From positions 3,286,001 through 3,350,000 of the forward strand of contig NZ_CAJGZP010000001.1 in assembly GCF_904846155.1 (NCBI RefSeq): a stretch of DNA of 64,000 bases. The letters run 5' to 3'. Each line of letters opens with the position of its first letter. The stretch's first letter is position 1. Below the pieces are notes generated by a model that worked only from the letters and a program-made list of their open reading frames with translations, did no database searches and was not told the origin of the DNA. Source of the stretch: Psychrobacter fulvigenes (GTDB lineage Bacteria > Pseudomonadota > Gammaproteobacteria > Pseudomonadales > Moraxellaceae). This document shows, in pieces, positions 1 through 64,000 of this stretch. A program made the position numbers and the translations under genes.

Positions 1-2
1 TA

Positions 3-317
3 ACATTGGGTGCAGTAGCCGTTGCATTCGCTCTATCATTTGGTCTTGGTGGTCAAGAAGCAGCAGCACGCTTCCTACGTAAGATGCAAGATAAGATGGA
101 TAAAGAACAAACTGAAGCAAAAGCAAAGCCTGCGCTTGAGCCTAGCTCAACGACCAAAGACAAAGTCGCTGATTCAGTTCGTGATAATACACCTGCCGCT
201 ACCAGCACAACGACTAGCGACTTGCGTACAGACACAGTCGATACCAATAAAATAGGTACTGACGCTGTAGATATTACTCATGTCGAAAATAGTGACGACA
301 ATAACGGCTTAAACTAA
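3..317 (+). CDS. C-terminal end of a channel-type membrane protein (partial)
   Basis: The reading frame is open to the left edge, so only the last ~104 residues are present and the true start lies outside. The first ~25 residues form a hydrophobic, glycine/alanine-rich segment ending in a G-L-G-G-Q-E-A-A-A-R-F motif. That motif is typical of the last transmembrane helix of small mechanosensitive-channel-like proteins with TM_helix repeats. The remaining ~75 residues are a polar, Thr/Asp/Ser-rich cytoplasmic tail with no recognisable fold. A strong hairpin terminator follows ~30 bp after the stop. The family call rests only on the short membrane motif, so it is moderate; the ORF itself is convincing. 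Confidence 0.6.
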   Translation, partial: TLGAVAVAFALSFGLGGQEAAARFLRKMQDKMDKEQTEAKAKPALEPSSTTKDKVADSVRDNTPAATSTTTSDLRTDTVDTNKIGTDAVDITHVENSDDNNGLN

Positions 318-344
318 GTCTTAATCAGTAAGCTATTCGCAATA

Positions 345-373
345 AAAAGACAGCCTAGGCTGTCTTTTTTTTT
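345..373. terminator. Bidirectional intrinsic terminator
   Basis: A perfect hairpin with arms AAAAGACAGCC and GGCTGTCTTTT is followed by a run of T on the plus strand and preceded by A on the same strand. It can serve the channel gene on the plus strand and the frameshifted gene that ends at 410 on the minus strand. Confidence 0.85.
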
Positions 374-409
374 GCGATATATTTCAGACTTCATATCAGA
401 TATAGCTCT

Positions 410-1877
410 TTATTCATCGTCACGAGATGGCACTTTTATATTCATCTGCATACCTTCTAATGTGTGCTGTATTGGCGTCTTAGTAGAGAGCGACCTATGA
501 GAAACACTCTTTTGAGCAGATGCTTTAGTCTGACGGCTTTGCTGTTGACGCATTCTCTGTAGCTGCTTAGTGAGTTGACGCTCTTTTTGACTCATTGGAG
601 ACACAGGCTGAATCCACAAATCAATATCCATATAAGTGTCAGCCGCATCAGATACAAACTCTATGCCCAATACGATCACATGATGTAGCTCTGCTAGCGG
701 TAAGCGTGTGGCGACATCTTGTGCCTGCCACCTTCTGTAAATTAGGCTGAATGGCAGCTTTACTCTGTTGTCCATCAGCGGTCTTGCCATAGAATATCAA
801 CACATAGTGCCGGCCCAGACTTTCATAAGAGTGCTGATGAACCACATAGCCACTCTCTCTCATCGCATGCGACTGCTTAGGATACATATACAGGGTACGA
901 ACCAGTTCATGACGTGAAAATAACGACTCGTCTAACAACTGCTGTTGCCACTGAGATCTGAGCCTCGCTGTTTCACTCACTTCTTCTTGTATAGGCTTTG
1001 TGGCTGCCAAATCAACCATCTGCATACTGAGCTGTGACCATAATTTTGCAGCCTGCAGCCTATGTTCATGATACATCTGCGTCGTCGCATTTTTACGCTC
1101 TTGCGCAAGACTCATCGTAACCAGAGCAGAGTTTGGCTCATCCTGAATACCATATTTAATCAATGCATTGTCTACAGTGATAGCCTGTGAAAATAAATCA
1201 GCACTGCCCATAAAGCGTTTGATGAGCTCGTCTTCGGTATCAAATCTGGACATGCCCGTAATAGATGATTGCCTTATTTCTGTTAAGTGATATCTCAAAA
1301 ATCGCCAAATGTCACTGGGAGTCTGAGCAGTCGCAACAAGCATCTGCCAGTCTTGCCAACTAAATACCTGTAGCACCTGTGTGTCATCGTTGATATCCAA
1401 TACCAACTCTTCCATAAAGTAGCCTGCGCCGAAGCTATGTGGCATGGATGTCATCTGCAGTGCTGCGCTTTTTTGCTCATACGCTTTTTCAGCATCGCCT
1501 TTCTCCTCGCTACCGCAAGCAATAGCTAAGGTTTCATCTATCAGCTGGATATCGAGTATGAGCACTTCAGCGGTATCAAAATCGCTTTCTTTATTTCTTT
1601 GCAAACCATGTTTCTGCCAAGCTAATGCAGACTTGAGAGCAGAGACACGCGCTGCTTCGATATCATCACTAGTAGCAGCAGCGGACAAATATATTGTCAG
1701 CTCTAGCAATTGCAGTTTGCCTAATGGCAATATATAAAAGCACTGCTGAGAGGTGTGCGGAATATCTAGCGCAAGCGGTGCGGGTAAGTCGATTTCTGGC
1801 GCATCTACTTGTAAATAATAGCTAAGCTCATTATTAGTAGCTGTCAGATCAGGTGATGTAATACTAGAATCGGGCAC
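410..1877 (-). pseudogene. Unrecognised protein, interrupted by an apparent frameshift
   Basis: Two overlapping minus-strand frames appear to be halves of one gene. The first (1877 down to 648) gives 409 residues; its last ~25 turn Arg/Cys-rich and unnatural after about position 745. The second frame (open from 790 to 410) takes over with a well-structured sequence containing Q-A-Q-D-V-A-T-R-L-P and I-D-L-W-I-Q-P-V, ending in a basic Gln-rich tail. A +1/-1 shift near 725-745 would join them into a protein of about 490 residues. I do not recognise a domain and see no signal peptide, membrane helix or catalytic motif. It may be a real pseudogene, a sequencing error, or less likely programmed frameshifting; no slippery run is visible at the junction. 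Confidence 0.6.
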
Positions 1878-2194
1878 AATACAAGCCTCTTATTATTAGC
1901 TAGATATCAGTAGGTATTGGTTTTTATTAAAGCATAAACAAAAAGATTTACGCGGGTATAAGTAGCCACATATGTACCTATGTAGATACTTGTAAGCGCG
2001 GCCATAATAAAAGACCACCAGACACAAGCGCTTTCCTGTCGCTTTCAGAGCTTTGACTTGCTATGATGAAAGAAAGAGGTAGCAGCATGGTTCAGGCTTT
2101 ATAACATAAAAACTGCTTGAAACCATATTCGAAGCCATGCTGATTAGACTTACCATACATACTTATAATCTTATGATAGCAAGGATTGAATGTC
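1878..2194. other. Intergenic region without a recognisable gene
   Basis: About 317 bp between divergent genes. It must hold both promoters. I see no convincing coding frame, terminator or consensus promoter. A purine-rich AAGGA at 2181-2185 is the ribosome-binding site of the following gene. Confidence 0.5.
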
Positions 2195-2863
2195 ATGAAA
2201 CGTTTTAATGATAAAGCCGTTATTATCACTGGTGCAGATTCAGATATTGGTCGTACAACTGCGATTAGGCTCGCCAGAGAAGGCGCTAATTGTGTACTTG
2301 TCGGCATCAATCATGACATCTTAGAGTATATCTATGAAGACCTGCCACAGGATACTACATGGATAAATACAGGTAATCACCTTACCGTAACCAGCGATGT
2401 CAATGAACCAGTCCAAATTGCAGGATTGATAAAGCATGTGCTGGATAAGTATGAACGTATTGACGTGATGGTAAATATAGATACTGAAGTCGGTATTCAC
2501 CAGTCTGTCATTCCAGAACTGATAAAAACGAAAGGTAATATCGTCAATGTATCAACGCTAACGGATATGCCAAATGATTGGAGTATAGAAGCCTACAATG
2601 CGGAACAAGACAGCTTGACGGGCATCACCAAAGCACTGGCTTTAGAAAACGCCCCAAAGGGTGTACGTATCAATGCAGTCGTTGCTGGTTTAGTTACAAC
2701 GGATAACAGTCACAACCCTTTTGTGACCCACTGCCCGCTTGGAAAAACAGCAACACCTGCTAACGTGACAGACGCTGTTTTGTTTTTGGCAAGTGATGAT
2801 GCGGCAATGATCACTGGCATTAGCCTACCTGTCGATGGCGGAGTTAGCGCTTTAAGAAGTTAG
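2195..2863 (+). CDS. SDR-family protein with degenerate catalytic site
   Basis: Classical short-chain dehydrogenase fold of 222 residues. The N-terminal glycine motif reads T-G-A-D-S-D-I-G (usually TGxxxGIG), and the C-terminus has the standard G-x-x-L-P-V-D-G-G end. The ATG at 2195 is preferred over an in-frame TTG at 2186 because AAGGA at 2181-2185 is 9 nt upstream of the ATG and would abut the TTG. The catalytic Tyr-x-x-x-Lys is not intact: the expected place reads A-Y-N-A-E-Q, so Tyr is kept but Lys is replaced by Gln. The NNAG motif is also altered (V-N-I-D-T). Overall it resembles 3-oxoacyl-ACP reductase-like SDRs, but oxidoreductase activity is doubtful. It may bind a nucleotide without catalysis. 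A terminator follows. Confidence 0.75.
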   Translation: MKRFNDKAVIITGADSDIGRTTAIRLAREGANCVLVGINHDILEYIYEDLPQDTTWINTGNHLTVTSDVNEPVQIAGLIKHVLDKYERIDVMVNIDTEVGIHQSVIPELIKTKGNIVNVSTLTDMPNDWSIEAYNAEQDSLTGITKALALENAPKGVRINAVVAGLVTTDNSHNPFVTHCPLGKTATPANVTDAVLFLASDDAAMITGISLPVDGGVSALRS

Positions 2864-2901
2864 TGCTTTTAAAAGCTAACCAGACTCTATAAGCCACAGA
2901 T

Positions 2902-2938
2902 AAAAACCCCCTAACATTTTAATGTGAGGGGGTTTTTA
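2902..2938. terminator. Intrinsic terminator, usable on both strands
   Basis: Hairpin with arms AAAAACCCCC and GGGGGTTTTT and a partly paired CTAACATT/AATGTGAG inner part. It lies between the convergent SDR gene and the acyltransferase gene and can end both. Confidence 0.9.
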
Positions 2939-2993
2939 ATTATGAATACATTAACTACTGTCTCAGCGAAAGTTGTTATGAATTAATCAAACA

Positions 2994-3680
2994 TCAATCA
3001 AGCAGTTTATTCACATCCTGTAGTGGCTGCGATAGACGTTCAGGATATCTTGGGACAACACCTCGGTAATGAGCATATATTTTCGGTAAATCAACCTCAA
3101 TATCGCCACTAGGATATACCAACGGCATAAAATGTATCTCTCTGGTTTTGTAGTCCATTGCTACCGGCAGTATAGGCACCCCAGCGCCAACGGCTAAATA
3201 ATAAAAGCCCGTTCGCCATTTTTCAGTATACTCACGCGTCCCTTCTGGTGACAGCCCTAAAAACAACGGATTTCCTGTCTTGAATTTATCAATACTGGCT
3301 TGCAATACTGAGCCTTTGTTACCACGATCAATAGGAATAATACCTATCCAGCGCAGTAGCTGAGCAAACACTGGTATTTTAAATAAAGTATGTTTGCCCA
3401 TGATACTGATCTTTAAGTCTAGCGCAAACAAGCTAGGAATAGCATAAATACCATCAATATTGGAAGTATGCGGCAGCGCCAAAACGACTGCTTGCGAAAT
3501 ATTTGGAATTTCTCCAACCGTACGCCAACCAGATGCCTTTAACAAAGCCGACGCCACAGTGGGAGCCAGTTTATTACCACGTTTTGGTACTAGGTTACCT
3601 AAATCTTTTTTCTGAAGCTTAGGAAGCTTAGATGGAAATTTAGACGATAGCTTAGAGGATTTGGTAGTTTTGGATGTCAT
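2994..3680 (-). CDS. PlsC-type lysophospholipid acyltransferase family protein
   Basis: A 228-residue acyltransferase. Two blocks of the glycerolipid acyltransferase family are visible. Block I reads H-T-S-N-I-D-G (a variant of H-x(4)-D, residues ~72-77, catalytic His and Asp). Block III reads S-P-E-G-T-R (residues ~144-149, substrate phosphate binding). This family transfers acyl groups to lysophosphatidate or related lysolipids at the inner membrane. The N-terminal ~35 residues are very Lys/Ser-rich and may make a basic membrane-contacting tail. H-T-S-N-I-D in place of the classical NHxxxxD motif places it among the smaller family members rather than housekeeping PlsC, so its substrate is uncertain. 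It is a single gene, convergent with the SDR gene. Confidence 0.85.
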   Translation of the reverse strand: MTSKTTKSSKLSSKFPSKLPKLQKKDLGNLVPKRGNKLAPTVASALLKASGWRTVGEIPNISQAVVLALPHTSNIDGIYAIPSLFALDLKISIMGKHTLFKIPVFAQLLRWIGIIPIDRGNKGSVLQASIDKFKTGNPLFLGLSPEGTREYTEKWRTGFYYLAVGAGVPILPVAMDYKTREIHFMPLVYPSGDIEVDLPKIYAHYRGVVPRYPERLSQPLQDVNKLLD

Positions 3681-3838
3681 AACGGCACCGCATAATAATT
3701 AAAGGTATCGGTATCATAACATTAACCTAGCGCCACTAGACCCACTTTTGCAGCCTTTTATAAGGTTATGATTCGTCCACAGGTTATAAACCAAGATAGC
3801 AATATCAACACATATGACCTGCTGTTATTAACCAGCAC

Positions 3839-5728
3839 TCATAAAGGAATATCTGCCAAGTTACCTTTGCTCTCAAGCCACGACTTGCGATCAGCAGCGC
3901 GTTTTTTGGCCAGTAGCATATCCATCACGCTATTGGTCAATACCATATCGTCCATATCGAGCTGCACCAGACGACGTGTATCACGGTTCATGGTAGTCTC
4001 ACGTAGCTGCTCTGCACTCATCTCACCCAAGCCCTTAAAGCGAGTGATTTGCGCTTTTTTATTACCAGGAACGCCCGCTAAAATATGTTCAAGCTCAGGC
4101 TCATCTAAGGCATAATGCACCTCACGACCCACATCCACGCGGTACAATGGCGGCATCGCCACAAATAAATGTCCAGCATCCACGAGTGCTGGGAAATGCT
4201 TGACGAACAAAGCACAGATGAGGGTCGCAATATGCAGACCATCAGAGTCAGCATCCGCCAAAATACATATTTTATCGTAGCGCAGCTCAGACAAATCATC
4301 AGAAGCAGGGTCAACACCGATAGCGATGGCGATATCATGAATTTCTTGGCTAGATAGCACCGTATCGGAGGATACTTCCCACGTATTTAGAATCTTACCA
4401 CGTAGCGGTAGTATCGCTTGATAATGACGATCACGCGCTTGTTTCGCACTACCGCCAGCAGAGTCCCCTTCTACTAAAAACAACTCTGCGCCATCACGCA
4501 AATTACCACGACAATCAGCCAACTTACCTGGTAATGCAGGACCTTGCGTGATTTTTTTTCGTGCCACTTTTTTGGCAGATTTTAATCGACGACCCGCTTT
4601 ATTGATCGCCAGCTCTGCAATTTGGGTACCTATATCTGCGTGCTGATTTAACCACAAGCTAAAGGCATCTTTGGCCAAAGTCTGCACCGCTCCAGCAGCT
4701 TCTCGGCTAGATAAACGCTCTTTGGTTTGTCCAGAAAACTGCGGCTCTGAAAACTTAAGCGACAAGATATAGTTCACCCCATCCCAGACATCTTCTGCCG
4801 TCAGCTTGACGCTACGTGGCAATAAATTATGGATATCACAAAACTCGCGTAACGCCTCTAAGATGCCCGTGCGCAAGCCATTGACGTGCGTACCACCTTG
4901 AGCAGTCGGAATCAGGTTTACATAGCTTTCTTGAATAGGCGTGCCACCTTCAGGTAACCAAGATAAGGCAAAAGTAATACCTGCACGCTCACCATCTTTG
5001 GCATCATGATTGTAATAAAAGGGTTCGGGCGGCAAAGTTTCAAGCCCATCGAGCTGCTCTGTTAAATACTCAACGACCCCATCAGTGAACTGCCATACAA
5101 CCTTTTCATTATGGATGTCATCAACAAACTCAATGATCAGCCCTGCTGCCAATACCGCCTTGGCTTTTAGATTGTGCTTGAGCTGCTTGATATTAAACTT
5201 AGGCGTATCAAAGAAGCTGCTATCCGCCCAAAAGCGCACTCTCGTACCACGCTTACGCTTGTTTGAGCTGACGGACTCCGTCAACGGTGTCACGGGTGCG
5301 CCATTTTCAAGCACCATATCAAACTGGGTACCATCTCGCCACACGGTGACTTCAACTCGCGTTGAGAGCGCGTTAACGACTGAGATACCAACTCCATGCA
5401 GACCGCCTGAAACTTGATAATTTGATGTCGAAAACTTACCGCCAGCATGCAAGCGCGTCAATATGATCTCAATACCAGATTGATTAAATTCAGGGTGAAT
5501 ATCGGTTGGCATACCGCGACCATCGTCTTCTACGGACAACGAGCCGTCTTCGTGCAATTGCACCTTAATAGTTTTTGCATAACCAGCCAGTGCTTCATCA
5601 ACTGAGTTATCAATCACCTCTTGTGCCAAATGGTTAGGACGTGTGGTATCGGTATACATACCTGGGCGACGACGAACTGGCTCAAGTCCTTCTAAAACTT
5701 CTAACGATTGCGCATTATATTGACTCAC
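3839..5728 (-). CDS. parE: DNA topoisomerase IV subunit B
   Basis: ATPase subunit of topoisomerase IV, which decatenates daughter chromosomes together with ParC. The 629 residues fit ParE, which is shorter than GyrB. Visible parts in order are the GHKL ATPase site (E-V-I-D-N-S-V-D-E-A near residue 40, G-G-L-H-G-V-G near 108), the transducer domain, and the Toprim domain with V-E-G-D-S-A-G-G-S-A and D-A-D-S-D-G. The C-terminus carries I-T-R-F-K-G-L-G-E-M, the type II topoisomerase signature. The start is GTG at 5728 with AAGGA 7 nt upstream. The adjacent yqiA gene reads in the same direction, as in many gammaproteobacteria, which supports ParE over GyrB. Confidence 0.97.
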   Translation of the reverse strand: MSQYNAQSLEVLEGLEPVRRRPGMYTDTTRPNHLAQEVIDNSVDEALAGYAKTIKVQLHEDGSLSVEDDGRGMPTDIHPEFNQSGIEIILTRLHAGGKFSTSNYQVSGGLHGVGISVVNALSTRVEVTVWRDGTQFDMVLENGAPVTPLTESVSSNKRKRGTRVRFWADSSFFDTPKFNIKQLKHNLKAKAVLAAGLIIEFVDDIHNEKVVWQFTDGVVEYLTEQLDGLETLPPEPFYYNHDAKDGERAGITFALSWLPEGGTPIQESYVNLIPTAQGGTHVNGLRTGILEALREFCDIHNLLPRSVKLTAEDVWDGVNYILSLKFSEPQFSGQTKERLSSREAAGAVQTLAKDAFSLWLNQHADIGTQIAELAINKAGRRLKSAKKVARKKITQGPALPGKLADCRGNLRDGAELFLVEGDSAGGSAKQARDRHYQAILPLRGKILNTWEVSSDTVLSSQEIHDIAIAIGVDPASDDLSELRYDKICILADADSDGLHIATLICALFVKHFPALVDAGHLFVAMPPLYRVDVGREVHYALDEPELEHILAGVPGNKKAQITRFKGLGEMSAEQLRETTMNRDTRRLVQLDMDDMVLTNSVMDMLLAKKRAADRKSWLESKGNLADIPL

Positions 5729-5883
5729 AAATGCATCCTTGAATATTTACGTACAATTAAATCTATTAAACCATTATAACGAAAAACAGCGACGTTGACG
5801 TTAATAGTCAGTCGCTTACGTCATCTAATGTCGTTTATTACCGTTTCTTTATATAGCAGTTTTTATGCCTGTTTTATATAAAC

Positions 5884-6531
5884 CTAAAGCAACTGCCGTA
5901 GCATATCAATCACCATCGGTAATTGCTCGCCGAAGTCACTAAATCGATGATCGCCCTCTGCTTGTAAAATCACCTTAGCGCCATGTTGTTGATAGAACTT
6001 GGCAGATAAATTAGGATCAAGCAACTCATCGCCTTCTTTAATTAGTACAGCGATTTTATTAGGATAATTAACAGCTGCTAGCTGATGCTCTGCAAACCAC
6101 TGCAAATCTGAATAAGTGATATTCCAACCACCTGCTGTCGTATAAAGAACCTTGTTTGTGGATACTTCATTCCTGTCATTGCGAGCTAATATCGACTCAT
6201 CAGCAAAACGCTGCAAAGTAACATGCGGCTGAGTACTAGGATTTAATAATAACGCTGGGCAGTCTATATGATTGCTAACTAAGGTAGAAAAATAACCACC
6301 CAATGAACTGCCTACCAATACCATATTTGAGGTTTCAAGCTGCGCATCATCATTATTATTTAAACTTTCGATTAATGACAGTATTTGCCTGAAAACCTGA
6401 TCAGGTGTCTTATTTAAATCAGGGCGCACTACATTGATATCAGGATGATACTGCTGACAATAGTTTTCTAACAATATCCCTTTGGTAGAGTTAGCACCAC
6501 TGTCTAACCCATGAATATAAATAATGTTCAC
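5884..6531 (-). CDS. yqiA: YqiA-family alpha/beta-hydrolase esterase
   Basis: A 215-residue alpha/beta hydrolase of the UPF0227/YqiA group. The N-terminus reads I-I-Y-I-H-G-L-D-S (oxyanion strand). The nucleophile elbow is G-S-S-L-G-G near residues 93-98. The acid is likely in E-G-D-E-L-L-D near 186, and the histidine in E-G-D-H-R-F near 195. E. coli YqiA is an esterase for short acyl esters; the in vivo substrate is not known. The start is GTG at 6531. It sits directly upstream of parE on the same strand with a ~155 bp gap, a conserved pairing. The gap means separate transcription is possible. Confidence 0.9.
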   Translation of the reverse strand: MNIIYIHGLDSGANSTKGILLENYCQQYHPDINVVRPDLNKTPDQVFRQILSLIESLNNNDDAQLETSNMVLVGSSLGGYFSTLVSNHIDCPALLLNPSTQPHVTLQRFADESILARNDRNEVSTNKVLYTTAGGWNITYSDLQWFAEHQLAAVNYPNKIAVLIKEGDELLDPNLSAKFYQQHGAKVILQAEGDHRFSDFGEQLPMVIDMLRQLL

Positions 6532-6719
6532 CTATTATCTCACTTATTAATTTTGTTATGATTGCTATATATAGACGATAAGCGCTAAGCATAGCACTGG
6601 CTCAGCAAAAACAGTAATAATTATATGGCACACTATTATTCAGTATTTGCGACATAATAGTATTGTGACAATAATATGATGCAAGTCCAAGGAATGACGA
6701 GAGTAGCGATGGAGCCGCC

Positions 6720-6980
6720 ATGAATCAACAGTTTGAGCTGTTCGAGATTGCCAATCCATGTATTGGTGTCTGCCAAAGCAATAAAAGAGGCTATTGCTTT
6801 GGCTGCTTACGCAGTCGCCCTGAGCGTCAGTTATGGCATAACATGACTACAGAGCAGCGTCGTGAGGTGCTACGGCTAGTCTCTGGTCGCAGGCAACGTA
6901 TCGAGCAGATGAGACAACGTAAAGGCGAGCAGTTAGGATTTGATTTTGAAGAAGTAGTGGAAACAGGTGAGCTATTTTAA
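6720..6980 (+). CDS. DUF1289 domain protein
   Basis: A small 86-residue protein of the DUF1289 (YdhL-like) family. The domain is recognised by its four-cysteine core: N-P-C-I-G-V-C-Q, then G-Y-C-F-G-C-L-R near residues 25-30, followed by a helical W-x-x-M-x-x-E-Q-R-R segment. The cysteine pairs suggest metal binding (inference). A GGAG at 6711 region lies a suitable distance before the ATG. The C-terminal third is Arg/Gln-rich and likely helical. The family has no defined function. It is monocistronic here. Confidence 0.9.
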   Translation: MNQQFELFEIANPCIGVCQSNKRGYCFGCLRSRPERQLWHNMTTEQRREVLRLVSGRRQRIEQMRQRKGEQLGFDFEEVVETGELF

Positions 6981-7145
6981 TAGATAAAGGAAAGACTTAA
7001 CTTCTGATTAATAAGTACTAGTATCAATGTAAATTTACTACACAATCCCCTATTGAAATTTATATCTCCACCCTCAAAATAGTTAACTGAAGATTGATAA
7101 AACAAAACTGTTATCAACTATTGTTAAAAAAAGCAGGAGAGAATA

Positions 7146-8039
7146 ATGAATGACAACATAGCGAATAGCGTAAAAGATAAAGTCACCCAATCACGTCAAG
7201 TGCAAGAGCTGTATGCTGGGGTAGATACCCAAGACGGCGCGGGTGTTAAGCTCACTCGCGTACTCACGCAGCAGCTACAAAAACGCCTCGACCCGTATTT
7301 GATGTTGGATAACTTTAAAAGCGATAATCCAGATGATTATATCGCCGGTTTCCCTAATCACCCGCATCGCGGCTTTGAAACCATTACCTATATGATTACT
7401 GGCCGTATGCGTCATCGCGACAGTGCTGGTAACGAAGGGTTATTACAAAATGGCGGGGTACAGTGGATGACCGCTGCTAGCGGTGTCATTCATTCAGAGC
7501 TGCCTGAACAAGAAGACGGAGAGATGGAAGGTTTCCAACTTTGGCTCAATCTACCTGCCAAAGATAAAATGAATGACCCTTGGTATAAAGACTTCCAGAG
7601 TGATGACTTGCCTAAATACACAACAGAAGACGGCGTAGATGTTACTGTCATTGCGGGTACGTCCCATGGCGTAGAAGGTGCAGTGACGCGCGAAATCACT
7701 GAGCCGACTTATTTGGATATCCATCTACCAGCAGGGTCTAGCTTTAGTCAGGCCATTCCAGCCGACCACAATGCGTTTGCCTTTGTGTATCGCGGTAAAG
7801 TGGATATTGAAGGTCGAGAAGTGCCGACTAAGACCATGGCTATTCTCGCAAATAACGCTGATACTGATGGCGTCACTATCACAGCCGATAGTAGTGAGGA
7901 TACCAAAGTGATTTTCATTACGGGTCGGCCACTACGCGAGCCGATTGTGCAATACGGTCCTTTTGTGATGAACAGTCAGCAAGAAATCATGCAAGCGGTC
8001 ACTGATTTCCAAAGTGGTAAGTTTGGTGAAGGGGCTTAG
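7146..8039 (+). CDS. Pirin family protein
   Basis: A 297-residue bicupin of the pirin family. The N-terminal cupin shows the metal-site sequence F-P-N-H-P-H-R-G-F-E-T-I-T-Y (two His, residues ~75-77) with later His and Glu in G-V-I-H-S-E-L-P-E. This matches the His3-Glu iron site seen in pirins. The C-terminal cupin starts near residue 185 (P-A-G-S-S-F). Bacterial pirins include quercetin dioxygenases such as YhhW and regulators of central metabolism; the sequence does not show which. GGAGAG lies ~6 nt before the ATG. A strong terminator follows directly. Confidence 0.93.
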   Translation: MNDNIANSVKDKVTQSRQVQELYAGVDTQDGAGVKLTRVLTQQLQKRLDPYLMLDNFKSDNPDDYIAGFPNHPHRGFETITYMITGRMRHRDSAGNEGLLQNGGVQWMTAASGVIHSELPEQEDGEMEGFQLWLNLPAKDKMNDPWYKDFQSDDLPKYTTEDGVDVTVIAGTSHGVEGAVTREITEPTYLDIHLPAGSSFSQAIPADHNAFAFVYRGKVDIEGREVPTKTMAILANNADTDGVTITADSSEDTKVIFITGRPLREPIVQYGPFVMNSQQEIMQAVTDFQSGKFGEGA

Positions 8040-8064
8040 TTTATTAGATACTTTACTGGATGTT

Positions 8065-8101
8065 AAAGCCCGTATTAGTTCGCTAATATGGGCTTTTTTT
8101 T
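8065..8101 (+). terminator. Intrinsic terminator of the pirin gene
   Basis: Hairpin arms AAAGCCCGTATTAG and CTAATATGGGCTTT with a TTCG loop, followed by T8. This is a strong rho-independent terminator. Confidence 0.95.
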
Positions 8102-8160
8102 GTGGGAAAGATTATGAATATTGGTTTGAACTACAAGTCAGGCATGTCAGACAGACTCTT

Positions 8161-8985
8161 TTATTTTCTTTTTTTACTAAAGTGTGCCATAGTATACTTA
8201 CCATTAACAGCTAGTGAATTGCCTTTTTCCCACTCCTCTATTTCATAACCTTTTGACCTAAAGTACTCTTTTTCTTCTAAAGTCAGTATAAAGTCATCTT
8301 TACTAACGTAGCTGAACAGCATTGTTGATTCTGTATGAATATATTTAAACTGCATTTTATTCTTTGATAAGGAAATTATATTCTTTTTATATCTTTCTGA
8401 ATGCCTGTAATAATTAAGAAGCGTGTCGTAAGTCATAATATCAATACCAGTTTCTTTCCGAAGACGAGCTAATACCCTCATTCTTTCAGGTGAGCTATTC
8501 TTTTCTTCAGATCGTCCAATTACTAGCTGATAATTAAACTCAACTGGGTTTCTTCTCATGAGAAAAGGATGAAAAATAGGCTCAAGTCTACGGAGTACTT
8601 CAGCTTTATTATCTTCTACGAAAACTTGCCACGACCTAACTTGAGCAATGGCTTTATTAAACTCAGAGGAAGTATCAACTTGCTTCTTATTATTTGTAAA
8701 GAGTTTCTTATCTGGAATTTCTAACTCAACGAAAGTTACTATCCATGTATCGGAACTCTTTGTTAAATAGACATAATCAGTTTCCAAAGATGTATCTAAA
8801 GGAAATTTTGATATTACTACACCAAAATGAAGATGATGATTCAATAGATTAGGTGTAGGAATTAATTCTGGATTTTTTTCTAGAAATTCATGTATTATTA
8901 ACTCTTTTTTCTTACCCGTAGGAGGAGGTGAATCTAAAATATCTATAAAATCCTTTTCTAGCTTTTCGTCAAAATCTAAAGTCAT
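8161..8985 (-). CDS. Shedu-like DUF4263 nuclease, candidate anti-phage protein
   Basis: A 274-residue protein with the pattern of the DUF4263 / Shedu (SduA) nuclease domain, a PD-(D/E)xK fold. Seen in order: an N-terminal helix with H-E-F-L-E-K-N-P-E (residues 32-40), D70 on the first core strand, F-V-E-L-E-I-P-D-K-K-L-F-T (E87 and E89), N-K-A-I-A-Q-V-R-S-W (Q115), and a later V-I-G-R-S strand and T-Y-D-T-L-L segment. The E-x-E-x-P form at the active site occurs in DUF4263 members in place of E-x-K. Shedu proteins act as single-gene phage defence nucleases. The gene is visibly AT-richer than its core neighbours, which suggests acquisition. It follows the TIR-like gene by 167 bp on the same strand. 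Confidence 0.75.
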   Translation of the reverse strand: MTLDFDEKLEKDFIDILDSPPPTGKKKELIIHEFLEKNPELIPTPNLLNHHLHFGVVISKFPLDTSLETDYVYLTKSSDTWIVTFVELEIPDKKLFTNNKKQVDTSSEFNKAIAQVRSWQVFVEDNKAEVLRRLEPIFHPFLMRRNPVEFNYQLVIGRSEEKNSSPERMRVLARLRKETGIDIMTYDTLLNYYRHSERYKKNIISLSKNKMQFKYIHTESTMLFSYVSKDDFILTLEEKEYFRSKGYEIEEWEKGNSLAVNGKYTMAHFSKKRK

Positions 8986-9152
8986 AAGAAGTTTTGCCTT
9001 AGAAAATATTATTAAGCTAACTAATATATTATGAAAATTTGAATATTTTACACTGCACTATATTCAAGTCTGATTTGATTATTAATTCAAGCTTGTCTTA
9101 ATTTTTATAAGAATTTAATTGAAACTCAGTAATCAGTAGCAACTTACTAGTA

Positions 9153-9983
9153 TTAAAATGGAACATTATCAGGGAGATTATCCACTGGCTTAGATATTTT
9201 AGATTGAAGAACTTCTTCATTGCTTAGAAGCTCATCTACACCTAGCTCAGTAATTGAGTATGCATAAAAATCGTAACCATCTTGATGATCTGTTTCTATA
9301 GACTTACTTATTAGCCCCATACGTTCCAGCTTAATAAGTGATAATTGAATAACTGATTCATCCACTCCACGGAAATTATTAAATATTCTATGAAACGGTA
9401 AACCAATCGGATCAGCAACGTAACTTTGAAGGCAAGTTGCTAAGAATTTATAATCTTGCTCTTTTAATTTGTAATTTGATGGATTAGCAATAATTGCTCT
9501 TGATTCAGAAAGACTAGAGCGATTTAAAATACTTAAACGAGCAGCTTCCGTTTTGATTAATGAGCAAGCTCTATTAGTTGCAGAAACTAAATCACCATCT
9601 GAACGGTTAGCATCATAGTCAGCAGGAGTCACACCTAATAAGTCTGTTGGTAGATGTATATCTATATCACGAGGCTTAAGAATAAAAGAACGTTCCTTTC
9701 CAATAGCACCAACGAATAGACCAAGTTCAAATATTACATTGTCTCTAACTATATGTTGTTTTTCCTCTCTAATTACAGCTACATCATCTGGCGCAAAAAT
9801 AAACAGTGCAAAGTCGACAGTAGAGGACTTCTCAACTAAATCTTCGATAGTTGAAGATGAGAGTTTAAACGTACCACCTGTCCAAATAGTAACCTCAAAC
9901 TGATGATCTAGATTCACATTAACGGCTTCAGCAATTGGGATACTTTCAACTGAAGAAGCAATAAATAATCGTGGTTTTCTCAA
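9153..9983 (-). CDS. TIR-like domain protein with C-terminal winged-helix-like region
   Basis: Predicted nucleotide-binding protein with a PF10137-type TIR-like domain, as in Cap12/Pycsar effectors. The start is set at TTG 9983 because GGAGGT sits 6 nt upstream (9990-9995). A longer frame exists, but its start lies inside the rRNA terminator. In the 276-residue product, R-L-F-I-A-S-S-V-E opens the domain (5-13), V-T-I-W is at 31-34, and R-D-N-V-I-F-E-L-G-L-F-V-G is at 80-92, with E86 the likely catalytic Glu. TIR domains of this group cleave NAD+ when activated. Residues ~165-250 look like a winged helix (L-I-K-L-E-R-M-G-L-I, then a Tyr-rich beta wing). No cyclase gene is next to it. AT-rich; likely horizontally acquired and paired with the Shedu-like gene. 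Confidence 0.75.
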   Translation of the reverse strand: MRKPRLFIASSVESIPIAEAVNVNLDHQFEVTIWTGGTFKLSSSTIEDLVEKSSTVDFALFIFAPDDVAVIREEKQHIVRDNVIFELGLFVGAIGKERSFILKPRDIDIHLPTDLLGVTPADYDANRSDGDLVSATNRACSLIKTEAARLSILNRSSLSESRAIIANPSNYKLKEQDYKFLATCLQSYVADPIGLPFHRIFNNFRGVDESVIQLSLIKLERMGLISKSIETDHQDGYDFYAYSITELGVDELLSNEEVLQSKISKPVDNLPDNVPF

Positions 9984-9989
9984 CTTATG

Positions 9990-9995
9990 ACCTCC
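9990..9995 (-). promoter_or_regulatory. Shine-Dalgarno that decides a TTG start
   Basis: GGAGGT on the minus strand with 6 nt spacing to TTG at 9983. This is a near-perfect ribosome-binding site and it excludes the longer frame from 10082. Confidence 0.85.
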
Positions 9996-10062
9996 ATACT
10001 TTATATAGTAACAATACAGTAAGTATAGCAACGAAAGCTGAGTAATGGATAGGAAGCCACAT

Positions 10063-10099
10063 AAAAAAAGCCCCCTCAACAATATTGAGGGGGCTTTTT
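10063..10099 (-). terminator. Terminator of rRNA operon 1
   Basis: Hairpin AAAAAGCCCCCTCAA / TTGAGGGGGCTTTTT just beyond the 5S gene. It ends the first rRNA operon on the minus strand and separates it from the TIR-like gene. Confidence 0.95.
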
Positions 10100-10110
10100 A
10101 GGAATAGAGA

Positions 10111-10224
10111 GCTGACGATGACCTACTCTCACATGGCCGGAGCCACACTACCATCGGCGCTATGATGTTTCACTTCTGAGTTCGAGAAGGGATCAGGTGG
10201 TTCCATCATGCTATTGTCGTCAGC
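10111..10224 (-). rRNA. rrf: 5S ribosomal RNA (operon 1)
   Basis: Reads on the minus strand from GCTGACGACAATAG to the complementary TCATCGTCAGC. The two ends pair as the 5S terminal helix. The conserved CGAACTCAGAAGTGAAAC core and GCGCCGATGGTAGTGTGG segment are present. It matches operon 2 position for position in length (114 nt). Confidence 0.97.
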
Positions 10225-10279
10225 AAAGGGGGTTAGATATGAGTCTGTTGTTTTATGTGACTTATCACACTACTTGACT

Positions 10280-10311
10280 GAATCAAGCAATAGGTGATAT
10301 CGAAATAATTA
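10280..10311 (-). other. 3' arm of the pre-23S processing stem (operon 1)
   Basis: This stretch (GAATCAAGC... and TAGGTGATATCG on the plus strand) is complementary to 13250-13286 on the other side of the 23S gene. The two arms would form the long RNase III-type stalk that brings the pre-23S ends together. Confidence 0.75.
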
Positions 10312-10342
10312 GACTTGTATACAAACCACTTGGGTGTTGTAT

Positions 10343-13192
<2,850 letters not shown>

Positions 13193-13249
13193 ATACAACC
13201 CCAAGTAGTCTTACTCTTAAAGAGTTTGATTACTAAGTGTTGTCTGTCG

Positions 13250-13286
13250 TAATTATAACGATATCACCTATGTTTACGCTTGATTC
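13250..13286 (-). other. 5' arm of the pre-23S processing stem (operon 1)
   Basis: Complementary to 10280-10311: TAATTATAACGATATCACCTA and GCTTGATTC on the plus strand match the other arm with a few bulges. Confidence 0.75.
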
Positions 13287-13302
13287 AGTTCTCTTTACTT
13301 TT

Positions 13303-13356
13303 TTAATAACTCACTACTGGGATAACAACTGATGTCGTTAAGTAGTGAGTTATTAA
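13303..13356. other. Spacer hairpin between tRNA-Ala and 23S (operon 1)
   Basis: Sixteen-base perfect arms TTAATAACTCACTACT (13303-13318) and AGTAGTGAGTTATTAA (13341-13356) around a 22-nt loop. It is conserved in operon 2 and is likely a processing or folding element of the precursor RNA. Confidence 0.8.
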
Positions 13357-13547
13357 GGTTAATGACGACACGTGAACATGTCATCACTAACCCAGACTCA
13401 TATCTATGTTTTTAAATAGTCTCTGTGCTCTCGTCAAGTCACAGATTCTGTATAAAACAGAAAGAAGTAATCAATGCCGTCTCGGCTGAATCACTTGTTT
13501 CTATTTATACGTATTTAAATATTCTATCTAAAGCATGTCGTTTATAG

Positions 13548-13623
13548 TGGTGGAGCCAAACGGAGTCGAACCGTTGACCTCCTGCGTGCAAGGCAGGCGC
13601 TCTACCAACTGAGCTATGGCCCC
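13548..13623 (-). tRNA. tRNA-Ala (TGC), operon 1
   Basis: 76 nt cloverleaf on the minus strand with encoded CCA. Anticodon TGC lies in the loop CTTGCAC. The acceptor GGGGCCA pairs with TGGCTCC (with wobble) and the T-arm is GTTCGAC. Confidence 0.97.
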
Positions 13624-13630
13624 ATATATA

Positions 13631-13707
13631 TGGTGGGTCTAAGTGGACTTGAACCACTGACCCCCGCGTTATCAACACGGTGCTCTAACCAGCTGAGCTA
13701 CAGACCC
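13631..13707 (-). tRNA. tRNA-Ile (GAT), operon 1
   Basis: 77 nt cloverleaf on the minus strand with encoded CCA. Anticodon GAT lies in TTGATAA. Acceptor GGGTCTG faces TAGACCC, and the T-loop is GTTCAAG. Confidence 0.97.
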
Positions 13708-13865
13708 TGAGAAGCGTGTAAAAAAAGCACTGCTTTTTAGCTTCGCAAGGAGAATCCTTTAAATAGGATTCTCTATAAGCTTGGCTAGCAGTACCTTACA
13801 TACTAAGCTAATAAACTAAACTAAAGAACAACTTGTTGTGAATTCTTGCTGACCGAATGCGTCTA

Positions 13866-15404
<1,539 letters not shown>

Positions 15405-15518
15405 AATCATGCTTGAAGTCTTCACTATAAATAGTAAGATGACTCCTACTCTTGGCCCATTCTTTTCTGGCTCGTCTCTCTAAATTATGTTCGTAATGAA
15501 TTAACTTTGAGTTTTCTT

Positions 15519-15531
15519 GCCTTAAAGAATG
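15519..15531 (-). promoter_or_regulatory. boxA-like antitermination site, rRNA operon 1 leader
   Basis: The leader RNA reads ATTCTTTAAGGCAA upstream of 16S, resembling the CTTTAA core of boxA. The same place in operon 2 reads CTTTAAAGC. This is a weak match, but location and conservation fit. Confidence 0.4.
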
Positions 15532-15622
15532 ATAATTTTTATAGTTATATGTCCCTAGATAAACGAGGTCTCACAACTTTATTTTATAGCATTCTGTGTC
15601 AGCAAAAATTCACACAAGTTGT

Positions 15623-15651
15623 TCTCTAGTTATGCTTTTAAATAGTGTCAA
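15623..15651 (-). promoter_or_regulatory. Promoter P2 candidate, rRNA operon 1
   Basis: -35 TTGACA (complement of 15646-15651) and -10 TAGAGA (complement of 15623-15628) with a 17-bp spacer. The -35 is perfect and the -10 weak. It is conserved in operon 2 with -10 TAAAGA. Confidence 0.55.
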
Positions 15652-15859
15652 GCTACTGTCGTCCAGTAGTTGATTATATAGGGTATTGCTTTCACTAGTC
15701 GTTTTAACCTTGTTGGTTAATCCTAACTAGCGAGCCGACTATCATATCATAAAGATTAGGTTTGTCAAGCTTTTTTATAATTTGTTTCAATAAGTTAGCC
15801 AGGTTTGTTATATGTAAATTCACATATAAGTTAATCCGGTTCATCTTAATGAGCTGCGT

Positions 15860-15887
15860 ATTATAGACGCTTTATTACTTAAGTCAA
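15860..15887 (-). promoter_or_regulatory. Promoter P1, rRNA operon 1
   Basis: -35 TTGACT (complement of 15882-15887) and perfect -10 TATAAT (complement of 15860-15865) with a 16-bp spacer. A GCGTC discriminator-side context is shared with operon 2. Confidence 0.8.
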
Positions 15888-16019
15888 GGGGTAATTTTAT
15901 TTAGTTTAAAGGTTTCTTGTTCAACTACTTAAGCAGTTGGCTTGAACTTTTAGACTAATATCCGGTTTATTAGAATGATAAACCATTCTTCAATCCCGCT
16001 TCCCTTTCGACTGGGTGGC

Positions 16020-16046
16020 ATTATACGCGCTTTTAATAGGGGTCAA
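16020..16046 (-). promoter_or_regulatory. Additional upstream promoter candidate, rRNA operon 1
   Basis: -35 TTGACC (complement of 16041-16046) and -10 TATAAT (complement of 16020-16025) with a short 15-bp spacer. No equivalent was seen for operon 2. Confidence 0.5.
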
Positions 16047-16348
16047 GCTAATACTAGCTTTTATTTTTTATATACTATAACTGATTGAAATAGCTCATTT
16101 TCATAAACCCCAATAAAGCAGATCTATTCTTGAGATATACAATGAAAGTATTATTTAATTTGGATACAAGACTATCCAGCTAAACAGTTAAAGAAAAATG
16201 ACAACTAAGATTGGTCTTCTTAGACTGAGATTACATCAACTATAGGAGAAGGTAAGTAAAAAGGTATCTTTAAATCTACTCAGCAGTGGAATGCCAATGC
16301 TGGGTATTTGATATAAATCAGAACCTTCTAAATTATAATCTCGCGCAT

Positions 16349-16385
16349 AAAAAAAGCCCCCACAACAATGTTGCGGGGGCTTTTT
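16349..16385 (-). terminator. Terminator of rRNA operon 2
   Basis: Hairpin AAAAAGCCCCCACAAC / GTTGCGGGGGCTTTTT with one mismatch near the loop. It sits in the same position as the operon 1 terminator, but the loop sequence has diverged. Confidence 0.93.
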
Positions 16386-16396
16386 AGGAATAGAGA

Positions 16397-16510
16397 GCTG
16401 ACGATGACCTACTCTCACATGGCCGGAGCCACACTACCATCGGCGCTATGATGTTTCACTTCTGAGTTCGAGAAGGGATCAGGTGGTTCCATCATGCTAT
16501 TGTCGTCAGC
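16397..16510 (-). rRNA. rrf: 5S ribosomal RNA (operon 2)
   Basis: 114 nt on the minus strand. No difference from the operon 1 copy was seen. The ends pair as the terminal helix, and the conserved core CGAACTCAGAAGTGAAAC is present. Confidence 0.97.
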
Positions 16511-16565
16511 AAAGGGGGTTAGATATGAGTCTGTTGTTTTATGTGACTTATCACACTACTTGACT

Positions 16566-16597
16566 GAATCAAGCAATAGGTGATATCGAAATAATTA
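16566..16597 (-). other. 3' arm of the pre-23S processing stem (operon 2)
   Basis: Complementary to 19537-19573, with the same pairing as in operon 1. Confidence 0.75.
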
Positions 16598-16628
16598 GAC
16601 TTGTATACAAACCACTTGGGTGTTGTAT

Positions 16629-19479
<2,851 letters not shown>

Positions 19480-19536
19480 ATACAACCCCAAGTAGTCTTA
19501 CTCTTAAAGAGTTTGATTACTAAGTGTTGTCTGTCG

Positions 19537-19573
19537 TAATTATAACGATATCACCTATGTTTACGCTTGATTC
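19537..19573 (-). other. 5' arm of the pre-23S processing stem (operon 2)
   Basis: Pairs with 16566-16597 across the 23S gene. Confidence 0.75.
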
Positions 19574-19588
19574 AGTTCTCTTTACTTT

Positions 19589-19642
19589 TTAATAACTCAC
19601 TACTGGGATAACAACTGATGTCGTTAAGTAGTGAGTTATTAA
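19589..19642. other. Spacer hairpin between tRNA-Ala and 23S (operon 2)
   Basis: Same 16-base arms as in operon 1 (19589-19604 and 19627-19642), fully conserved. Confidence 0.8.
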
Positions 19643-19833
19643 GGTTAATGACGACACGTGAACATGTCATCACTAACCCAGACTCATATCTATGTTTTTA
19701 AATAGTCTCTGTGCTCTCGTCAAGTCACAGATTCTGTATAAAACAGAAAGAAGTAATCAATGCCGTCTCGGCTGAATCACTTGTTTCTATTTATACGTAT
19801 TTAAATATTCTATCTAAAGCATGTCGTTTATAG

Positions 19834-19909
19834 TGGTGGAGCCAAACGGAGTCGAACCGTTGACCTCCTGCGTGCAAGGCAGGCGCTCTACCAACTGAGC
19901 TATGGCCCC
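19834..19909 (-). tRNA. tRNA-Ala (TGC), operon 2
   Basis: 76 nt, identical to the operon 1 copy, anticodon TGC, CCA encoded. Confidence 0.97.
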
Positions 19910-19916
19910 ATATATA

Positions 19917-19993
19917 TGGTGGGTCTAAGTGGACTTGAACCACTGACCCCCGCGTTATCAACACGGTGCTCTAACCAGCTGAGCTACAGACCC
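19917..19993 (-). tRNA. tRNA-Ile (GAT), operon 2
   Basis: 77 nt, identical to the operon 1 copy, anticodon GAT, CCA encoded. Confidence 0.97.
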
Positions 19994-20152
19994 TGAGAAG
20001 CGTGTAAAAAAAGCACTGCTTTTTTAGCTTCGCAAGGAGAATCCTTTAAATAGGATTCTCTATAAGCTTGGCTAGCAGTACCTTACATACTAAGCTAATA
20101 AACTAAACTAAAGAACAACTTGTTGTGAATTCTTGCTGACCGAATGCGTCTA

Positions 20153-21688
<1,536 letters not shown>

Positions 21689-21906
21689 AATCTTGCTTGA
21701 AGTCTTCACTATAAATAGTAAGATGACTCCTAATCTTGGCTCATTCTTTTCTGGCTCGTCGCTCTAAATTATGTTCGTAATGAATTAACTTTGAGTTTTC
21801 TTGCTTTAAAGAATGATAATTTTTATAGTTATAAGTCCCCAGATAAACGAGGTCTCACAACTTTATTTTTTAGCATTCTGTGTCAGCAAAAATCCACACA
21901 AGTTGT

Positions 21907-21935
21907 TCTTTAGTTATGCTTTTAAATAGTGTCAA
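21907..21935 (-). promoter_or_regulatory. Promoter P2 candidate, rRNA operon 2
   Basis: -35 TTGACA (complement of 21930-21935), -10 TAAAGA (complement of 21907-21912), 17-bp spacer. Confidence 0.55.
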
Positions 21936-22133
21936 GCTACTGTCGTCCAGTAGTTGATTATATAGGGTATTGCTTTCACTAGTCGTTTTAACCTTGTTGG
22001 TTAATCCTAACTAGCGAGCCGACTATCATATCACAATGGATTGGGTTGTCAAGCTGTTATTTTATTTAACTTCAACAGGTTAGACGGTTATTAGCTTTCG
22101 CTTCTATCACTGCCTTGTCCTGATGAGCTGCGT

Positions 22134-22161
22134 ATTATAGACGTTCTACAGCAGGTGTCAA
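22134..22161 (-). promoter_or_regulatory. Promoter P1, rRNA operon 2
   Basis: Perfect -35 TTGACA (complement of 22156-22161) and perfect -10 TATAAT (complement of 22134-22139) with a 16-bp spacer. The region around the -10 (GAGCTGCGTATTATAGACG on the plus strand) is shared with operon 1. Confidence 0.88.
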
Positions 22162-22799
22162 GCACTTCCATCAAGTTATTTGAATTTAATTGCTAACACC
22201 CCTATATAGGACTTCTTACTTAATTGATACTAAAACCTTTTTATACAGATTAGGCTTATTATCTTTATTTCTATTACTTTCATCTCTGGCTCTCTCACTA
22301 TATTATTAGATGTCATTATTATTAGATGTCATTGCCAATAGTTATTTAGTTGTATTCTATATAGCCTGATTTGCGTTAGCCTGTTATTAAAGCTTTATAG
22401 GCTTATTGATTACTATTGAATCATACCTTACTAAGACAGTCGGCGCCGAAGACTGCCATATGTTTTAATAATGATAAAAGCAACTGTATACGCTACCCCT
22501 TGCTATCTGGTGTATATAGAAGGTTTTTGCTATAATATACGCTTTTATTGCATTACTTACTCGCACGGTCAGTTAACTGTATTTAAAGGTCAGGCTGCTG
22601 CGGTTTAAACTGCAACGACTGGTCTACTGCAGCGGTTTGTCCATTATAGTAGCGCGGGATACAGATTAAGCGTATTTAAGGGATGTATATATCACAACAT
22701 ATCACGATTCTTGGATATAAAATTGATGCGATCTTACAGTCATATGATTGATAGTTGCAATCATCACTGCCAACGGATCCAAAAACAGGTGAATAAATT
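22162..22799. other. Divergent intergenic region and thrS leader
   Basis: No gene is visible. The left part is upstream DNA of rRNA operon 2. From about 22540 onward it is likely the long 5' leader of thrS. It contains short palindromes CAGTTAACTG (22570-22579) and GCGGTTTAAACTGC (22600-22613). ThrRS genes can be autoregulated through leader structures, but I cannot show a tRNA-like fold here. Confidence 0.5.
22528..22536 (+). promoter_or_regulatory. Extended -10 promoter, probably for thrS-infC
   Basis: TGCTATAAT on the plus strand: a TGn extension plus perfect TATAAT at 22531-22536. No good -35 is seen, which the extended -10 could offset. It lies about 260 bp before thrS. Confidence 0.55.
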
Positions 22800-24734
22800 A
22801 TGGTAGCGATTACTTTACCCGATGGTAGCGTAAAAGAGTTCGAAGGCAATACCACAGTTGTGGAAGTGGCGCAAAGTATCGGGGCAGGTTTGGCTAAGGC
22901 GACTGTCGCTGGGCGTGTAGATGGGCGCTTGGTAGATGCTTCTGATCCTATCACTGCTGATGCAAAAGTCGAAATCGTAACCCCTAGAGATGCTGATGGT
23001 GTCGATATTATTCGCCATTCATGTGCGCACTTACTCGGTCACGCCGTCAAACAGCTGTATCCTGATGTCAAAATGGTCATTGGACCTGTCATTGATGAAG
23101 GCTTTTATTACGACATCTATAGTGAGACGCCATTTACGCCTGAGCACATGGAAAAGATCGAAAAGCGTATGATGGAGTTGATTAAACAAGACTACGATGT
23201 CATCAAAAAAATGACACCTCGTGATGAGGTGATTGAGATTTTTAAGGCACGCGGCGAAGATTACAAAATCAAATTAATCAATGATATGCCTGAAGAGAAA
23301 CAATTAGGACTTTATTATCATCAAGAATATGTCGATATGTGTCGTGGCCCGCATGTGCCCAATACGCGTTTCTTGAAAGTGTTTAAACTGACTAAGATGT
23401 CAGGTGCTTATTGGCGCGGCGATGCCAAGAATGAACAGTTACAACGTATCTATGGTACAGCATGGGCGGATAAAAAAGATTTAAAAGCCTATATTAAGCG
23501 TATTGAAGAAGCGGAAAAACGTGACCATCGTAAGATTGGTCGTGCATTAGATTTGTTTCATATGCAAGAGCAAGCGCCAGGTATGGTGTTTTGGCACGCT
23601 AATGGTTGGACGATTTATCAAGTGCTTGAGCAATATATGCGCAAAGTGCAGTATGATAATGGCTACGAAGAAATTAAGACGCCGCAAATCGTTGACCGTA
23701 GCCTGTGGGAGCGCTCAGGGCATTGGGGTAACTACGGCGCTAATATGTTTACCACGTCGAGTGAAAACCGTGATTACGCGGTAAAACCAATGAACTGTCC
23801 TTGTCACGTGCAAGTGTTTAATCAAGGCCTAAAGTCTTATCGTGAGTTGCCATTACGCATGGCAGAGTTTGGCTCGTGTCATCGTAACGAGCCATCAGGC
23901 TCATTACATGGTTTGATGCGCGTACGCGGTTTTACGCAAGATGATGCGCATATCTTTTGTACGCAGGCCCAGATTCAGCAAGAAGTCGCTGACTTTATTA
24001 AACTTACCTTAGCTGTCTATGAAGACTTTGGCTTTGAAAATATTGAGATGAAGCTGTCCACTCGTCCTGAAACGCGTGTCGGTAGCGATGAGTCTTGGGA
24101 TTTTGCTGAAAAAGCGTTGGCTGACGCGCTTGATAGCTCAGGGCTTGAGTGGGAATACTTGCCAGGTGAAGGCGCGTTTTATGGCCCGAAGATTGAGTTT
24201 AGTCTCAAAGACAGTTTAGGTCGTGTTTGGCAGTGTGGTACTATTCAGGTCGACCCCAATATGCCTGAGCGTTTGGATGCTGAGTTTGTCAATGAGCAAA
24301 ATGAGCGTGAAACGCCTATCATGCTGCACCGTGCTATATTAGGCTCGTTTGAACGCTTTATCGGCATATTGATTGAGCATTATGCGGGTTGGATGCCAGT
24401 ATGGCTTGCGCCGCAACAAGTTGTGGTGATGAACATCACTGACAAACAAGCGGAAACCTGCGAAAATGTCGTTAGTGAACTAAAAAATGCAGGTCTGCGG
24501 GCTATTAGTGACTTGCGTAACGAAAAGATTGGATTTAAGATACGAGAGAAAACATTAGAACGTATCCCCTATATGCTAGTATTAGGGGATAAAGAAGTTG
24601 AATCAGGCAGCGTCAACGTCCGAACCCGCGAAGGTGAAAACCTAGGCGTGATGAGTGTTTCTGAATTTATTACATTAGTACAGACAGCCGTCGCCGAAAA
24701 AGGCCGACAGAATCAAAAAACAGATGAGGAGTAA
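22800..24734 (+). CDS. thrS: Threonyl-tRNA synthetase
   Basis: Class II synthetase of 644 residues that charges tRNA-Thr. Domains in order: TGS (residues ~1-61), editing domain with [11 protein letters not shown] (His-rich site ~74-84), and catalytic core. The core has the zinc/threonine Cys in M-N-C-P-C-H-V, motif 2 C-H-R-N-E-P-S-G and motif 3 [11 protein letters not shown]. The anticodon-binding domain follows at ~540-640. Full length for the family. An AGGTGA site precedes the ATG. It is co-transcribed with infC: the infC ribosome-binding site overlaps the thrS stop codon. Confidence 0.98.
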
Positions 24735-24742
24735 TACCTATT
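24726..24742 (+). promoter_or_regulatory. Shine-Dalgarno plus rare ATT start of infC
   Basis: GAGGAG overlaps the end of thrS and is followed 8 nt later by ATT. The rare start makes translation sensitive to IF-3 level, giving autogenous control (established for E. coli infC; inferred here). Confidence 0.85.
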
Positions 24743-25261
24743 AAACAGTCAAACCGTTTGAACATCAACGAAGATATCAGCGTCAAAGAAGTCCGTCTTG
24801 TTAAAGAAGACGGCGAACAAATGGGCGTAGTCGATATCGATACCGCGATGAAAGCGGCACGTGATGACAATTTAGATTTGGTCGAACTAGTTCCTGATGC
24901 CAAACCGCCAGTATGTAAGATCATGGATTACAAACGTTACCTCTATGATCAAAAGCAAAAAGCAAAAGAAGCTAAGAAAAACCAAAAGCAGACCCAGCTT
25001 AAAGAGATGAAACTGCGTCCTAGTACTGATGAAGCGGATTACCAGGTCAAACTGCGTAAAATTGTCAGCTTCTTAGAAGATCAGGACAAAGTGAAAATCA
25101 GTATCCGCTTCCGTGGTCGCGAGATGGCACACCAAGAACTTGGTCGCAAACAGCTCGAACGCATCATTGAAGATACCGCTGAGATCTCAAACGTCGAACA
25201 ACATCCAAAAATGGAAGGTCGACAAATGGGCATGCTGCTAGGGCCTACTAAGAAAAGATAG
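24740..25261 (+). CDS. infC: Translation initiation factor IF-3
   Basis: IF-3 of 173 residues, which controls start-codon choice and subunit dissociation. The likely start is ATT at 24740, not the first in-frame AUG-type codon. GAGGAG at 24726-24731 lies 8 nt upstream, and the encoded N-terminus [12 protein letters not shown] matches the family N-terminus. AUU starts in infC are the classical basis of IF-3 autoregulation. The N-domain holds [18 protein letters not shown]; the C-domain holds F-R-G-R-E-M-A-H and ends [10 protein letters not shown]. It ends at a terminator; the usual rpmI-rplT genes do not follow. Confidence 0.97.
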
Positions 25262-25310
25262 TAAAGTTGGATAGCGTACTGTTACCTAGCATAAATATCT
25301 AAGTTTTTGA

Positions 25311-25344
25311 CCATCAATATGCTGCGGGATATTGGTGGTTTTTT
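25311..25344 (+). terminator. Intrinsic terminator after infC
   Basis: Arms CCATCAATAT and ATATTGGTGG (one G-T pair) followed by T6. It closes the thrS-infC unit. Confidence 0.85.
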
Positions 25345-25588
25345 GGTATTGGGATACTCATAAACAGAAAGAGTATCATGCTATACCCTACTGGTTTGTA
25401 AACACTGATGAGATAAACAACCTTTTATAAGAAATATTCTCTAACTGTATTTTACAAAATCCATCTTCACGACTTAGTCATTACACGGTAGTCTAAAGGG
25501 CTATGCTATTTAGCAATGTATCTAATACAACGATAACGAATACCTATAAGCAAACATACTTCTTATCTCAGTTATTACAGGAAATTTT
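25345..25588. other. Intergenic region before the TelA gene
   Basis: About 244 bp, AT-rich, no gene recognised. It must contain the promoter of the TelA-family gene, but no clear consensus was identified. Confidence 0.4.
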
Positions 25589-26833
25589 ATGCAAGAATTG
25601 ACGCCACCAGAAAACGCTACTAACCCTAGTATCTCTTTGACCCCACCTGCACCCGTGAAAGAAGTACAGAAAAGTGAAGCGGATCAGATGGTTTCCTTGG
25701 ATAAAAGCCAGATTCCAGAACTGGATGCGAAGGTTGATGCTTTCGTTGACCATGTCCTTACCAACTCTGTTCATAGTCCTGAGTTTCAACAAAACGTGCA
25801 GTCCATTCATAACTTGGGCACCAAAGAGATACGTGAATCAGCGCAAGTATCTAACCGCATGCTAGAGCTACCAGCTAAAAGCTTGAACGATAGCTTGTTT
25901 GATAACTCGCCTATTGCTAAGTCGCTTACTGAGCTGCGCGGTATCGTAGAGGACTTAGACCCGAGTAAAAAAGAGCTGACCAGCTCACGTAAATTATTTG
26001 GCCTCATACCCTTTGGTAATAAAGTACAAGATTACTTCCGCCAATATGAATCAGCACAGTCGCATATCAATGCCGTGGTCACTAGCCTTTATAATGGTAA
26101 GGACGAACTGCTTAAAGACAATGCCATGATTGAGCAAGAAAAAGTCAATATGTGGGAGTTGATGCAGTCTATTCGTCAATACATCTATGTTGGTAAAAAA
26201 ATAGATGAACAGCTTGAGCAAAAAGTCTATGCAATAGAAGCAACTGACCCAGAAAAAGCGCGCATTATTAAAGAAGAGATGTTGTTTTATGTGCGTCAAA
26301 AAAACACTGACTTTTTAACGCAATTAGCAGTGAACGTGCAGGGTTATCTGGCACTTGATACCATTCGTAAAAATAACTTAGAGTTGATCAAAGGGGTGGA
26401 TCGCGCTACCACCACTACGATATCGGCACTACGTACGGCCGTTGTCGTTGCTCAAGCGATGACCAATCAAAAGCTGGTACTTGACCAAATCACTGCGCTG
26501 AACAAGACAACCAGCAGTCTGATTGAGTCAACTTCTGCCATGCTCAAACGCCAATCAGGTGAGATCCATGAGCAAGCAACCAGCAGCACTATTGAGCTTG
26601 ATAAGCTACAAAATGCCTTCAATAATGTCTATGATACGATGGATATGATCAGCAACTACAAGATTGAAGCACTAGAAAACATGAAACAGACGGTAAATAC
26701 TTTGACCACCGAAGTCGATAAAGCCCAAAAATACTTAGATAAATCGAACCAAACTACAGTGCTTGAAGTGTCAAAAGAACTGGATAGTAAAAAGATTACA
26801 GATAAATCGAGTACCACTGATATCGACATCTAA
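25589..26833 (+). CDS. TelA-family toxic anion resistance protein
   Basis: A 414-residue protein of the TelA/KlaA family (PF05816). Almost entirely helical, with coiled-coil character. Diagnostic stretches are G-L-I-P-F-G-N-K-V-Q-D-Y (residues ~133-145) and the conserved C-terminal half with T-T-T-I-S-A-L-R-T-A-V. Members occur with tellurite-resistance and stress genes, but the biochemical function is unclear. An AGGA sits 7 nt before the ATG. The N-terminal ~35 residues are Pro/Thr-rich and probably disordered. Here it stands alone, without ter genes in the window. Confidence 0.88.
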   Translation: MQELTPPENATNPSISLTPPAPVKEVQKSEADQMVSLDKSQIPELDAKVDAFVDHVLTNSVHSPEFQQNVQSIHNLGTKEIRESAQVSNRMLELPAKSLNDSLFDNSPIAKSLTELRGIVEDLDPSKKELTSSRKLFGLIPFGNKVQDYFRQYESAQSHINAVVTSLYNGKDELLKDNAMIEQEKVNMWELMQSIRQYIYVGKKIDEQLEQKVYAIEATDPEKARIIKEEMLFYVRQKNTDFLTQLAVNVQGYLALDTIRKNNLELIKGVDRATTTTISALRTAVVVAQAMTNQKLVLDQITALNKTTSSLIESTSAMLKRQSGEIHEQATSSTIELDKLQNAFNNVYDTMDMISNYKIEALENMKQTVNTLTTEVDKAQKYLDKSNQTTVLEVSKELDSKKITDKSSTTDIDI

Positions 26834-26979
26834 CGTATGTCGCTATGAAGTAAAAACAGCGACAAACGCCTATCCATGATACGAGTGACATAAGTTATTG
26901 CTTCGTCACTCGTGTTAACCCTCGTGGTTCGTGTTAAGATGTCCCCTATTAATAATTTTAAAAACAGATACGGTATTTT

Positions 26980-29238
26980 ATGACTTGGAATGATCCAAAC
27001 GCCTCGGCTGAAGCACAAAGATATGTCAACCCCATCCCTAGCCGTGAGCTTATATTGCGCACGATTACAGAATATGGCGAAGCGACACATCAGCAGCTGG
27101 CAAAAGCTTTCAATATTGATGATTCAGATCAAATCGAAGCCTTAGCCAATCGCCTAAAGGCGATGGTACGTGATGGCCAGATTAACCGCGAAGGGCGTCC
27201 TTCTCGCTTTCGTGCAGTGACGCAACAAGATGTCGTCAGCGGCACAGTCTCTGCCCATGCAAAAGGCTTTGGTTTTGTGGTATTGGCTGATATGCCAGAC
27301 TTGTTTTTGCATGAAAAGCAAATGCGCTGGGTCTTCAATGGTGATAAGGTAAATGCTGTCGGTACTTCGATAGACAGCCGTGGCCGTACCGAAGGGCGTA
27401 TCGTTGAAATTACTGAGCGTCATCAAGATCAGTTCATTGGTACTCTAGCTCGTGATGAAGAAGGATATTGTGTTGAGCTTGGTAGCCCAAATAATCATCA
27501 GCCCATTACCGTTACTGACGAAAACGTACAAGCATTTGAAGCGAAGCAAGGTGCTCCCGTCAAGGTAGATGTCATCGATTGGCCCAATCAGCATGAGTTT
27601 GCAACTGGAAAAATCACTGAAGTACTTAGTGATGAAAACGATCGTGAACTTATTATTGAAACAACGCTACTCAATTATGATATTCCATCTGAGTTTAGCG
27701 AAGCGGCACTGAAGCAAGCCAATGACTATAGAGAACCGAGCAAAAAAGATCTAAAAGGTCGTAAAGACTTACGTGATGTTGCATTGATTACTATCGATGG
27801 TGAAGACGCACGTGACTTTGACGATGCGGTATTTGCAGAGAAGCGCGCTGGTGGTAACTACCGTGTGCTAGTGGCCATTGCGGATGTCAGCCATTATGTG
27901 ACACCCAACTCTCCGCTTGATCAAGACGCTTATGAGCGCGGCACCTCTGTGTACTTCCCGCATCGTGTCATTCCGATGCTCCCTGAAGTTCTGTCCAATG
28001 GACTGTGCTCACTGAACCCTTCGGTTGATCGCCTATGTATGGTGGCTGACATTAAGGTATCTCGCGCCGGTAACGTCACAGGCTATGAGTTCTATCCTGC
28101 AGTGATACATTCACAAGCACGCTTGACCTATACGCAGGTGAATAGTTATCTTGAAAACCCAAAAGATGACATTGTTCCAAAATCATTGACAGAAAACAAA
28201 GACGTCAAAAAATCTGTCGATACCCTATATCAGCTGTATGAGCTGCTCGTCAAAAAGCGTGAACAACGTCATGCGATGGAGTTTGAGACGGTTGAGACTT
28301 ATATTAAGTTCAACGAAAAGGGTGGCATCGCTGCTATCTTGCCACGTACTCGCGGTGACGCACAGAAGCTTATCGAAGAGTGTATGCTACTGGCGAATAC
28401 CTGCGCGGCGAATTTTACCCTGAAAAACGAGCTACCAGTCTTATATCGTAACCATGATAAGCCTGATGGTGAAAAATCAATGCGTATTCACGAATATGCA
28501 AAGAACTTTGGTTTACCCTTTCCAGAGGAGAATCCAACGCAAGCCGATTATCAGCGGATTATCGAAGCGACTAAAGACAGACCCGACGCCATTAGTATTC
28601 ATAGCATGCTGCTACGTTCAATGATGCAGGCTAATTATTCACCAGATAACATCGGTCACTTTGGCTTAGCCTATGATGAATATAGCCACTTTACGTCGCC
28701 TATTCGCCGCTATCCTGATCTGATGTTACACCGTGCAATTAAAGCAAAAGTCACAAATAGCCAGCAACCTGTTATGGACTTCTCTTTGGATGGTGCAGGT
28801 ACACAAACTTCAGATACCGAGCGCCGCGCCGAAAAAGCCTCGCGCTATGTAGAGTCTTGGCTCAAATGTCATTATATGAAAGACCATGTAGGCGAAGAGT
28901 TCAATGGTGTGATCACTACTGTGACAAGTTTTGGACTGTTTGTGACCTTAACCGACTTATACATTGACGGTCTGGTGCACATCTCAAACGTTGGTGACGA
29001 CTTCTTTGTTTATGATGAAAAGCAGCAGCAACTGATCGGTAAAGATAAAAACTCATTATTTGGACTTGGTGACTTGGTAAAAGTAAAAGTCGCTGGCGTG
29101 AATATGGATTTACTACAGATCGACTTCGATTTGACAGCCAAATTAAAATCCAGTGAAATGAATCAATCTGAGCCCGGGTCGAGCGCACCGAAGAAAAAAC
29201 GTCGCCGCAGTAACAGTAATGGTAAAAAAAGCTCATAA
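26980..29238 (+). CDS. rnr: Ribonuclease R
   Basis: 3'-5' exoribonuclease of 752 residues that degrades structured RNA. Order: an N-terminal helix-turn-helix-like region (~15-70), cold-shock domains (CSD1 ~85-150; CSD2 to ~235), the RNB catalytic domain starting near 270 with D-G-E-D-A-R-D-F-D-D-A-V (metal-binding Asp cluster), and an S1 domain near 645-730. A Lys/Ser-rich tail ends in K-K-K-R-R-R, typical of RNase R and absent from RNase II. There is no tRNA or rlmB gene beside it, although rlmB follows rnr in many genomes. A terminator follows. Confidence 0.97.
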   Translation: MTWNDPNASAEAQRYVNPIPSRELILRTITEYGEATHQQLAKAFNIDDSDQIEALANRLKAMVRDGQINREGRPSRFRAVTQQDVVSGTVSAHAKGFGFVVLADMPDLFLHEKQMRWVFNGDKVNAVGTSIDSRGRTEGRIVEITERHQDQFIGTLARDEEGYCVELGSPNNHQPITVTDENVQAFEAKQGAPVKVDVIDWPNQHEFATGKITEVLSDENDRELIIETTLLNYDIPSEFSEAALKQANDYREPSKKDLKGRKDLRDVALITIDGEDARDFDDAVFAEKRAGGNYRVLVAIADVSHYVTPNSPLDQDAYERGTSVYFPHRVIPMLPEVLSNGLCSLNPSVDRLCMVADIKVSRAGNVTGYEFYPAVIHSQARLTYTQVNSYLENPKDDIVPKSLTENKDVKKSVDTLYQLYELLVKKREQRHAMEFETVETYIKFNEKGGIAAILPRTRGDAQKLIEECMLLANTCAANFTLKNELPVLYRNHDKPDGEKSMRIHEYAKNFGLPFPEENPTQADYQRIIEATKDRPDAISIHSMLLRSMMQANYSPDNIGHFGLAYDEYSHFTSPIRRYPDLMLHRAIKAKVTNSQQPVMDFSLDGAGTQTSDTERRAEKASRYVESWLKCHYMKDHVGEEFNGVITTVTSFGLFVTLTDLYIDGLVHISNVGDDFFVYDEKQQQLIGKDKNSLFGLGDLVKVKVAGVNMDLLQIDFDLTAKLKSSEMNQSEPGSSAPKKKRRRSNSNGKKSS

Positions 29239-29263
29239 ACTATTGAATCATAAATTGAACCAT

Positions 29264-29298
29264 AAAAAGGGGCTAAAGTTAACTTTAGCCCCTTTTTT
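29264..29298. terminator. Bidirectional terminator between rnr and the minus-strand genes
   Basis: Perfect hairpin AAAAAGGGGCTAAAGTT / AACTTTAGCCCCTTTTT, serving rnr and the convergent small gene ending at 29328. Confidence 0.95.
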
Positions 29299-29327
29299 GT
29301 GTGTCAGGTTTCATCATACTGCTTTAT

Positions 29328-29621
29328 TTACTGTGTACTATCCACTTGTTCAAAACGTGCGCTATCGGCTTGTTGAGCGTTATTAATCTGTGTAGTTGCC
29401 TTGTCTATAATGGCTTTTGGCTGCTCCCCTAGAGGTTTTGCTGCCCCATCTGACGGATTATTTGAGAAGCTATCAGAATCGCTAGTCGTAGATTGCGCTG
29501 ATGCGTTACTGCTAGCGATAGCCTGTCTGTTATTCTTATGAAGATTGCCATTGATGACATTAAAAGCCAGCAACATGACAATACCTATCAAGGCGATGAT
29601 AACTAAGTTTTTTGCTTGCAT
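29328..29621 (-). CDS. Small single-pass membrane protein of unknown function
   Basis: 97 residues. One N-terminal hydrophobic helix (V-I-I-A-L-I-G-I-V-M-L-L-A-F) follows a short M-Q-A-K-N start. It is either an uncleaved signal anchor or a signal peptide. The rest is a polar, low-complexity Ser/Ala/Asn/Gln tail, probably periplasmic. I do not recognise a family. It is downstream of the 80-residue gene and BON-MscS gene on the same strand, 66 bp away, so co-transcription is possible. Confidence 0.6.
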   Translation of the reverse strand: MQAKNLVIIALIGIVMLLAFNVINGNLHKNNRQAIASSNASAQSTTSDSDSFSNNPSDGAAKPLGEQPKAIIDKATTQINNAQQADSARFEQVDSTQ

Positions 29622-29687
29622 GCTGATTCTCTTGTGACGTTAGGTTTGTCACTTAAGCCTGCATTTTTTATGCCTAAAGCTCATACC

Positions 29688-29930
29688 TTACTCTTGTGGG
29701 CTATTGCTATTCAATAAATCCGTCTCATCAGAGCCTTCTGCAATTTCTTGTTCGACCTTTTCCATGAGCTTGGCATCAGGACGGGCATCAAACATTTCTT
29801 CAGCATCTTGTCCCTGTAGTATCTGCTTGGCACGTGCTTTGGCTTGCTTTTTATCCTCATCATCGACGTCACTATCTTTATCATGAGCTTTGTAAGTAGC
29901 GTTGGAATCAGTTGTTGGCGTGACCGTCAT
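29688..29930 (-). CDS. Small acidic protein of unknown function
   Basis: 80 residues, very rich in Asp, Glu and Lys, no Cys and no hydrophobic segment. It is probably soluble and largely helical or disordered. A central D-E-D-K-K-Q-A-K-A-R-A-K-Q-I-L-Q stretch could be a helix. It starts 15 bp after the BON-MscS gene on the same strand, which suggests an operon. Its ribosome-binding site is poor, consistent with translational coupling. No family recognised. Confidence 0.55.
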   Translation of the reverse strand: MTVTPTTDSNATYKAHDKDSDVDDEDKKQAKARAKQILQGQDAEEMFDARPDAKLMEKVEQEIAEGSDETDLLNSNSPQE

Positions 29931-29945
29931 ATCAGAACCAGCGCC

Positions 29946-31367
29946 CTAACCGCCTTGAATATGCTCAAAGGCTTCTTCTAACTTATTATTAAAACGCAAG
30001 CGATAAATCGGTTCTGGTAGGCTAAATCCTGTATTTTCTAAAGCATGTTTGGTTTCACGAATAGTGATGCTACGTGCTTTAGAAAAGTCTGCTTCTGATT
30101 GATCAACCCAAACTTGAAACTCAAGCACTATATTGGAATCACCGACATTAGTAATGACAGCATTGGCTTTGGGCTTGTCCAAAACAAACTCTAAGGTACA
30201 AATCGCATCAAGCCCGACCTTAATAGCGGCCAGTGGGTCATCATTCGCATCCACCCCTAGCTCAAAGGTAAAGCGACGTTCGGGATTTTTGGTGTAGTTC
30301 AAAATAATGCCTTTAAAGACCTCAGCATTAGGAATGCGCAACTGATTACCATCTAGTGTCATCAAGATAGTTGCGCGTGAAGTCAAACGTACCACTATCC
30401 CTTCATGTTCATTAATCTTTACATGATCACGAGCACGAAAGGGTTGGCGAATACTGAGCATAAGAGAAGCAATATAGTTTTCAATAGAGTCTTTTACAGC
30501 AAAACCAACGGCAATACCGATGACCCCTGCACCGCCTAGCAGTGTGCCTAAGATGGTCTCTGCACCTATCAAACTGAGCGCTAATATCAACCCAAAAATA
30601 ATAAAAATGACTTTGATGGTTTGTGATAGCAGCTCGGCCACAAAAGGATTGGGCGTCAAGCGCTGCCAGATTTCTTGGCGCTTGGACAGCCAACTACCGA
30701 ACCAAGCTACCAAACCAAATAAGACAATACCGACCAATAGTAAAGGTAAGGCTTTAACCAAATTTGTCAGCTGGTTTTTCAGCCCTTGATAAACGGTTGA
30801 GACGTTGTCCTGTACATCAAGCGTACGAACAATATTATCCTCAACCGTCACGACATCCGTTAGGCGGTTGGTAAGATTAATGGCTTGTTGGGCTTTTTTT
30901 TCATTTGGGGTTTCACCCGTCAAAGTCACCACACCTTGGGTCACGCTGACATTGACTGCCTGCAAACCATCAATCTCGGAAAAAATCCCGCTGATACGTT
31001 GACGAATGTCATTGTCTTTTTGTAGCGTTGGTTTGGTTTCAATTTGGGCGTTGTTGGTGCTCTCACCGCTAATCACTGGCGCCGGCTCTATGGGTGCTGG
31101 TTCTATCGGTGCAAGATCCGCAGGTTCTGTACTATCCGTTTCTGTACTGTCTACAGTAGTGCTCTCTCCTGCGTCTATTACTGGCTCTTTGACCTCTACG
31201 CTTGCTGAAGTGCTGTCGTTAACGTCTAGTGCAGCAGCGCTATCAATGATCTCTTCACCAGCTGCGTGAGCAGGTAAAACATAAAAGATGCTCATGACTA
31301 CTAGCAGCAGTTGACTCAAAGCCAGCAAACGCCCACGTGTGGATAGTTGGTCAAAAAAAGCCAGCAT
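29946..31367 (-). CDS. MscS-family mechanosensitive channel with N-terminal BON domain
   Basis: 473 residues from ATG 31367, preferred over ATG 31373 because AAGGA lies 5 nt upstream of the inner ATG. Order: signal peptide ending near A-H-A-A, a Ser/Thr/Glu/Pro linker with P-I-E-P-A-P repeats, and a BON domain (residues ~120-183). Then come two transmembrane helices, the MscS pore helix (G-A-G-V-I-G-I-A-V-G-F-A-V-K-D ~280-294) and the cytoplasmic beta domain. MscS channels release solutes on hypo-osmotic shock. BON domains bind lipid or peptidoglycan-related surfaces, so this part likely lies in the periplasm. It is followed by two small genes. Confidence 0.88.
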   Translation of the reverse strand: MLAFFDQLSTRGRLLALSQLLLVVMSIFYVLPAHAAGEEIIDSAAALDVNDSTSASVEVKEPVIDAGESTTVDSTETDSTEPADLAPIEPAPIEPAPVISGESTNNAQIETKPTLQKDNDIRQRISGIFSEIDGLQAVNVSVTQGVVTLTGETPNEKKAQQAINLTNRLTDVVTVEDNIVRTLDVQDNVSTVYQGLKNQLTNLVKALPLLLVGIVLFGLVAWFGSWLSKRQEIWQRLTPNPFVAELLSQTIKVIFIIFGLILALSLIGAETILGTLLGGAGVIGIAVGFAVKDSIENYIASLMLSIRQPFRARDHVKINEHEGIVVRLTSRATILMTLDGNQLRIPNAEVFKGIILNYTKNPERRFTFELGVDANDDPLAAIKVGLDAICTLEFVLDKPKANAVITNVGDSNIVLEFQVWVDQSEADFSKARSITIRETKHALENTGFSLPEPIYRLRFNNKLEEAFEHIQGG

Positions 31368-31414
31368 TAACATCCTTGAATAAAATATTGTTTTAATAAA
31401 GTTTTTGTTAACAG

Positions 31415-31439
31415 TCGTCTATGCCATCAACATAGACGA
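31415..31439. other. Hairpin in the hisA to BON-MscS gap
   Basis: Perfect arms TCGTCTATG and CATAGACGA around a 7-nt loop, with no T run on either side. It could be a weak rho-dependent stop or an RNA stability element. Confidence 0.35.
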
Positions 31440-31485
31440 ACATATTGACAATAGTCGTTCACGCATTGATTATCTAAACACAGGA

Positions 31486-32223
31486 TTAACTGTCTAAATA
31501 ACTTTGCGCCTCGCCAAGATCCAACGTGCCTTCATAGATGGCGCGTCCAGTAATAATCCCTTCAAGGCAATCACCATAAGGTTTTAGTAATTCAATATCT
31601 TGCATGTCTGTCACCCCACCTGATGCGATAACTGGCAGGCCGCCTTCACGTGCTAGGTTTACTGTCTGCTCGACGTTGACGCCTTGCATCATGCCATCAC
31701 GAGCAATATCGGTATAAACAATGGAAGAGACACCAACATCAGCGAAGCGTTTTGCAAGCTCTGTTGCCTTGGTATCGGTAACATTTGCCCAACCATGAGT
31801 CGCCACCAAACCGTCTTTTGCATCTATGCCAACGATGATATGTCCAGCAAATTCACGGCAGGCTTCAGCAACAAACTCAGGATCTTCAACCGCTTTGGTA
31901 CCGATAATAATATAAGTAAGGCCAGCAGTAATGTACTGCTCAATAGTATTTAGATTGCGCACGCCGCCACCCAATTGAATCGGCAGCTTCGGATAAGCTT
32001 TGGCGATGTCATGCACCACGCGCTTATGCACAGGCACACCTTCAAACGCACCGTTGAGATCAACCAAATGTAATCGACGCGCACCCTCTTTTACCCAACG
32101 TGCCGCCATGGCTACTGGATCATCAGAGAATACCGTATCGTCTTCCATTCGGCCTTGTTTCAAGCGTACACATTTACCATCTTTTAGATCAATAGCAGGA
32201 ATAATTACAGGTGCAGCACACAT
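31486..32223 (-). CDS. hisA: Phosphoribosylformimino-AICAR ribotide isomerase
   Basis: HisA, the histidine pathway isomerase that opens the ribose of ProFAR to give PRFAR. It is 245 residues from the ATG at 32223; the longer frame from 32283 is rejected because AAGGAG lies just upstream of this ATG. It is a TIM barrel with [14 protein letters not shown] at the N-terminus (catalytic Asp), the G-G-G-V-R phosphate loop, [12 protein letters not shown] (second Asp) and A-S-G-G-V. No other his gene is next to it in the window, so it is separated from hisF and hisH here. Confidence 0.97.
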
Positions 32224-32283
32224 ACAGCACTCCTTATAAAATACTTTTAATAGCGGAAATAAAACAGAAACAACAATTATCAA

Positions 32284-32930
32284 GAATTACCATTTATAAG
32301 TTACATATAAACCAACTCTGTTTTAAGGTAAAAAACAACTTAAGTTTGCCCTCAAGACTAGGCATGATACCAATTCACACATAACTATGCAGTGATTATT
32401 ACCAGTTTCAGTCACTGATATCGGAACAACCATTGGATAAATTCAATTAGTAACTGGCAATTTTAGGTTAATTTAGCGTATAATCCTAGGTAAATTTGTA
32501 TTTGTTTCTGAGTCTTAACAATCATGTATCAAAATCTGTAGCCTATTTATAAATAGACAGGTAAATGATATTTGGTGGTTAAGATACGACAAGTTTTAGA
32601 TTTTCTATAAAAAGGTATGGTAAGGCTGTTTATATTAAGGTTAATAGCGTTAAGTGTTAGCTTTGATTGGACAACTCTATTATGCATCTTGGTAGCCAGT
32701 CGCCACTTTGGTCATTCGAATAAGACATTAACGTGTTGTTAAGGAGTCTAAGGTCAGCGTTAATACTCTTAGTAGCAGTCAATCTTAAGCATAGTGTTGT
32801 AAGGGCTTCATCACAGTTTTGCCACAGGCTACTGATGATGCGAGGTTTTGAGCACCGCTGCCGTTGATACTGCCGTTGTACCAAACAGGACGTCTGGTAT
32901 CGTTTTAGACTATGGACTAAGTTTTCGCTT
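32284..32930. other. Long intergenic region upstream of nqrA
   Basis: About 650 bp with no credible gene. A frame on the minus strand overlapping nqrA is not supported by codon use or a ribosome-binding site. It contains a TATAAT at 32479-32484. If that is used, the nqr transcript has a ~440 nt leader; no known riboswitch was recognised in it. Confidence 0.5.
32455..32484 (+). promoter_or_regulatory. Candidate promoter for the nqr operon
   Basis: -10 TATAAT at 32479-32484, and a weak -35 (TGGCAA) about 18 bp upstream. The perfect -10 is the main support. Confidence 0.4.
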
Positions 32931-34283
32931 ATGATTACCATCAAAAAAGGTTTGGATTTGCCCATCGCAGGTGAGCCCTCCCGCGAGATATCAGAGCACA
33001 GACCCGCACATGTGGCAGTTGTTGGCTACGATTACGTGGGCATGAAGCCCACGATGAATGTCAAAGAAGGTGACATCGTAGCAAAAGGTCAGCCCGTTTT
33101 TGAAGACAAAAAACGAGTCGGCGTTATTTATACTGCTCCTGCTGCTGGTAAAGTCATCGCTGTTAATCGTGGTGAGCGCCGTGTGTTTGAGAGTCTCGTG
33201 ATTGAGGTTGACCCAAACGGTGAAGAAATTGAGTTTCAGCGCTATGACTCCCAGCAACTTGCTGACTTAGACGCTGAAGCTGTTGAAACCCAACTGATCG
33301 CCTCTGGTGAATGGACTGCTTTTCGTACCCGTCCTTATAGCCGCTCTCCCGAAATCGGTGCTCGTCCGCATGCTATCTTTGTCACCGCCATGGATACCAA
33401 TCCATTAGCGTTTGACCCGATGCTGCTAATCAACGACAAAATACAAGCATTCAATGACGGTCTAGCTGTCTTATCAACACTGAGTCCTAAGACCTTTGTT
33501 TGTCATTATGGTGATGCTAAGCCAACACCAGCACCGCATACAGCCGCTAACAATGTGACTGAATACCATAGCTTTTCGGGTAAGCACCCAGCTGGTCTTG
33601 CCGGTACGCATGTGCACTTCTTGCATCCAATCAGTCGCGGCGTTACCGTCTGGACAGTTGGTTATCAAGATGTGATCGCTATCGGCAAGCTGTTTACGAC
33701 CGGTCGCCTGTATACAGAGCGTATGGTTAGCTTAGCAGGTCCTGCCGTCAATAAACCGCATTTGGTTGTTACCGAGCGTGGTGCTGACGTCACTACATTG
33801 ACCAAAGGCCAATTAGCTGCTGGCGAGAACCGTATTATCTCAGGCTCCGTACTGTCTGGTCGCAGACTATATGACAATGTAGCATATCTTGGTCGCTTTC
33901 ATAATCAGATCAGTGTGTTGCCTGAAGGCCGTGAGCGCCCAGCGTTTCACTTCTTTACACCAGGTGCAAACCGCTTCTCTAAGCTTCCTATCTATATCTC
34001 ACAGTTTTTTGGTGGCAAAAAATACAACTTTACCACGACCAGTAACGGCTCACCACGAGCGATGGTACCTATTGGGGTTTATGAAGAGGTCATGCCGCAA
34101 GATTATCTGCCGACGCAACTTTTACGTGCACTTATCGTAGAGGATATCGTCTCTGCAGTAGAGTTAGGCGTACTTGAATTAGACGAAGAAGATGTCGCAC
34201 TATGCACCTTCGTTTCTCCTGGCAAATATGAATTCGGTGATATTTTGCGTGATAACTTAACGCGCATTGAGCTGGAGGGCTAA
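32931..34283 (+). CDS. nqrA: Na+-translocating NADH:quinone reductase subunit A
   Basis: First gene of the NQR operon, 450 residues. NqrA is the cytoplasmic subunit; it has no membrane helix. The N-terminus [13 protein letters not shown] and the V-G-M-K-P-T-M segment are diagnostic for the family. The complex oxidises NADH, reduces ubiquinone and pumps Na+ out. The next gene follows after 5 bp. There is no strong Shine-Dalgarno before its ATG, unlike the downstream genes. Confidence 0.97.
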
Positions 34284-34288
34284 CCACG

Positions 34289-35524
34289 ATGAAATTTTTA
34301 CACAATATGTTCGATCGTATGGAGCCGTCTTTCACCAAAGGTGGCAAACACGAAAAATACTATGCCATCTTTGAGATGTTTGACACTTTTTTGCGTCAAC
34401 CAGGCTCAACGACTTATGCATCTTCGCACGTACGTGACGGTATTGACCTTAAACGTATTATGATTACCGTATGGCTATGTACTTTCCCAGCGATGTTTTG
34501 GGGTATGTACAACGTCGGTCATCAAGCATTGACCGCCATCGCTCAATTGGGTCTACAACCTGAGGGCTGGCGTACCATCATCACTGGCATGGCAGGCTAT
34601 AACCCAGACAGTATCTGGGCAAGCTTTGTCTACGGAGCAATGCAGTTCTTACCGATATACCTTGTGACCTTTGCGGTAGGTATCTTATGTGAGATTATAT
34701 TTGCCGTGGTTCGTGGGCATGAAGTAAACGAAGGTTTCTTTGTGACCTCTGTACTGTATGCGCTATGTCTACCACCAGATATTCCTTTATGGCAAGTTGC
34801 CTTAGGTATCATCTTCGGTGTCGTCGTAGCAAAAGAAGTATTCGGCGGTACGGGTAAAAACTTCCTTAACCCTGCCCTATCAGGTCGGGCGTTCTTATAC
34901 TTTGCGTATCCAGCATATATGTCTGGTGACTCTGTATGGACGGCAGTCGATGGTTTCTCAGGTGCGACACCGCTTGGCCTCGCGGCACTTGGTGTAGTTC
35001 CTCAAGATTTCGTCGACGTCTATGGTAATGCCATCACTTGGAGTGATGCATTCTTAGGTAATATGCAAGGCAGTATCGGTGAAGTCTCGACGCTTGCCAT
35101 TCTAATCGGTGCGGTGTTCTTACTATGGACGCGCATTGCATCATGGCGCATTATGGCAGGTTGTGTGGTCGGTCTGATTGCCACTTCTTTACTATTCAAT
35201 ATGATCGGCTCAGAAGACAACCTCATGATGAGTCTGCCGTTTTATTGGCATTTGGTCATCGGTGGTTTTGCCTTTGGTGCCGTCTTTATGGCAACCGATC
35301 CAGTCTCGGCAGCACATACCAATAAAGGCCGTTGGGCTTATGGTATCTTGATTGGGTTTATGACAGTCTTAATTCGCGTCGTCAACCCAGCCTTCCCAGA
35401 AGGTATTATGCTTGCCATTCTATTTGCTAACTTATTTGCTCCATTGTTTGACTACTTTGTGACTCAAGCAAATATCAAACGCCAAACAGCACGGAGGGTT
35501 CGCTATGTCCAAGCCCAAAAGTAA
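34289..35524 (+). CDS. nqrB: Na+-NQR subunit B
   Basis: Integral membrane subunit of 411 residues with about ten hydrophobic helices. It carries the Na+ path and a covalently bound FMN. The flavin attachment motif S-G-A-T is at residues 224-227, T227 being the acceptor that ApbE flavinylates. G-K-N-F-L-N-P-A-L is also typical. GGAGGG precedes the ATG by 9 nt. Its end overlaps nqrC by 20 bp, so the two are translationally coupled. Confidence 0.97.
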
Positions 35525-36383
35525 TAATGCAAAAACCATCAGCGTAGCCTTGACGCTATGCTTGGTGTGTTCCGTATTGGTCTCAGCTGTCGCCGTCGGT
35601 CTCAAGCCGGCACAAGTTGAAAACGCGCGCTTGGACCGTAATAAGAACATCTTAGTAGCCGCTGGTATGTTTGATCCTGCATCTGATACCGCTACTGACG
35701 TTGCTGAACGCTTTAAAGATTTTGACGTCGAGATTGTTGACTTAAATCAAGGCAACTACTTAGATGATGACCAGCTGTTAGATGTTGGTATTCCTGATCG
35801 CAATGCTTATGACGCCAGTCAAGCGACTAAGAATCAAGCATTAAGCGAAGACTTAGGTAACAACGACCCTGCTGGTATTGGCCGTGTACCTAAGTACGCC
35901 AAAGTCTATGTCAAAAGCGATGATGCTGGTCAACCTGAAATGGTGGTACTACCAATCCAAGGCTACGGCTTATGGGGTACTATCTATGGTTTCTTAACCC
36001 TTGAAAGCGACATGAATACCATCAAAGGTATCAGTTTTTATGAGCATAAAGAAACTCCAGGCCTTGGCGCTCGTATCGAAGAGCCAGAGTGGCGCGCCAA
36101 ATGGAGTGGTATCCACTCTTATGATGAAAATGGTGATGTTGCCACTGGTGTCTCTAAAGCTGGTACACCAAGAGACAACTGGGTCGACGGAATCAGTGGC
36201 GCGACGCTAACTGGTCGCGGCGTCAGCAACATGATTCAGTTCTGGTTGGGTGAGCAAGGTTATAAACCTTATTTAGACGCTCTACGTGAAGAGAGTGGTC
36301 AAACTATTGATAATGCTGACGTACAAGCTGCGCAATCGACAACCGAGCTGGCAGCACCAGTAGCAAACGGCAAGGAGGCATAA
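35505..36383 (+). CDS. nqrC: Na+-NQR subunit C
   Basis: 292 residues. One N-terminal transmembrane helix (about 12-33) followed by a large periplasmic domain with the second covalent FMN. The attachment motif D-G-I-S-G-A-T-L-T is at 228-236 with T234 as acceptor. The C-terminal ~35 residues (Gln/Ala-rich) are a non-conserved tail. GGAGG lies before the ATG inside nqrB. Confidence 0.97.
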
Positions 36384-36384
36384 C

Positions 36385-37056
36385 ATGGCTGACACTAAAA
36401 GTATCTTAACCTCGCCAATCTTTGATAATAACCCTATTGCTTTGCAGATCCTAGGTATCTGTTCAGCCTTGGCGGTAACCACCAGTGTGTCCAATGCGTT
36501 GGTCATGTGTGTGGCATTGACATTGGTAACGGCTTTTTCAAGCTTCTTTATCTCTATCATTCGTAAGCAGATTCCATCAAGTATCCGTATTATCGTACAA
36601 ATGACCATCATTGCCTCATTGGTTATCTTGGTCGATCAGGTGCTAAAAGCGGTCGCTTATGATGTGAGTAAGGGTCTATCAGTATTCGTTGGTTTGATCA
36701 TCACCAACTGTATCGTCATGGGTCGTGCAGAAGCATTTGCCATGAGCAACCCACCTGTACCAAGCTTTTTAGATGGTATCGGTAACGGTCTTGGCTACTC
36801 TGCAGTGCTATTGTTTGTTGCTACTATCCGCGAGCTATTAGGCGCTGGTACTTGGCTTGGCATTACCATTTTGCAGCCAGTCACTGACGGCGGTTGGTAT
36901 TTGCCAAACGGTCTATTATTACTGCCACCTTCGGCGTTCTTTATTATCGGTTTGTTCATTGCCATTATTCGTATCTGGAAACCAGAACAGGTGGAAGAAG
37001 CTGATTTTGTGATGAAGCCGCAGTCTAAAGGCATGGCACATGGAGGCGGTCACTAA
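36385..37056 (+). CDS. nqrD: Na+-NQR subunit D
   Basis: 223-residue membrane protein with about six helices, homologous to RnfE and to NqrE. With NqrE it forms the inverted-topology pair that holds an intramembrane iron centre through cysteines (seen here in [12 protein letters not shown]). GGAGG is 6 nt before the ATG. It overlaps nqrE at its stop (TAATG). Confidence 0.96.
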
Positions 37057-37664
37057 TGGGACACTATATTAGTTTATTTATAACCTCAGTCTTTATTGAG
37101 AACATGGCACTGGCCTACTTCCTAGGCATGTGTACCTTTTTGGCAGTATCAAAAAAGGTATCAACGGCTATTGGTCTTGGCGTCGCTGTTATCGTGGTCA
37201 TGGTCATTACTGTGCCATTAAACAATTTACTGTTTCAGTTCATCCTAAAAGACGGCGCACTAGCATGGGCAGGCTTTCCTGATATCGACCTCAGCTTCTT
37301 AGGTTTGCTAAGTTATATTGGTCTGATTGCTGCAACCGTACAGATCTTAGAGATGTTCTTGGACAAGTTTGTTCCAGCTTTATACAACGCACTTGGCGTG
37401 TTTTTGCCACTGATCACTGTAAACTGTGCCATTTTAGGTGGCGTACTGTTTATGGTTGAGCGTGACTATAACTTTAGTGAGTCTGTGGTATATGGCGTAG
37501 GTGCAGGTTTTGGTTGGGCAATTGCTATCACCGCATTGGCTGGTATTCGTGAAAAGTTAAAGTACTCAGACATCCCAGCACCGCTGCGTGGTCTTGGTAT
37601 TACCTTTATCACAGTTGGCCTTATGTCGCTCGGCTTTATGTCGTTCGGTGGTATGTCCATTTAG
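37056..37664 (+). CDS. nqrE: Na+-NQR subunit E
   Basis: 202-residue membrane protein, homologous to RnfA and paired with NqrD. The conserved [14 protein letters not shown] near residue 20 and V-N-C-A-I-L-G-G near 130 carry the intramembrane cysteines. The start overlaps the nqrD stop. A 163 bp gap, unusual within the operon, separates it from nqrF. Confidence 0.96.
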
Positions 37665-37669
37665 ACCGC

Positions 37670-37716
37670 TAGGCTTAGCGTTGTTGGTTGATAGAACGAT
37701 TAACGACCTAAGCCTA
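37670..37716 (+). other. Inverted repeat between nqrE and nqrF
   Basis: Arms TAGGCTTAG (37670-37678) and CTAAGCCTA (37708-37716) with a 29-nt loop, just after the nqrE stop. No T run follows, so it is more likely a processing or mRNA-stability structure than a full terminator. Confidence 0.5.
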
Positions 37717-37827
37717 AGACCCCATTTAGCTATTTGACCTATTTAACTCATTTATTCGGTAGGCGTTCGGGTACAGCAATAAATTAATGCCCCCGCACCC
37801 CTACCCCATAGATTAAGGATACATATC

Positions 37828-39063
37828 ATGGATTATGCTACGGCGATTGGTGGCGTTGCTATGTTTACCTTGATCATCATGGGCTTGGTTGCCATTATTT
37901 TGGCGGCACGCTCAAGACTGGTCAGTTCAGGCGACGTTACAATACGTATCAATGATGATCCCGAAAATGATGTAGTGACACCAGCAGGTGGTAAGCTGCT
38001 ACAAACCCTTGCTAGTGAAGGTATCTTTTTATCTTCCGCTTGCGGTGGTGGTGGTACCTGTGCTCAGTGTCGCTGCCGCGTTATTGAAGGTGGTGGCTCT
38101 ATCTTGCCCACCGAAGAAGGCTATTTTACGCAAGGTGAGATTCGCGACCATATGCGCTTGGCTTGTCAGGTACCTGTAAAGCAAGACATGCAAATCGAGA
38201 TCGATCCTGAGTTCTTTGATGTACAAAAATGGGAGTGTGAGGTTATCTCTAATGATAACGTTGCAACCTTCATCAAAGAGTTGGTGCTAAAAATTCCAGA
38301 TGGCGAGGAAGTTAACTTCCGTGCTGGTGGTTATGTACAGTTAGAAGCGCCACCGCATGAAGTGCATTATAAAGATTTTGACATTCCCGAAGAGTATCGT
38401 GAGGATTGGAACAACTTCGGTTTATTTGATTTGGTTTCAAAAGTGGACGAAGAGGTCATTCGTGCCTATTCGATGGCCAATTATCCTGAAGAAAAAGGCT
38501 TGATCAAATTTAATATTCGTATTGCAACTCCGCCACCTCGTGGTCCTAAAGGTATACCACCAGGACAAATGTCGTCATGGACGTTCAACTTAAAACCTGG
38601 CGATAAAGTGACGGTATCAGGCCCTTATGGTGAGTTCTTTGCCAAAGATACGGATGCTGAGATGATCTTTGTCGGAGGCGGTGCAGGTATGGCACCAATG
38701 CGCTCACATATCTTTGACCAACTCAAACGCTTGCACTCTAAGCGTAAGATCAGCTTCTGGTACGGTGCACGCTCTATTCGTGAGATGTTCTATGTTGAGG
38801 ATTATGATCAACTAGCAGAAGAATTTGATAACTTTGAGTGGCATGTGGCCTTGTCCGATCCTTTACCCGAAGACAACTGGGAAGGTCCGACTGGCTTTAT
38901 CCACAACGTGTTACTCGAAAACTACCTGAAAGATCATCCAAACCCAGAAGATTGCGAGTATTACATGTGTGGGCCACCGATGATGAACGCGGCGGTAATC
39001 GACATGTTGCACAGTTTGGGTGTCGAGGACGAAAACATCATGCTTGATGACTTCGGCGGTTAA
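37828..39063 (+). CDS. nqrF: Na+-NQR subunit F, NADH-oxidising subunit
   Basis: 411 residues, entry point for electrons. Order: an N-terminal membrane helix (~5-27), a 2Fe-2S ferredoxin domain with C72, C78, C81 and C113, and a FAD domain with R-A-Y-S-M-A-N-Y. An NADH domain follows with [11 protein letters not shown] and [12 protein letters not shown] precedes the ATG. The gene is followed by a terminator, so nqrA-F ends here. Confidence 0.97.
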
Positions 39064-39103
39064 AGCTAAGCAAACATATCAAAATGATAATTTATGTTAA
39101 ATT

Positions 39104-39128
39104 AAGAGCCTCTATTGAGGCTCTTTTT
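39104..39128 (+). terminator. Terminator of the nqr operon
   Basis: AAGAGCCTC-TATT-GAGGCTCTT followed by T. This is a strong hairpin 40 bp after nqrF. Confidence 0.93.
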
Positions 39129-39360
39129 TATGGGCTAAATTTAATCACTATCAAAATGATGTCTTAAGGCGCGTCTTCAATTCAATCGAAGGATACCTAA
39201 ACGGGCTAAAAATGGCTAAATCTAGCCAAACAGCGTTAAATAGCTAGGTAATATCCCGATATTATCTGCGCTCTTTTCCTTGTTTGACGGCAATTTATCT
39301 CATTTTTATCTCCATTTTTAAAATGAGGACACGCCCTAGTGATAACAAGAAAGGACTCTT

Positions 39361-40161
39361 ATGAAAACCAAGTATAAAGATTTAACTATTTGGATAACTG
39401 GTGCGTCCAGTGGTATCGGTGCAGCGTTAGCCATTGCCTTTGCCAAACGAGGCGCAAGGATTATCCTAAGTGGCCGTAATGAAGAAAAACTAGAAGCGGT
39501 TAAAAAACGCTGTAAACGCGCCAACAAACATATCATTGTGCCTTTTGACATCAGCGATGCCAACCAAGCAACAGCAGCTTACTTGTCGGTCAAAAAACAA
39601 GCAGGGAAAATAGATTGGCTGATTAATAATGCGGGTGTCAGTCAACGCTCGCTTATCATGGAAACCACCGAGGAAGTCGAGCGTCGAATAATGGAGATAG
39701 ATTACTTTGCACAAACGCGTCTGACCCGATTGGTATTGCCAGATATGCTCGCTCAAGGTAGCGGGAAAATAGTGATGATATCCAGCGTAGCAGGCCTTTT
39801 AGGTACTCAATATCGCGGTGCTTACGGCGCTGCCAAAGCCGCCATTCATATGTGGGCAAACAGTCTGCGTGCTGAACTGCACGATCAAGGAATAGAAGTC
39901 GCGACTGTATTCCCAGGATTTATTCAAACCAATATCTCTATCAATGCCTTGACAGGAGATGGTAGCATGCAAGGCACCATGGATGACGCCACCAACAAAG
40001 GCTTAAACGCTAGCGCATTTGCTAAGCAAGTCGTCAAAGCACTGACAAAAGGTGAAGAATATATTATTGTCGCAGGCAGCAAAGAAAAACTGGCGACAAG
40101 AGTCAATCGAATATCACCACCAAAACTGTATAAACTCATCCGTGAGTCACAAGTAAAATAA
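39361..40161 (+). CDS. SDR-family oxidoreductase
   Basis: 266-residue classical short-chain dehydrogenase with all motifs intact: T-G-A-S-S-G-I-G (residues 14-21), I-N-N-A-G-V, catalytic Ser in I-S-S-V-A-G and Y-G-A-A-K (Tyr and Lys). The sequence resembles the DHRS7-like/YqjQ group of NAD(P)-dependent reductases; the substrate is unknown. AAGGA precedes the ATG. It sits between nqrF and apbE but has its own promoter region of ~230 bp, so a functional link to NQR is not implied. Confidence 0.88.
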   Translation: MKTKYKDLTIWITGASSGIGAALAIAFAKRGARIILSGRNEEKLEAVKKRCKRANKHIIVPFDISDANQATAAYLSVKKQAGKIDWLINNAGVSQRSLIMETTEEVERRIMEIDYFAQTRLTRLVLPDMLAQGSGKIVMISSVAGLLGTQYRGAYGAAKAAIHMWANSLRAELHDQGIEVATVFPGFIQTNISINALTGDGSMQGTMDDATNKGLNASAFAKQVVKALTKGEEYIIVAGSKEKLATRVNRISPPKLYKLIRESQVK

Positions 40162-40281
40162 AAAACCGCTCTTTATATGAGTTTGGCTCTACTTTATGGC
40201 TATTAGTGGCAAGAGGTGTAAAATAGGCCAACTCATTTGCATTTGCACTTACACTCACCTTTATCTGATATCAAAGAGCTT

Positions 40282-41412
40282 ATGAAAAACTTAATACCCC
40301 TCTCGTCTCTCCATAAATCTAATAATACCGCCCTATTTAGTGTCATCAGCATTGGCGCTGCTTTGAGCCTCAGTGCTTGCCAGCAAACGCCTGGTTATAA
40401 CTATTTAAGCGGCGAGACCATGGGTACCAGCTACCATATCAGCTATCAGCTGCCAGAGGATATCGATGAGGCAGACATTCAAGCAGCGATTGATGAGCGG
40501 CTGCAACAAATCAATGACAGCATGTCGACCTATCAAAGCGACTCTACCATCTCAAAATTCAACCAATTGGCTAAAAATACACCGATCGTTATTGACGCGG
40601 ATTTTAGCCATGTCCTAGACGTCTCTCGAACAGTGTATCAACAGTCTAGTGGCGCGTTTGATCCGACAGTGATGCCGCTCATTGATGTTTGGGGCTTTGG
40701 TAGCACCATGACCGTTGATCGTTTACAAAGCCCGCCAAGCGCTGTACAAATTGCGCAAGCAAAGGCTTTGGTAGACTTTGACAGCGTGGTGCAAGAAGAA
40801 AAAGAACTGTATAAAACCAAAGATGGCGTGGAATTAGACTTTTCTGCCGTAGCTAAAGGTTACGGCGTCGATGTCATCGCTGATGTACTTAGAGATAACT
40901 ATCAAATCCGCAACTATATGGTTGAGATTGGCGGTGAGATTGCGACCTCTGGTGTCAATGGTCAACAACAACCGTGGCAGATTGCGATTGATGCGCCTAT
41001 CCAAGGAAGCACTGTAAGTGAGCGTCAAACCATCTCAGCTATCCGTCAGCCGATGAAAAATAGTAATCAGATGTATCTAGCAACGTCTGGAAACTATCGT
41101 AATTCGGTGCTCTTAGAAGGCAAACGTTATAGCCACACAATCGACCCAACCTCTGGCGAGCCTATCGCTGGCGGCGCGCCTTCGGTAACGGTCGCTGCCG
41201 ACTCGGTAGCACTTGCCGATGCTTGGGCAACGGCGCTCACAGCCATGCCTTATAGCAAAGCATTAAGCGTCGCTAAAGAGCAAAACTTAGCGGCACTATT
41301 TGTCGTCTTGGCTGATGGTGTCAAACCAGACGCACCTGCTGACACACTAGAGGACTGGCAGGTAGTACAGACACCTGCGATGAAGGCCTTACGTGCTGAT
41401 CAGGTTGATTAG
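40282..41412 (+). CDS. apbE: FAD:protein FMN transferase
   Basis: ApbE, 376 residues from the ATG at 40282; a longer frame from 40237 is unlikely because the N-terminus from 40282 gives a proper lipoprotein signal. The lipobox L-S-A-C places it as a periplasmic lipoprotein. It attaches FMN to Thr in the S-G-A-T motifs of NqrB and NqrC, which are encoded just upstream. Typical segments are M-G-T-S-Y, F-D-P-T-V-M-P-L-I and the C-terminal S-H-T-I-D-P with nearby Mg-binding Asp (A-D-A-W-A-T). Confidence 0.95.
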   Translation: MKNLIPLSSLHKSNNTALFSVISIGAALSLSACQQTPGYNYLSGETMGTSYHISYQLPEDIDEADIQAAIDERLQQINDSMSTYQSDSTISKFNQLAKNTPIVIDADFSHVLDVSRTVYQQSSGAFDPTVMPLIDVWGFGSTMTVDRLQSPPSAVQIAQAKALVDFDSVVQEEKELYKTKDGVELDFSAVAKGYGVDVIADVLRDNYQIRNYMVEIGGEIATSGVNGQQQPWQIAIDAPIQGSTVSERQTISAIRQPMKNSNQMYLATSGNYRNSVLLEGKRYSHTIDPTSGEPIAGGAPSVTVAADSVALADAWATALTAMPYSKALSVAKEQNLAALFVVLADGVKPDAPADTLEDWQVVQTPAMKALRADQVD

Positions 41413-41746
41413 AGGTTGTATAGTCAATCAACTATAGTGAGTCCTAGATAAAAAGAGTACAGCTTTTACGGCGTGCTACTGGTATAAATTTTCTTTGCTT
41501 GCTGTGCGACTTCGTCACTCCAGAGGCTGCATAAAATTCATCCCAGTAGCACTGTATTTAGAATTCACCAATAGACACTGCTGATTTCTAAACTTAGCGT
41601 GATTCATGATGTTTGATGATACCCATGTATTATTTCATGAGTAGTTCCTACAGTCATCCTACTGGCTGTCTTAATATTTGTAACTGACGTACAATATAGC
41701 CGTTTAAATAACTGTTGTCACCGTGTTCTTACACTAAGGATATCCA
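41413..41746. other. Intergenic region containing a palindromic repeat element
   Basis: 334 bp without a gene. Positions 41474-41551 carry a copy of a miniature inverted-repeat element. The rest includes the presumed promoter of nhaD. Confidence 0.7.
41474..41551 (-). repeat. Miniature inverted-repeat element, copy A
   Basis: 78 bp bounded by TGCTACTGG and CCAGTAGCA, arms extending with few mismatches (TATAAATTTT versus AAAATTCATC). The same sequence occurs in reverse orientation at 56433-56508 with roughly ten differences. No coding capacity. Confidence 0.8.
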
Positions 41747-43249
41747 ATGATCTATTCATTGATGGCGGTAGTTTTTGTCTTGGGCTATATAGCTATTGCT
41801 CTAGAACATAACCTCCATGTCGATAAAGCCGCCTCTGCCCTATTAACGGCAGTTATCGTCTGGACATTGCTCGTGATTGGATCAGAGACGTTACTTACCA
41901 ATCAACTCACCGATGGTCTTAGCGCCACCGCTCTCTTAAATACTGAGCTTCGTCATCACTTATCAGAGATTGCAGAAATTTTGTTTTTCTTGATGGGTGC
42001 TATGGTCATCGTTGAGTTGGTTGATGCGCATGATGGTTTTGCAGCCATTACCAACCGCATTCATACGACCAATGCAGTCGCTTTGATATGGACAATTGGC
42101 ACACTTACTTTCTTTTTCTCCGCACTTTTAGATAACTTAACCACCACCATTGTCATGGTCTCACTGCTACGCAAGCTAGTAGCAAGTAAGCAAATGCGCT
42201 TGTGGTTTGTCGGTACGGTCGTCGTATGTGCTAACGCTGGCGGTGCTTGGTCACCGATTGGCGACGTGACCACCACCATGCTGTGGATTGGTAATCAAAT
42301 CACTGCCAGCCACATCATTGTTAATTTAATCGTTCCAAGCTTGGTCGCTGCTATTGTGCCACTCTTGATACTGACGTTTATGTTCCGAGGTAAAGAGGTA
42401 CACAGACCAAAACCTGCGAAAGCCCCTATTGAGTCCTCAAACGTCAACTATCTTGGCGAGTACACGGTCGCCTCCGCTATGGCGATAAACGGTATAGAAG
42501 AGAAGCAAGTAAAGCTCCTTGAGGCCTACTCAAATGGAGAAAGCAGTGCAGCAGAACCCAATCCGCTTGATGCTGTGACGCCAAAGATGCGTATCAGCAT
42601 CTTGGCATTGGGTCTTGGCGCACTGGCCTTTGTCCCTGTGTTCAAAACCTTGACCCAGCTGCCCCCTTATATGGGTATTTTATTCGGTGTTGGGGTACTT
42701 TGGGTGTTTACTGAGCTGGTGCATCGTCATGATCAATGGCATGTCAAACAGCAAATGACGGTCGTTGGCGTCCTTACCCGAGTCGACATGTCTAGTATTT
42801 TGTTCTTTTTAGGCATTTTGTTGGCAGTCTCTGCACTCGCCACCGCTGGTCACTTGATCGATATGGCGACATGGCTCGATGATACCTTTGGCAACTTATA
42901 TGTTATCAACATATTAATCGGTCTGTTGTCATCATTGGTAGATAACGTGCCACTGGTAGCAGGTGCGATGAAAATGTATCCACTACTCACCGACTCTGCG
43001 TTGGCAGGACTGACTGGTGATGAGCTGGCACGACAAAGCATGTTCTTACAAGACGGTGCATTTTGGCACTTCTTGGCTTACTGTGCAGGTGTTGGCGGTA
43101 GCTGCTTAATCATTGGTTCAGCAGCGGGTGTAGCAGCTATGGGTATGGAGAAAATATCATTTATGTGGTATCTCAAACATATCAGCGCTCTGGCACTTGT
43201 GGGTTACTTGGCAGGTGCTGCTACCTATATCGCTATGCATGTTATGTAA
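41747..43249 (+). CDS. nhaD: NhaD-type Na+/H+ antiporter
   Basis: 500-residue membrane protein of the NhaD / arsenite-permease-like superfamily, with 11 to 13 hydrophobic helices. Diagnostic parts are F-F-S-A-L-L-D-N-L-T-T-T-I-V (first re-entrant motif), G-G-A-W-S-P-I-G-D-V-T-T-T-M and V-D-N-V-P-L-V-A-G-A-M in the second half. It exchanges Na+ or Li+ for H+. Placed between apbE and nqrM, it would use or balance the Na+ gradient made by NQR. AAGGA lies before the ATG. Confidence 0.92.
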   Translation: MIYSLMAVVFVLGYIAIALEHNLHVDKAASALLTAVIVWTLLVIGSETLLTNQLTDGLSATALLNTELRHHLSEIAEILFFLMGAMVIVELVDAHDGFAAITNRIHTTNAVALIWTIGTLTFFFSALLDNLTTTIVMVSLLRKLVASKQMRLWFVGTVVVCANAGGAWSPIGDVTTTMLWIGNQITASHIIVNLIVPSLVAAIVPLLILTFMFRGKEVHRPKPAKAPIESSNVNYLGEYTVASAMAINGIEEKQVKLLEAYSNGESSAAEPNPLDAVTPKMRISILALGLGALAFVPVFKTLTQLPPYMGILFGVGVLWVFTELVHRHDQWHVKQQMTVVGVLTRVDMSSILFFLGILLAVSALATAGHLIDMATWLDDTFGNLYVINILIGLLSSLVDNVPLVAGAMKMYPLLTDSALAGLTGDELARQSMFLQDGAFWHFLAYCAGVGGSCLIIGSAAGVAAMGMEKISFMWYLKHISALALVGYLAGAATYIAMHVM

Positions 43250-43369
43250 ACTTGTAACAGCTTTGTTTAGCTAGACATTATCTAGACCAAGCAACTATGG
43301 TAGAATAGAGGGATAAATCCAATAACAGTCTGCAGTAAATAGTAGGCTGAATAAGTCGAGGATCCCTCT

Positions 43370-43615
43370 ATGCTTAGCCAACTACTTCCTATGCTCGCTA
43401 TTACCTTTACCGTATTCGTATTGTTCTTTGTCTTTATGGGTATCGGTTATATGGTCAAAAAAAAGCCACTTAGAGGCTCTTGTGGTGGCGTTGCCAAATT
43501 GATGGGCGATGAAAACTGCTCGTTTTGCGGGAATGATCCTAATAAATGCGACTCTATCATCTCTGAACAACAAGAAAACGCGCTAAAAGCGGCACAGTTG
43601 GGCAAGTCTGTATAA
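43370..43615 (+). CDS. nqrM: Na+-NQR maturation factor NqrM
   Basis: 81 residues (DUF539). One N-terminal membrane helix is followed by a cytoplasmic tail with four cysteines (C38, C50, C53, C60). The family is needed to assemble NQR, probably by delivering iron to the NqrD/NqrE site. The length and Cys spacing fit. It normally follows apbE; here nhaD lies between. Confidence 0.93.
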   Translation: MLSQLLPMLAITFTVFVLFFVFMGIGYMVKKKPLRGSCGGVAKLMGDENCSFCGNDPNKCDSIISEQQENALKAAQLGKSV

Positions 43616-43668
43616 ACGCCTCGCTTGTTACCATTCTCTGGTAATGTGTACTTACTCTCTCTTCTTAT

Positions 43669-43716
43669 AATAGCGTCAAATCCTTTTAATACCTTAAAAG
43701 TGACTGGCGCTATTTT
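43669..43716 (+). terminator. Possible terminator after nqrM
   Basis: Imperfect hairpin with arms AATAGCGTCA and TGGCGCTATT and an inner CTTTTAA/TTAAAAG pair, followed by only a short T run. Confidence 0.45.
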
Positions 43717-43963
43717 AAATTGCACAATCCCATTCTTTTAAAGCAAATACCCATTTACTATGCTGACTCTATCTAATAGAGTGGTAAGCTTAGTACTTGA
43801 CTGGTGTTCTGCCAGTATATTCCTAATGCTGATTCATTCTGTCAGTCACCATCTAGGTGAGATTTCTTTGGTGTTATTTCATAAGCGGTGGTTAGAGTCT
43901 GGTCTATTCAGCGCTTGTTAATGACGTATCTTTTTTTAATCTAACTCTAATAGTCGTGCTGCT
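43717..43963. other. Intergenic region, nothing recognised
   Basis: About 250 bp between nqrM and the MFS gene. No gene, terminator or clear promoter consensus beyond AT-rich sequence. Confidence 0.4.
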
Positions 43964-45220
43964 ATGTCTACCCCCTCTAATATGCAATCTCAGTCTCACT
44001 CAAATACCGCAAAGCCATTTAAGCTGCCCTCTGAAAAGTTTACTTTTTGGTTGGTACTGTGCGCCATCATCTTGCTGGCGACCAATATGCGTGCGCCTAT
44101 CGTCGCGCTCGGTTCCATTGCCCCTGTTGTGCAAGAGGCGCTAAATATCTCTGAGACTCAAATCGGTTGGTTAGGTGCAGTGCCGATGTTAGGCTTTGCG
44201 GTAGGGTCGTTTATCTCGCCTGCTATTGGCAAGCGTTTTGGGCTTGAGAATACATTGATTGCGATGATTGCACTGCTCACTTTAGGTATGGTAGTGCGTT
44301 CAGTCATTCCGACTTGGATTGGGTTTTTGAGTGGTACGATAATTCTTACCTTAGCCATCGGATTTGCCAATACGCTAGCGGCGCCAGTGATCAAGCAGCG
44401 CACACCCAATCACATTCCTCTCATTACCGGCTTATTTAGTCTCACGATGACGGTGAGCGCTGGAGTCGTCGCTGGTGTGGTGCTACCACTGTCTGAGTAT
44501 GTGGGCTGGCAATGGGCGCTTGGTGGTTGGTCAATCTTGGGGTTTTTTGCCATTGTTATTTGGGTGCTTTTGCGTTTGCGCTTGGGTTCATCCAATCATC
44601 AACCCGTCACTTTAATACCTCAGGGTTCATCTGATATATCCATTTGGCGCAACGCCTTTGCCTGGCAAATCGCTATTTTTATGGGTCTTCAATCTTTGCT
44701 ATTTTATACTGTCGCCAGTTTCTTACCCTCTATTTGGGTTAGCAAAGGGCTTTCGGCGGTGAAAGCGGGGCAAATGAACGCAGTATTCCAGTTTATGGCA
44801 CCAGTCGCTATTTTAAGTTTAACGTGGCTCATTAATCGTGGCCGCCCTATTCAAGCCTTAGCCATATTGGCAGCGGTTTTAAATGTAATAGGCATATTTG
44901 GGGTCAGCTACCTGTCGCCTGACTTGGCTTGGTTGTGGTCAGCATTTATGGGTATGGGTTGCTCGGCGATTTTTACCTTAAGTATGATGCTGTTTTCTAT
45001 GCGTACTTATACGCCCAATCAATCAAGTGAGCTGTCGGGTATGGCACAAACTGTGGGTTATTTGATTGCGTTTTTCGGCCCACTCGGTACGGGTTGGCTA
45101 CATGAAGCGACAGACAGTTGGGACTTACCATTATTAATCATGCTGGTATTAATGATTACTAATGTGGTCTTTGCTTGGATGATCAGCCGTCCAGTGATGG
45201 TCGATGGTCGTCCTGCTTAG
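43964..45220 (+). CDS. MFS transporter, CynX/NimT-like
   Basis: 418-residue, 12-helix major facilitator of the cyanate/nitroimidazole (CynX/NimT) subfamily. N-A-T-N-M-R-A-P-I-V-A-L-G in helix 1 is typical. A-V-P-M-L-G-F-A-V-G-S-F and G-N-T-type helix 4 motifs are present. Members carry small anions or aromatic solutes; the substrate cannot be read from sequence. A polar 30-residue N-terminal extension rich in Ser/Gln precedes helix 1. Weak ribosome-binding site. It stands alone. Confidence 0.87.
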   Translation: MSTPSNMQSQSHSNTAKPFKLPSEKFTFWLVLCAIILLATNMRAPIVALGSIAPVVQEALNISETQIGWLGAVPMLGFAVGSFISPAIGKRFGLENTLIAMIALLTLGMVVRSVIPTWIGFLSGTIILTLAIGFANTLAAPVIKQRTPNHIPLITGLFSLTMTVSAGVVAGVVLPLSEYVGWQWALGGWSILGFFAIVIWVLLRLRLGSSNHQPVTLIPQGSSDISIWRNAFAWQIAIFMGLQSLLFYTVASFLPSIWVSKGLSAVKAGQMNAVFQFMAPVAILSLTWLINRGRPIQALAILAAVLNVIGIFGVSYLSPDLAWLWSAFMGMGCSAIFTLSMMLFSMRTYTPNQSSELSGMAQTVGYLIAFFGPLGTGWLHEATDSWDLPLLIMLVLMITNVVFAWMISRPVMVDGRPA

Positions 45221-45331
45221 CTTAAGATGTGTTTGATATATCAGTCGCTAGCAGCAGTCACTAGTAATACTGATTTGTGATTTGTCATTTATCAGACACG
45301 CTCGAATACTTATAAACTCAAAGGAATGAAG

Positions 45332-46381
45332 ATGAGTCACTCTACCCAGCAAAATAAAACTGATACTGAAAGCCAAGTTGAGCTATTACCCGCTGTTGCT
45401 AACTATCTACAAGTATTAAATGAGCAGGTGCTACCCACATTTATACAAACAGGCAGTGTTCCAAATGCCATTAATGCCAGAGAGGGTTTGGCAAATTTAA
45501 CCCATACCTTTGTCACTGAGACAGTGGATATGGCGCTAATAGTCGATGACATCATTGACTGTGATGCACCAACTGGCGATGCTTATGATGTACCAGTACG
45601 CCTTTTTTATCCCAGCTTGCCGTCAGATGCAGCAAACCAAACTGAGTTAACGCCACTACCCGTGATGTTGTATTTTCATGGTGGCGGTGGTACCGCGGGC
45701 AGCGTCTCTGTTTACCATCAAATCTTATGCCGTATGGCAAAGCATACAGGGCACATTATTATTGCGCCAGAATACCGCCTTGCACCAGAAAACCCTTATC
45801 CTTACGCCCAAAACGATGCTTGTACTACTTTACTTGGATTAAATAAACTACTGACCAGACGTAAAATTAGTGCGGCAGGGAGAGTTGTTGTAGCAGGAGA
45901 CAGTCATGGTGGAGCTTTGGTGACTAACCTGCTACGCGACCCTAGAATAATAGAGTCAGGCGTAATAAATGATATCAGCGCGCAAGTACTGATATATCCA
46001 AGTGTTGACTTTACCATGAGCTGCCCTTCTATTAATAAATACGCCAATGGTTATTTGCTCAGTCGAGCGCGTATCGGCTGGTATTTTGATCAGTATTTTC
46101 AGCACGGTGAAGACAGACAGTCAAAATCTGCTCTATTTGCCAGTCGAGATGAGCTGGCACATCAGCCACCCGCGCTTATTATCAATGCAGCGGTTGATCC
46201 TTTATATGATGAAGGCGTCGCCTATGCCGCCAAACTTAGCGAAGCTGGCGTTGATACGCAGCACATGACTTTTGATAAGGTCATTCATGCTTATCTAAAT
46301 ATGGAAAATCTCAATCCTGACATTTGCCAGCAAACTTATCAGACTATAAGTGAGTTTTTGGGTAGCAAAAGTTCTGAATAA
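45332..46381 (+). CDS. Alpha/beta-hydrolase, hormone-sensitive-lipase-like esterase
   Basis: 349 residues from ATG 45332; an ATG 6 bp earlier touches the AAGGA site and is unlikely. Classic HSL family signs: oxyanion H-G-G-G-G-T (residues ~112-117), nucleophile G-D-S-H-G-G, acid in N-A-A-V-D-P-L-Y-D-E-G and catalytic His in V-I-H-A-Y. No signal peptide, so it is probably cytoplasmic. The family hydrolyses short and medium acyl esters. Next gene is 140 bp away. Confidence 0.9.
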   Translation: MSHSTQQNKTDTESQVELLPAVANYLQVLNEQVLPTFIQTGSVPNAINAREGLANLTHTFVTETVDMALIVDDIIDCDAPTGDAYDVPVRLFYPSLPSDAANQTELTPLPVMLYFHGGGGTAGSVSVYHQILCRMAKHTGHIIIAPEYRLAPENPYPYAQNDACTTLLGLNKLLTRRKISAAGRVVVAGDSHGGALVTNLLRDPRIIESGVINDISAQVLIYPSVDFTMSCPSINKYANGYLLSRARIGWYFDQYFQHGEDRQSKSALFASRDELAHQPPALIINAAVDPLYDEGVAYAAKLSEAGVDTQHMTFDKVIHAYLNMENLNPDICQQTYQTISEFLGSKSSE

Positions 46382-46522
46382 CGCTAACCAATCTTCGACA
46401 GCCAGCCGTTATCAAAATTGTTAAGGTGTTTGATAGTTTGGTCATAGTATCAACTACTTGTGAATATCAAGCCCGCCCTAATATAAAGCACATACTGCCA
46501 ATAAATATGTAACGGAACCACT

Positions 46523-47347
46523 ATGTCATTGCCTTTAACAAAGCCTTATTTATCCAAATTTTCATCAAAGAAACTTAGCTTAGCGCTACTAACTAGCTTA
46601 GCACTGATGGCCTGTAGTCCAGCTGCTGATACTGATACTGATACTGATTCTAATGCTGACGCGAACGACCCTGTCGTAGATGCGCCTCAAGTAGAAGTAA
46701 TTAATAATGCTACTAATGAAGTTTCACGTGAAACAAGTACTGAGCAAGAGAATGTCGTAGCGATTGAGCAACCTATTACTATTTTGGCGCTTGGCGATTC
46801 CTTGACCGAAGGCTTGGGCGTCGACCCTGATGACAACTACCCTGCGCAACTAGAAGCCAAGTTAAAACAGATGGGTTATACCAATGTCAAAGTGGTCAAT
46901 TCAGGTCTCAGCGGTGAAACCAGTACTGGGCTTGTCAATCGTTTGGACTGGGTGGCGCAAACTCAGCCTGATATCACTATTTTGACCATTGGCGCAAACG
47001 ACGCCATGCGTGGTATCGATGTGGCAACGGTTGAAGCCAATATCCGTACGGCAGTTAAGCATCTGCAAGATAATGGTAGCGAGGTTATCTTGGGCGGTAT
47101 GCAGATTTATGAGAATTTGGGTTCTGACTATGTGCAGTCGTTTGCAGCGATATATCCTCGCGTCGCTAAAGATATGGATTTGACTTTGATTCCTTTTTTC
47201 TTGGATAAAGTAGGCGGTGACCCTGAGCTAAATCAAGCCGATGCCATTCATCCAACCAAAGATGGCTATACCATTATCGTTAATGATAATATTTTGCCAA
47301 TCTTAACGCCTGAACTTGAAGCCTTTGTAGAGAGCGAAAACAACTGA
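46523..47347 (+). CDS. tesA: TesA-like arylesterase / lysophospholipase lipoprotein
   Basis: SGNH hydrolase of 274 residues. A lipoprotein signal with lipobox L-M-A-C is followed by an Asp/Thr-rich linker with (D-T)n repeats. The catalytic blocks are G-D-S-L-T-E-G (block I), S-G-x-S-G-E-T-S (II), G-A-N-D-A-M-R-G (III) and D-A-I-H-P-T (V, Asp/His). In E. coli, TesA is periplasmic thioesterase/lysophospholipase and its gene neighbours ybbA-ybbP. The same link holds here, with the three genes reading in one direction instead of divergently. Lipid anchoring differs from E. coli TesA. Confidence 0.9.
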   Translation: MSLPLTKPYLSKFSSKKLSLALLTSLALMACSPAADTDTDTDSNADANDPVVDAPQVEVINNATNEVSRETSTEQENVVAIEQPITILALGDSLTEGLGVDPDDNYPAQLEAKLKQMGYTNVKVVNSGLSGETSTGLVNRLDWVAQTQPDITILTIGANDAMRGIDVATVEANIRTAVKHLQDNGSEVILGGMQIYENLGSDYVQSFAAIYPRVAKDMDLTLIPFFLDKVGGDPELNQADAIHPTKDGYTIIVNDNILPILTPELEAFVESENN

Positions 47348-47416
47348 TTTGACTGACTTAATAACACCTAACAAGCCAGCGCAAATAACTGACCATACGT
47401 CAACTGAGACCCTGTA

Positions 47417-48142
47417 ATGACCTTATCAAATTCGACTGCACCAACATCAAAACCAGAATCTACATCAAATTCTACACAGCAAGCTCTATTAACTGCCTCG
47501 CATCTCAATAAAACCGTCCAAGTCGGTGAGCAATCGCTGTCTATTATCAAAGATGTCAGTATTCATATCGATGCTGGCGAGTTTGTGGTCATTATGGGTA
47601 AGTCAGGCTCGGGTAAGTCCACCTTGTTAGGACTATTAGCAGCGCTCGATTATCCAGATAGTGGTTCGGTTCAGCTGGCTGATAAAACCTTAAGCGCCCT
47701 TGATGAAGATGCGCTTGCCGCCATTCGTCAGCGTGAAATGGGCTTTGTCTTTCAGTCGTTTCACCTACTGCCAACATTGACAGTCGCGGAAAACATTGCC
47801 TTTCCACTCGATATTGCTCGGCGTCCAGACAAAGCGCGAGTGGATGAATTGATCGAAGCCGTTGATTTGGGTCACAGACGCAACAGCCTGCCCAATCAGC
47901 TATCAGGCGGTGAACAGCAACGCACAGCCGTCGCACGGGCTTTGGTTTCGCGTCCCAAAATCGTCTTCGCTGATGAGCCCACAGGCAACTTGGATGAGCA
48001 AAACGCCGATCAAGTCATGAATCTGCTATTGGATTTACGCCAGCAAACTGGCTCAGCCCTCGTCGTCGTGACTCACGATCCTGCGCTTGCTGAGATGGCA
48101 GATCGAGTCATTACCATGCATGATGGCCGGATTTTATCTTAA
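47417..48142 (+). CDS. ybbA: ABC transporter ATP-binding protein, YbbA-like
   Basis: 241-residue ATPase of the LolD/MacB class. Walker A G-K-S-G-S-G-K-S-T, Q-loop F-V-F-Q-S-F, signature L-S-G-G-E-Q-Q-R and Walker B V-F-A-D-E-P-T-G-N-L-D are all intact. About 25 N-terminal residues are extra and Ser/Thr-rich. It overlaps the permease by the TAATG pattern at 48142, so the two are coupled. Substrate unknown. Confidence 0.93.
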   Translation: MTLSNSTAPTSKPESTSNSTQQALLTASHLNKTVQVGEQSLSIIKDVSIHIDAGEFVVIMGKSGSGKSTLLGLLAALDYPDSGSVQLADKTLSALDEDALAAIRQREMGFVFQSFHLLPTLTVAENIAFPLDIARRPDKARVDELIEAVDLGHRRNSLPNQLSGGEQQRTAVARALVSRPKIVFADEPTGNLDEQNADQVMNLLLDLRQQTGSALVVVTHDPALAEMADRVITMHDGRILS

Positions 48143-50814
48143 TGAATAATAAGTTAACAGACAACAAATCAGCGACTAGCAGCCCCACGTCCGTTACTGA
48201 AAACGCTGACACTATGGATAAAGAGTCAAATTATTCTGGTGGCATGATAAGCCAGCTATTTACTCGCAATCTAGGCTCGCAAGCATTGAGTCGCAGCTGG
48301 TGGCGACGCTGGGTTCATCCGGTGTTGTTTTTATTAACGCTCACGCTATCGCTTGCCACCTACCTGACCCTCGACTCTATCCAGCAGTCTGTTGATAGCT
48401 ATATCACTGACAATCAGCGCGCGCTGGTCGGTGGCGACTTGATCTTAAACAGTAAGCAAGCGTTTCCAAGCGAGATATTAACGCAAGTAGAAACGGTCGC
48501 TGAGACTCAAGTCGTTTATGATTATCAGTTTAATGCGATGGTGGTCAATGATGAGCAAACGCTGCTTGCCCGCGTCAAAGCCGTCTCCCCTGCTTATCCG
48601 TTATATGGAGAGGTCGAGCTCGCTTCAGGGCTGCCGCTTTGGGAACAGCTGACTGTAGATAATGTGGTCGTCGCACCCGAAGTACTCAAAAGCTTAAACG
48701 CTGACATCGGTGATCGCATCACCATTGGCGAGGCGCAGTTTACGATCAGTGATGTACTGACGAAAGAACCTGACCGTCCATTGACCGCCTTTGGCTTTGG
48801 CGGGCGGGTCATGATGCAAGAGGACGCGTTAGAAGCGACAAATCTGTTGGGTCAGCGTAGCCGCATCAATTATCGTATTGAGCTGGCAGGTGATAGCGAG
48901 TCAATGGCAGCGCAGCAGACGCAGCTTGAGCAAATATTAGAAGGCTATCCTGACATTGAGCTTTCTGATGCCGACTCTGCCGATACTTCAGTCTCTCGTA
49001 TCTCTGATAATGTGTTGATGTTTTTGAAGCTATTGGTCATCGCCGTATTGCTGCTATCTGCAGTGGCAATGTATGGAGTCATCACGGCCTTTGTCACCAA
49101 GCAGCAATCTAATAATGCGATTCGTCTGGCATTGGGCGAGCCGATTGGTGAGATCAAAGTCAGCTATTATCGCCTATTAATGACCACCTCCATCATTGCC
49201 TGTGTAGCGGCAGTGGTGCTCAGTCTTGCACTGCTGAAAATTGGTCAGCCTTATCTATCCGCTATCTTGCCTGCCGATATTGGCCTAGCCATCAATCCGC
49301 TTAGTATTATCAAGACCATTATCATTGCTTTAATATTGACCTTGCTCATCACCCAGCGTGGTCTTAGTAGCCTTGATGATACCAAGCCTGCAACCTTACT
49401 CAATCAAGGTACTAGCCAACAATCGCAACACCTGCCTTGGTATCGACGCCTACCGCTCCTATGGTATGGACTGATGCTCATAGGACTGTATGCGTTTTTT
49501 GCCTATGAAGTCGGTTCGTTAAAACTGGGTGCACAGATACTGCTCGGTTTAATTGGTTTCGTGGCAATATTTTGGCTATTGGCACGGGTTTGGCTATGGC
49601 TACTGACCAAGTTGGCGACCAATACCAATGTCAGTTGGATGCAGCGTATTGCCATTCATAATCTGGCGCGCAAAGGCAATCAATCCGCGCTGTTCTTTGT
49701 CACCCTATCGCTGTCAGTCGCTGTCCTCACGCTCATTACCACGCTCAATCACAGCATCAATGCGCAGTTTATCAACGCTTATCCTGATGATGCGCCCAAT
49801 TTATTTTTATTAGATGTGCAGAGTGACCAGCACGATGAGATTAACACCATCATTGGTGCGCCAGTAAGCTACTATCCTGTGATTCGCGCACGCGTGGTGA
49901 CCGCTAATGGGGTACCTGCGCAAGATATCGAAGTCGCCGATGGCTTTGATGATCCGACGCGCGTCTTTAATTTAAGCTATGCCGATACGGTGATGGATAC
50001 CGAGTTCATCACTGATGCGGTAGTAGATGACCAGCTTTACGCGCCTATTGCCGATCAAGATGGCCTTCAATCAACGCGGTCATCAGCACTGCAACAAGTA
50101 CAGCCGCTCTCTATTTTGGACACCGCCGCAGGCATGCTAGGTGTCGGCATGGGCGATGAAATTCGCTTTAATATACAAGGTATTGAGCTGACAGGACAGA
50201 TTACCAGTATCCGTTCACGTTTTGAGCGCGGGCCGAGTCCTTTCTTTTATTTCTTATTTGAGCCGTCGGTATTATCGAACGCCCCGCAAATCCAATTTGC
50301 CACCGCCCACGTACTAGCAGATGAGATTCCAGATCTGCAAGGTGAGTTGGTACGCCAGTTCCCCGCAGTGACTACTATCGATGGTACGGCAATCGCTCAG
50401 CAAATCCAAGAGTTGGTGGTACAAATGAGCCGCTTGGTCTATGTCTTCACGCTACTGGCATTGCTGACGGGTGTCATGGTATTGATTAGCTCGCTCCTCT
50501 CTACCTCGCAAGATCGTATGCAAGAAAGCGCCTCTTTTCGCCTACTCGGCATGCAAAAGCGCGATTTATATATGCTCAATATCTTGGAGCTTGGGGTGCT
50601 TGGTATTAGTGCCGCGACATTTGCGGTTATTATCGCTAGTGTGGGCGCATGGGCTGCGATTACCCAATGGTTTGACTTACGCTATAGTGTGCCGTGGACG
50701 AGCTTAGGCATTGGCGGTGTAGCTTTGGTCGCCTTGTTATTTGGTATTGCTATTATTTATGTAAGATTGGTGATTGGACGTGGGATTATGGCAAGGGTAA
50801 GGGCTATGATTTAG
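48142..50814 (+). CDS. ybbP: ABC transporter permease, YbbP/FtsX family
   Basis: 890-residue permease. One N-terminal helix (~60-80), a large periplasmic MacB-type domain (to ~285), then FtsX domains with three helices each near 290-410 and 760-880, plus two more helices in the middle. The length and double FtsX layout match the YbbP group rather than LolC/E. Coupled to the YbbA-like ATPase. The family is often linked to outer-membrane lipid or lysophospholipid handling through TesA association, but the substrate is unproven. Confidence 0.92.
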   Translation: MNNKLTDNKSATSSPTSVTENADTMDKESNYSGGMISQLFTRNLGSQALSRSWWRRWVHPVLFLLTLTLSLATYLTLDSIQQSVDSYITDNQRALVGGDLILNSKQAFPSEILTQVETVAETQVVYDYQFNAMVVNDEQTLLARVKAVSPAYPLYGEVELASGLPLWEQLTVDNVVVAPEVLKSLNADIGDRITIGEAQFTISDVLTKEPDRPLTAFGFGGRVMMQEDALEATNLLGQRSRINYRIELAGDSESMAAQQTQLEQILEGYPDIELSDADSADTSVSRISDNVLMFLKLLVIAVLLLSAVAMYGVITAFVTKQQSNNAIRLALGEPIGEIKVSYYRLLMTTSIIACVAAVVLSLALLKIGQPYLSAILPADIGLAINPLSIIKTIIIALILTLLITQRGLSSLDDTKPATLLNQGTSQQSQHLPWYRRLPLLWYGLMLIGLYAFFAYEVGSLKLGAQILLGLIGFVAIFWLLARVWLWLLTKLATNTNVSWMQRIAIHNLARKGNQSALFFVTLSLSVAVLTLITTLNHSINAQFINAYPDDAPNLFLLDVQSDQHDEINTIIGAPVSYYPVIRARVVTANGVPAQDIEVADGFDDPTRVFNLSYADTVMDTEFITDAVVDDQLYAPIADQDGLQSTRSSALQQVQPLSILDTAAGMLGVGMGDEIRFNIQGIELTGQITSIRSRFERGPSPFFYFLFEPSVLSNAPQIQFATAHVLADEIPDLQGELVRQFPAVTTIDGTAIAQQIQELVVQMSRLVYVFTLLALLTGVMVLISSLLSTSQDRMQESASFRLLGMQKRDLYMLNILELGVLGISAATFAVIIASVGAWAAITQWFDLRYSVPWTSLGIGGVALVALLFGIAIIYVRLVIGRGIMARVRAMI

Positions 50815-50840
50815 AAAGTGTCGTTTAAATTTTGGTAAAG

Positions 50841-51022
50841 GTTGATGGCGGGTTAGTTGCTGTAGCGGAAACCTGCTATTCGCTATTATCTGCCAGTCTA
50901 GGCAAGGCGGTCGTTACCGTTTGAGCCGTTCCTGTTACCTCGAGACCATCTCAAAACGATACGTCCGCAACTCGCCTAGCCCGTCAGGATAACCGCTACT
51001 CTCAGGGCTAAACCACGTCTCC
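50841..51022 (-). repeat. Palindromic element A, downstream of the three-gene cassette
   Basis: About 180 bp of imperfect palindrome and no gene. The inner arms are CTAGGCAAGGC (50898 on) and its partner ending GCCTAG at 50979, pairing across roughly 30 bases. The minus-strand outer end reads GGTTTAGCCCTGA (complement of 51002-51014) with CTCC at 51019-51022. That end resembles the start of element B at 53609. Confidence 0.6.
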
Positions 51023-51043
51023 AATTGACTATAAAGAGCAAGT

Positions 51044-51718
51044 TCATTCTAATGGATCGTGTCTAAAATCAATTATTACATGGCGTACAGTATATTCTAA
51101 TCCTGAGGATGGATGCTCATGATAACTATAGAAAACTAATTGTTTTTCAGTACAGTCTTCAACTCTCAATGCTGGGGGAAGTATTGTAGGTAACCCTTCA
51201 TCATTAATAATATTAAGGTCAGGTTTCAATAAGTAGTTTTTCCAATCATCTAACATTTTTTTAGCTTTCTTTTTTTTGTCTTTAACATAAATCATCATAC
51301 CACCAGAAGTTTTAAAATCTCTTCCAGTAGAATATCGATGAATAAGCTGTTTCATACCTTTATCTAGATTTCCATTCCCACTTCTAATTTTTCCCTCACC
51401 TATCCACTCATATTCTTCATAATCAGTAGAAACTACTATATCAGCATTGCCGTTAACATATTTACTGTGATTTGCTACCCAGCCTCTCGCATCTAACATA
51501 TCACATATATATAAATTTATTAGATCTTCACCTTTTTGAGAGTTATCTTTTAAACCTTGAAGGTACTTATCTTTTGATTGAGATAGCTTATCTATAGTAC
51601 GATCAATATCATGATACAAAAGGGTTAAGAACTCTTGATAACTGGTTGGATCTCTCCTGTATGACAACTGACGAATAGCCCTATTGGATAGAGAAGGATT
51701 AGATAAACTGCTATTCAT
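51044..51718 (-). CDS. PD-(D/E)xK-nuclease-like protein, third gene of the cassette
   Basis: 224 residues, not recognised as a known family. The central part has the features of a PD-(D/E)xK nuclease core: E64 on a preceding helix, D93 in G-N-A-D-I-V-V, the E-x-K pair E108-G109-K110 in W-I-G-E-G-K-I, and Q124 in M-K-Q-L-I-H-R-Y. The spacing is right for a cleavage site. The N-terminal 60 residues are helical and Ser/Asn-rich. AT-rich like the two upstream genes, with an 8-bp overlap with the middle gene, which argues for one operon. The nuclease function is inferred from motifs only. Confidence 0.6.
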   Translation of the reverse strand: MNSSLSNPSLSNRAIRQLSYRRDPTSYQEFLTLLYHDIDRTIDKLSQSKDKYLQGLKDNSQKGEDLINLYICDMLDARGWVANHSKYVNGNADIVVSTDYEEYEWIGEGKIRSGNGNLDKGMKQLIHRYSTGRDFKTSGGMMIYVKDKKKKAKKMLDDWKNYLLKPDLNIINDEGLPTILPPALRVEDCTEKQLVFYSYHEHPSSGLEYTVRHVIIDFRHDPLE

Positions 51719-52142
51719 TCACTTTCTCCACAAACCGTTTAGATGGAGAAAAATAAGTTATAACTTGTTTTCCAAACTCTTCTTCATTTAGTATATTACC
51801 TACGAATGGGTTATAAAGTTCACCATTTCTCATATCTTCAATAAATTCTTCTCTGTTGGTGATAGATTGAAAAGAACGTGTTCTTGGCTCTAACGCTTCA
51901 AATTGTTGTTCTAATACATTAATACTTCTTCTAGTTAAATAGAACACAGCCTCATAAAACACTTCATCATTAACCTTAGGACTGACACGATACAAATCAA
52001 TAAATGTTAAGTGAGGCTTTTTTGTAGGTCCTACTGAAACATGTTCTATTATAGCCAAGCAGACTTCAGCCATATCTTTATCGATATTGCTTAGATTAGA
52101 ATATACTTTAGTTTTTAATTCATTCACAAAAGTTGTGTTCAC
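51711..52142 (-). CDS. Unrecognised small protein, middle gene of the cassette
   Basis: 143 residues from a GTG start at 52142. I do not recognise it. The central L-T-F-I-D-L-Y-R-V-S-P and F-Y-E-A-V-F-Y-L-T-R-R-S-I-N-V-L-E pattern could be a winged helix (DNA binding or an adaptor), with an acidic C-terminal part. No Cys-rich or membrane segment. The preceding gene ends 18 bp upstream and the next overlaps by 8 bp, so it is very likely translated as part of a three-gene unit. Confidence 0.6.
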   Translation of the reverse strand: MNTTFVNELKTKVYSNLSNIDKDMAEVCLAIIEHVSVGPTKKPHLTFIDLYRVSPKVNDEVFYEAVFYLTRRSINVLEQQFEALEPRTRSFQSITNREEFIEDMRNGELYNPFVGNILNEEEFGKQVITYFSPSKRFVEKVNE

Positions 52143-52160
52143 TTTAAGAGTCCAGTTAAG

Positions 52161-53216
52161 TTAAATTAACTTACCTAATATAAAGTTAAGATCATCAATA
52201 CTGCGCGTTCCATATATATAAGCTTCATATAGATGTGAACCATTCTGTGTATTTATAGCCTGATAAGAACTTTTTAATGATGTATCTAAATTTTTATTGT
52301 CAAAGTAATAACGCATACTTATTCTATAAGGTGTAATATCATTTCCCAGTAGCTTACCATCAACTTTTTCGTTTCGAACGGCCTTTGTTCCTTCATCATG
52401 ATATGTTGCGTCTCGCAAGTCTTTTTGATGACCTTTTAATCTTTCATTATGTGTAGTTCCATGTGGTGTCATAAAGACTATTTCAGTAACACCATTTTTA
52501 CCAGTTTTTTCATCATACAGCTCTTGGATTTTAGGGAAAAAGTCACAGGCATTCGTCAAAGTTACACCAATATTTTTTCTAATATAATTATTAAAGTTAA
52601 TATAAGCTAAGTTTAAGTCACTTCTACTTAATACACTTGCGAGATCCATAGCGACAACAATATAGTTATTTTCAGTATCACAAATTACTAAATCGTAACA
52701 AGCTAGTGGGATTTTCTTTATACCAATCAACTGTTGATAGTCTTCTGAAATACTTTCTACTAAGTCATTTGGGTCAAGAATATCACGAACACTAATCTCT
52801 CTAACAATTGAGAACTGAAATAATGATACAGAATCAGATAACTTAACCTCTTTTATAGGATGGTATTCCGTCTCATTTTCGGGACACGTACTCAAATTAG
52901 TTTTAAAGAACTCTGATAGCTTTCCAACAGTTTCTTCTACGTTAACTTCATAATAAACCGATATCAACTTATCATCAAAGAATACATGTGACTTTAGTAG
53001 CTTCTCAAGCTCTTTCTTCAATTTCGAAAGCTTTTGTAAATCAAACTCACTATTCAGCTTAGTTTTCAACCCTTCTCCGTTTCGGGCACTCAGACTATTT
53101 TTTACACTCCTGAATGTGGCTTGTAACTCTGGAAGAGGAATTTTTCTATCAAGAGCCCAGTCTACATGCTTTGCTATATCCTCTCGTATCTCATTAATGT
53201 CAGCGTTTTCATTCAT
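52161..53216 (-). CDS. Unrecognised 351-residue protein, first gene of the cassette
   Basis: 351 residues, ATG 53216 with GAAGGG 8 nt upstream. No family recognised. The first ~75 residues are helical and charged with a possible coiled coil near 55-75 (L-S-K-L-K-K-E-L-E-K-L-L). A beta-rich middle includes Y-D-L-V-I-C-D-T-E-N-N-Y-I-V-V-A-M-D-L. A polar region near 250-280 contains T-P-H-G-T-T-H-N-E-R-L-K-G-H-Q-K. No Walker or HNH motif is seen. It is AT-rich and heads the operon. A sensor or DNA-binding partner role is only conjecture. Confidence 0.6.
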   Translation of the reverse strand: MNENADINEIREDIAKHVDWALDRKIPLPELQATFRSVKNSLSARNGEGLKTKLNSEFDLQKLSKLKKELEKLLKSHVFFDDKLISVYYEVNVEETVGKLSEFFKTNLSTCPENETEYHPIKEVKLSDSVSLFQFSIVREISVRDILDPNDLVESISEDYQQLIGIKKIPLACYDLVICDTENNYIVVAMDLASVLSRSDLNLAYINFNNYIRKNIGVTLTNACDFFPKIQELYDEKTGKNGVTEIVFMTPHGTTHNERLKGHQKDLRDATYHDEGTKAVRNEKVDGKLLGNDITPYRISMRYYFDNKNLDTSLKSSYQAINTQNGSHLYEAYIYGTRSIDDLNFILGKLI

Positions 53217-53857
53217 AAATTAACCCTTCAACTTTTATTTTAGAGACGTCTAGTTACTAGTTAAAAGCTTAATGAAGTTTTTTAAATCGAGTTAATTTCT
53301 GAAATTCTACCGACTACAACATTGTTAGTAAGCATACTATAACTGTGAAAACTAAACTATATTTAAAGACTATTTAAGCAAACTAAGCGTCATTGACTGT
53401 CGTCATACTTTCCAACTTTAGTAGACTAAAATAGTATAGGTAATCATAACTTAGTTACAGTTATTTTTCACCTTATATTAGGAATAGCTATTGTGATTTT
53501 TCTTAATAGTTCATGCTATATGATTATATTAAGAGAATTTTACAAGTCTACCCTATGCTAGACCCTACACCTACTGATTCTTTGCTCAGTTATCAATAGT
53601 CATCTTATGGAGCGGTTTAGCCCTGATTGAAGCGGTAGCTTGGTGGGCTGTGGCGCTTACAGCACCTTGCTAACCAGAAAATCATAGATTTTCTCTTGCG
53701 TTGGGGCAAAGCAGTGCTTTGCTTTATCCCGCCTCAGGTCGCTCGGACGTTGGAACGCTACTGTGTTTAGGTGCTGTGCGCCGCAGTCTGCCAACTACAA
53801 GCAAAAAGCAGGATTAGCTCCAAAACCCTCTCAATTCACATCTCAGCTATATTAATC
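53217..53857. other. Accessory intergenic region with a palindromic element
   Basis: About 640 bp without a gene. The right part (53609-53822) is palindromic element B. The left part (53217-53608) is AT-rich and must contain the cassette promoter; no consensus -10/-35 pair was clear. A partial palindrome GTTAGTAAGCATACTATAAC at 53324-53343 could be an operator. Confidence 0.5.
53609..53822 (+). repeat. Palindromic element B, upstream of the three-gene cassette
   Basis: About 214 bp imperfect inverted repeat. Arms include GGCTGTGGCGCTTACAGCACC (53646-53666) against the complement of GGTGCTGTGCGCCGCAGTC (53770-53788). The outer ends are GGAGC (53609) and GCTCC (53817-53821). Small inner hairpins such as AGAAAATCATAGATTTTCT are also present. 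No coding capacity; looks like a MITE or similar element. Its outer end resembles that of element A in opposite orientation. Confidence 0.7.
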
Positions 53858-54805
53858 CTAACTATTTTCAATAAATTCATTGATTTGACGAGTGATTATC
53901 TTCCATAGTTTGACTTGCGAGGCTCGGCTGCCTGCACCCATATGCGGGGTTAGAATGATGCGAGGATGACCTTCATTGGCAAGCTGGACTATTGGATCAT
54001 TTTCGCCAGCAGGTTCTTGTTCAAATACGTCGGTAGCATAGCCGAGTATTTGCTCCTGTTTGACTGCGCCAGCTAAGGCCTCGCTATCGACAATCTTGCC
54101 ACGTGCGACGTTGACCAGTAGTGGTTTTTTGCTCATTTTACTTAGAGTATCTTGGTTAATGAGATGTTTTGTTTCCTCGGTGAGTGGGCAATGTATGGTG
54201 ATGACATCGGACTTGCTCAGGACGGTTTCAAAGTCGGTGTAGTCGTCATTACGGGGCTTGCGACCTTGGCGCTCTGCCCATAGGACGTTCATATCATAGG
54301 CTTTGGCAAGCTTAGTAATCCGCTTACCAATGTCACCGATACCAATCATACCGATGGTTAAGCCCTCAAGGTCAATGGCCTCAGCATCGATGATGTCGGC
54401 TAGCCCCTTCTCCTTCCATTCGCCACTTTTAACTTTGTTGTGATAACGGATACTGGCACGCATGGCGCTGAGTAGTAGCATCATGGTGTGCTCGGCGACG
54501 GTGGCGCTGGCAAAATCTGGTGCGTTGAGGAGCTTGACGTCGTGGTCTTCGCAGGCTTGTTTGTCAATGTGGTTGGAGCCGACAGAGAGGAGTTGAATGA
54601 GCTTGAGATTGGGTAGCGCCTCAATCACTTCACGCTCGATACGTAGGGAGCCGTTAATCATGATGTCGGCATCTCGACAGCGCTCAATGATGGTTTGATT
54701 GTCTTGTGGGGTTTCTTCAAAGGTGACGTAGTCGGTTATTTTTTTGGGGGTAGGTCGCTCTAGGCCGGTAGCAAATCTTTTTTCATCGAGTAATACGGCT
54801 TTCAT
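53858..54805 (-). CDS. D-isomer-specific 2-hydroxyacid dehydrogenase
   Basis: 315 residues, NAD(P)-dependent reduction of 2-oxoacids or the reverse. The Rossmann motif G-M-I-G-I-G-D-I-G-K-R-I is near 150-161. The catalytic residues are seen as Arg in N-V-A-R-G-K-I-V-D, Glu in F-E-Q-E-P-A and His in T-P-H-M-G. AAGGAG lies 6 nt before the ATG. The sequence is closest to the glycerate/phosphoglycerate dehydrogenase-like members; the substrate is not certain. No ACT domain, so it is not full-length SerA of the regulated type. It sits beside avtA, divergently. Confidence 0.88.
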   Translation of the reverse strand: MKAVLLDEKRFATGLERPTPKKITDYVTFEETPQDNQTIIERCRDADIMINGSLRIEREVIEALPNLKLIQLLSVGSNHIDKQACEDHDVKLLNAPDFASATVAEHTMMLLLSAMRASIRYHNKVKSGEWKEKGLADIIDAEAIDLEGLTIGMIGIGDIGKRITKLAKAYDMNVLWAERQGRKPRNDDYTDFETVLSKSDVITIHCPLTEETKHLINQDTLSKMSKKPLLVNVARGKIVDSEALAGAVKQEQILGYATDVFEQEPAGENDPIVQLANEGHPRIILTPHMGAGSRASQVKLWKIITRQINEFIENS

Positions 54806-55017
54806 GAGGTACTCCTTTTTTAGTAATAGCTCTTTTATTTAGCACTTACTATATAAGGCTTGCGGCTGACGATGTGTTAGCGTTTGTTAGAAATCGGACA
54901 AGCTCTTGTATATTCAGGTCTACACCAAGCAAGGTTGTTTACTCACCTTGTCCCCCTCATTTGCTATAATGGCGCCACTTTATCAATTAATAACCTCCTA
55001 CACCTCACGGTAACCTT

Positions 55018-56364
55018 ATGAAATTCTCAAAATTTGGTCAAAAGTTCACCCAAACCACTGGCATCTCACAATTGATGGACGATCTGGGCGATGCACTAAA
55101 AAGCGATCAGCCGGTCAATATGCTCGGCGGTGGTAATCCTGCCAAAATTGATGCGGTGAACGAGTTGTTTTTGCAGACTTACCAAGCGCTTGGCCATGAC
55201 AGTAACGCTAGTGATCCTGATAGTAGCGCCATTATTAGTATGGCGAATTATTCCAATCCGCAAGGTGATGCTGAATTTATTGATGCCTTAGTTGGCTTTT
55301 TTAACCGTCATTATGATTGGAACTTGAGCGCGGAAAATATCGCCCTGACCAATGGCTCGCAAAATGCTTTTTTCTTCTTGTTTAATCTGTTCGGCGGGGC
55401 CTTCAGTGATAATAAGCTTGATGAGCATGGTCAAGATAAAGACAGCCAGTCTGTAGACAAATCCATCTTGCTACCGCTTGCCCCTGAATACATTGGCTAT
55501 AGCGACGTGCACATCGATGGTCAACATTTCATGGCAGTCCTGCCGCATATCGATGAAGTCACTCATGATGGCGAAGAAGGCTTCTTTAAATATCGGGTGG
55601 ATTTTGAGGCATTAGAGAACTTGCCTGCGCTCAAAGAAGGTCGCATCGGTGCCATTTGCTGTTCGCGCCCGACTAACCCAACGGGCAACGTGTTGACCGA
55701 TGATGAAATGGCACACTTAGCCGAGATTGCCAAGCGCTATGATGTGCCGCTGATTATCGATAATGCTTACGGTATGCCCTTCCCTAATATCATTTATTCA
55801 GACGCGCATCTGACGTGGGATGACAATACGATTCTTTGCTTTAGTCTCTCCAAGATTGGCTTGCCAGGCGTGCGCACTGGCATCATCGTCGCGGCTCCTG
55901 AAGTGATCGCAGCGGTCAGCGCCATGAATGCGGTAGTCAATCTAGCTCCTACCCGCTTTGGTGCTGCCATTGCCAAACCATTGGTGCAGAATGACCGTAT
56001 CAAGCAGCTATCGGACAATGACATCAAGCCGTTTTATCAGCAGCAAGCAAAACTGGCTGTGAGACTTTTGAAAGAAGCATTGGGTGATTATCCATTGATG
56101 ATTCATAAGCCAGAGGGCGCTATATTCTTCTGGCTGTGGTTTAAAGACTTGCCGATTACCACGCTTGAGCTATACGAGCGTCTCAAAGAAAAAGGCACGC
56201 TCATCGTACCAAGTCAGTTCTTCTTCCCTGGTGTTGATATTAGCGATTATCAGCATGCGCATGAATGTATTCGCATGAGTATCGCCGCGGATGAGCAGAC
56301 GCTCACTGATGGTATTGCAGTGATTGGAGAAGTGGTAAGAGCGCTTTATGATGAGGCTAAGTAA
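55018..56364 (+). CDS. avtA: Valine--pyruvate aminotransferase
   Basis: 448 residues, PLP-dependent class I aminotransferase making valine/alanine interconversion (2-oxoisovalerate plus alanine). The N-terminus F-S-K-F-G-Q-K-F-T-Q-T-T-G-I-S-Q-L-M-D-D-L-G is characteristic of AvtA. The PLP Lys is in F-S-L-S-K-I-G-L-P-G-V-R-T-G. R-P-T-N-P-T-G-N-V and N-A-Y-G-M-P-F-P are also seen. The cytosolic enzyme is full length. It is divergent from the hydroxyacid dehydrogenase gene. Confidence 0.95.
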   Translation: MKFSKFGQKFTQTTGISQLMDDLGDALKSDQPVNMLGGGNPAKIDAVNELFLQTYQALGHDSNASDPDSSAIISMANYSNPQGDAEFIDALVGFFNRHYDWNLSAENIALTNGSQNAFFFLFNLFGGAFSDNKLDEHGQDKDSQSVDKSILLPLAPEYIGYSDVHIDGQHFMAVLPHIDEVTHDGEEGFFKYRVDFEALENLPALKEGRIGAICCSRPTNPTGNVLTDDEMAHLAEIAKRYDVPLIIDNAYGMPFPNIIYSDAHLTWDDNTILCFSLSKIGLPGVRTGIIVAAPEVIAAVSAMNAVVNLAPTRFGAAIAKPLVQNDRIKQLSDNDIKPFYQQQAKLAVRLLKEALGDYPLMIHKPEGAIFFWLWFKDLPITTLELYERLKEKGTLIVPSQFFFPGVDISDYQHAHECIRMSIAADEQTLTDGIAVIGEVVRALYDEAK

Positions 56365-56432
56365 AAAGTCTTAGAAACTTTAATCGTAAAAAAAGCTAAT
56401 GTTATAGTTGATACACTGTCAAACCGATACAG

Positions 56433-56508
56433 TGCTACTGGGATAAATTTTATGCAGCCTCTGGAGTGCGAAGCGCACAGCAAGCAAGAAAAATTTGTAC
56501 CAGTAGCA
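56433..56508 (+). repeat. Miniature inverted-repeat element, copy B
   Basis: 76 bp core bounded by TGCTACTGG and CCAGTAGCA, reverse orientation to copy A at 41474-41551. Outer flanks TATAGTTGAT (56404-56413) and AATTGACTATA (to 56549) suggest the full element is ~145 bp. The IS256 target duplication overlaps its right edge. Confidence 0.75.
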
Positions 56509-56543
56509 AGGCAATGTAAACGTATCGATTTTATTTCGAATTG

Positions 56544-57861
56544 ACTATAACGAGCCCATCCCAGATTCTGTGTAACTGCCCTTTAGATTAAATGCTTACT
56601 AATACGGTCATCAAACATAATCATAAAGCGATTCAAAGCAGACGTCCAGTTACGGATTGGCATCGACCACTTTTTGGATGCCTGCTGAGTTGCTAAGTAC
56701 ACCACCTTGAATGCTGCCTGATCGGAGGGAAACACCTTACGCTTATTCACCGCTGTTCGAATGACACTATTTAGCGACCCTATCGCATTGGTGGTGTAAA
56801 TGACTTTTCTGATGTCTTTAGGGTTCTCAAAGAACACCGTTAAGCCCTCCCAGTTATTGCGCCACGACTTAACTACGTGCGGGTATTGTGTACCCCAAGT
56901 CTCATCGAACCTCTCAAGGTTAGCTTTTGCAAGCTCTATAGTATTAGCATCGTAGATGGCTTTTAAATCAGCGGCTACCGCCCTTTTATCCGTCCACGGT
57001 ACGAACTTCATTGAATAGCGCACCATATGCACGATACACAGCTGAACCTTGGCTTTGGGGTAAACGGTGTTGATGGCATCAGGAAAGCCCTTTAGACCGT
57101 CAACACAAGCGATTAAGATGTCTTGTACCCCACGGTTTTGTAGCTCAGTGAGAACGCCTAGCCAGAACTTAGCGCCTTCATTCTCTGAGAGCCACATGCC
57201 AAGCAGCTCTTTTTTACCATCAAGTCCCACACCCAGCGCCAAATAGATCGCCTTGTTGATGATCTGCTTGTCTTGACGTATCTTCACAACGATGCAGTCC
57301 AAATAGACGATAGGATAAACACTACTCAGCGGCCGGTTCTGCCAAGCGGTGATGTCCTCTAATATGTTGTCCGTGACTCTTGAAACCAAGCTGCTTGAAA
57401 TGTCAACATCGTAGAGCTTTTTGATACTCTCTACAATCTCGGTGGTGGTTTGACCTTTGGCGTAAAGGAATATGATCTTGTCATCAAGGCCACTAATACG
57501 GGTTTGATGCTTACGCACTAAGGCAGGTTCAAAAGCGCCATCACGGTCTCTTGGGGTGGATATCTCAAGATCGCCTGTGTCACTGCGGACGGTCTTTTTA
57601 GTGTGCCCGTTGCGCTTATTAGGTTTATCCGCCTTCTCATGTTTGGGATAGCCAAGATGGTCTTCCATCTCGGCTTCAAGAGCGGTGTCGATAAACGACT
57701 GCATGAGCTGCTTCTGAAAGTCTTTGATGTCATCGAAGCTGTTCATACTACCAGCCATTTGCTCGGCCAGTTTCTTGATATCGGATTGGTTAGTCATTGC
57801 TTATTCTCCTGTTAGGGGATTATAAGCAGTTACACACTTTTTAGGAAACTCCCACTATAAC
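56544..57861 (-). mobile_element. IS256-family insertion sequence with 8-bp target duplication
   Basis: The IS runs 56552-57853 (1302 bp) with one transposase gene. The 8-bp direct repeat ACTATAAC lies at 56544-56551 and again at 57854-57861, immediately outside the IS; 8-9 bp duplications are typical for this family. Terminal inverted repeats share GTGTAACTGC (56570-56579 and complement at 57826-57835) with weaker matches outside. The copy appears complete and recent. It lies at the edge of the miniature element copy B. Confidence 0.92.
56583..57797 (-). CDS. IS256-family transposase
   Basis: 404-residue DDE transposase. Recognisable parts are the N-terminal Q-K-Q-L-M-Q-S-F-I-D region, the D-I-S-T-P-R-D-R-D-G segment, catalytic Asp in V-Y-L-D-C-I-V-V-K, second Asp in A-C-V-D-G-L-K-G-F-P, and the E region with Y-T-T-N-A-I-G-S-L-N-S-V-I-R. 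GGAG lies 8 nt before the ATG. No frameshift seen, so it is probably active or recently active. Confidence 0.95.
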   Translation of the reverse strand: MTNQSDIKKLAEQMAGSMNSFDDIKDFQKQLMQSFIDTALEAEMEDHLGYPKHEKADKPNKRNGHTKKTVRSDTGDLEISTPRDRDGAFEPALVRKHQTRISGLDDKIIFLYAKGQTTTEIVESIKKLYDVDISSSLVSRVTDNILEDITAWQNRPLSSVYPIVYLDCIVVKIRQDKQIINKAIYLALGVGLDGKKELLGMWLSENEGAKFWLGVLTELQNRGVQDILIACVDGLKGFPDAINTVYPKAKVQLCIVHMVRYSMKFVPWTDKRAVAADLKAIYDANTIELAKANLERFDETWGTQYPHVVKSWRNNWEGLTVFFENPKDIRKVIYTTNAIGSLNSVIRTAVNKRKVFPSDQAAFKVVYLATQQASKKWSMPIRNWTSALNRFMIMFDDRISKHLI

Positions 57862-57864
57862 AGT

Positions 57865-57896
57865 AAAAAACGGACTCATTAATAGTCCGTTTTTTT
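57865..57896. terminator. Terminator between the IS and the small membrane gene
   Basis: Hairpin AAAAAACGGACT / AGTCCGTTTTTT with T/A runs on both sides. It overlaps the end of the minus-strand membrane gene. Confidence 0.9.
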
Positions 57897-58268
57897 ATGA
57901 CGTGTGATCACTGATTTGGGTTTATTGGTGGTCTGAAAAATGGTCGTCCATTTATGAAGCGCATGAAGTACATAAGGCAGCAGGCACGTATTAATCAAAT
58001 CATGCAAGCTTGCCTTTATATCTACGCTACTTAATGCCAAAAACCCTCTCGGTCTAATGATATGGCGGTTGTCCAAATACTCTCCCAATAGAGCAATGCC
58101 CGTCACCACGACTAAAGCCATGAATGACCTGATGCTTTGCTTTTTAATAATTGGTAGTAGCAGAATCAGGCACAGCACATAGACCCCGACGCCGACATAG
58201 ATATGCAGAGCATCTTTGGCCAGTCCAGTTATCTCAATGACATTTATTTTGAAGGTATGGAAATCCAC
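57879..58268 (-). CDS. Small VanZ-like membrane protein
   Basis: 129 residues from a GTG start. About three hydrophobic helices are seen. A charged/polar pattern K-D-A-L-H-I-Y-V-G, then G-E-Y-L-D and H-D-L-I-N resembles VanZ-like small membrane proteins (conserved His, Glu, Asp-Asn). Function unknown. It stands alone between the IS and the RidA gene; terminators lie on both sides. The call is moderate because the similarity is only in motif pattern. Confidence 0.6.
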   Translation of the reverse strand: MDFHTFKINVIEITGLAKDALHIYVGVGVYVLCLILLLPIIKKQSIRSFMALVVVTGIALLGEYLDNRHIIRPRGFLALSSVDIKASLHDLINTCLLPYVLHALHKWTTIFQTTNKPKSVITRHKKTDY

Positions 58269-58329
58269 TACTCTCTCTCAAGCTTGTAGTTTGTTAGGTC
58301 AGTCATTATTCTTAGAGTTGATAGCAGTA

Positions 58330-58380
58330 AAAAGGGACAATATGATAACCTTGATAGGCTATCGTATTGTCCCTTTTTTG
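58330..58380. terminator. Bidirectional terminator between the RidA gene and the membrane gene
   Basis: Long hairpin: AAAAAGGGACAATA... pairing with ...TATTGTCCCTTTTT, arms ~20 bp. It ends the minus-strand triple RidA gene. Confidence 0.92.
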
Positions 58381-58466
58381 TCTAACTTATCTGTTCAGCT
58401 ATTAGAAATATAAAAACTGGCTCATGTGTCATTTAATCAAGTTTTCTTGTCAAACTTACCTAGTTA

Positions 58467-59732
58467 TTATACTGCTGGTGGCGTACCTTCAGCGTTTGAT
58501 AGTACAGCATCAATCTGTACCAGTGCATCCATGGGAATGGCTGATACACCAATGACCGTTCTGGCAGGTAGATCACTATTAAAAAAGGTTTTATAAACCT
58601 CATTTATCGCATCGATATCTTTGATGTCTTTGAGCTGGATAGTGACCTTTACGATATCGTCCATCACGTGATCGATACTTTCTACAATGGCTTTGATATT
58701 TTTCAGGCACTGCTCTGCCTGTGCTTTCACATCACCTGCAACAGTTTCACCAGTTTTGGCGTCAATAGGCAATTGAGCTGAGAGGTGATTGTAATGAGAG
58801 AATGCGACAGTCTGTGTTGATAACGAACTCTTTGGCGCATTATCTGTATTGTTGGCTTTTATGACGATGCCATGTCTGTCTTCGATCTCTTGTGGCGGCG
58901 TACCATCTCCGTGCGATACAACGGCATCAACCTGTACCAATGCATCCATAGGTAAGCCTGATGCTACTGTGACTGTGCGTGCAGGAACATAACCCACCGT
59001 TCTAGCGATAGCCGAGTCTGGAAAGAAAGTGCTGTAGACTTCATTCACCGTATCGATATCCGAGAGGTTTATCAGGGAGATATTGATTTTAACAATATCA
59101 TCAAAAGGTACATCAATACTCTCTAAGATGGCTTTGATATTTGTTAGGCATTGCTGCATTTGCTCTTTGATACCACCCGCAACTATTGCATCTGTTTTTG
59201 GATCAATCGGTAATTGCGCTGAGATATTATTATAGTGAGAAAAAGCGACCGTTTGTGTCGATGCGGGGTTGTTAGGGGCATTATCTGTATTACTTTCTAC
59301 TTTTACCAAGTCGCATGGCTCTTGCGGATGCGTGCCCTCACCGTTTGAGATGATGGCATCCATTTGTACCAAGGCGTCATCCATCGGCAGTGCTGCCACG
59401 GCGACGACGGTACGCGTAGGCAAATAGCCTTGGAAGAATGCAGCATAAATCTTATCCACAGCTTCAAGGTCTGCGATATTTTTTAGAAATATATTAATTT
59501 TGATGACATCGTTCATGGTATGGTCGATGCTTTCTACGATGGCTTTGATATTATCTAAGCACTGTGTTGCTTGCGCTTTTATGTCATTTGCCACCACCTC
59601 TTTTGTATCAGGTCTTACAGGCAGCTGCGCTGAGATATTATTGTAATGAGAAAATGCGACTGTTTGGGTCGATAGTGAACTTTTTGGGGCACTGTCCGTG
59701 TTTCTTGATACTTTTATAATAGTGTCACTCAT
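58467..59732 (-). CDS. Protein with three fused RidA-family domains
   Basis: 421 residues made of three tandem RidA (YjgF/YER057c) domains, roughly 10-135, 155-290 and 300-420. Each starts with S-T-Q-T-V-A-F-S-H-Y-N and has the x-R-T-V Arg at the position of RidA Arg105 (P-T-R-T-V, P-A-R-T-V, P-A-R-T-V). The position matching RidA Glu120 is Gln in all three (V-Q-M-D, V-Q-V-D, V-Q-I-D). RidA normally works as a homotrimer that hydrolyses reactive imines/enamines; a fusion of three domains could form a trimer within one chain. Imine deaminase activity is uncertain because of the Gln. AAGGAA precedes the ATG. Confidence 0.85.
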   Translation of the reverse strand: MSDTIIKVSRNTDSAPKSSLSTQTVAFSHYNNISAQLPVRPDTKEVVANDIKAQATQCLDNIKAIVESIDHTMNDVIKINIFLKNIADLEAVDKIYAAFFQGYLPTRTVVAVAALPMDDALVQMDAIISNGEGTHPQEPCDLVKVESNTDNAPNNPASTQTVAFSHYNNISAQLPIDPKTDAIVAGGIKEQMQQCLTNIKAILESIDVPFDDIVKINISLINLSDIDTVNEVYSTFFPDSAIARTVGYVPARTVTVASGLPMDALVQVDAVVSHGDGTPPQEIEDRHGIVIKANNTDNAPKSSLSTQTVAFSHYNHLSAQLPIDAKTGETVAGDVKAQAEQCLKNIKAIVESIDHVMDDIVKVTIQLKDIKDIDAINEVYKTFFNSDLPARTVIGVSAIPMDALVQIDAVLSNAEGTPPAV

Positions 59733-59879
59733 GTCATCTGATTCCTTGTTTGATAGTATTTTGTATGGGTATTAATGTATTCCCTGACACCCAACTTCAT
59801 TTTTTAGCTTGTGCAATACTTATAATGCCTAAAAATACGCCTGTCTTAACCTGCTTTAAAATAAAGATACCTTGAACTC

Positions 59880-59911
59880 AAAAAGCCGCAGGGGTATCCG
59901 TGCGGCTTTTT
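59880..59911 (-). terminator. Terminator of the urease operon
   Basis: Hairpin CAAAAAGCCGCA / TGCGGCTTTTTG with an A run toward the urease genes (T run on the minus strand), 40 bp after ureG. Confidence 0.92.
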
Positions 59912-59950
59912 GAGTATAGATTACTAAGAGATTTACGTTGTTAGTAGCTA

Positions 59951-60589
59951 CTAAGCTTTGGCCGCCAGTTTTTCTGGGCGACGCTCAGGCAACATGCCTT
60001 TATCTAAGATAAAGCTGATAATTTCTTCAACGCCTACACCGTCATACAAGTTGGTGAAGATAAAGGGACGCTCGCCGCGCATTTTTTTGGAGTCGCGCTC
60101 CATCACATCAAGTGAGGCATGCACATACTCAGCGATGTCGATTTTATTGATAATCAACAAGTCTGACTTAGTAATACCTGGGCCACCTTTACGAGGTATC
60201 TTGTCACCAGCAGCGACGTCGATGACGTATAAAGTTAAGTCAGAAAGCTCTGGACTAAAGGTAGCGGCCAAGTTATCACCACCAGACTCTACCAATACCA
60301 GCTCTAGATCTGGATGACGCTTTTGTAGCTCATCAATCGCCGCTAAGTTCATAGAGGCATCTTCGCGAATAGCGGTATGCGGGCAACCGCCAGTTTCTAC
60401 GCCAAGAATACGGTCAGCAGGCAATGCATCGTGCTTTAATAAAAAATCAGCATCTTCACGCGTATAAATATCGTTGGTGACAACAGCAATTTCATAATGG
60501 TCTTTTAGAGCACTACATAACTGACGTAATAGAGCCGTTTTACCAGAGCCAACTGGTCCACCAACGCCTACTCGTAAACAATGTTTCAT
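59951..60589 (-). CDS. ureG: Urease accessory GTPase
   Basis: 212 residues, GTPase that drives nickel insertion into urease. P-loop [10 protein letters not shown] (~8-17), V-V-T-N-D-I-Y, the Ni-binding C-P-H motif in G-C-P-H-T-A-I-R and the guanine motif N-K-I-D are present. It is the last gene of the operon, 49 bp after ureF, with AAGGAA before the ATG. It works with UreE (donor) and UreF/UreD. Confidence 0.97.
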
Positions 60590-60638
60590 GGATAATCTTC
60601 CTTATATAAAATCTAAGCTGTTATAAAATTAAAAGCCA

Positions 60639-61346
60639 TTAGCTTCGGAACAGTCTTGAATACTGGGTTTCATGTTGCGCACTACCAAGCGCCAAACTAG
60701 GCATAATTGGCCCTAGCTCCTCGTCATCGAGCATGAGCGCAGTATCAACGGCAGCCACCAATTGTGGACGCAGTTGCTCGTTTAGACGTTGCGCGGCAGT
60801 ATGCCCTAGTGGCAAAGCCTTGCACGCTGCGGCGAGCTGGTTTTCGAGCCAAGCCCACGCAAAGCCCAGTAGGCTTTGACGTATAGGTATATGACGCTGA
60901 TAGGCAGCCCAAGCAAACACGGTGACATAACCAGGCTCGTCTGGCAATTGCGCATGCCCTTGTCCTGCTTTTGGCTCCAAGTCCAAACTAGTAAGCAAAC
61001 GCACCAACGCCAGCCCTAGTCGGATATCTTCATCACCAAGCTCGGAGGTCTCACGATTGGCATGAATCCACTCATTCCAATAGGCAATACTCTCACTATC
61101 ACTATTTGCCCAGCCAGTGTGCAGCCGTGCTAATACGGGTAGCTCACAGCGCGTCAAGCCATCAGCAAGCACGCCTTCTAGCCATTCGCCAAGCTCTTGC
61201 TCGTTATTTACCCAACCCAGCTCAAACGCACTCTCTAAACCCTGTGACCAAGCGAATGCACCGATTGGCAAGGCAGGACTAATCAATTGCATTAGTCCAA
61301 GCAATGCCAGATCGCTAACTGTACTTGCCTGCTCATTAGTGTGCAT
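60639..61346 (-). CDS. ureF: Urease accessory protein UreF
   Basis: 235 residues from the ATG at 61346, which lies inside the end of ureE (stop at 61336). A longer frame from 61460 reads through ureE's His-rich codons and is not credible. UreF is all-helical and gates UreG activity on the urease apoprotein. L-I-S-P-A-L-P-I-G-A-F-A-W-S-Q-G and G-H-T-A-A-Q-R-L match the family. The overlap indicates translational coupling with ureE. Confidence 0.94.
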   Translation of the reverse strand: MHTNEQASTVSDLALLGLMQLISPALPIGAFAWSQGLESAFELGWVNNEQELGEWLEGVLADGLTRCELPVLARLHTGWANSDSESIAYWNEWIHANRETSELGDEDIRLGLALVRLLTSLDLEPKAGQGHAQLPDEPGYVTVFAWAAYQRHIPIRQSLLGFAWAWLENQLAAACKALPLGHTAAQRLNEQLRPQLVAAVDTALMLDDEELGPIMPSLALGSAQHETQYSRLFRS

Positions 61347-61869
61347 GGTTGTGATCGTCATCATGGGAGTGTCCGTGGTCGTGTGAGTGATCGTGGCCAT
61401 GTGAGTGCTCACGACCAGCCTGTGCATAGGCACCTGATTCTGGATCAAATGGTGCTTCATGATGGGTCAAAGTTGCCCCCAACAATTCCGCCAGCTCCTC
61501 TAACACATAATCTGGTGGAAACCGTACCCAATGACGACCGTCTGCATCCATCCCCAAAGCAAGCGTTACGTGACGGTTACCTAAGTGGTAGCACAGTCGC
61601 CCTAATGGTAGACCATCTTCGATATACGCTGTCGTTACTGGCTCATCAGCAGCACAGACCTGAATCACTTCACCGCTATTGGCTTGCAATAAATCGCCAT
61701 GACGTAATACAGGACCACGGTCAAGGAACAAACCCACGTCGCGATCGTTATCAGTGGTTGCCTTGAGGCGACCACGTATACGTAGCTCATAAGGCAGGGT
61801 CAAGGTGTCATACACCTCGACCTGACCTGCCTGAGCACTGCTATCTATTCTCTGTGTTAATTCAAGCAT
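61336..61869 (-). CDS. ureE: Urease accessory protein UreE, His-rich nickel chaperone
   Basis: 177 residues. The N-terminal peptide-binding domain is followed by a metal-binding domain and a C-terminal tail (about residues 150-177) where nearly every second residue is His with Asp and Gly, a classical Ni-binding tail. UreE brings Ni2+ to the UreG complex. The ORF sits 21 bp after ureC and overlaps ureF. Confidence 0.95.
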   Translation of the reverse strand: MLELTQRIDSSAQAGQVEVYDTLTLPYELRIRGRLKATTDNDRDVGLFLDRGPVLRHGDLLQANSGEVIQVCAADEPVTTAYIEDGLPLGRLCYHLGNRHVTLALGMDADGRHWVRFPPDYVLEELAELLGATLTHHEAPFDPESGAYAQAGREHSHGHDHSHDHGHSHDDDHNHAH

Positions 61870-61890
61870 ATTTATATCCTTGCAGACAAT

Positions 61891-63594
61891 TTAAAACAAA
61901 TGATAACGCTGTGCTAATGGTAATTCAGCCATAGGCTCACAAGTGAGTAACACCCCATCGGCATAAGCTTCATAGGTCTGCGGATCTACGTTGATGTCAG
62001 GGCAAGCGGTATTAAGCTTCATATCTTTTTTGCCCATCTTACGGATGTTCTTACAAGGAACAAGCTTACTCTTCAGACCGAGCTTCTCTTCCAGCCCTGT
62101 GTTTTCAGCAGCTTGGCTGATAAAGGTCACGCGAGTGGCTGCAGCAGCGCGGCCATACGCACCGAACATACGGCGGAAATGTACTGGCTGCGGGGTTGAG
62201 ATAGCGGCGTTTGGATCGCCCATCTCAGCACCTGCGATCATGCCGCCTTTAATAACCAGTTGTGGTTTGACCCCAAAGAACGCCGTTTTCCATAAGACTA
62301 AATCTGCCATTTTGCCCACTTCAACAGAGCCAATCACATGCGAAACACCATGTGCAATAGCGGGGTTGATGGTGTATTTAGCAATATAGCGCTTGGCACG
62401 GAAGTTATCAGCACCGCGCTCTTCGTCTTCTGGCAATAGACCGCGCTGAACTTTCATCTTATGCGCTGTCTGCCAGGTACGACATACAACTTCACCAATA
62501 CGCCCCATCGCTTGCGAGTCAGATGACATGATTGCCATGACTCCCATATCATGAAGCAAGTCTTCTGCGGCGATGGTTTCGCGGCGAATACGGGAGTCTG
62601 CAAAAGCGACGTCTTCTGGGATATTAGGATCGAGCGCGTGACACTCCATCAACATATCTAAGTGCTCATCAACCGTGTTGACAGTATAGGGACGTGTCGG
62701 GTTGGTTGACGCTGGCAGCACATTAGGCAGACCTGAGATAGCAATAATATCTGGTGCGTGACCACCACCTGCGCCTTCTGTGTGGAAGGTGTGGATACAA
62801 CGACCTTTCATAGCGGCGATAGTATCTTGCAAGAAACCTGATTCGTTTAGCGTATCAGAGTGCAGCGCAATTTGAATATCATACTTATCAGCCACGGTTA
62901 GAGCATTGTCGATGATAGCAGGGGTAGCGCCCCAATCTTCATGAATTTTCAGACCAAAAGCACCCGCTTTGATTTGCTGCTCTAAGGCTTCTGGTGTACT
63001 GGCACTGCCTTTACCAAATATACCAATATTCATCGGCATATCATCTACAGCCTGCATCATTTTACCGATGTACCATGGGCCTGGTGTGCTAGTGGTTGCC
63101 AAAGTACCTGTCGCAGGACCAGTACCGCCACCGATCATAGTGGTTGTACCACTCATTAGCGCTTCATCGACTTGCTGCGGACAGATAAAGTGAATATGGG
63201 TGTCGACACAGCCGGCGGTCAGGATTCTATCTTCACCAGATATAATCTCAGTGCCAGGTCCAATAATGATCTCAACGCCTGGCTGAGTATCTGGGTTACC
63301 AGCTTGACCGATGGCAGCGATATATCCATCTTTTATACCCACATCGGCTTTGATGATACCTGACCAATCGAGGATAATAACGTTGGTAATGACAGTATCC
63401 ATGACTTCTTCATCACAGCGCTGGCTCTGAGCCATACCATCACGAATGGACTTACCACCACCAAATACCACTTCTTCACCATAATGAGTGAGATCATCTT
63501 CTACTTCGATCCACAGTTCAGTGTCCCCTAAACGAATTCTGTCCCCTGTGGTTGGGCCGTATAATTCGGAATAAGCTTGACGAGTAATTTTCAT
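61891..63594 (-). CDS. ureC: Urease alpha subunit
   Basis: 567 residues, catalytic subunit that hydrolyses urea to ammonia and carbamate. All active-site residues are visible: H133 and H135 in D-T-H-I-H-F, carbamylated K216 in G-L-K-I-H-E-D-W, H245 in A-L-H-S-D, H271 in H-T-F-H-T-E-G and D359 in S-S-D-S. The flap C318/H319 in M-E-C-H-A-L-D is also present. It shares one base with ureB (TAATG). Full length. Downstream of ureA/B and before ureE. Confidence 0.98.
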
Positions 63595-63926
63595 TATTTT
63601 GCTCCTGAATCTGAATTCTGATCTAACGATCCCATCACGTCACCACGGAAGCCATAAACACGGCGCAAGCCTGAAAACTCAATCAAGTTTACCTCACGGC
63701 TCTGACCGGGTTCAAAACGTGTTGCGGTACCAGACGGAATCGCCAAGCGATAACCGTAGGTTTTTTCACGATCAAAATCTAAAGCATTATTGGTTTCATA
63801 GAAGTGGTAGTGTGAGCCTATTTGTATCGGTCTATCACCTGTATTAGAGACGTGTACGCTGATAGTAGGTCTGCCTTCACACAGCTCAATGTCACCACTT
63901 TTTATTTGATATTCACCGGGAATCAT
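63594..63926 (-). CDS. ureB: Urease beta subunit
   Basis: 110 residues, a separate beta subunit as in most bacteria. M-I-P-G-E-Y at the N-terminus, [19 protein letters not shown] and the [10 protein letters not shown] motif are typical. It is coupled to ureC, and ureA ends 11 bp before it with a GGAG site between. Confidence 0.97.
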
Positions 63927-63937
63927 GACAAATCTCC

Positions 63938-64000
63938 TTAAACGATTGGGTTATTAACAGTGACCAATTTGGTACCGTCAGGGAAAGTGACTTCGACCTG
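63938..64000 (-). CDS. ureA: Urease gamma subunit, C-terminal end (partial)
   Basis: The last 20 codons and the stop (complement of 63938-63940) are present. They read [20 protein letters not shown], the conserved UreA C-terminus. The rest, and presumably ureD, lie beyond the right edge. Confidence 0.93.

Follow-up and report, generated by a model that had tools for sequence, protein, structure and literature searches.

A cassette of three genes at positions 51044-53216 of the window (the whole 64,000-nt stretch of Psychrobacter fulvigenes DNA analysed here) is very probably a mobile anti-phage system, a defence role that we infer from sequence and genomic context. This reading draws on the conserved order of the three genes, the invariant active site of the third protein, the predicted folds of the first and third, the joining of the second and third to restriction-modification enzymes, the occupation of a prophage hotspot where a three-gene system is proven to protect against phage P1, and a chromosomal interval that in a relative holds the AbiL system. 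The earlier note on this DNA had suspected a defence or toxin-type system; as a nuclease-bearing, syntenic and mobile cassette found where defence genes gather, it probably is a defence system. We also lean towards a specific mechanism as a whole, in which the first protein would serve as a DNA platform, the second as an adaptor and the third as a nuclease acting against phages.

An AT-rich operon in a variable chromosomal interval

The three genes, here called Hp1 (52161-53216, 351 residues, ATG start), Hp2 (51711-52142, 143 residues, GTG start) and Hp3 (51044-51718, 224 residues, ATG start), all lie on the minus strand. The ORF list confirmed their reported lengths and spacing: Hp1 and Hp2 are separated by 18 bp and Hp2 and Hp3 overlap by 8 bp, making a tight, co-directional operon. 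Because ORFs were called from the first ATG, GTG or TTG, the gene overlaps given in this study are upper bounds. The G+C contents of the genes are 32.4, 31.5 and 32.7%, respectively (22-25% at the third codon position), whereas ybbP has 48.7% and avtA 47.0%, so that the cassette is indeed AT-richer than both. These two genes, named as flanks in the earlier note, bound a variable interval (50815-55017); the note missed a D-2-hydroxyacid dehydrogenase gene (53858-54805, G+C 48.5%) between the cassette and avtA (55018-56364). We excluded the dehydrogenase from the cassette because its G+C is chromosomal, homologues occur in 24/24 relatives searched, and nine ybbP-avtA stretches of relatives gave zero matches to it.

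The AT-rich intergenic region upstream of Hp1 (53217-53857, minus strand) is presumed to hold the operon promoter; a promoter scan of 50800-55020 gave 17 promoter-like sites, compared with 12.9 (sd 3.6) in shuffled sequences, which is no clear excess. Of the repeats said to bound the island, only a weak inverted pair was found (plus-strand arms at 50992-51032 and 53596-53636; 41 nt, 73% complementary). The arms contain the 13-bp core GGTTTAGCCCTGA, at 51002-51014 on the minus strand and at 53614-53626 in the right arm. With up to two mismatches allowed, this core has four matches in the window, a count equalled in 5 of 100 shuffles. We did not rely on the flanking repeat as an insertion mark, since shuffled sequences reach the same count. 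Elsewhere in the window, an AT-rich stretch at 8001-10000 (G+C 32-33%) is possibly a second acquired segment, and positions 13548-19993 contain two tRNA-Ile/tRNA-Ala pairs separated by 6.3 kb, the arrangement seen where two rRNA operons lie side by side.

Judged from the varied AT-rich cassettes that relatives carry there, the ybbP-avtA interval is a small hotspot for accessory genes, and with AbiL an established defence system is among its occupants. Among nine relatives, two have a nearly empty interval (about 134-138 bp) and seven carry 1.3-3.7 kb of other sequence with a G+C of 31-37%. One of these has the AbiL pair (PADLOC AbiLi, E 6.8e-87; AbiLii, E 1.4e-26), and other contents (loci L095-L103) include a GmrSD-N protein, an IrrE-like protein paired with a DUF4411 protein, and an HNH protein with a DUF3800 protein. 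Also seen in this interval were a DUF6615 protein and a set of genes that includes one for a dCTP deaminase-like protein. Ten proteins from the relatives' intervals were scanned with PADLOC and Pfam, two of which either had no match at 1e-3 or matched nucleotide-metabolism families only. The interval is a practical place in which to search for defence cassettes in Psychrobacter.

Hp1 and Hp2 accompany Hp3 on chromosomes and mobile elements

Hp1, Hp2 and Hp3 occur together in this order in 53 of 59 distinct loci. Profile searches found all three genes in 64 of the 74 locus names with Hp3, or in 52 of 59 once 15 duplicates of the same place had been removed by hand (on contig, length and coordinates), and the 53rd triad has a divergent Hp1 recognised at an hhalign probability of 92%. 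The 59 loci include the window's own and some near-identical copies (for example L037/L038, L010/L012 and L002/L005). In the 52 triads, all three genes run in one direction, either overlapping or with very little space between them, apart from a single large gap in L008. The six loci outside the triad count are three gene fusions and one fusion-like locus (L118), all described below, a locus cut at a contig end (L028), and L122, which has a protein-3-like frame of 408 residues (E 5.7e-12). An Acinetobacter baumannii locus filed as a 3.97-Mb plasmid (L008) has a 1278-bp gap between Hp2 and Hp3 (5672-6949), containing two opposite-strand ORFs that resemble an insertion sequence.

Nearly all loci were found by an Hp3 query, and the constant presence of Hp3 is therefore partly by choice; the informative result is that Hp1 and Hp2 accompany it. 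In a reverse check, tblastn of Hp1 against phages recovered the same four records as Hp3. The window's Hp3 matched four phage and seven plasmid records by tblastn, two other Hp3 queries matched 15 and 16 plasmid records, and yet another matched five phage records; further loci were added from genome and viral collections and from whole-genome searches. The triad order was seen in phage records comprising a P2-like segment (Klebsiella phage KP12), Moraxella, Acinetobacter and corticovirus-like Vibrio entries, and in plasmids of Acinetobacter, Calothrix, Vibrio, Photobacterium, Pseudomonas, Enterobacter, Leclercia, Pantoea, Klebsiella, Moritella and Proteus. Matched records outside these counts are 25 of 28 places in E. 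coli and second records of Acinetobacter, Rhizobium, Enterobacter and Proteus.

Three of these records merit separate comment. The KP12 record (OM835953, L002) is filed under Vequintavirinae and carries P2-like genes; its classification looks wrong, and it perhaps includes a co-assembled P2-like prophage. In the 14.8-kb record of the corticovirus-like (PM2-like) Vibrio phage, the cassette adjoins an integrase-like gene (L055:1336-3626). A 5.7-kb contig filed as Streptomyces cinereus (L023) is possibly contamination, and the Hp3 tree places its cassette closest to Moraxellaceae.

Carriage of the cassette is patchy. It was present in 6 of 105 genomes of the genus and 2 of 369 of the class (own genome included in each), in 8 of 398 of the phylum (own genome and L122 included), and in 1 of 385 of another class, namely the genome chosen as its centre, all these counts being limited by a loose first-pass search. 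At the DNA level, the KP12 copy matched 28 of 5426 complete E. coli genomes, and in six of these the match spans 80% of the query or more. All three E. coli places opened, of the 28, lie between the replication endonuclease (gpA) and portal (gpQ) genes of P2-like prophages. A scan of 84 of 167 neighbouring proteins from 12 loci (with L035 and the viral loci L037-L047 omitted) showed little enrichment for known defence genes around chromosomal copies: the most widely shared PADLOC model (1e-10) matches 2 of the 84.

Such carriage raises the question of addiction. The cassette resides on plasmids (including a 6.1-kb Col plasmid), prophages and a corticovirus-like phage, with other toxin-antitoxin genes near it on several plasmids, and Hp3 could be a DNA-damaging toxin restrained by Hp1 and Hp2, so that the cassette maintains itself and its mobile host. 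We regard this as unlikely: the Hp2 domain and Hp3 also join restriction-modification enzymes, which are DNA-restricting machines and not antitoxins, and a three-gene system at the same prophage hotspot protects against P1 according to the available text of PMC9122126.

Hp3 has an invariant nuclease site

The PD-(D/E)xK pattern proposed for Hp3 is present in its catalytic core (51347-51529, minus strand) and consists of E64 (51527-51529), D93 (51440-51442), E108 (51395-51397), K110 (51389-51391) and Q124 (51347-51349). All five residues are identical in 55/55 distinct full-length Hp3 relatives, which represent 51 clusters at 90% identity. Taken with the conserved order of the triad, these five invariant residues place the observation beyond chance. 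In the Hp3 model, D93, E108 and K110 lie on successive strands (91-97 and 104-111), and the predicted structure has a restriction-endonuclease core; the earlier note had set the lack of a nuclease core as grounds for refuting its reading. Its matches listed include OkrAI, BamHI, BglII, McrC, NucC and HamA, and the modelled Hp3 appears to resemble nucleases of the BamHI type, a likeness that is new here.

Sequence libraries were less informative. Neither Pfam nor NCBIfam gave a match above cut-off for any of the three proteins, and a PDB sequence search returned nothing convincing for Hp1 or Hp3 singly or for the three profiles. PADLOC gave a weak PDC-S54 match to Hp3 (E 0.0023) and a HamA match to an Acinetobacter Hp3 (E 0.012), neither of which we used as an identification. 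All three proteins match PHROG families of phage proteins of unknown function: Hp1, PHROG 12777; Hp2, PHROG 11490 (E 8.2e-8); and Hp3, PHROG 9664.

Hp1 is predicted to share the fold of RdgC and RexA

Structure prediction divides Hp1 into about 80 residues of N-terminal helices and an RdgC/RexA-like core (residues 79-351). RdgC is its top PDB structural match, and a phage protein named RdgC is its second match in a viral fold library (E 4.3e-6). The predicted structure contains the two-domain fold of the RdgC/RexA/IML3/CHL4 type, and the available text of PMC11077077 presents these four as a single DNA-binding fold. Hp1 is therefore predicted to have the RdgC/RexA fold of DNA-binding dimers, an assignment that is new here. 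RexA itself is not among the PDB fold matches listed for Hp1, an absence that proves nothing. By analogy with RexA and RdgC, Hp1 would be expected to dimerise and to hold DNA with little regard to its sequence, and it looks like a replaceable DNA-engaging platform.

Homology at the sequence level was considered and rejected for both proteins, with hhalign probabilities of 0.5% against 24 RdgC sequences and 0.1% against lambda RexA. The RdgC family PF04381 matched neither Hp1 nor any protein of the window's own genome, and the best sub-threshold Pfam match of Hp1 (DUF2726, E 0.08) was not used as an identification. The window's Hp1 shares 23% identity with its counterparts from Klebsiella and E. 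coli. In one Psychrobacter relative (L106:8375-9447, minus strand), Hp1 is split into two frames of 223 and 134 residues.

The RdgC-like fold invites two further explanations. RdgC acts in recombination, in the portion of PMC11077077 available, and with an RdgC-named phage protein among the best viral fold matches, Hp1 and the nuclease might instead help the carrier DNA to recombine, circularise or mature. This we consider quite improbable, because the cassette also occurs, sporadically, in a chromosomal accessory interval, because in E. coli prophages it sits at an accessory hotspot outside the replication operon, and because fusion to restriction enzymes does not fit such a role. Alternatively, the target could be incoming plasmids or linear DNA rather than phages, with Hp1 acting as a topological clamp on DNA ends or small circular molecules. 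The available text of PMC11077077 holds that RdgC dimer rings are thought to keep DNA in their pore and cites a paper on binding to circular DNA, and wide carriage on competing mobile elements would suit this idea. It too seems improbable, since the activity published for the three-gene system at the hotspot is, in the available text of PMC9122126, anti-phage. An anti-phage role with Hp1 as the DNA-engaging component remains our preferred reading.

Hp2 and Hp3 join unrelated restriction enzymes

At three loci without Hp1, the Hp2 domain forms the C-terminus of a restriction-modification enzyme. It occupies residues 960-1083 of a 1089-residue MmeI-like enzyme in Rhizobium phaseoli (L013; 50 bits, E 3e-14), residues 1034-1163 of HsdR in Sphingopyxis (L035; 59 bits, E 5e-17), where genes for HsdM and HsdS precede, and residues 1634-1760 of a type ISP enzyme (L116; 53 bits, E 1.5e-15), these E-values referring to the small ORF sets searched. 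Hp3 lies directly downstream of the fusion in each case, with a 4-base overlap. These Hp2-domain fusions on three classes of restriction-modification enzyme ahead of Hp3 are new here; a literature text search found no paper joining such restriction enzymes with an accessory-nuclease fusion. Two further protein clusters contain the MmeI-like fusion (tails 69 and 76% identical) and one further cluster contains the HsdR fusion (91%), which argues against assembly errors. The fused HsdR, MmeI-like and ISP enzymes retain nuclease-like motifs of their own, and Hp3 is therefore an addition rather than a replacement.

A fourth locus is less clear (L118:96-3073, minus strand). There a weak Hp2-like stretch (E 0.002) ends a ribosomal S3-like protein, ahead of Hp3. 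The S3-like protein has KH_2 and S3_C domains, and the gene upstream resembles one for a repressor of the LexA/CI type; it would be both strange and novel for the nuclease module to have a platform that binds RNA.

We placed 44 of the 55 Hp3 rows in a tree, omitting 11 that were mostly long branches. The four non-triad rows (the three fusions and L118) are interspersed among ordinary alphaproteobacterial triads, and a single clade of the four was rejected at p-AU 0.021, a value weakened by the test having been set after an earlier tree. Strongly supported branches alone force just two of the four platform changes, and the type ISP row falls in an unresolved fork. On the simplest reading, Hp2-Hp3 has changed its upstream platform repeatedly, and Hp1 does what the HsdR, MmeI and ISP enzymes do, which is to engage target DNA. 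As the Hp2 domain is fused C-terminally to HsdR, MmeI-like and type ISP enzymes, each directly before Hp3, the two look like a portable adaptor-nuclease module in which Hp2 is the predicted adaptor. A winged-helix fold of Hp2 is an impression only.

These observations allow a broader and more tentative proposal, in which we place a little less than even confidence: Hp2-Hp3 may be a plug-in, a docking domain and its partner nuclease that moved several times among unrelated platforms (the RexA-fold Hp1, HsdR, MmeI-like, type ISP and perhaps S3-like proteins), with the triad as the version that has a RexA-fold sensor. If true, one effector would unite lambda Rex exclusion, Rst_3HP (see below) and classical restriction.

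Proposed mechanism

Gene order, the invariant nuclease site, the nuclease fold, the RdgC-like fold of Hp1 and the Hp2 fusions beside Hp3 were all computed directly; the steps that would connect them are conditional. A dimer of Hp1 would grip DNA and sense a condition of it that phage infection typically brings about; intermediates of replication or recombination are the likeliest candidates. RexA has been proposed to recognise an infection-specific DNA state, according to the available text of PMC12894663. Hp2 would then tie Hp3 to DNA-bound Hp1 through a predicted contact, and Hp3 would cut DNA, with direct arrest of the phage or death of the infected cell as the result. DNA binding by Hp1, the Hp2-Hp3 contact, the triggering signal and the fate of the cell are thus predictions of the model.

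Comparison with known systems

RdgC (PF04381) is the best PDB structural match of Hp1, which differs from it in having extra N-terminal helices and no sequence similarity. A literature search on RdgC and anti-phage defence found only the RexA structure paper. The RexAB system of lambda and of Pseudomonas putida (PMC12894663) uses the membrane protein RexB, in whose place the present cassette has a nuclease effector and an adaptor: the neighbours of Hp1 are Hp2 and the nuclease-like Hp3, a RexB-type membrane effector is absent beside it, and Hp1 has no sequence similarity to RexA. Hachiman (HamAB) differs in its helicase gene, which the cassette lacks; HamA models do not match the window protein, HamA (DUF1837) and HamB gave no Pfam or PADLOC match in the three proteins, and the cassette has no further gene. 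Type I, type IIL (MmeI) and type ISP restriction-modification systems resemble the cassette at the three loci where the Hp2 domain ends the enzyme and Hp3 follows, but the window's cassette lacks any methylase, helicase or specificity domain.

The closest counterpart is a three-gene anti-P1 system reported in 2022, which we take to be the Rst_3HP of DefenseFinder. Rousset et al. described it, in the available text of PMC9122126, as three genes without recognisable domains that lie between gpA and gpQ in P2-like prophages of E. coli and protect against P1. The present cassette likewise has three adjacent genes in conserved order with no Pfam or NCBIfam domain, and its relatives occupy that same hotspot in the three E. 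coli places opened. The earlier note had allowed for an undescribed system; judged from this shared context, the cassette family is probably Rst_3HP. PADLOC 2.0.0, which may or may not include a 3HP model, gave no match for the family, and six accessions of the E. coli relatives are absent from the paper texts searched. In the available portions of the respective papers, Rst_3HP is mostly prophage-borne (PMC9090908), broad but rare (PMC13370402), and among the systems predicted for strains of Vibrio and Pseudomonas aeruginosa (PMC13249269, PMC13101515). This prophage-borne, broad-but-rare spread looks the same as that of the cassette family; the present copy differs from the E. coli system in lying in a Psychrobacter chromosome.

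Rst_3HP is counted in defence surveys, and the papers using the name give no mechanism in their available text. If the cassette is Rst_3HP, the predicted folds supply a testable one, namely RexA-like DNA engagement, an adaptor and a nuclease. The puzzle of how RexA senses phage would then be linked to a soluble nuclease effector, and restriction enzymes would be seen to carry a second, exchangeable nuclease.
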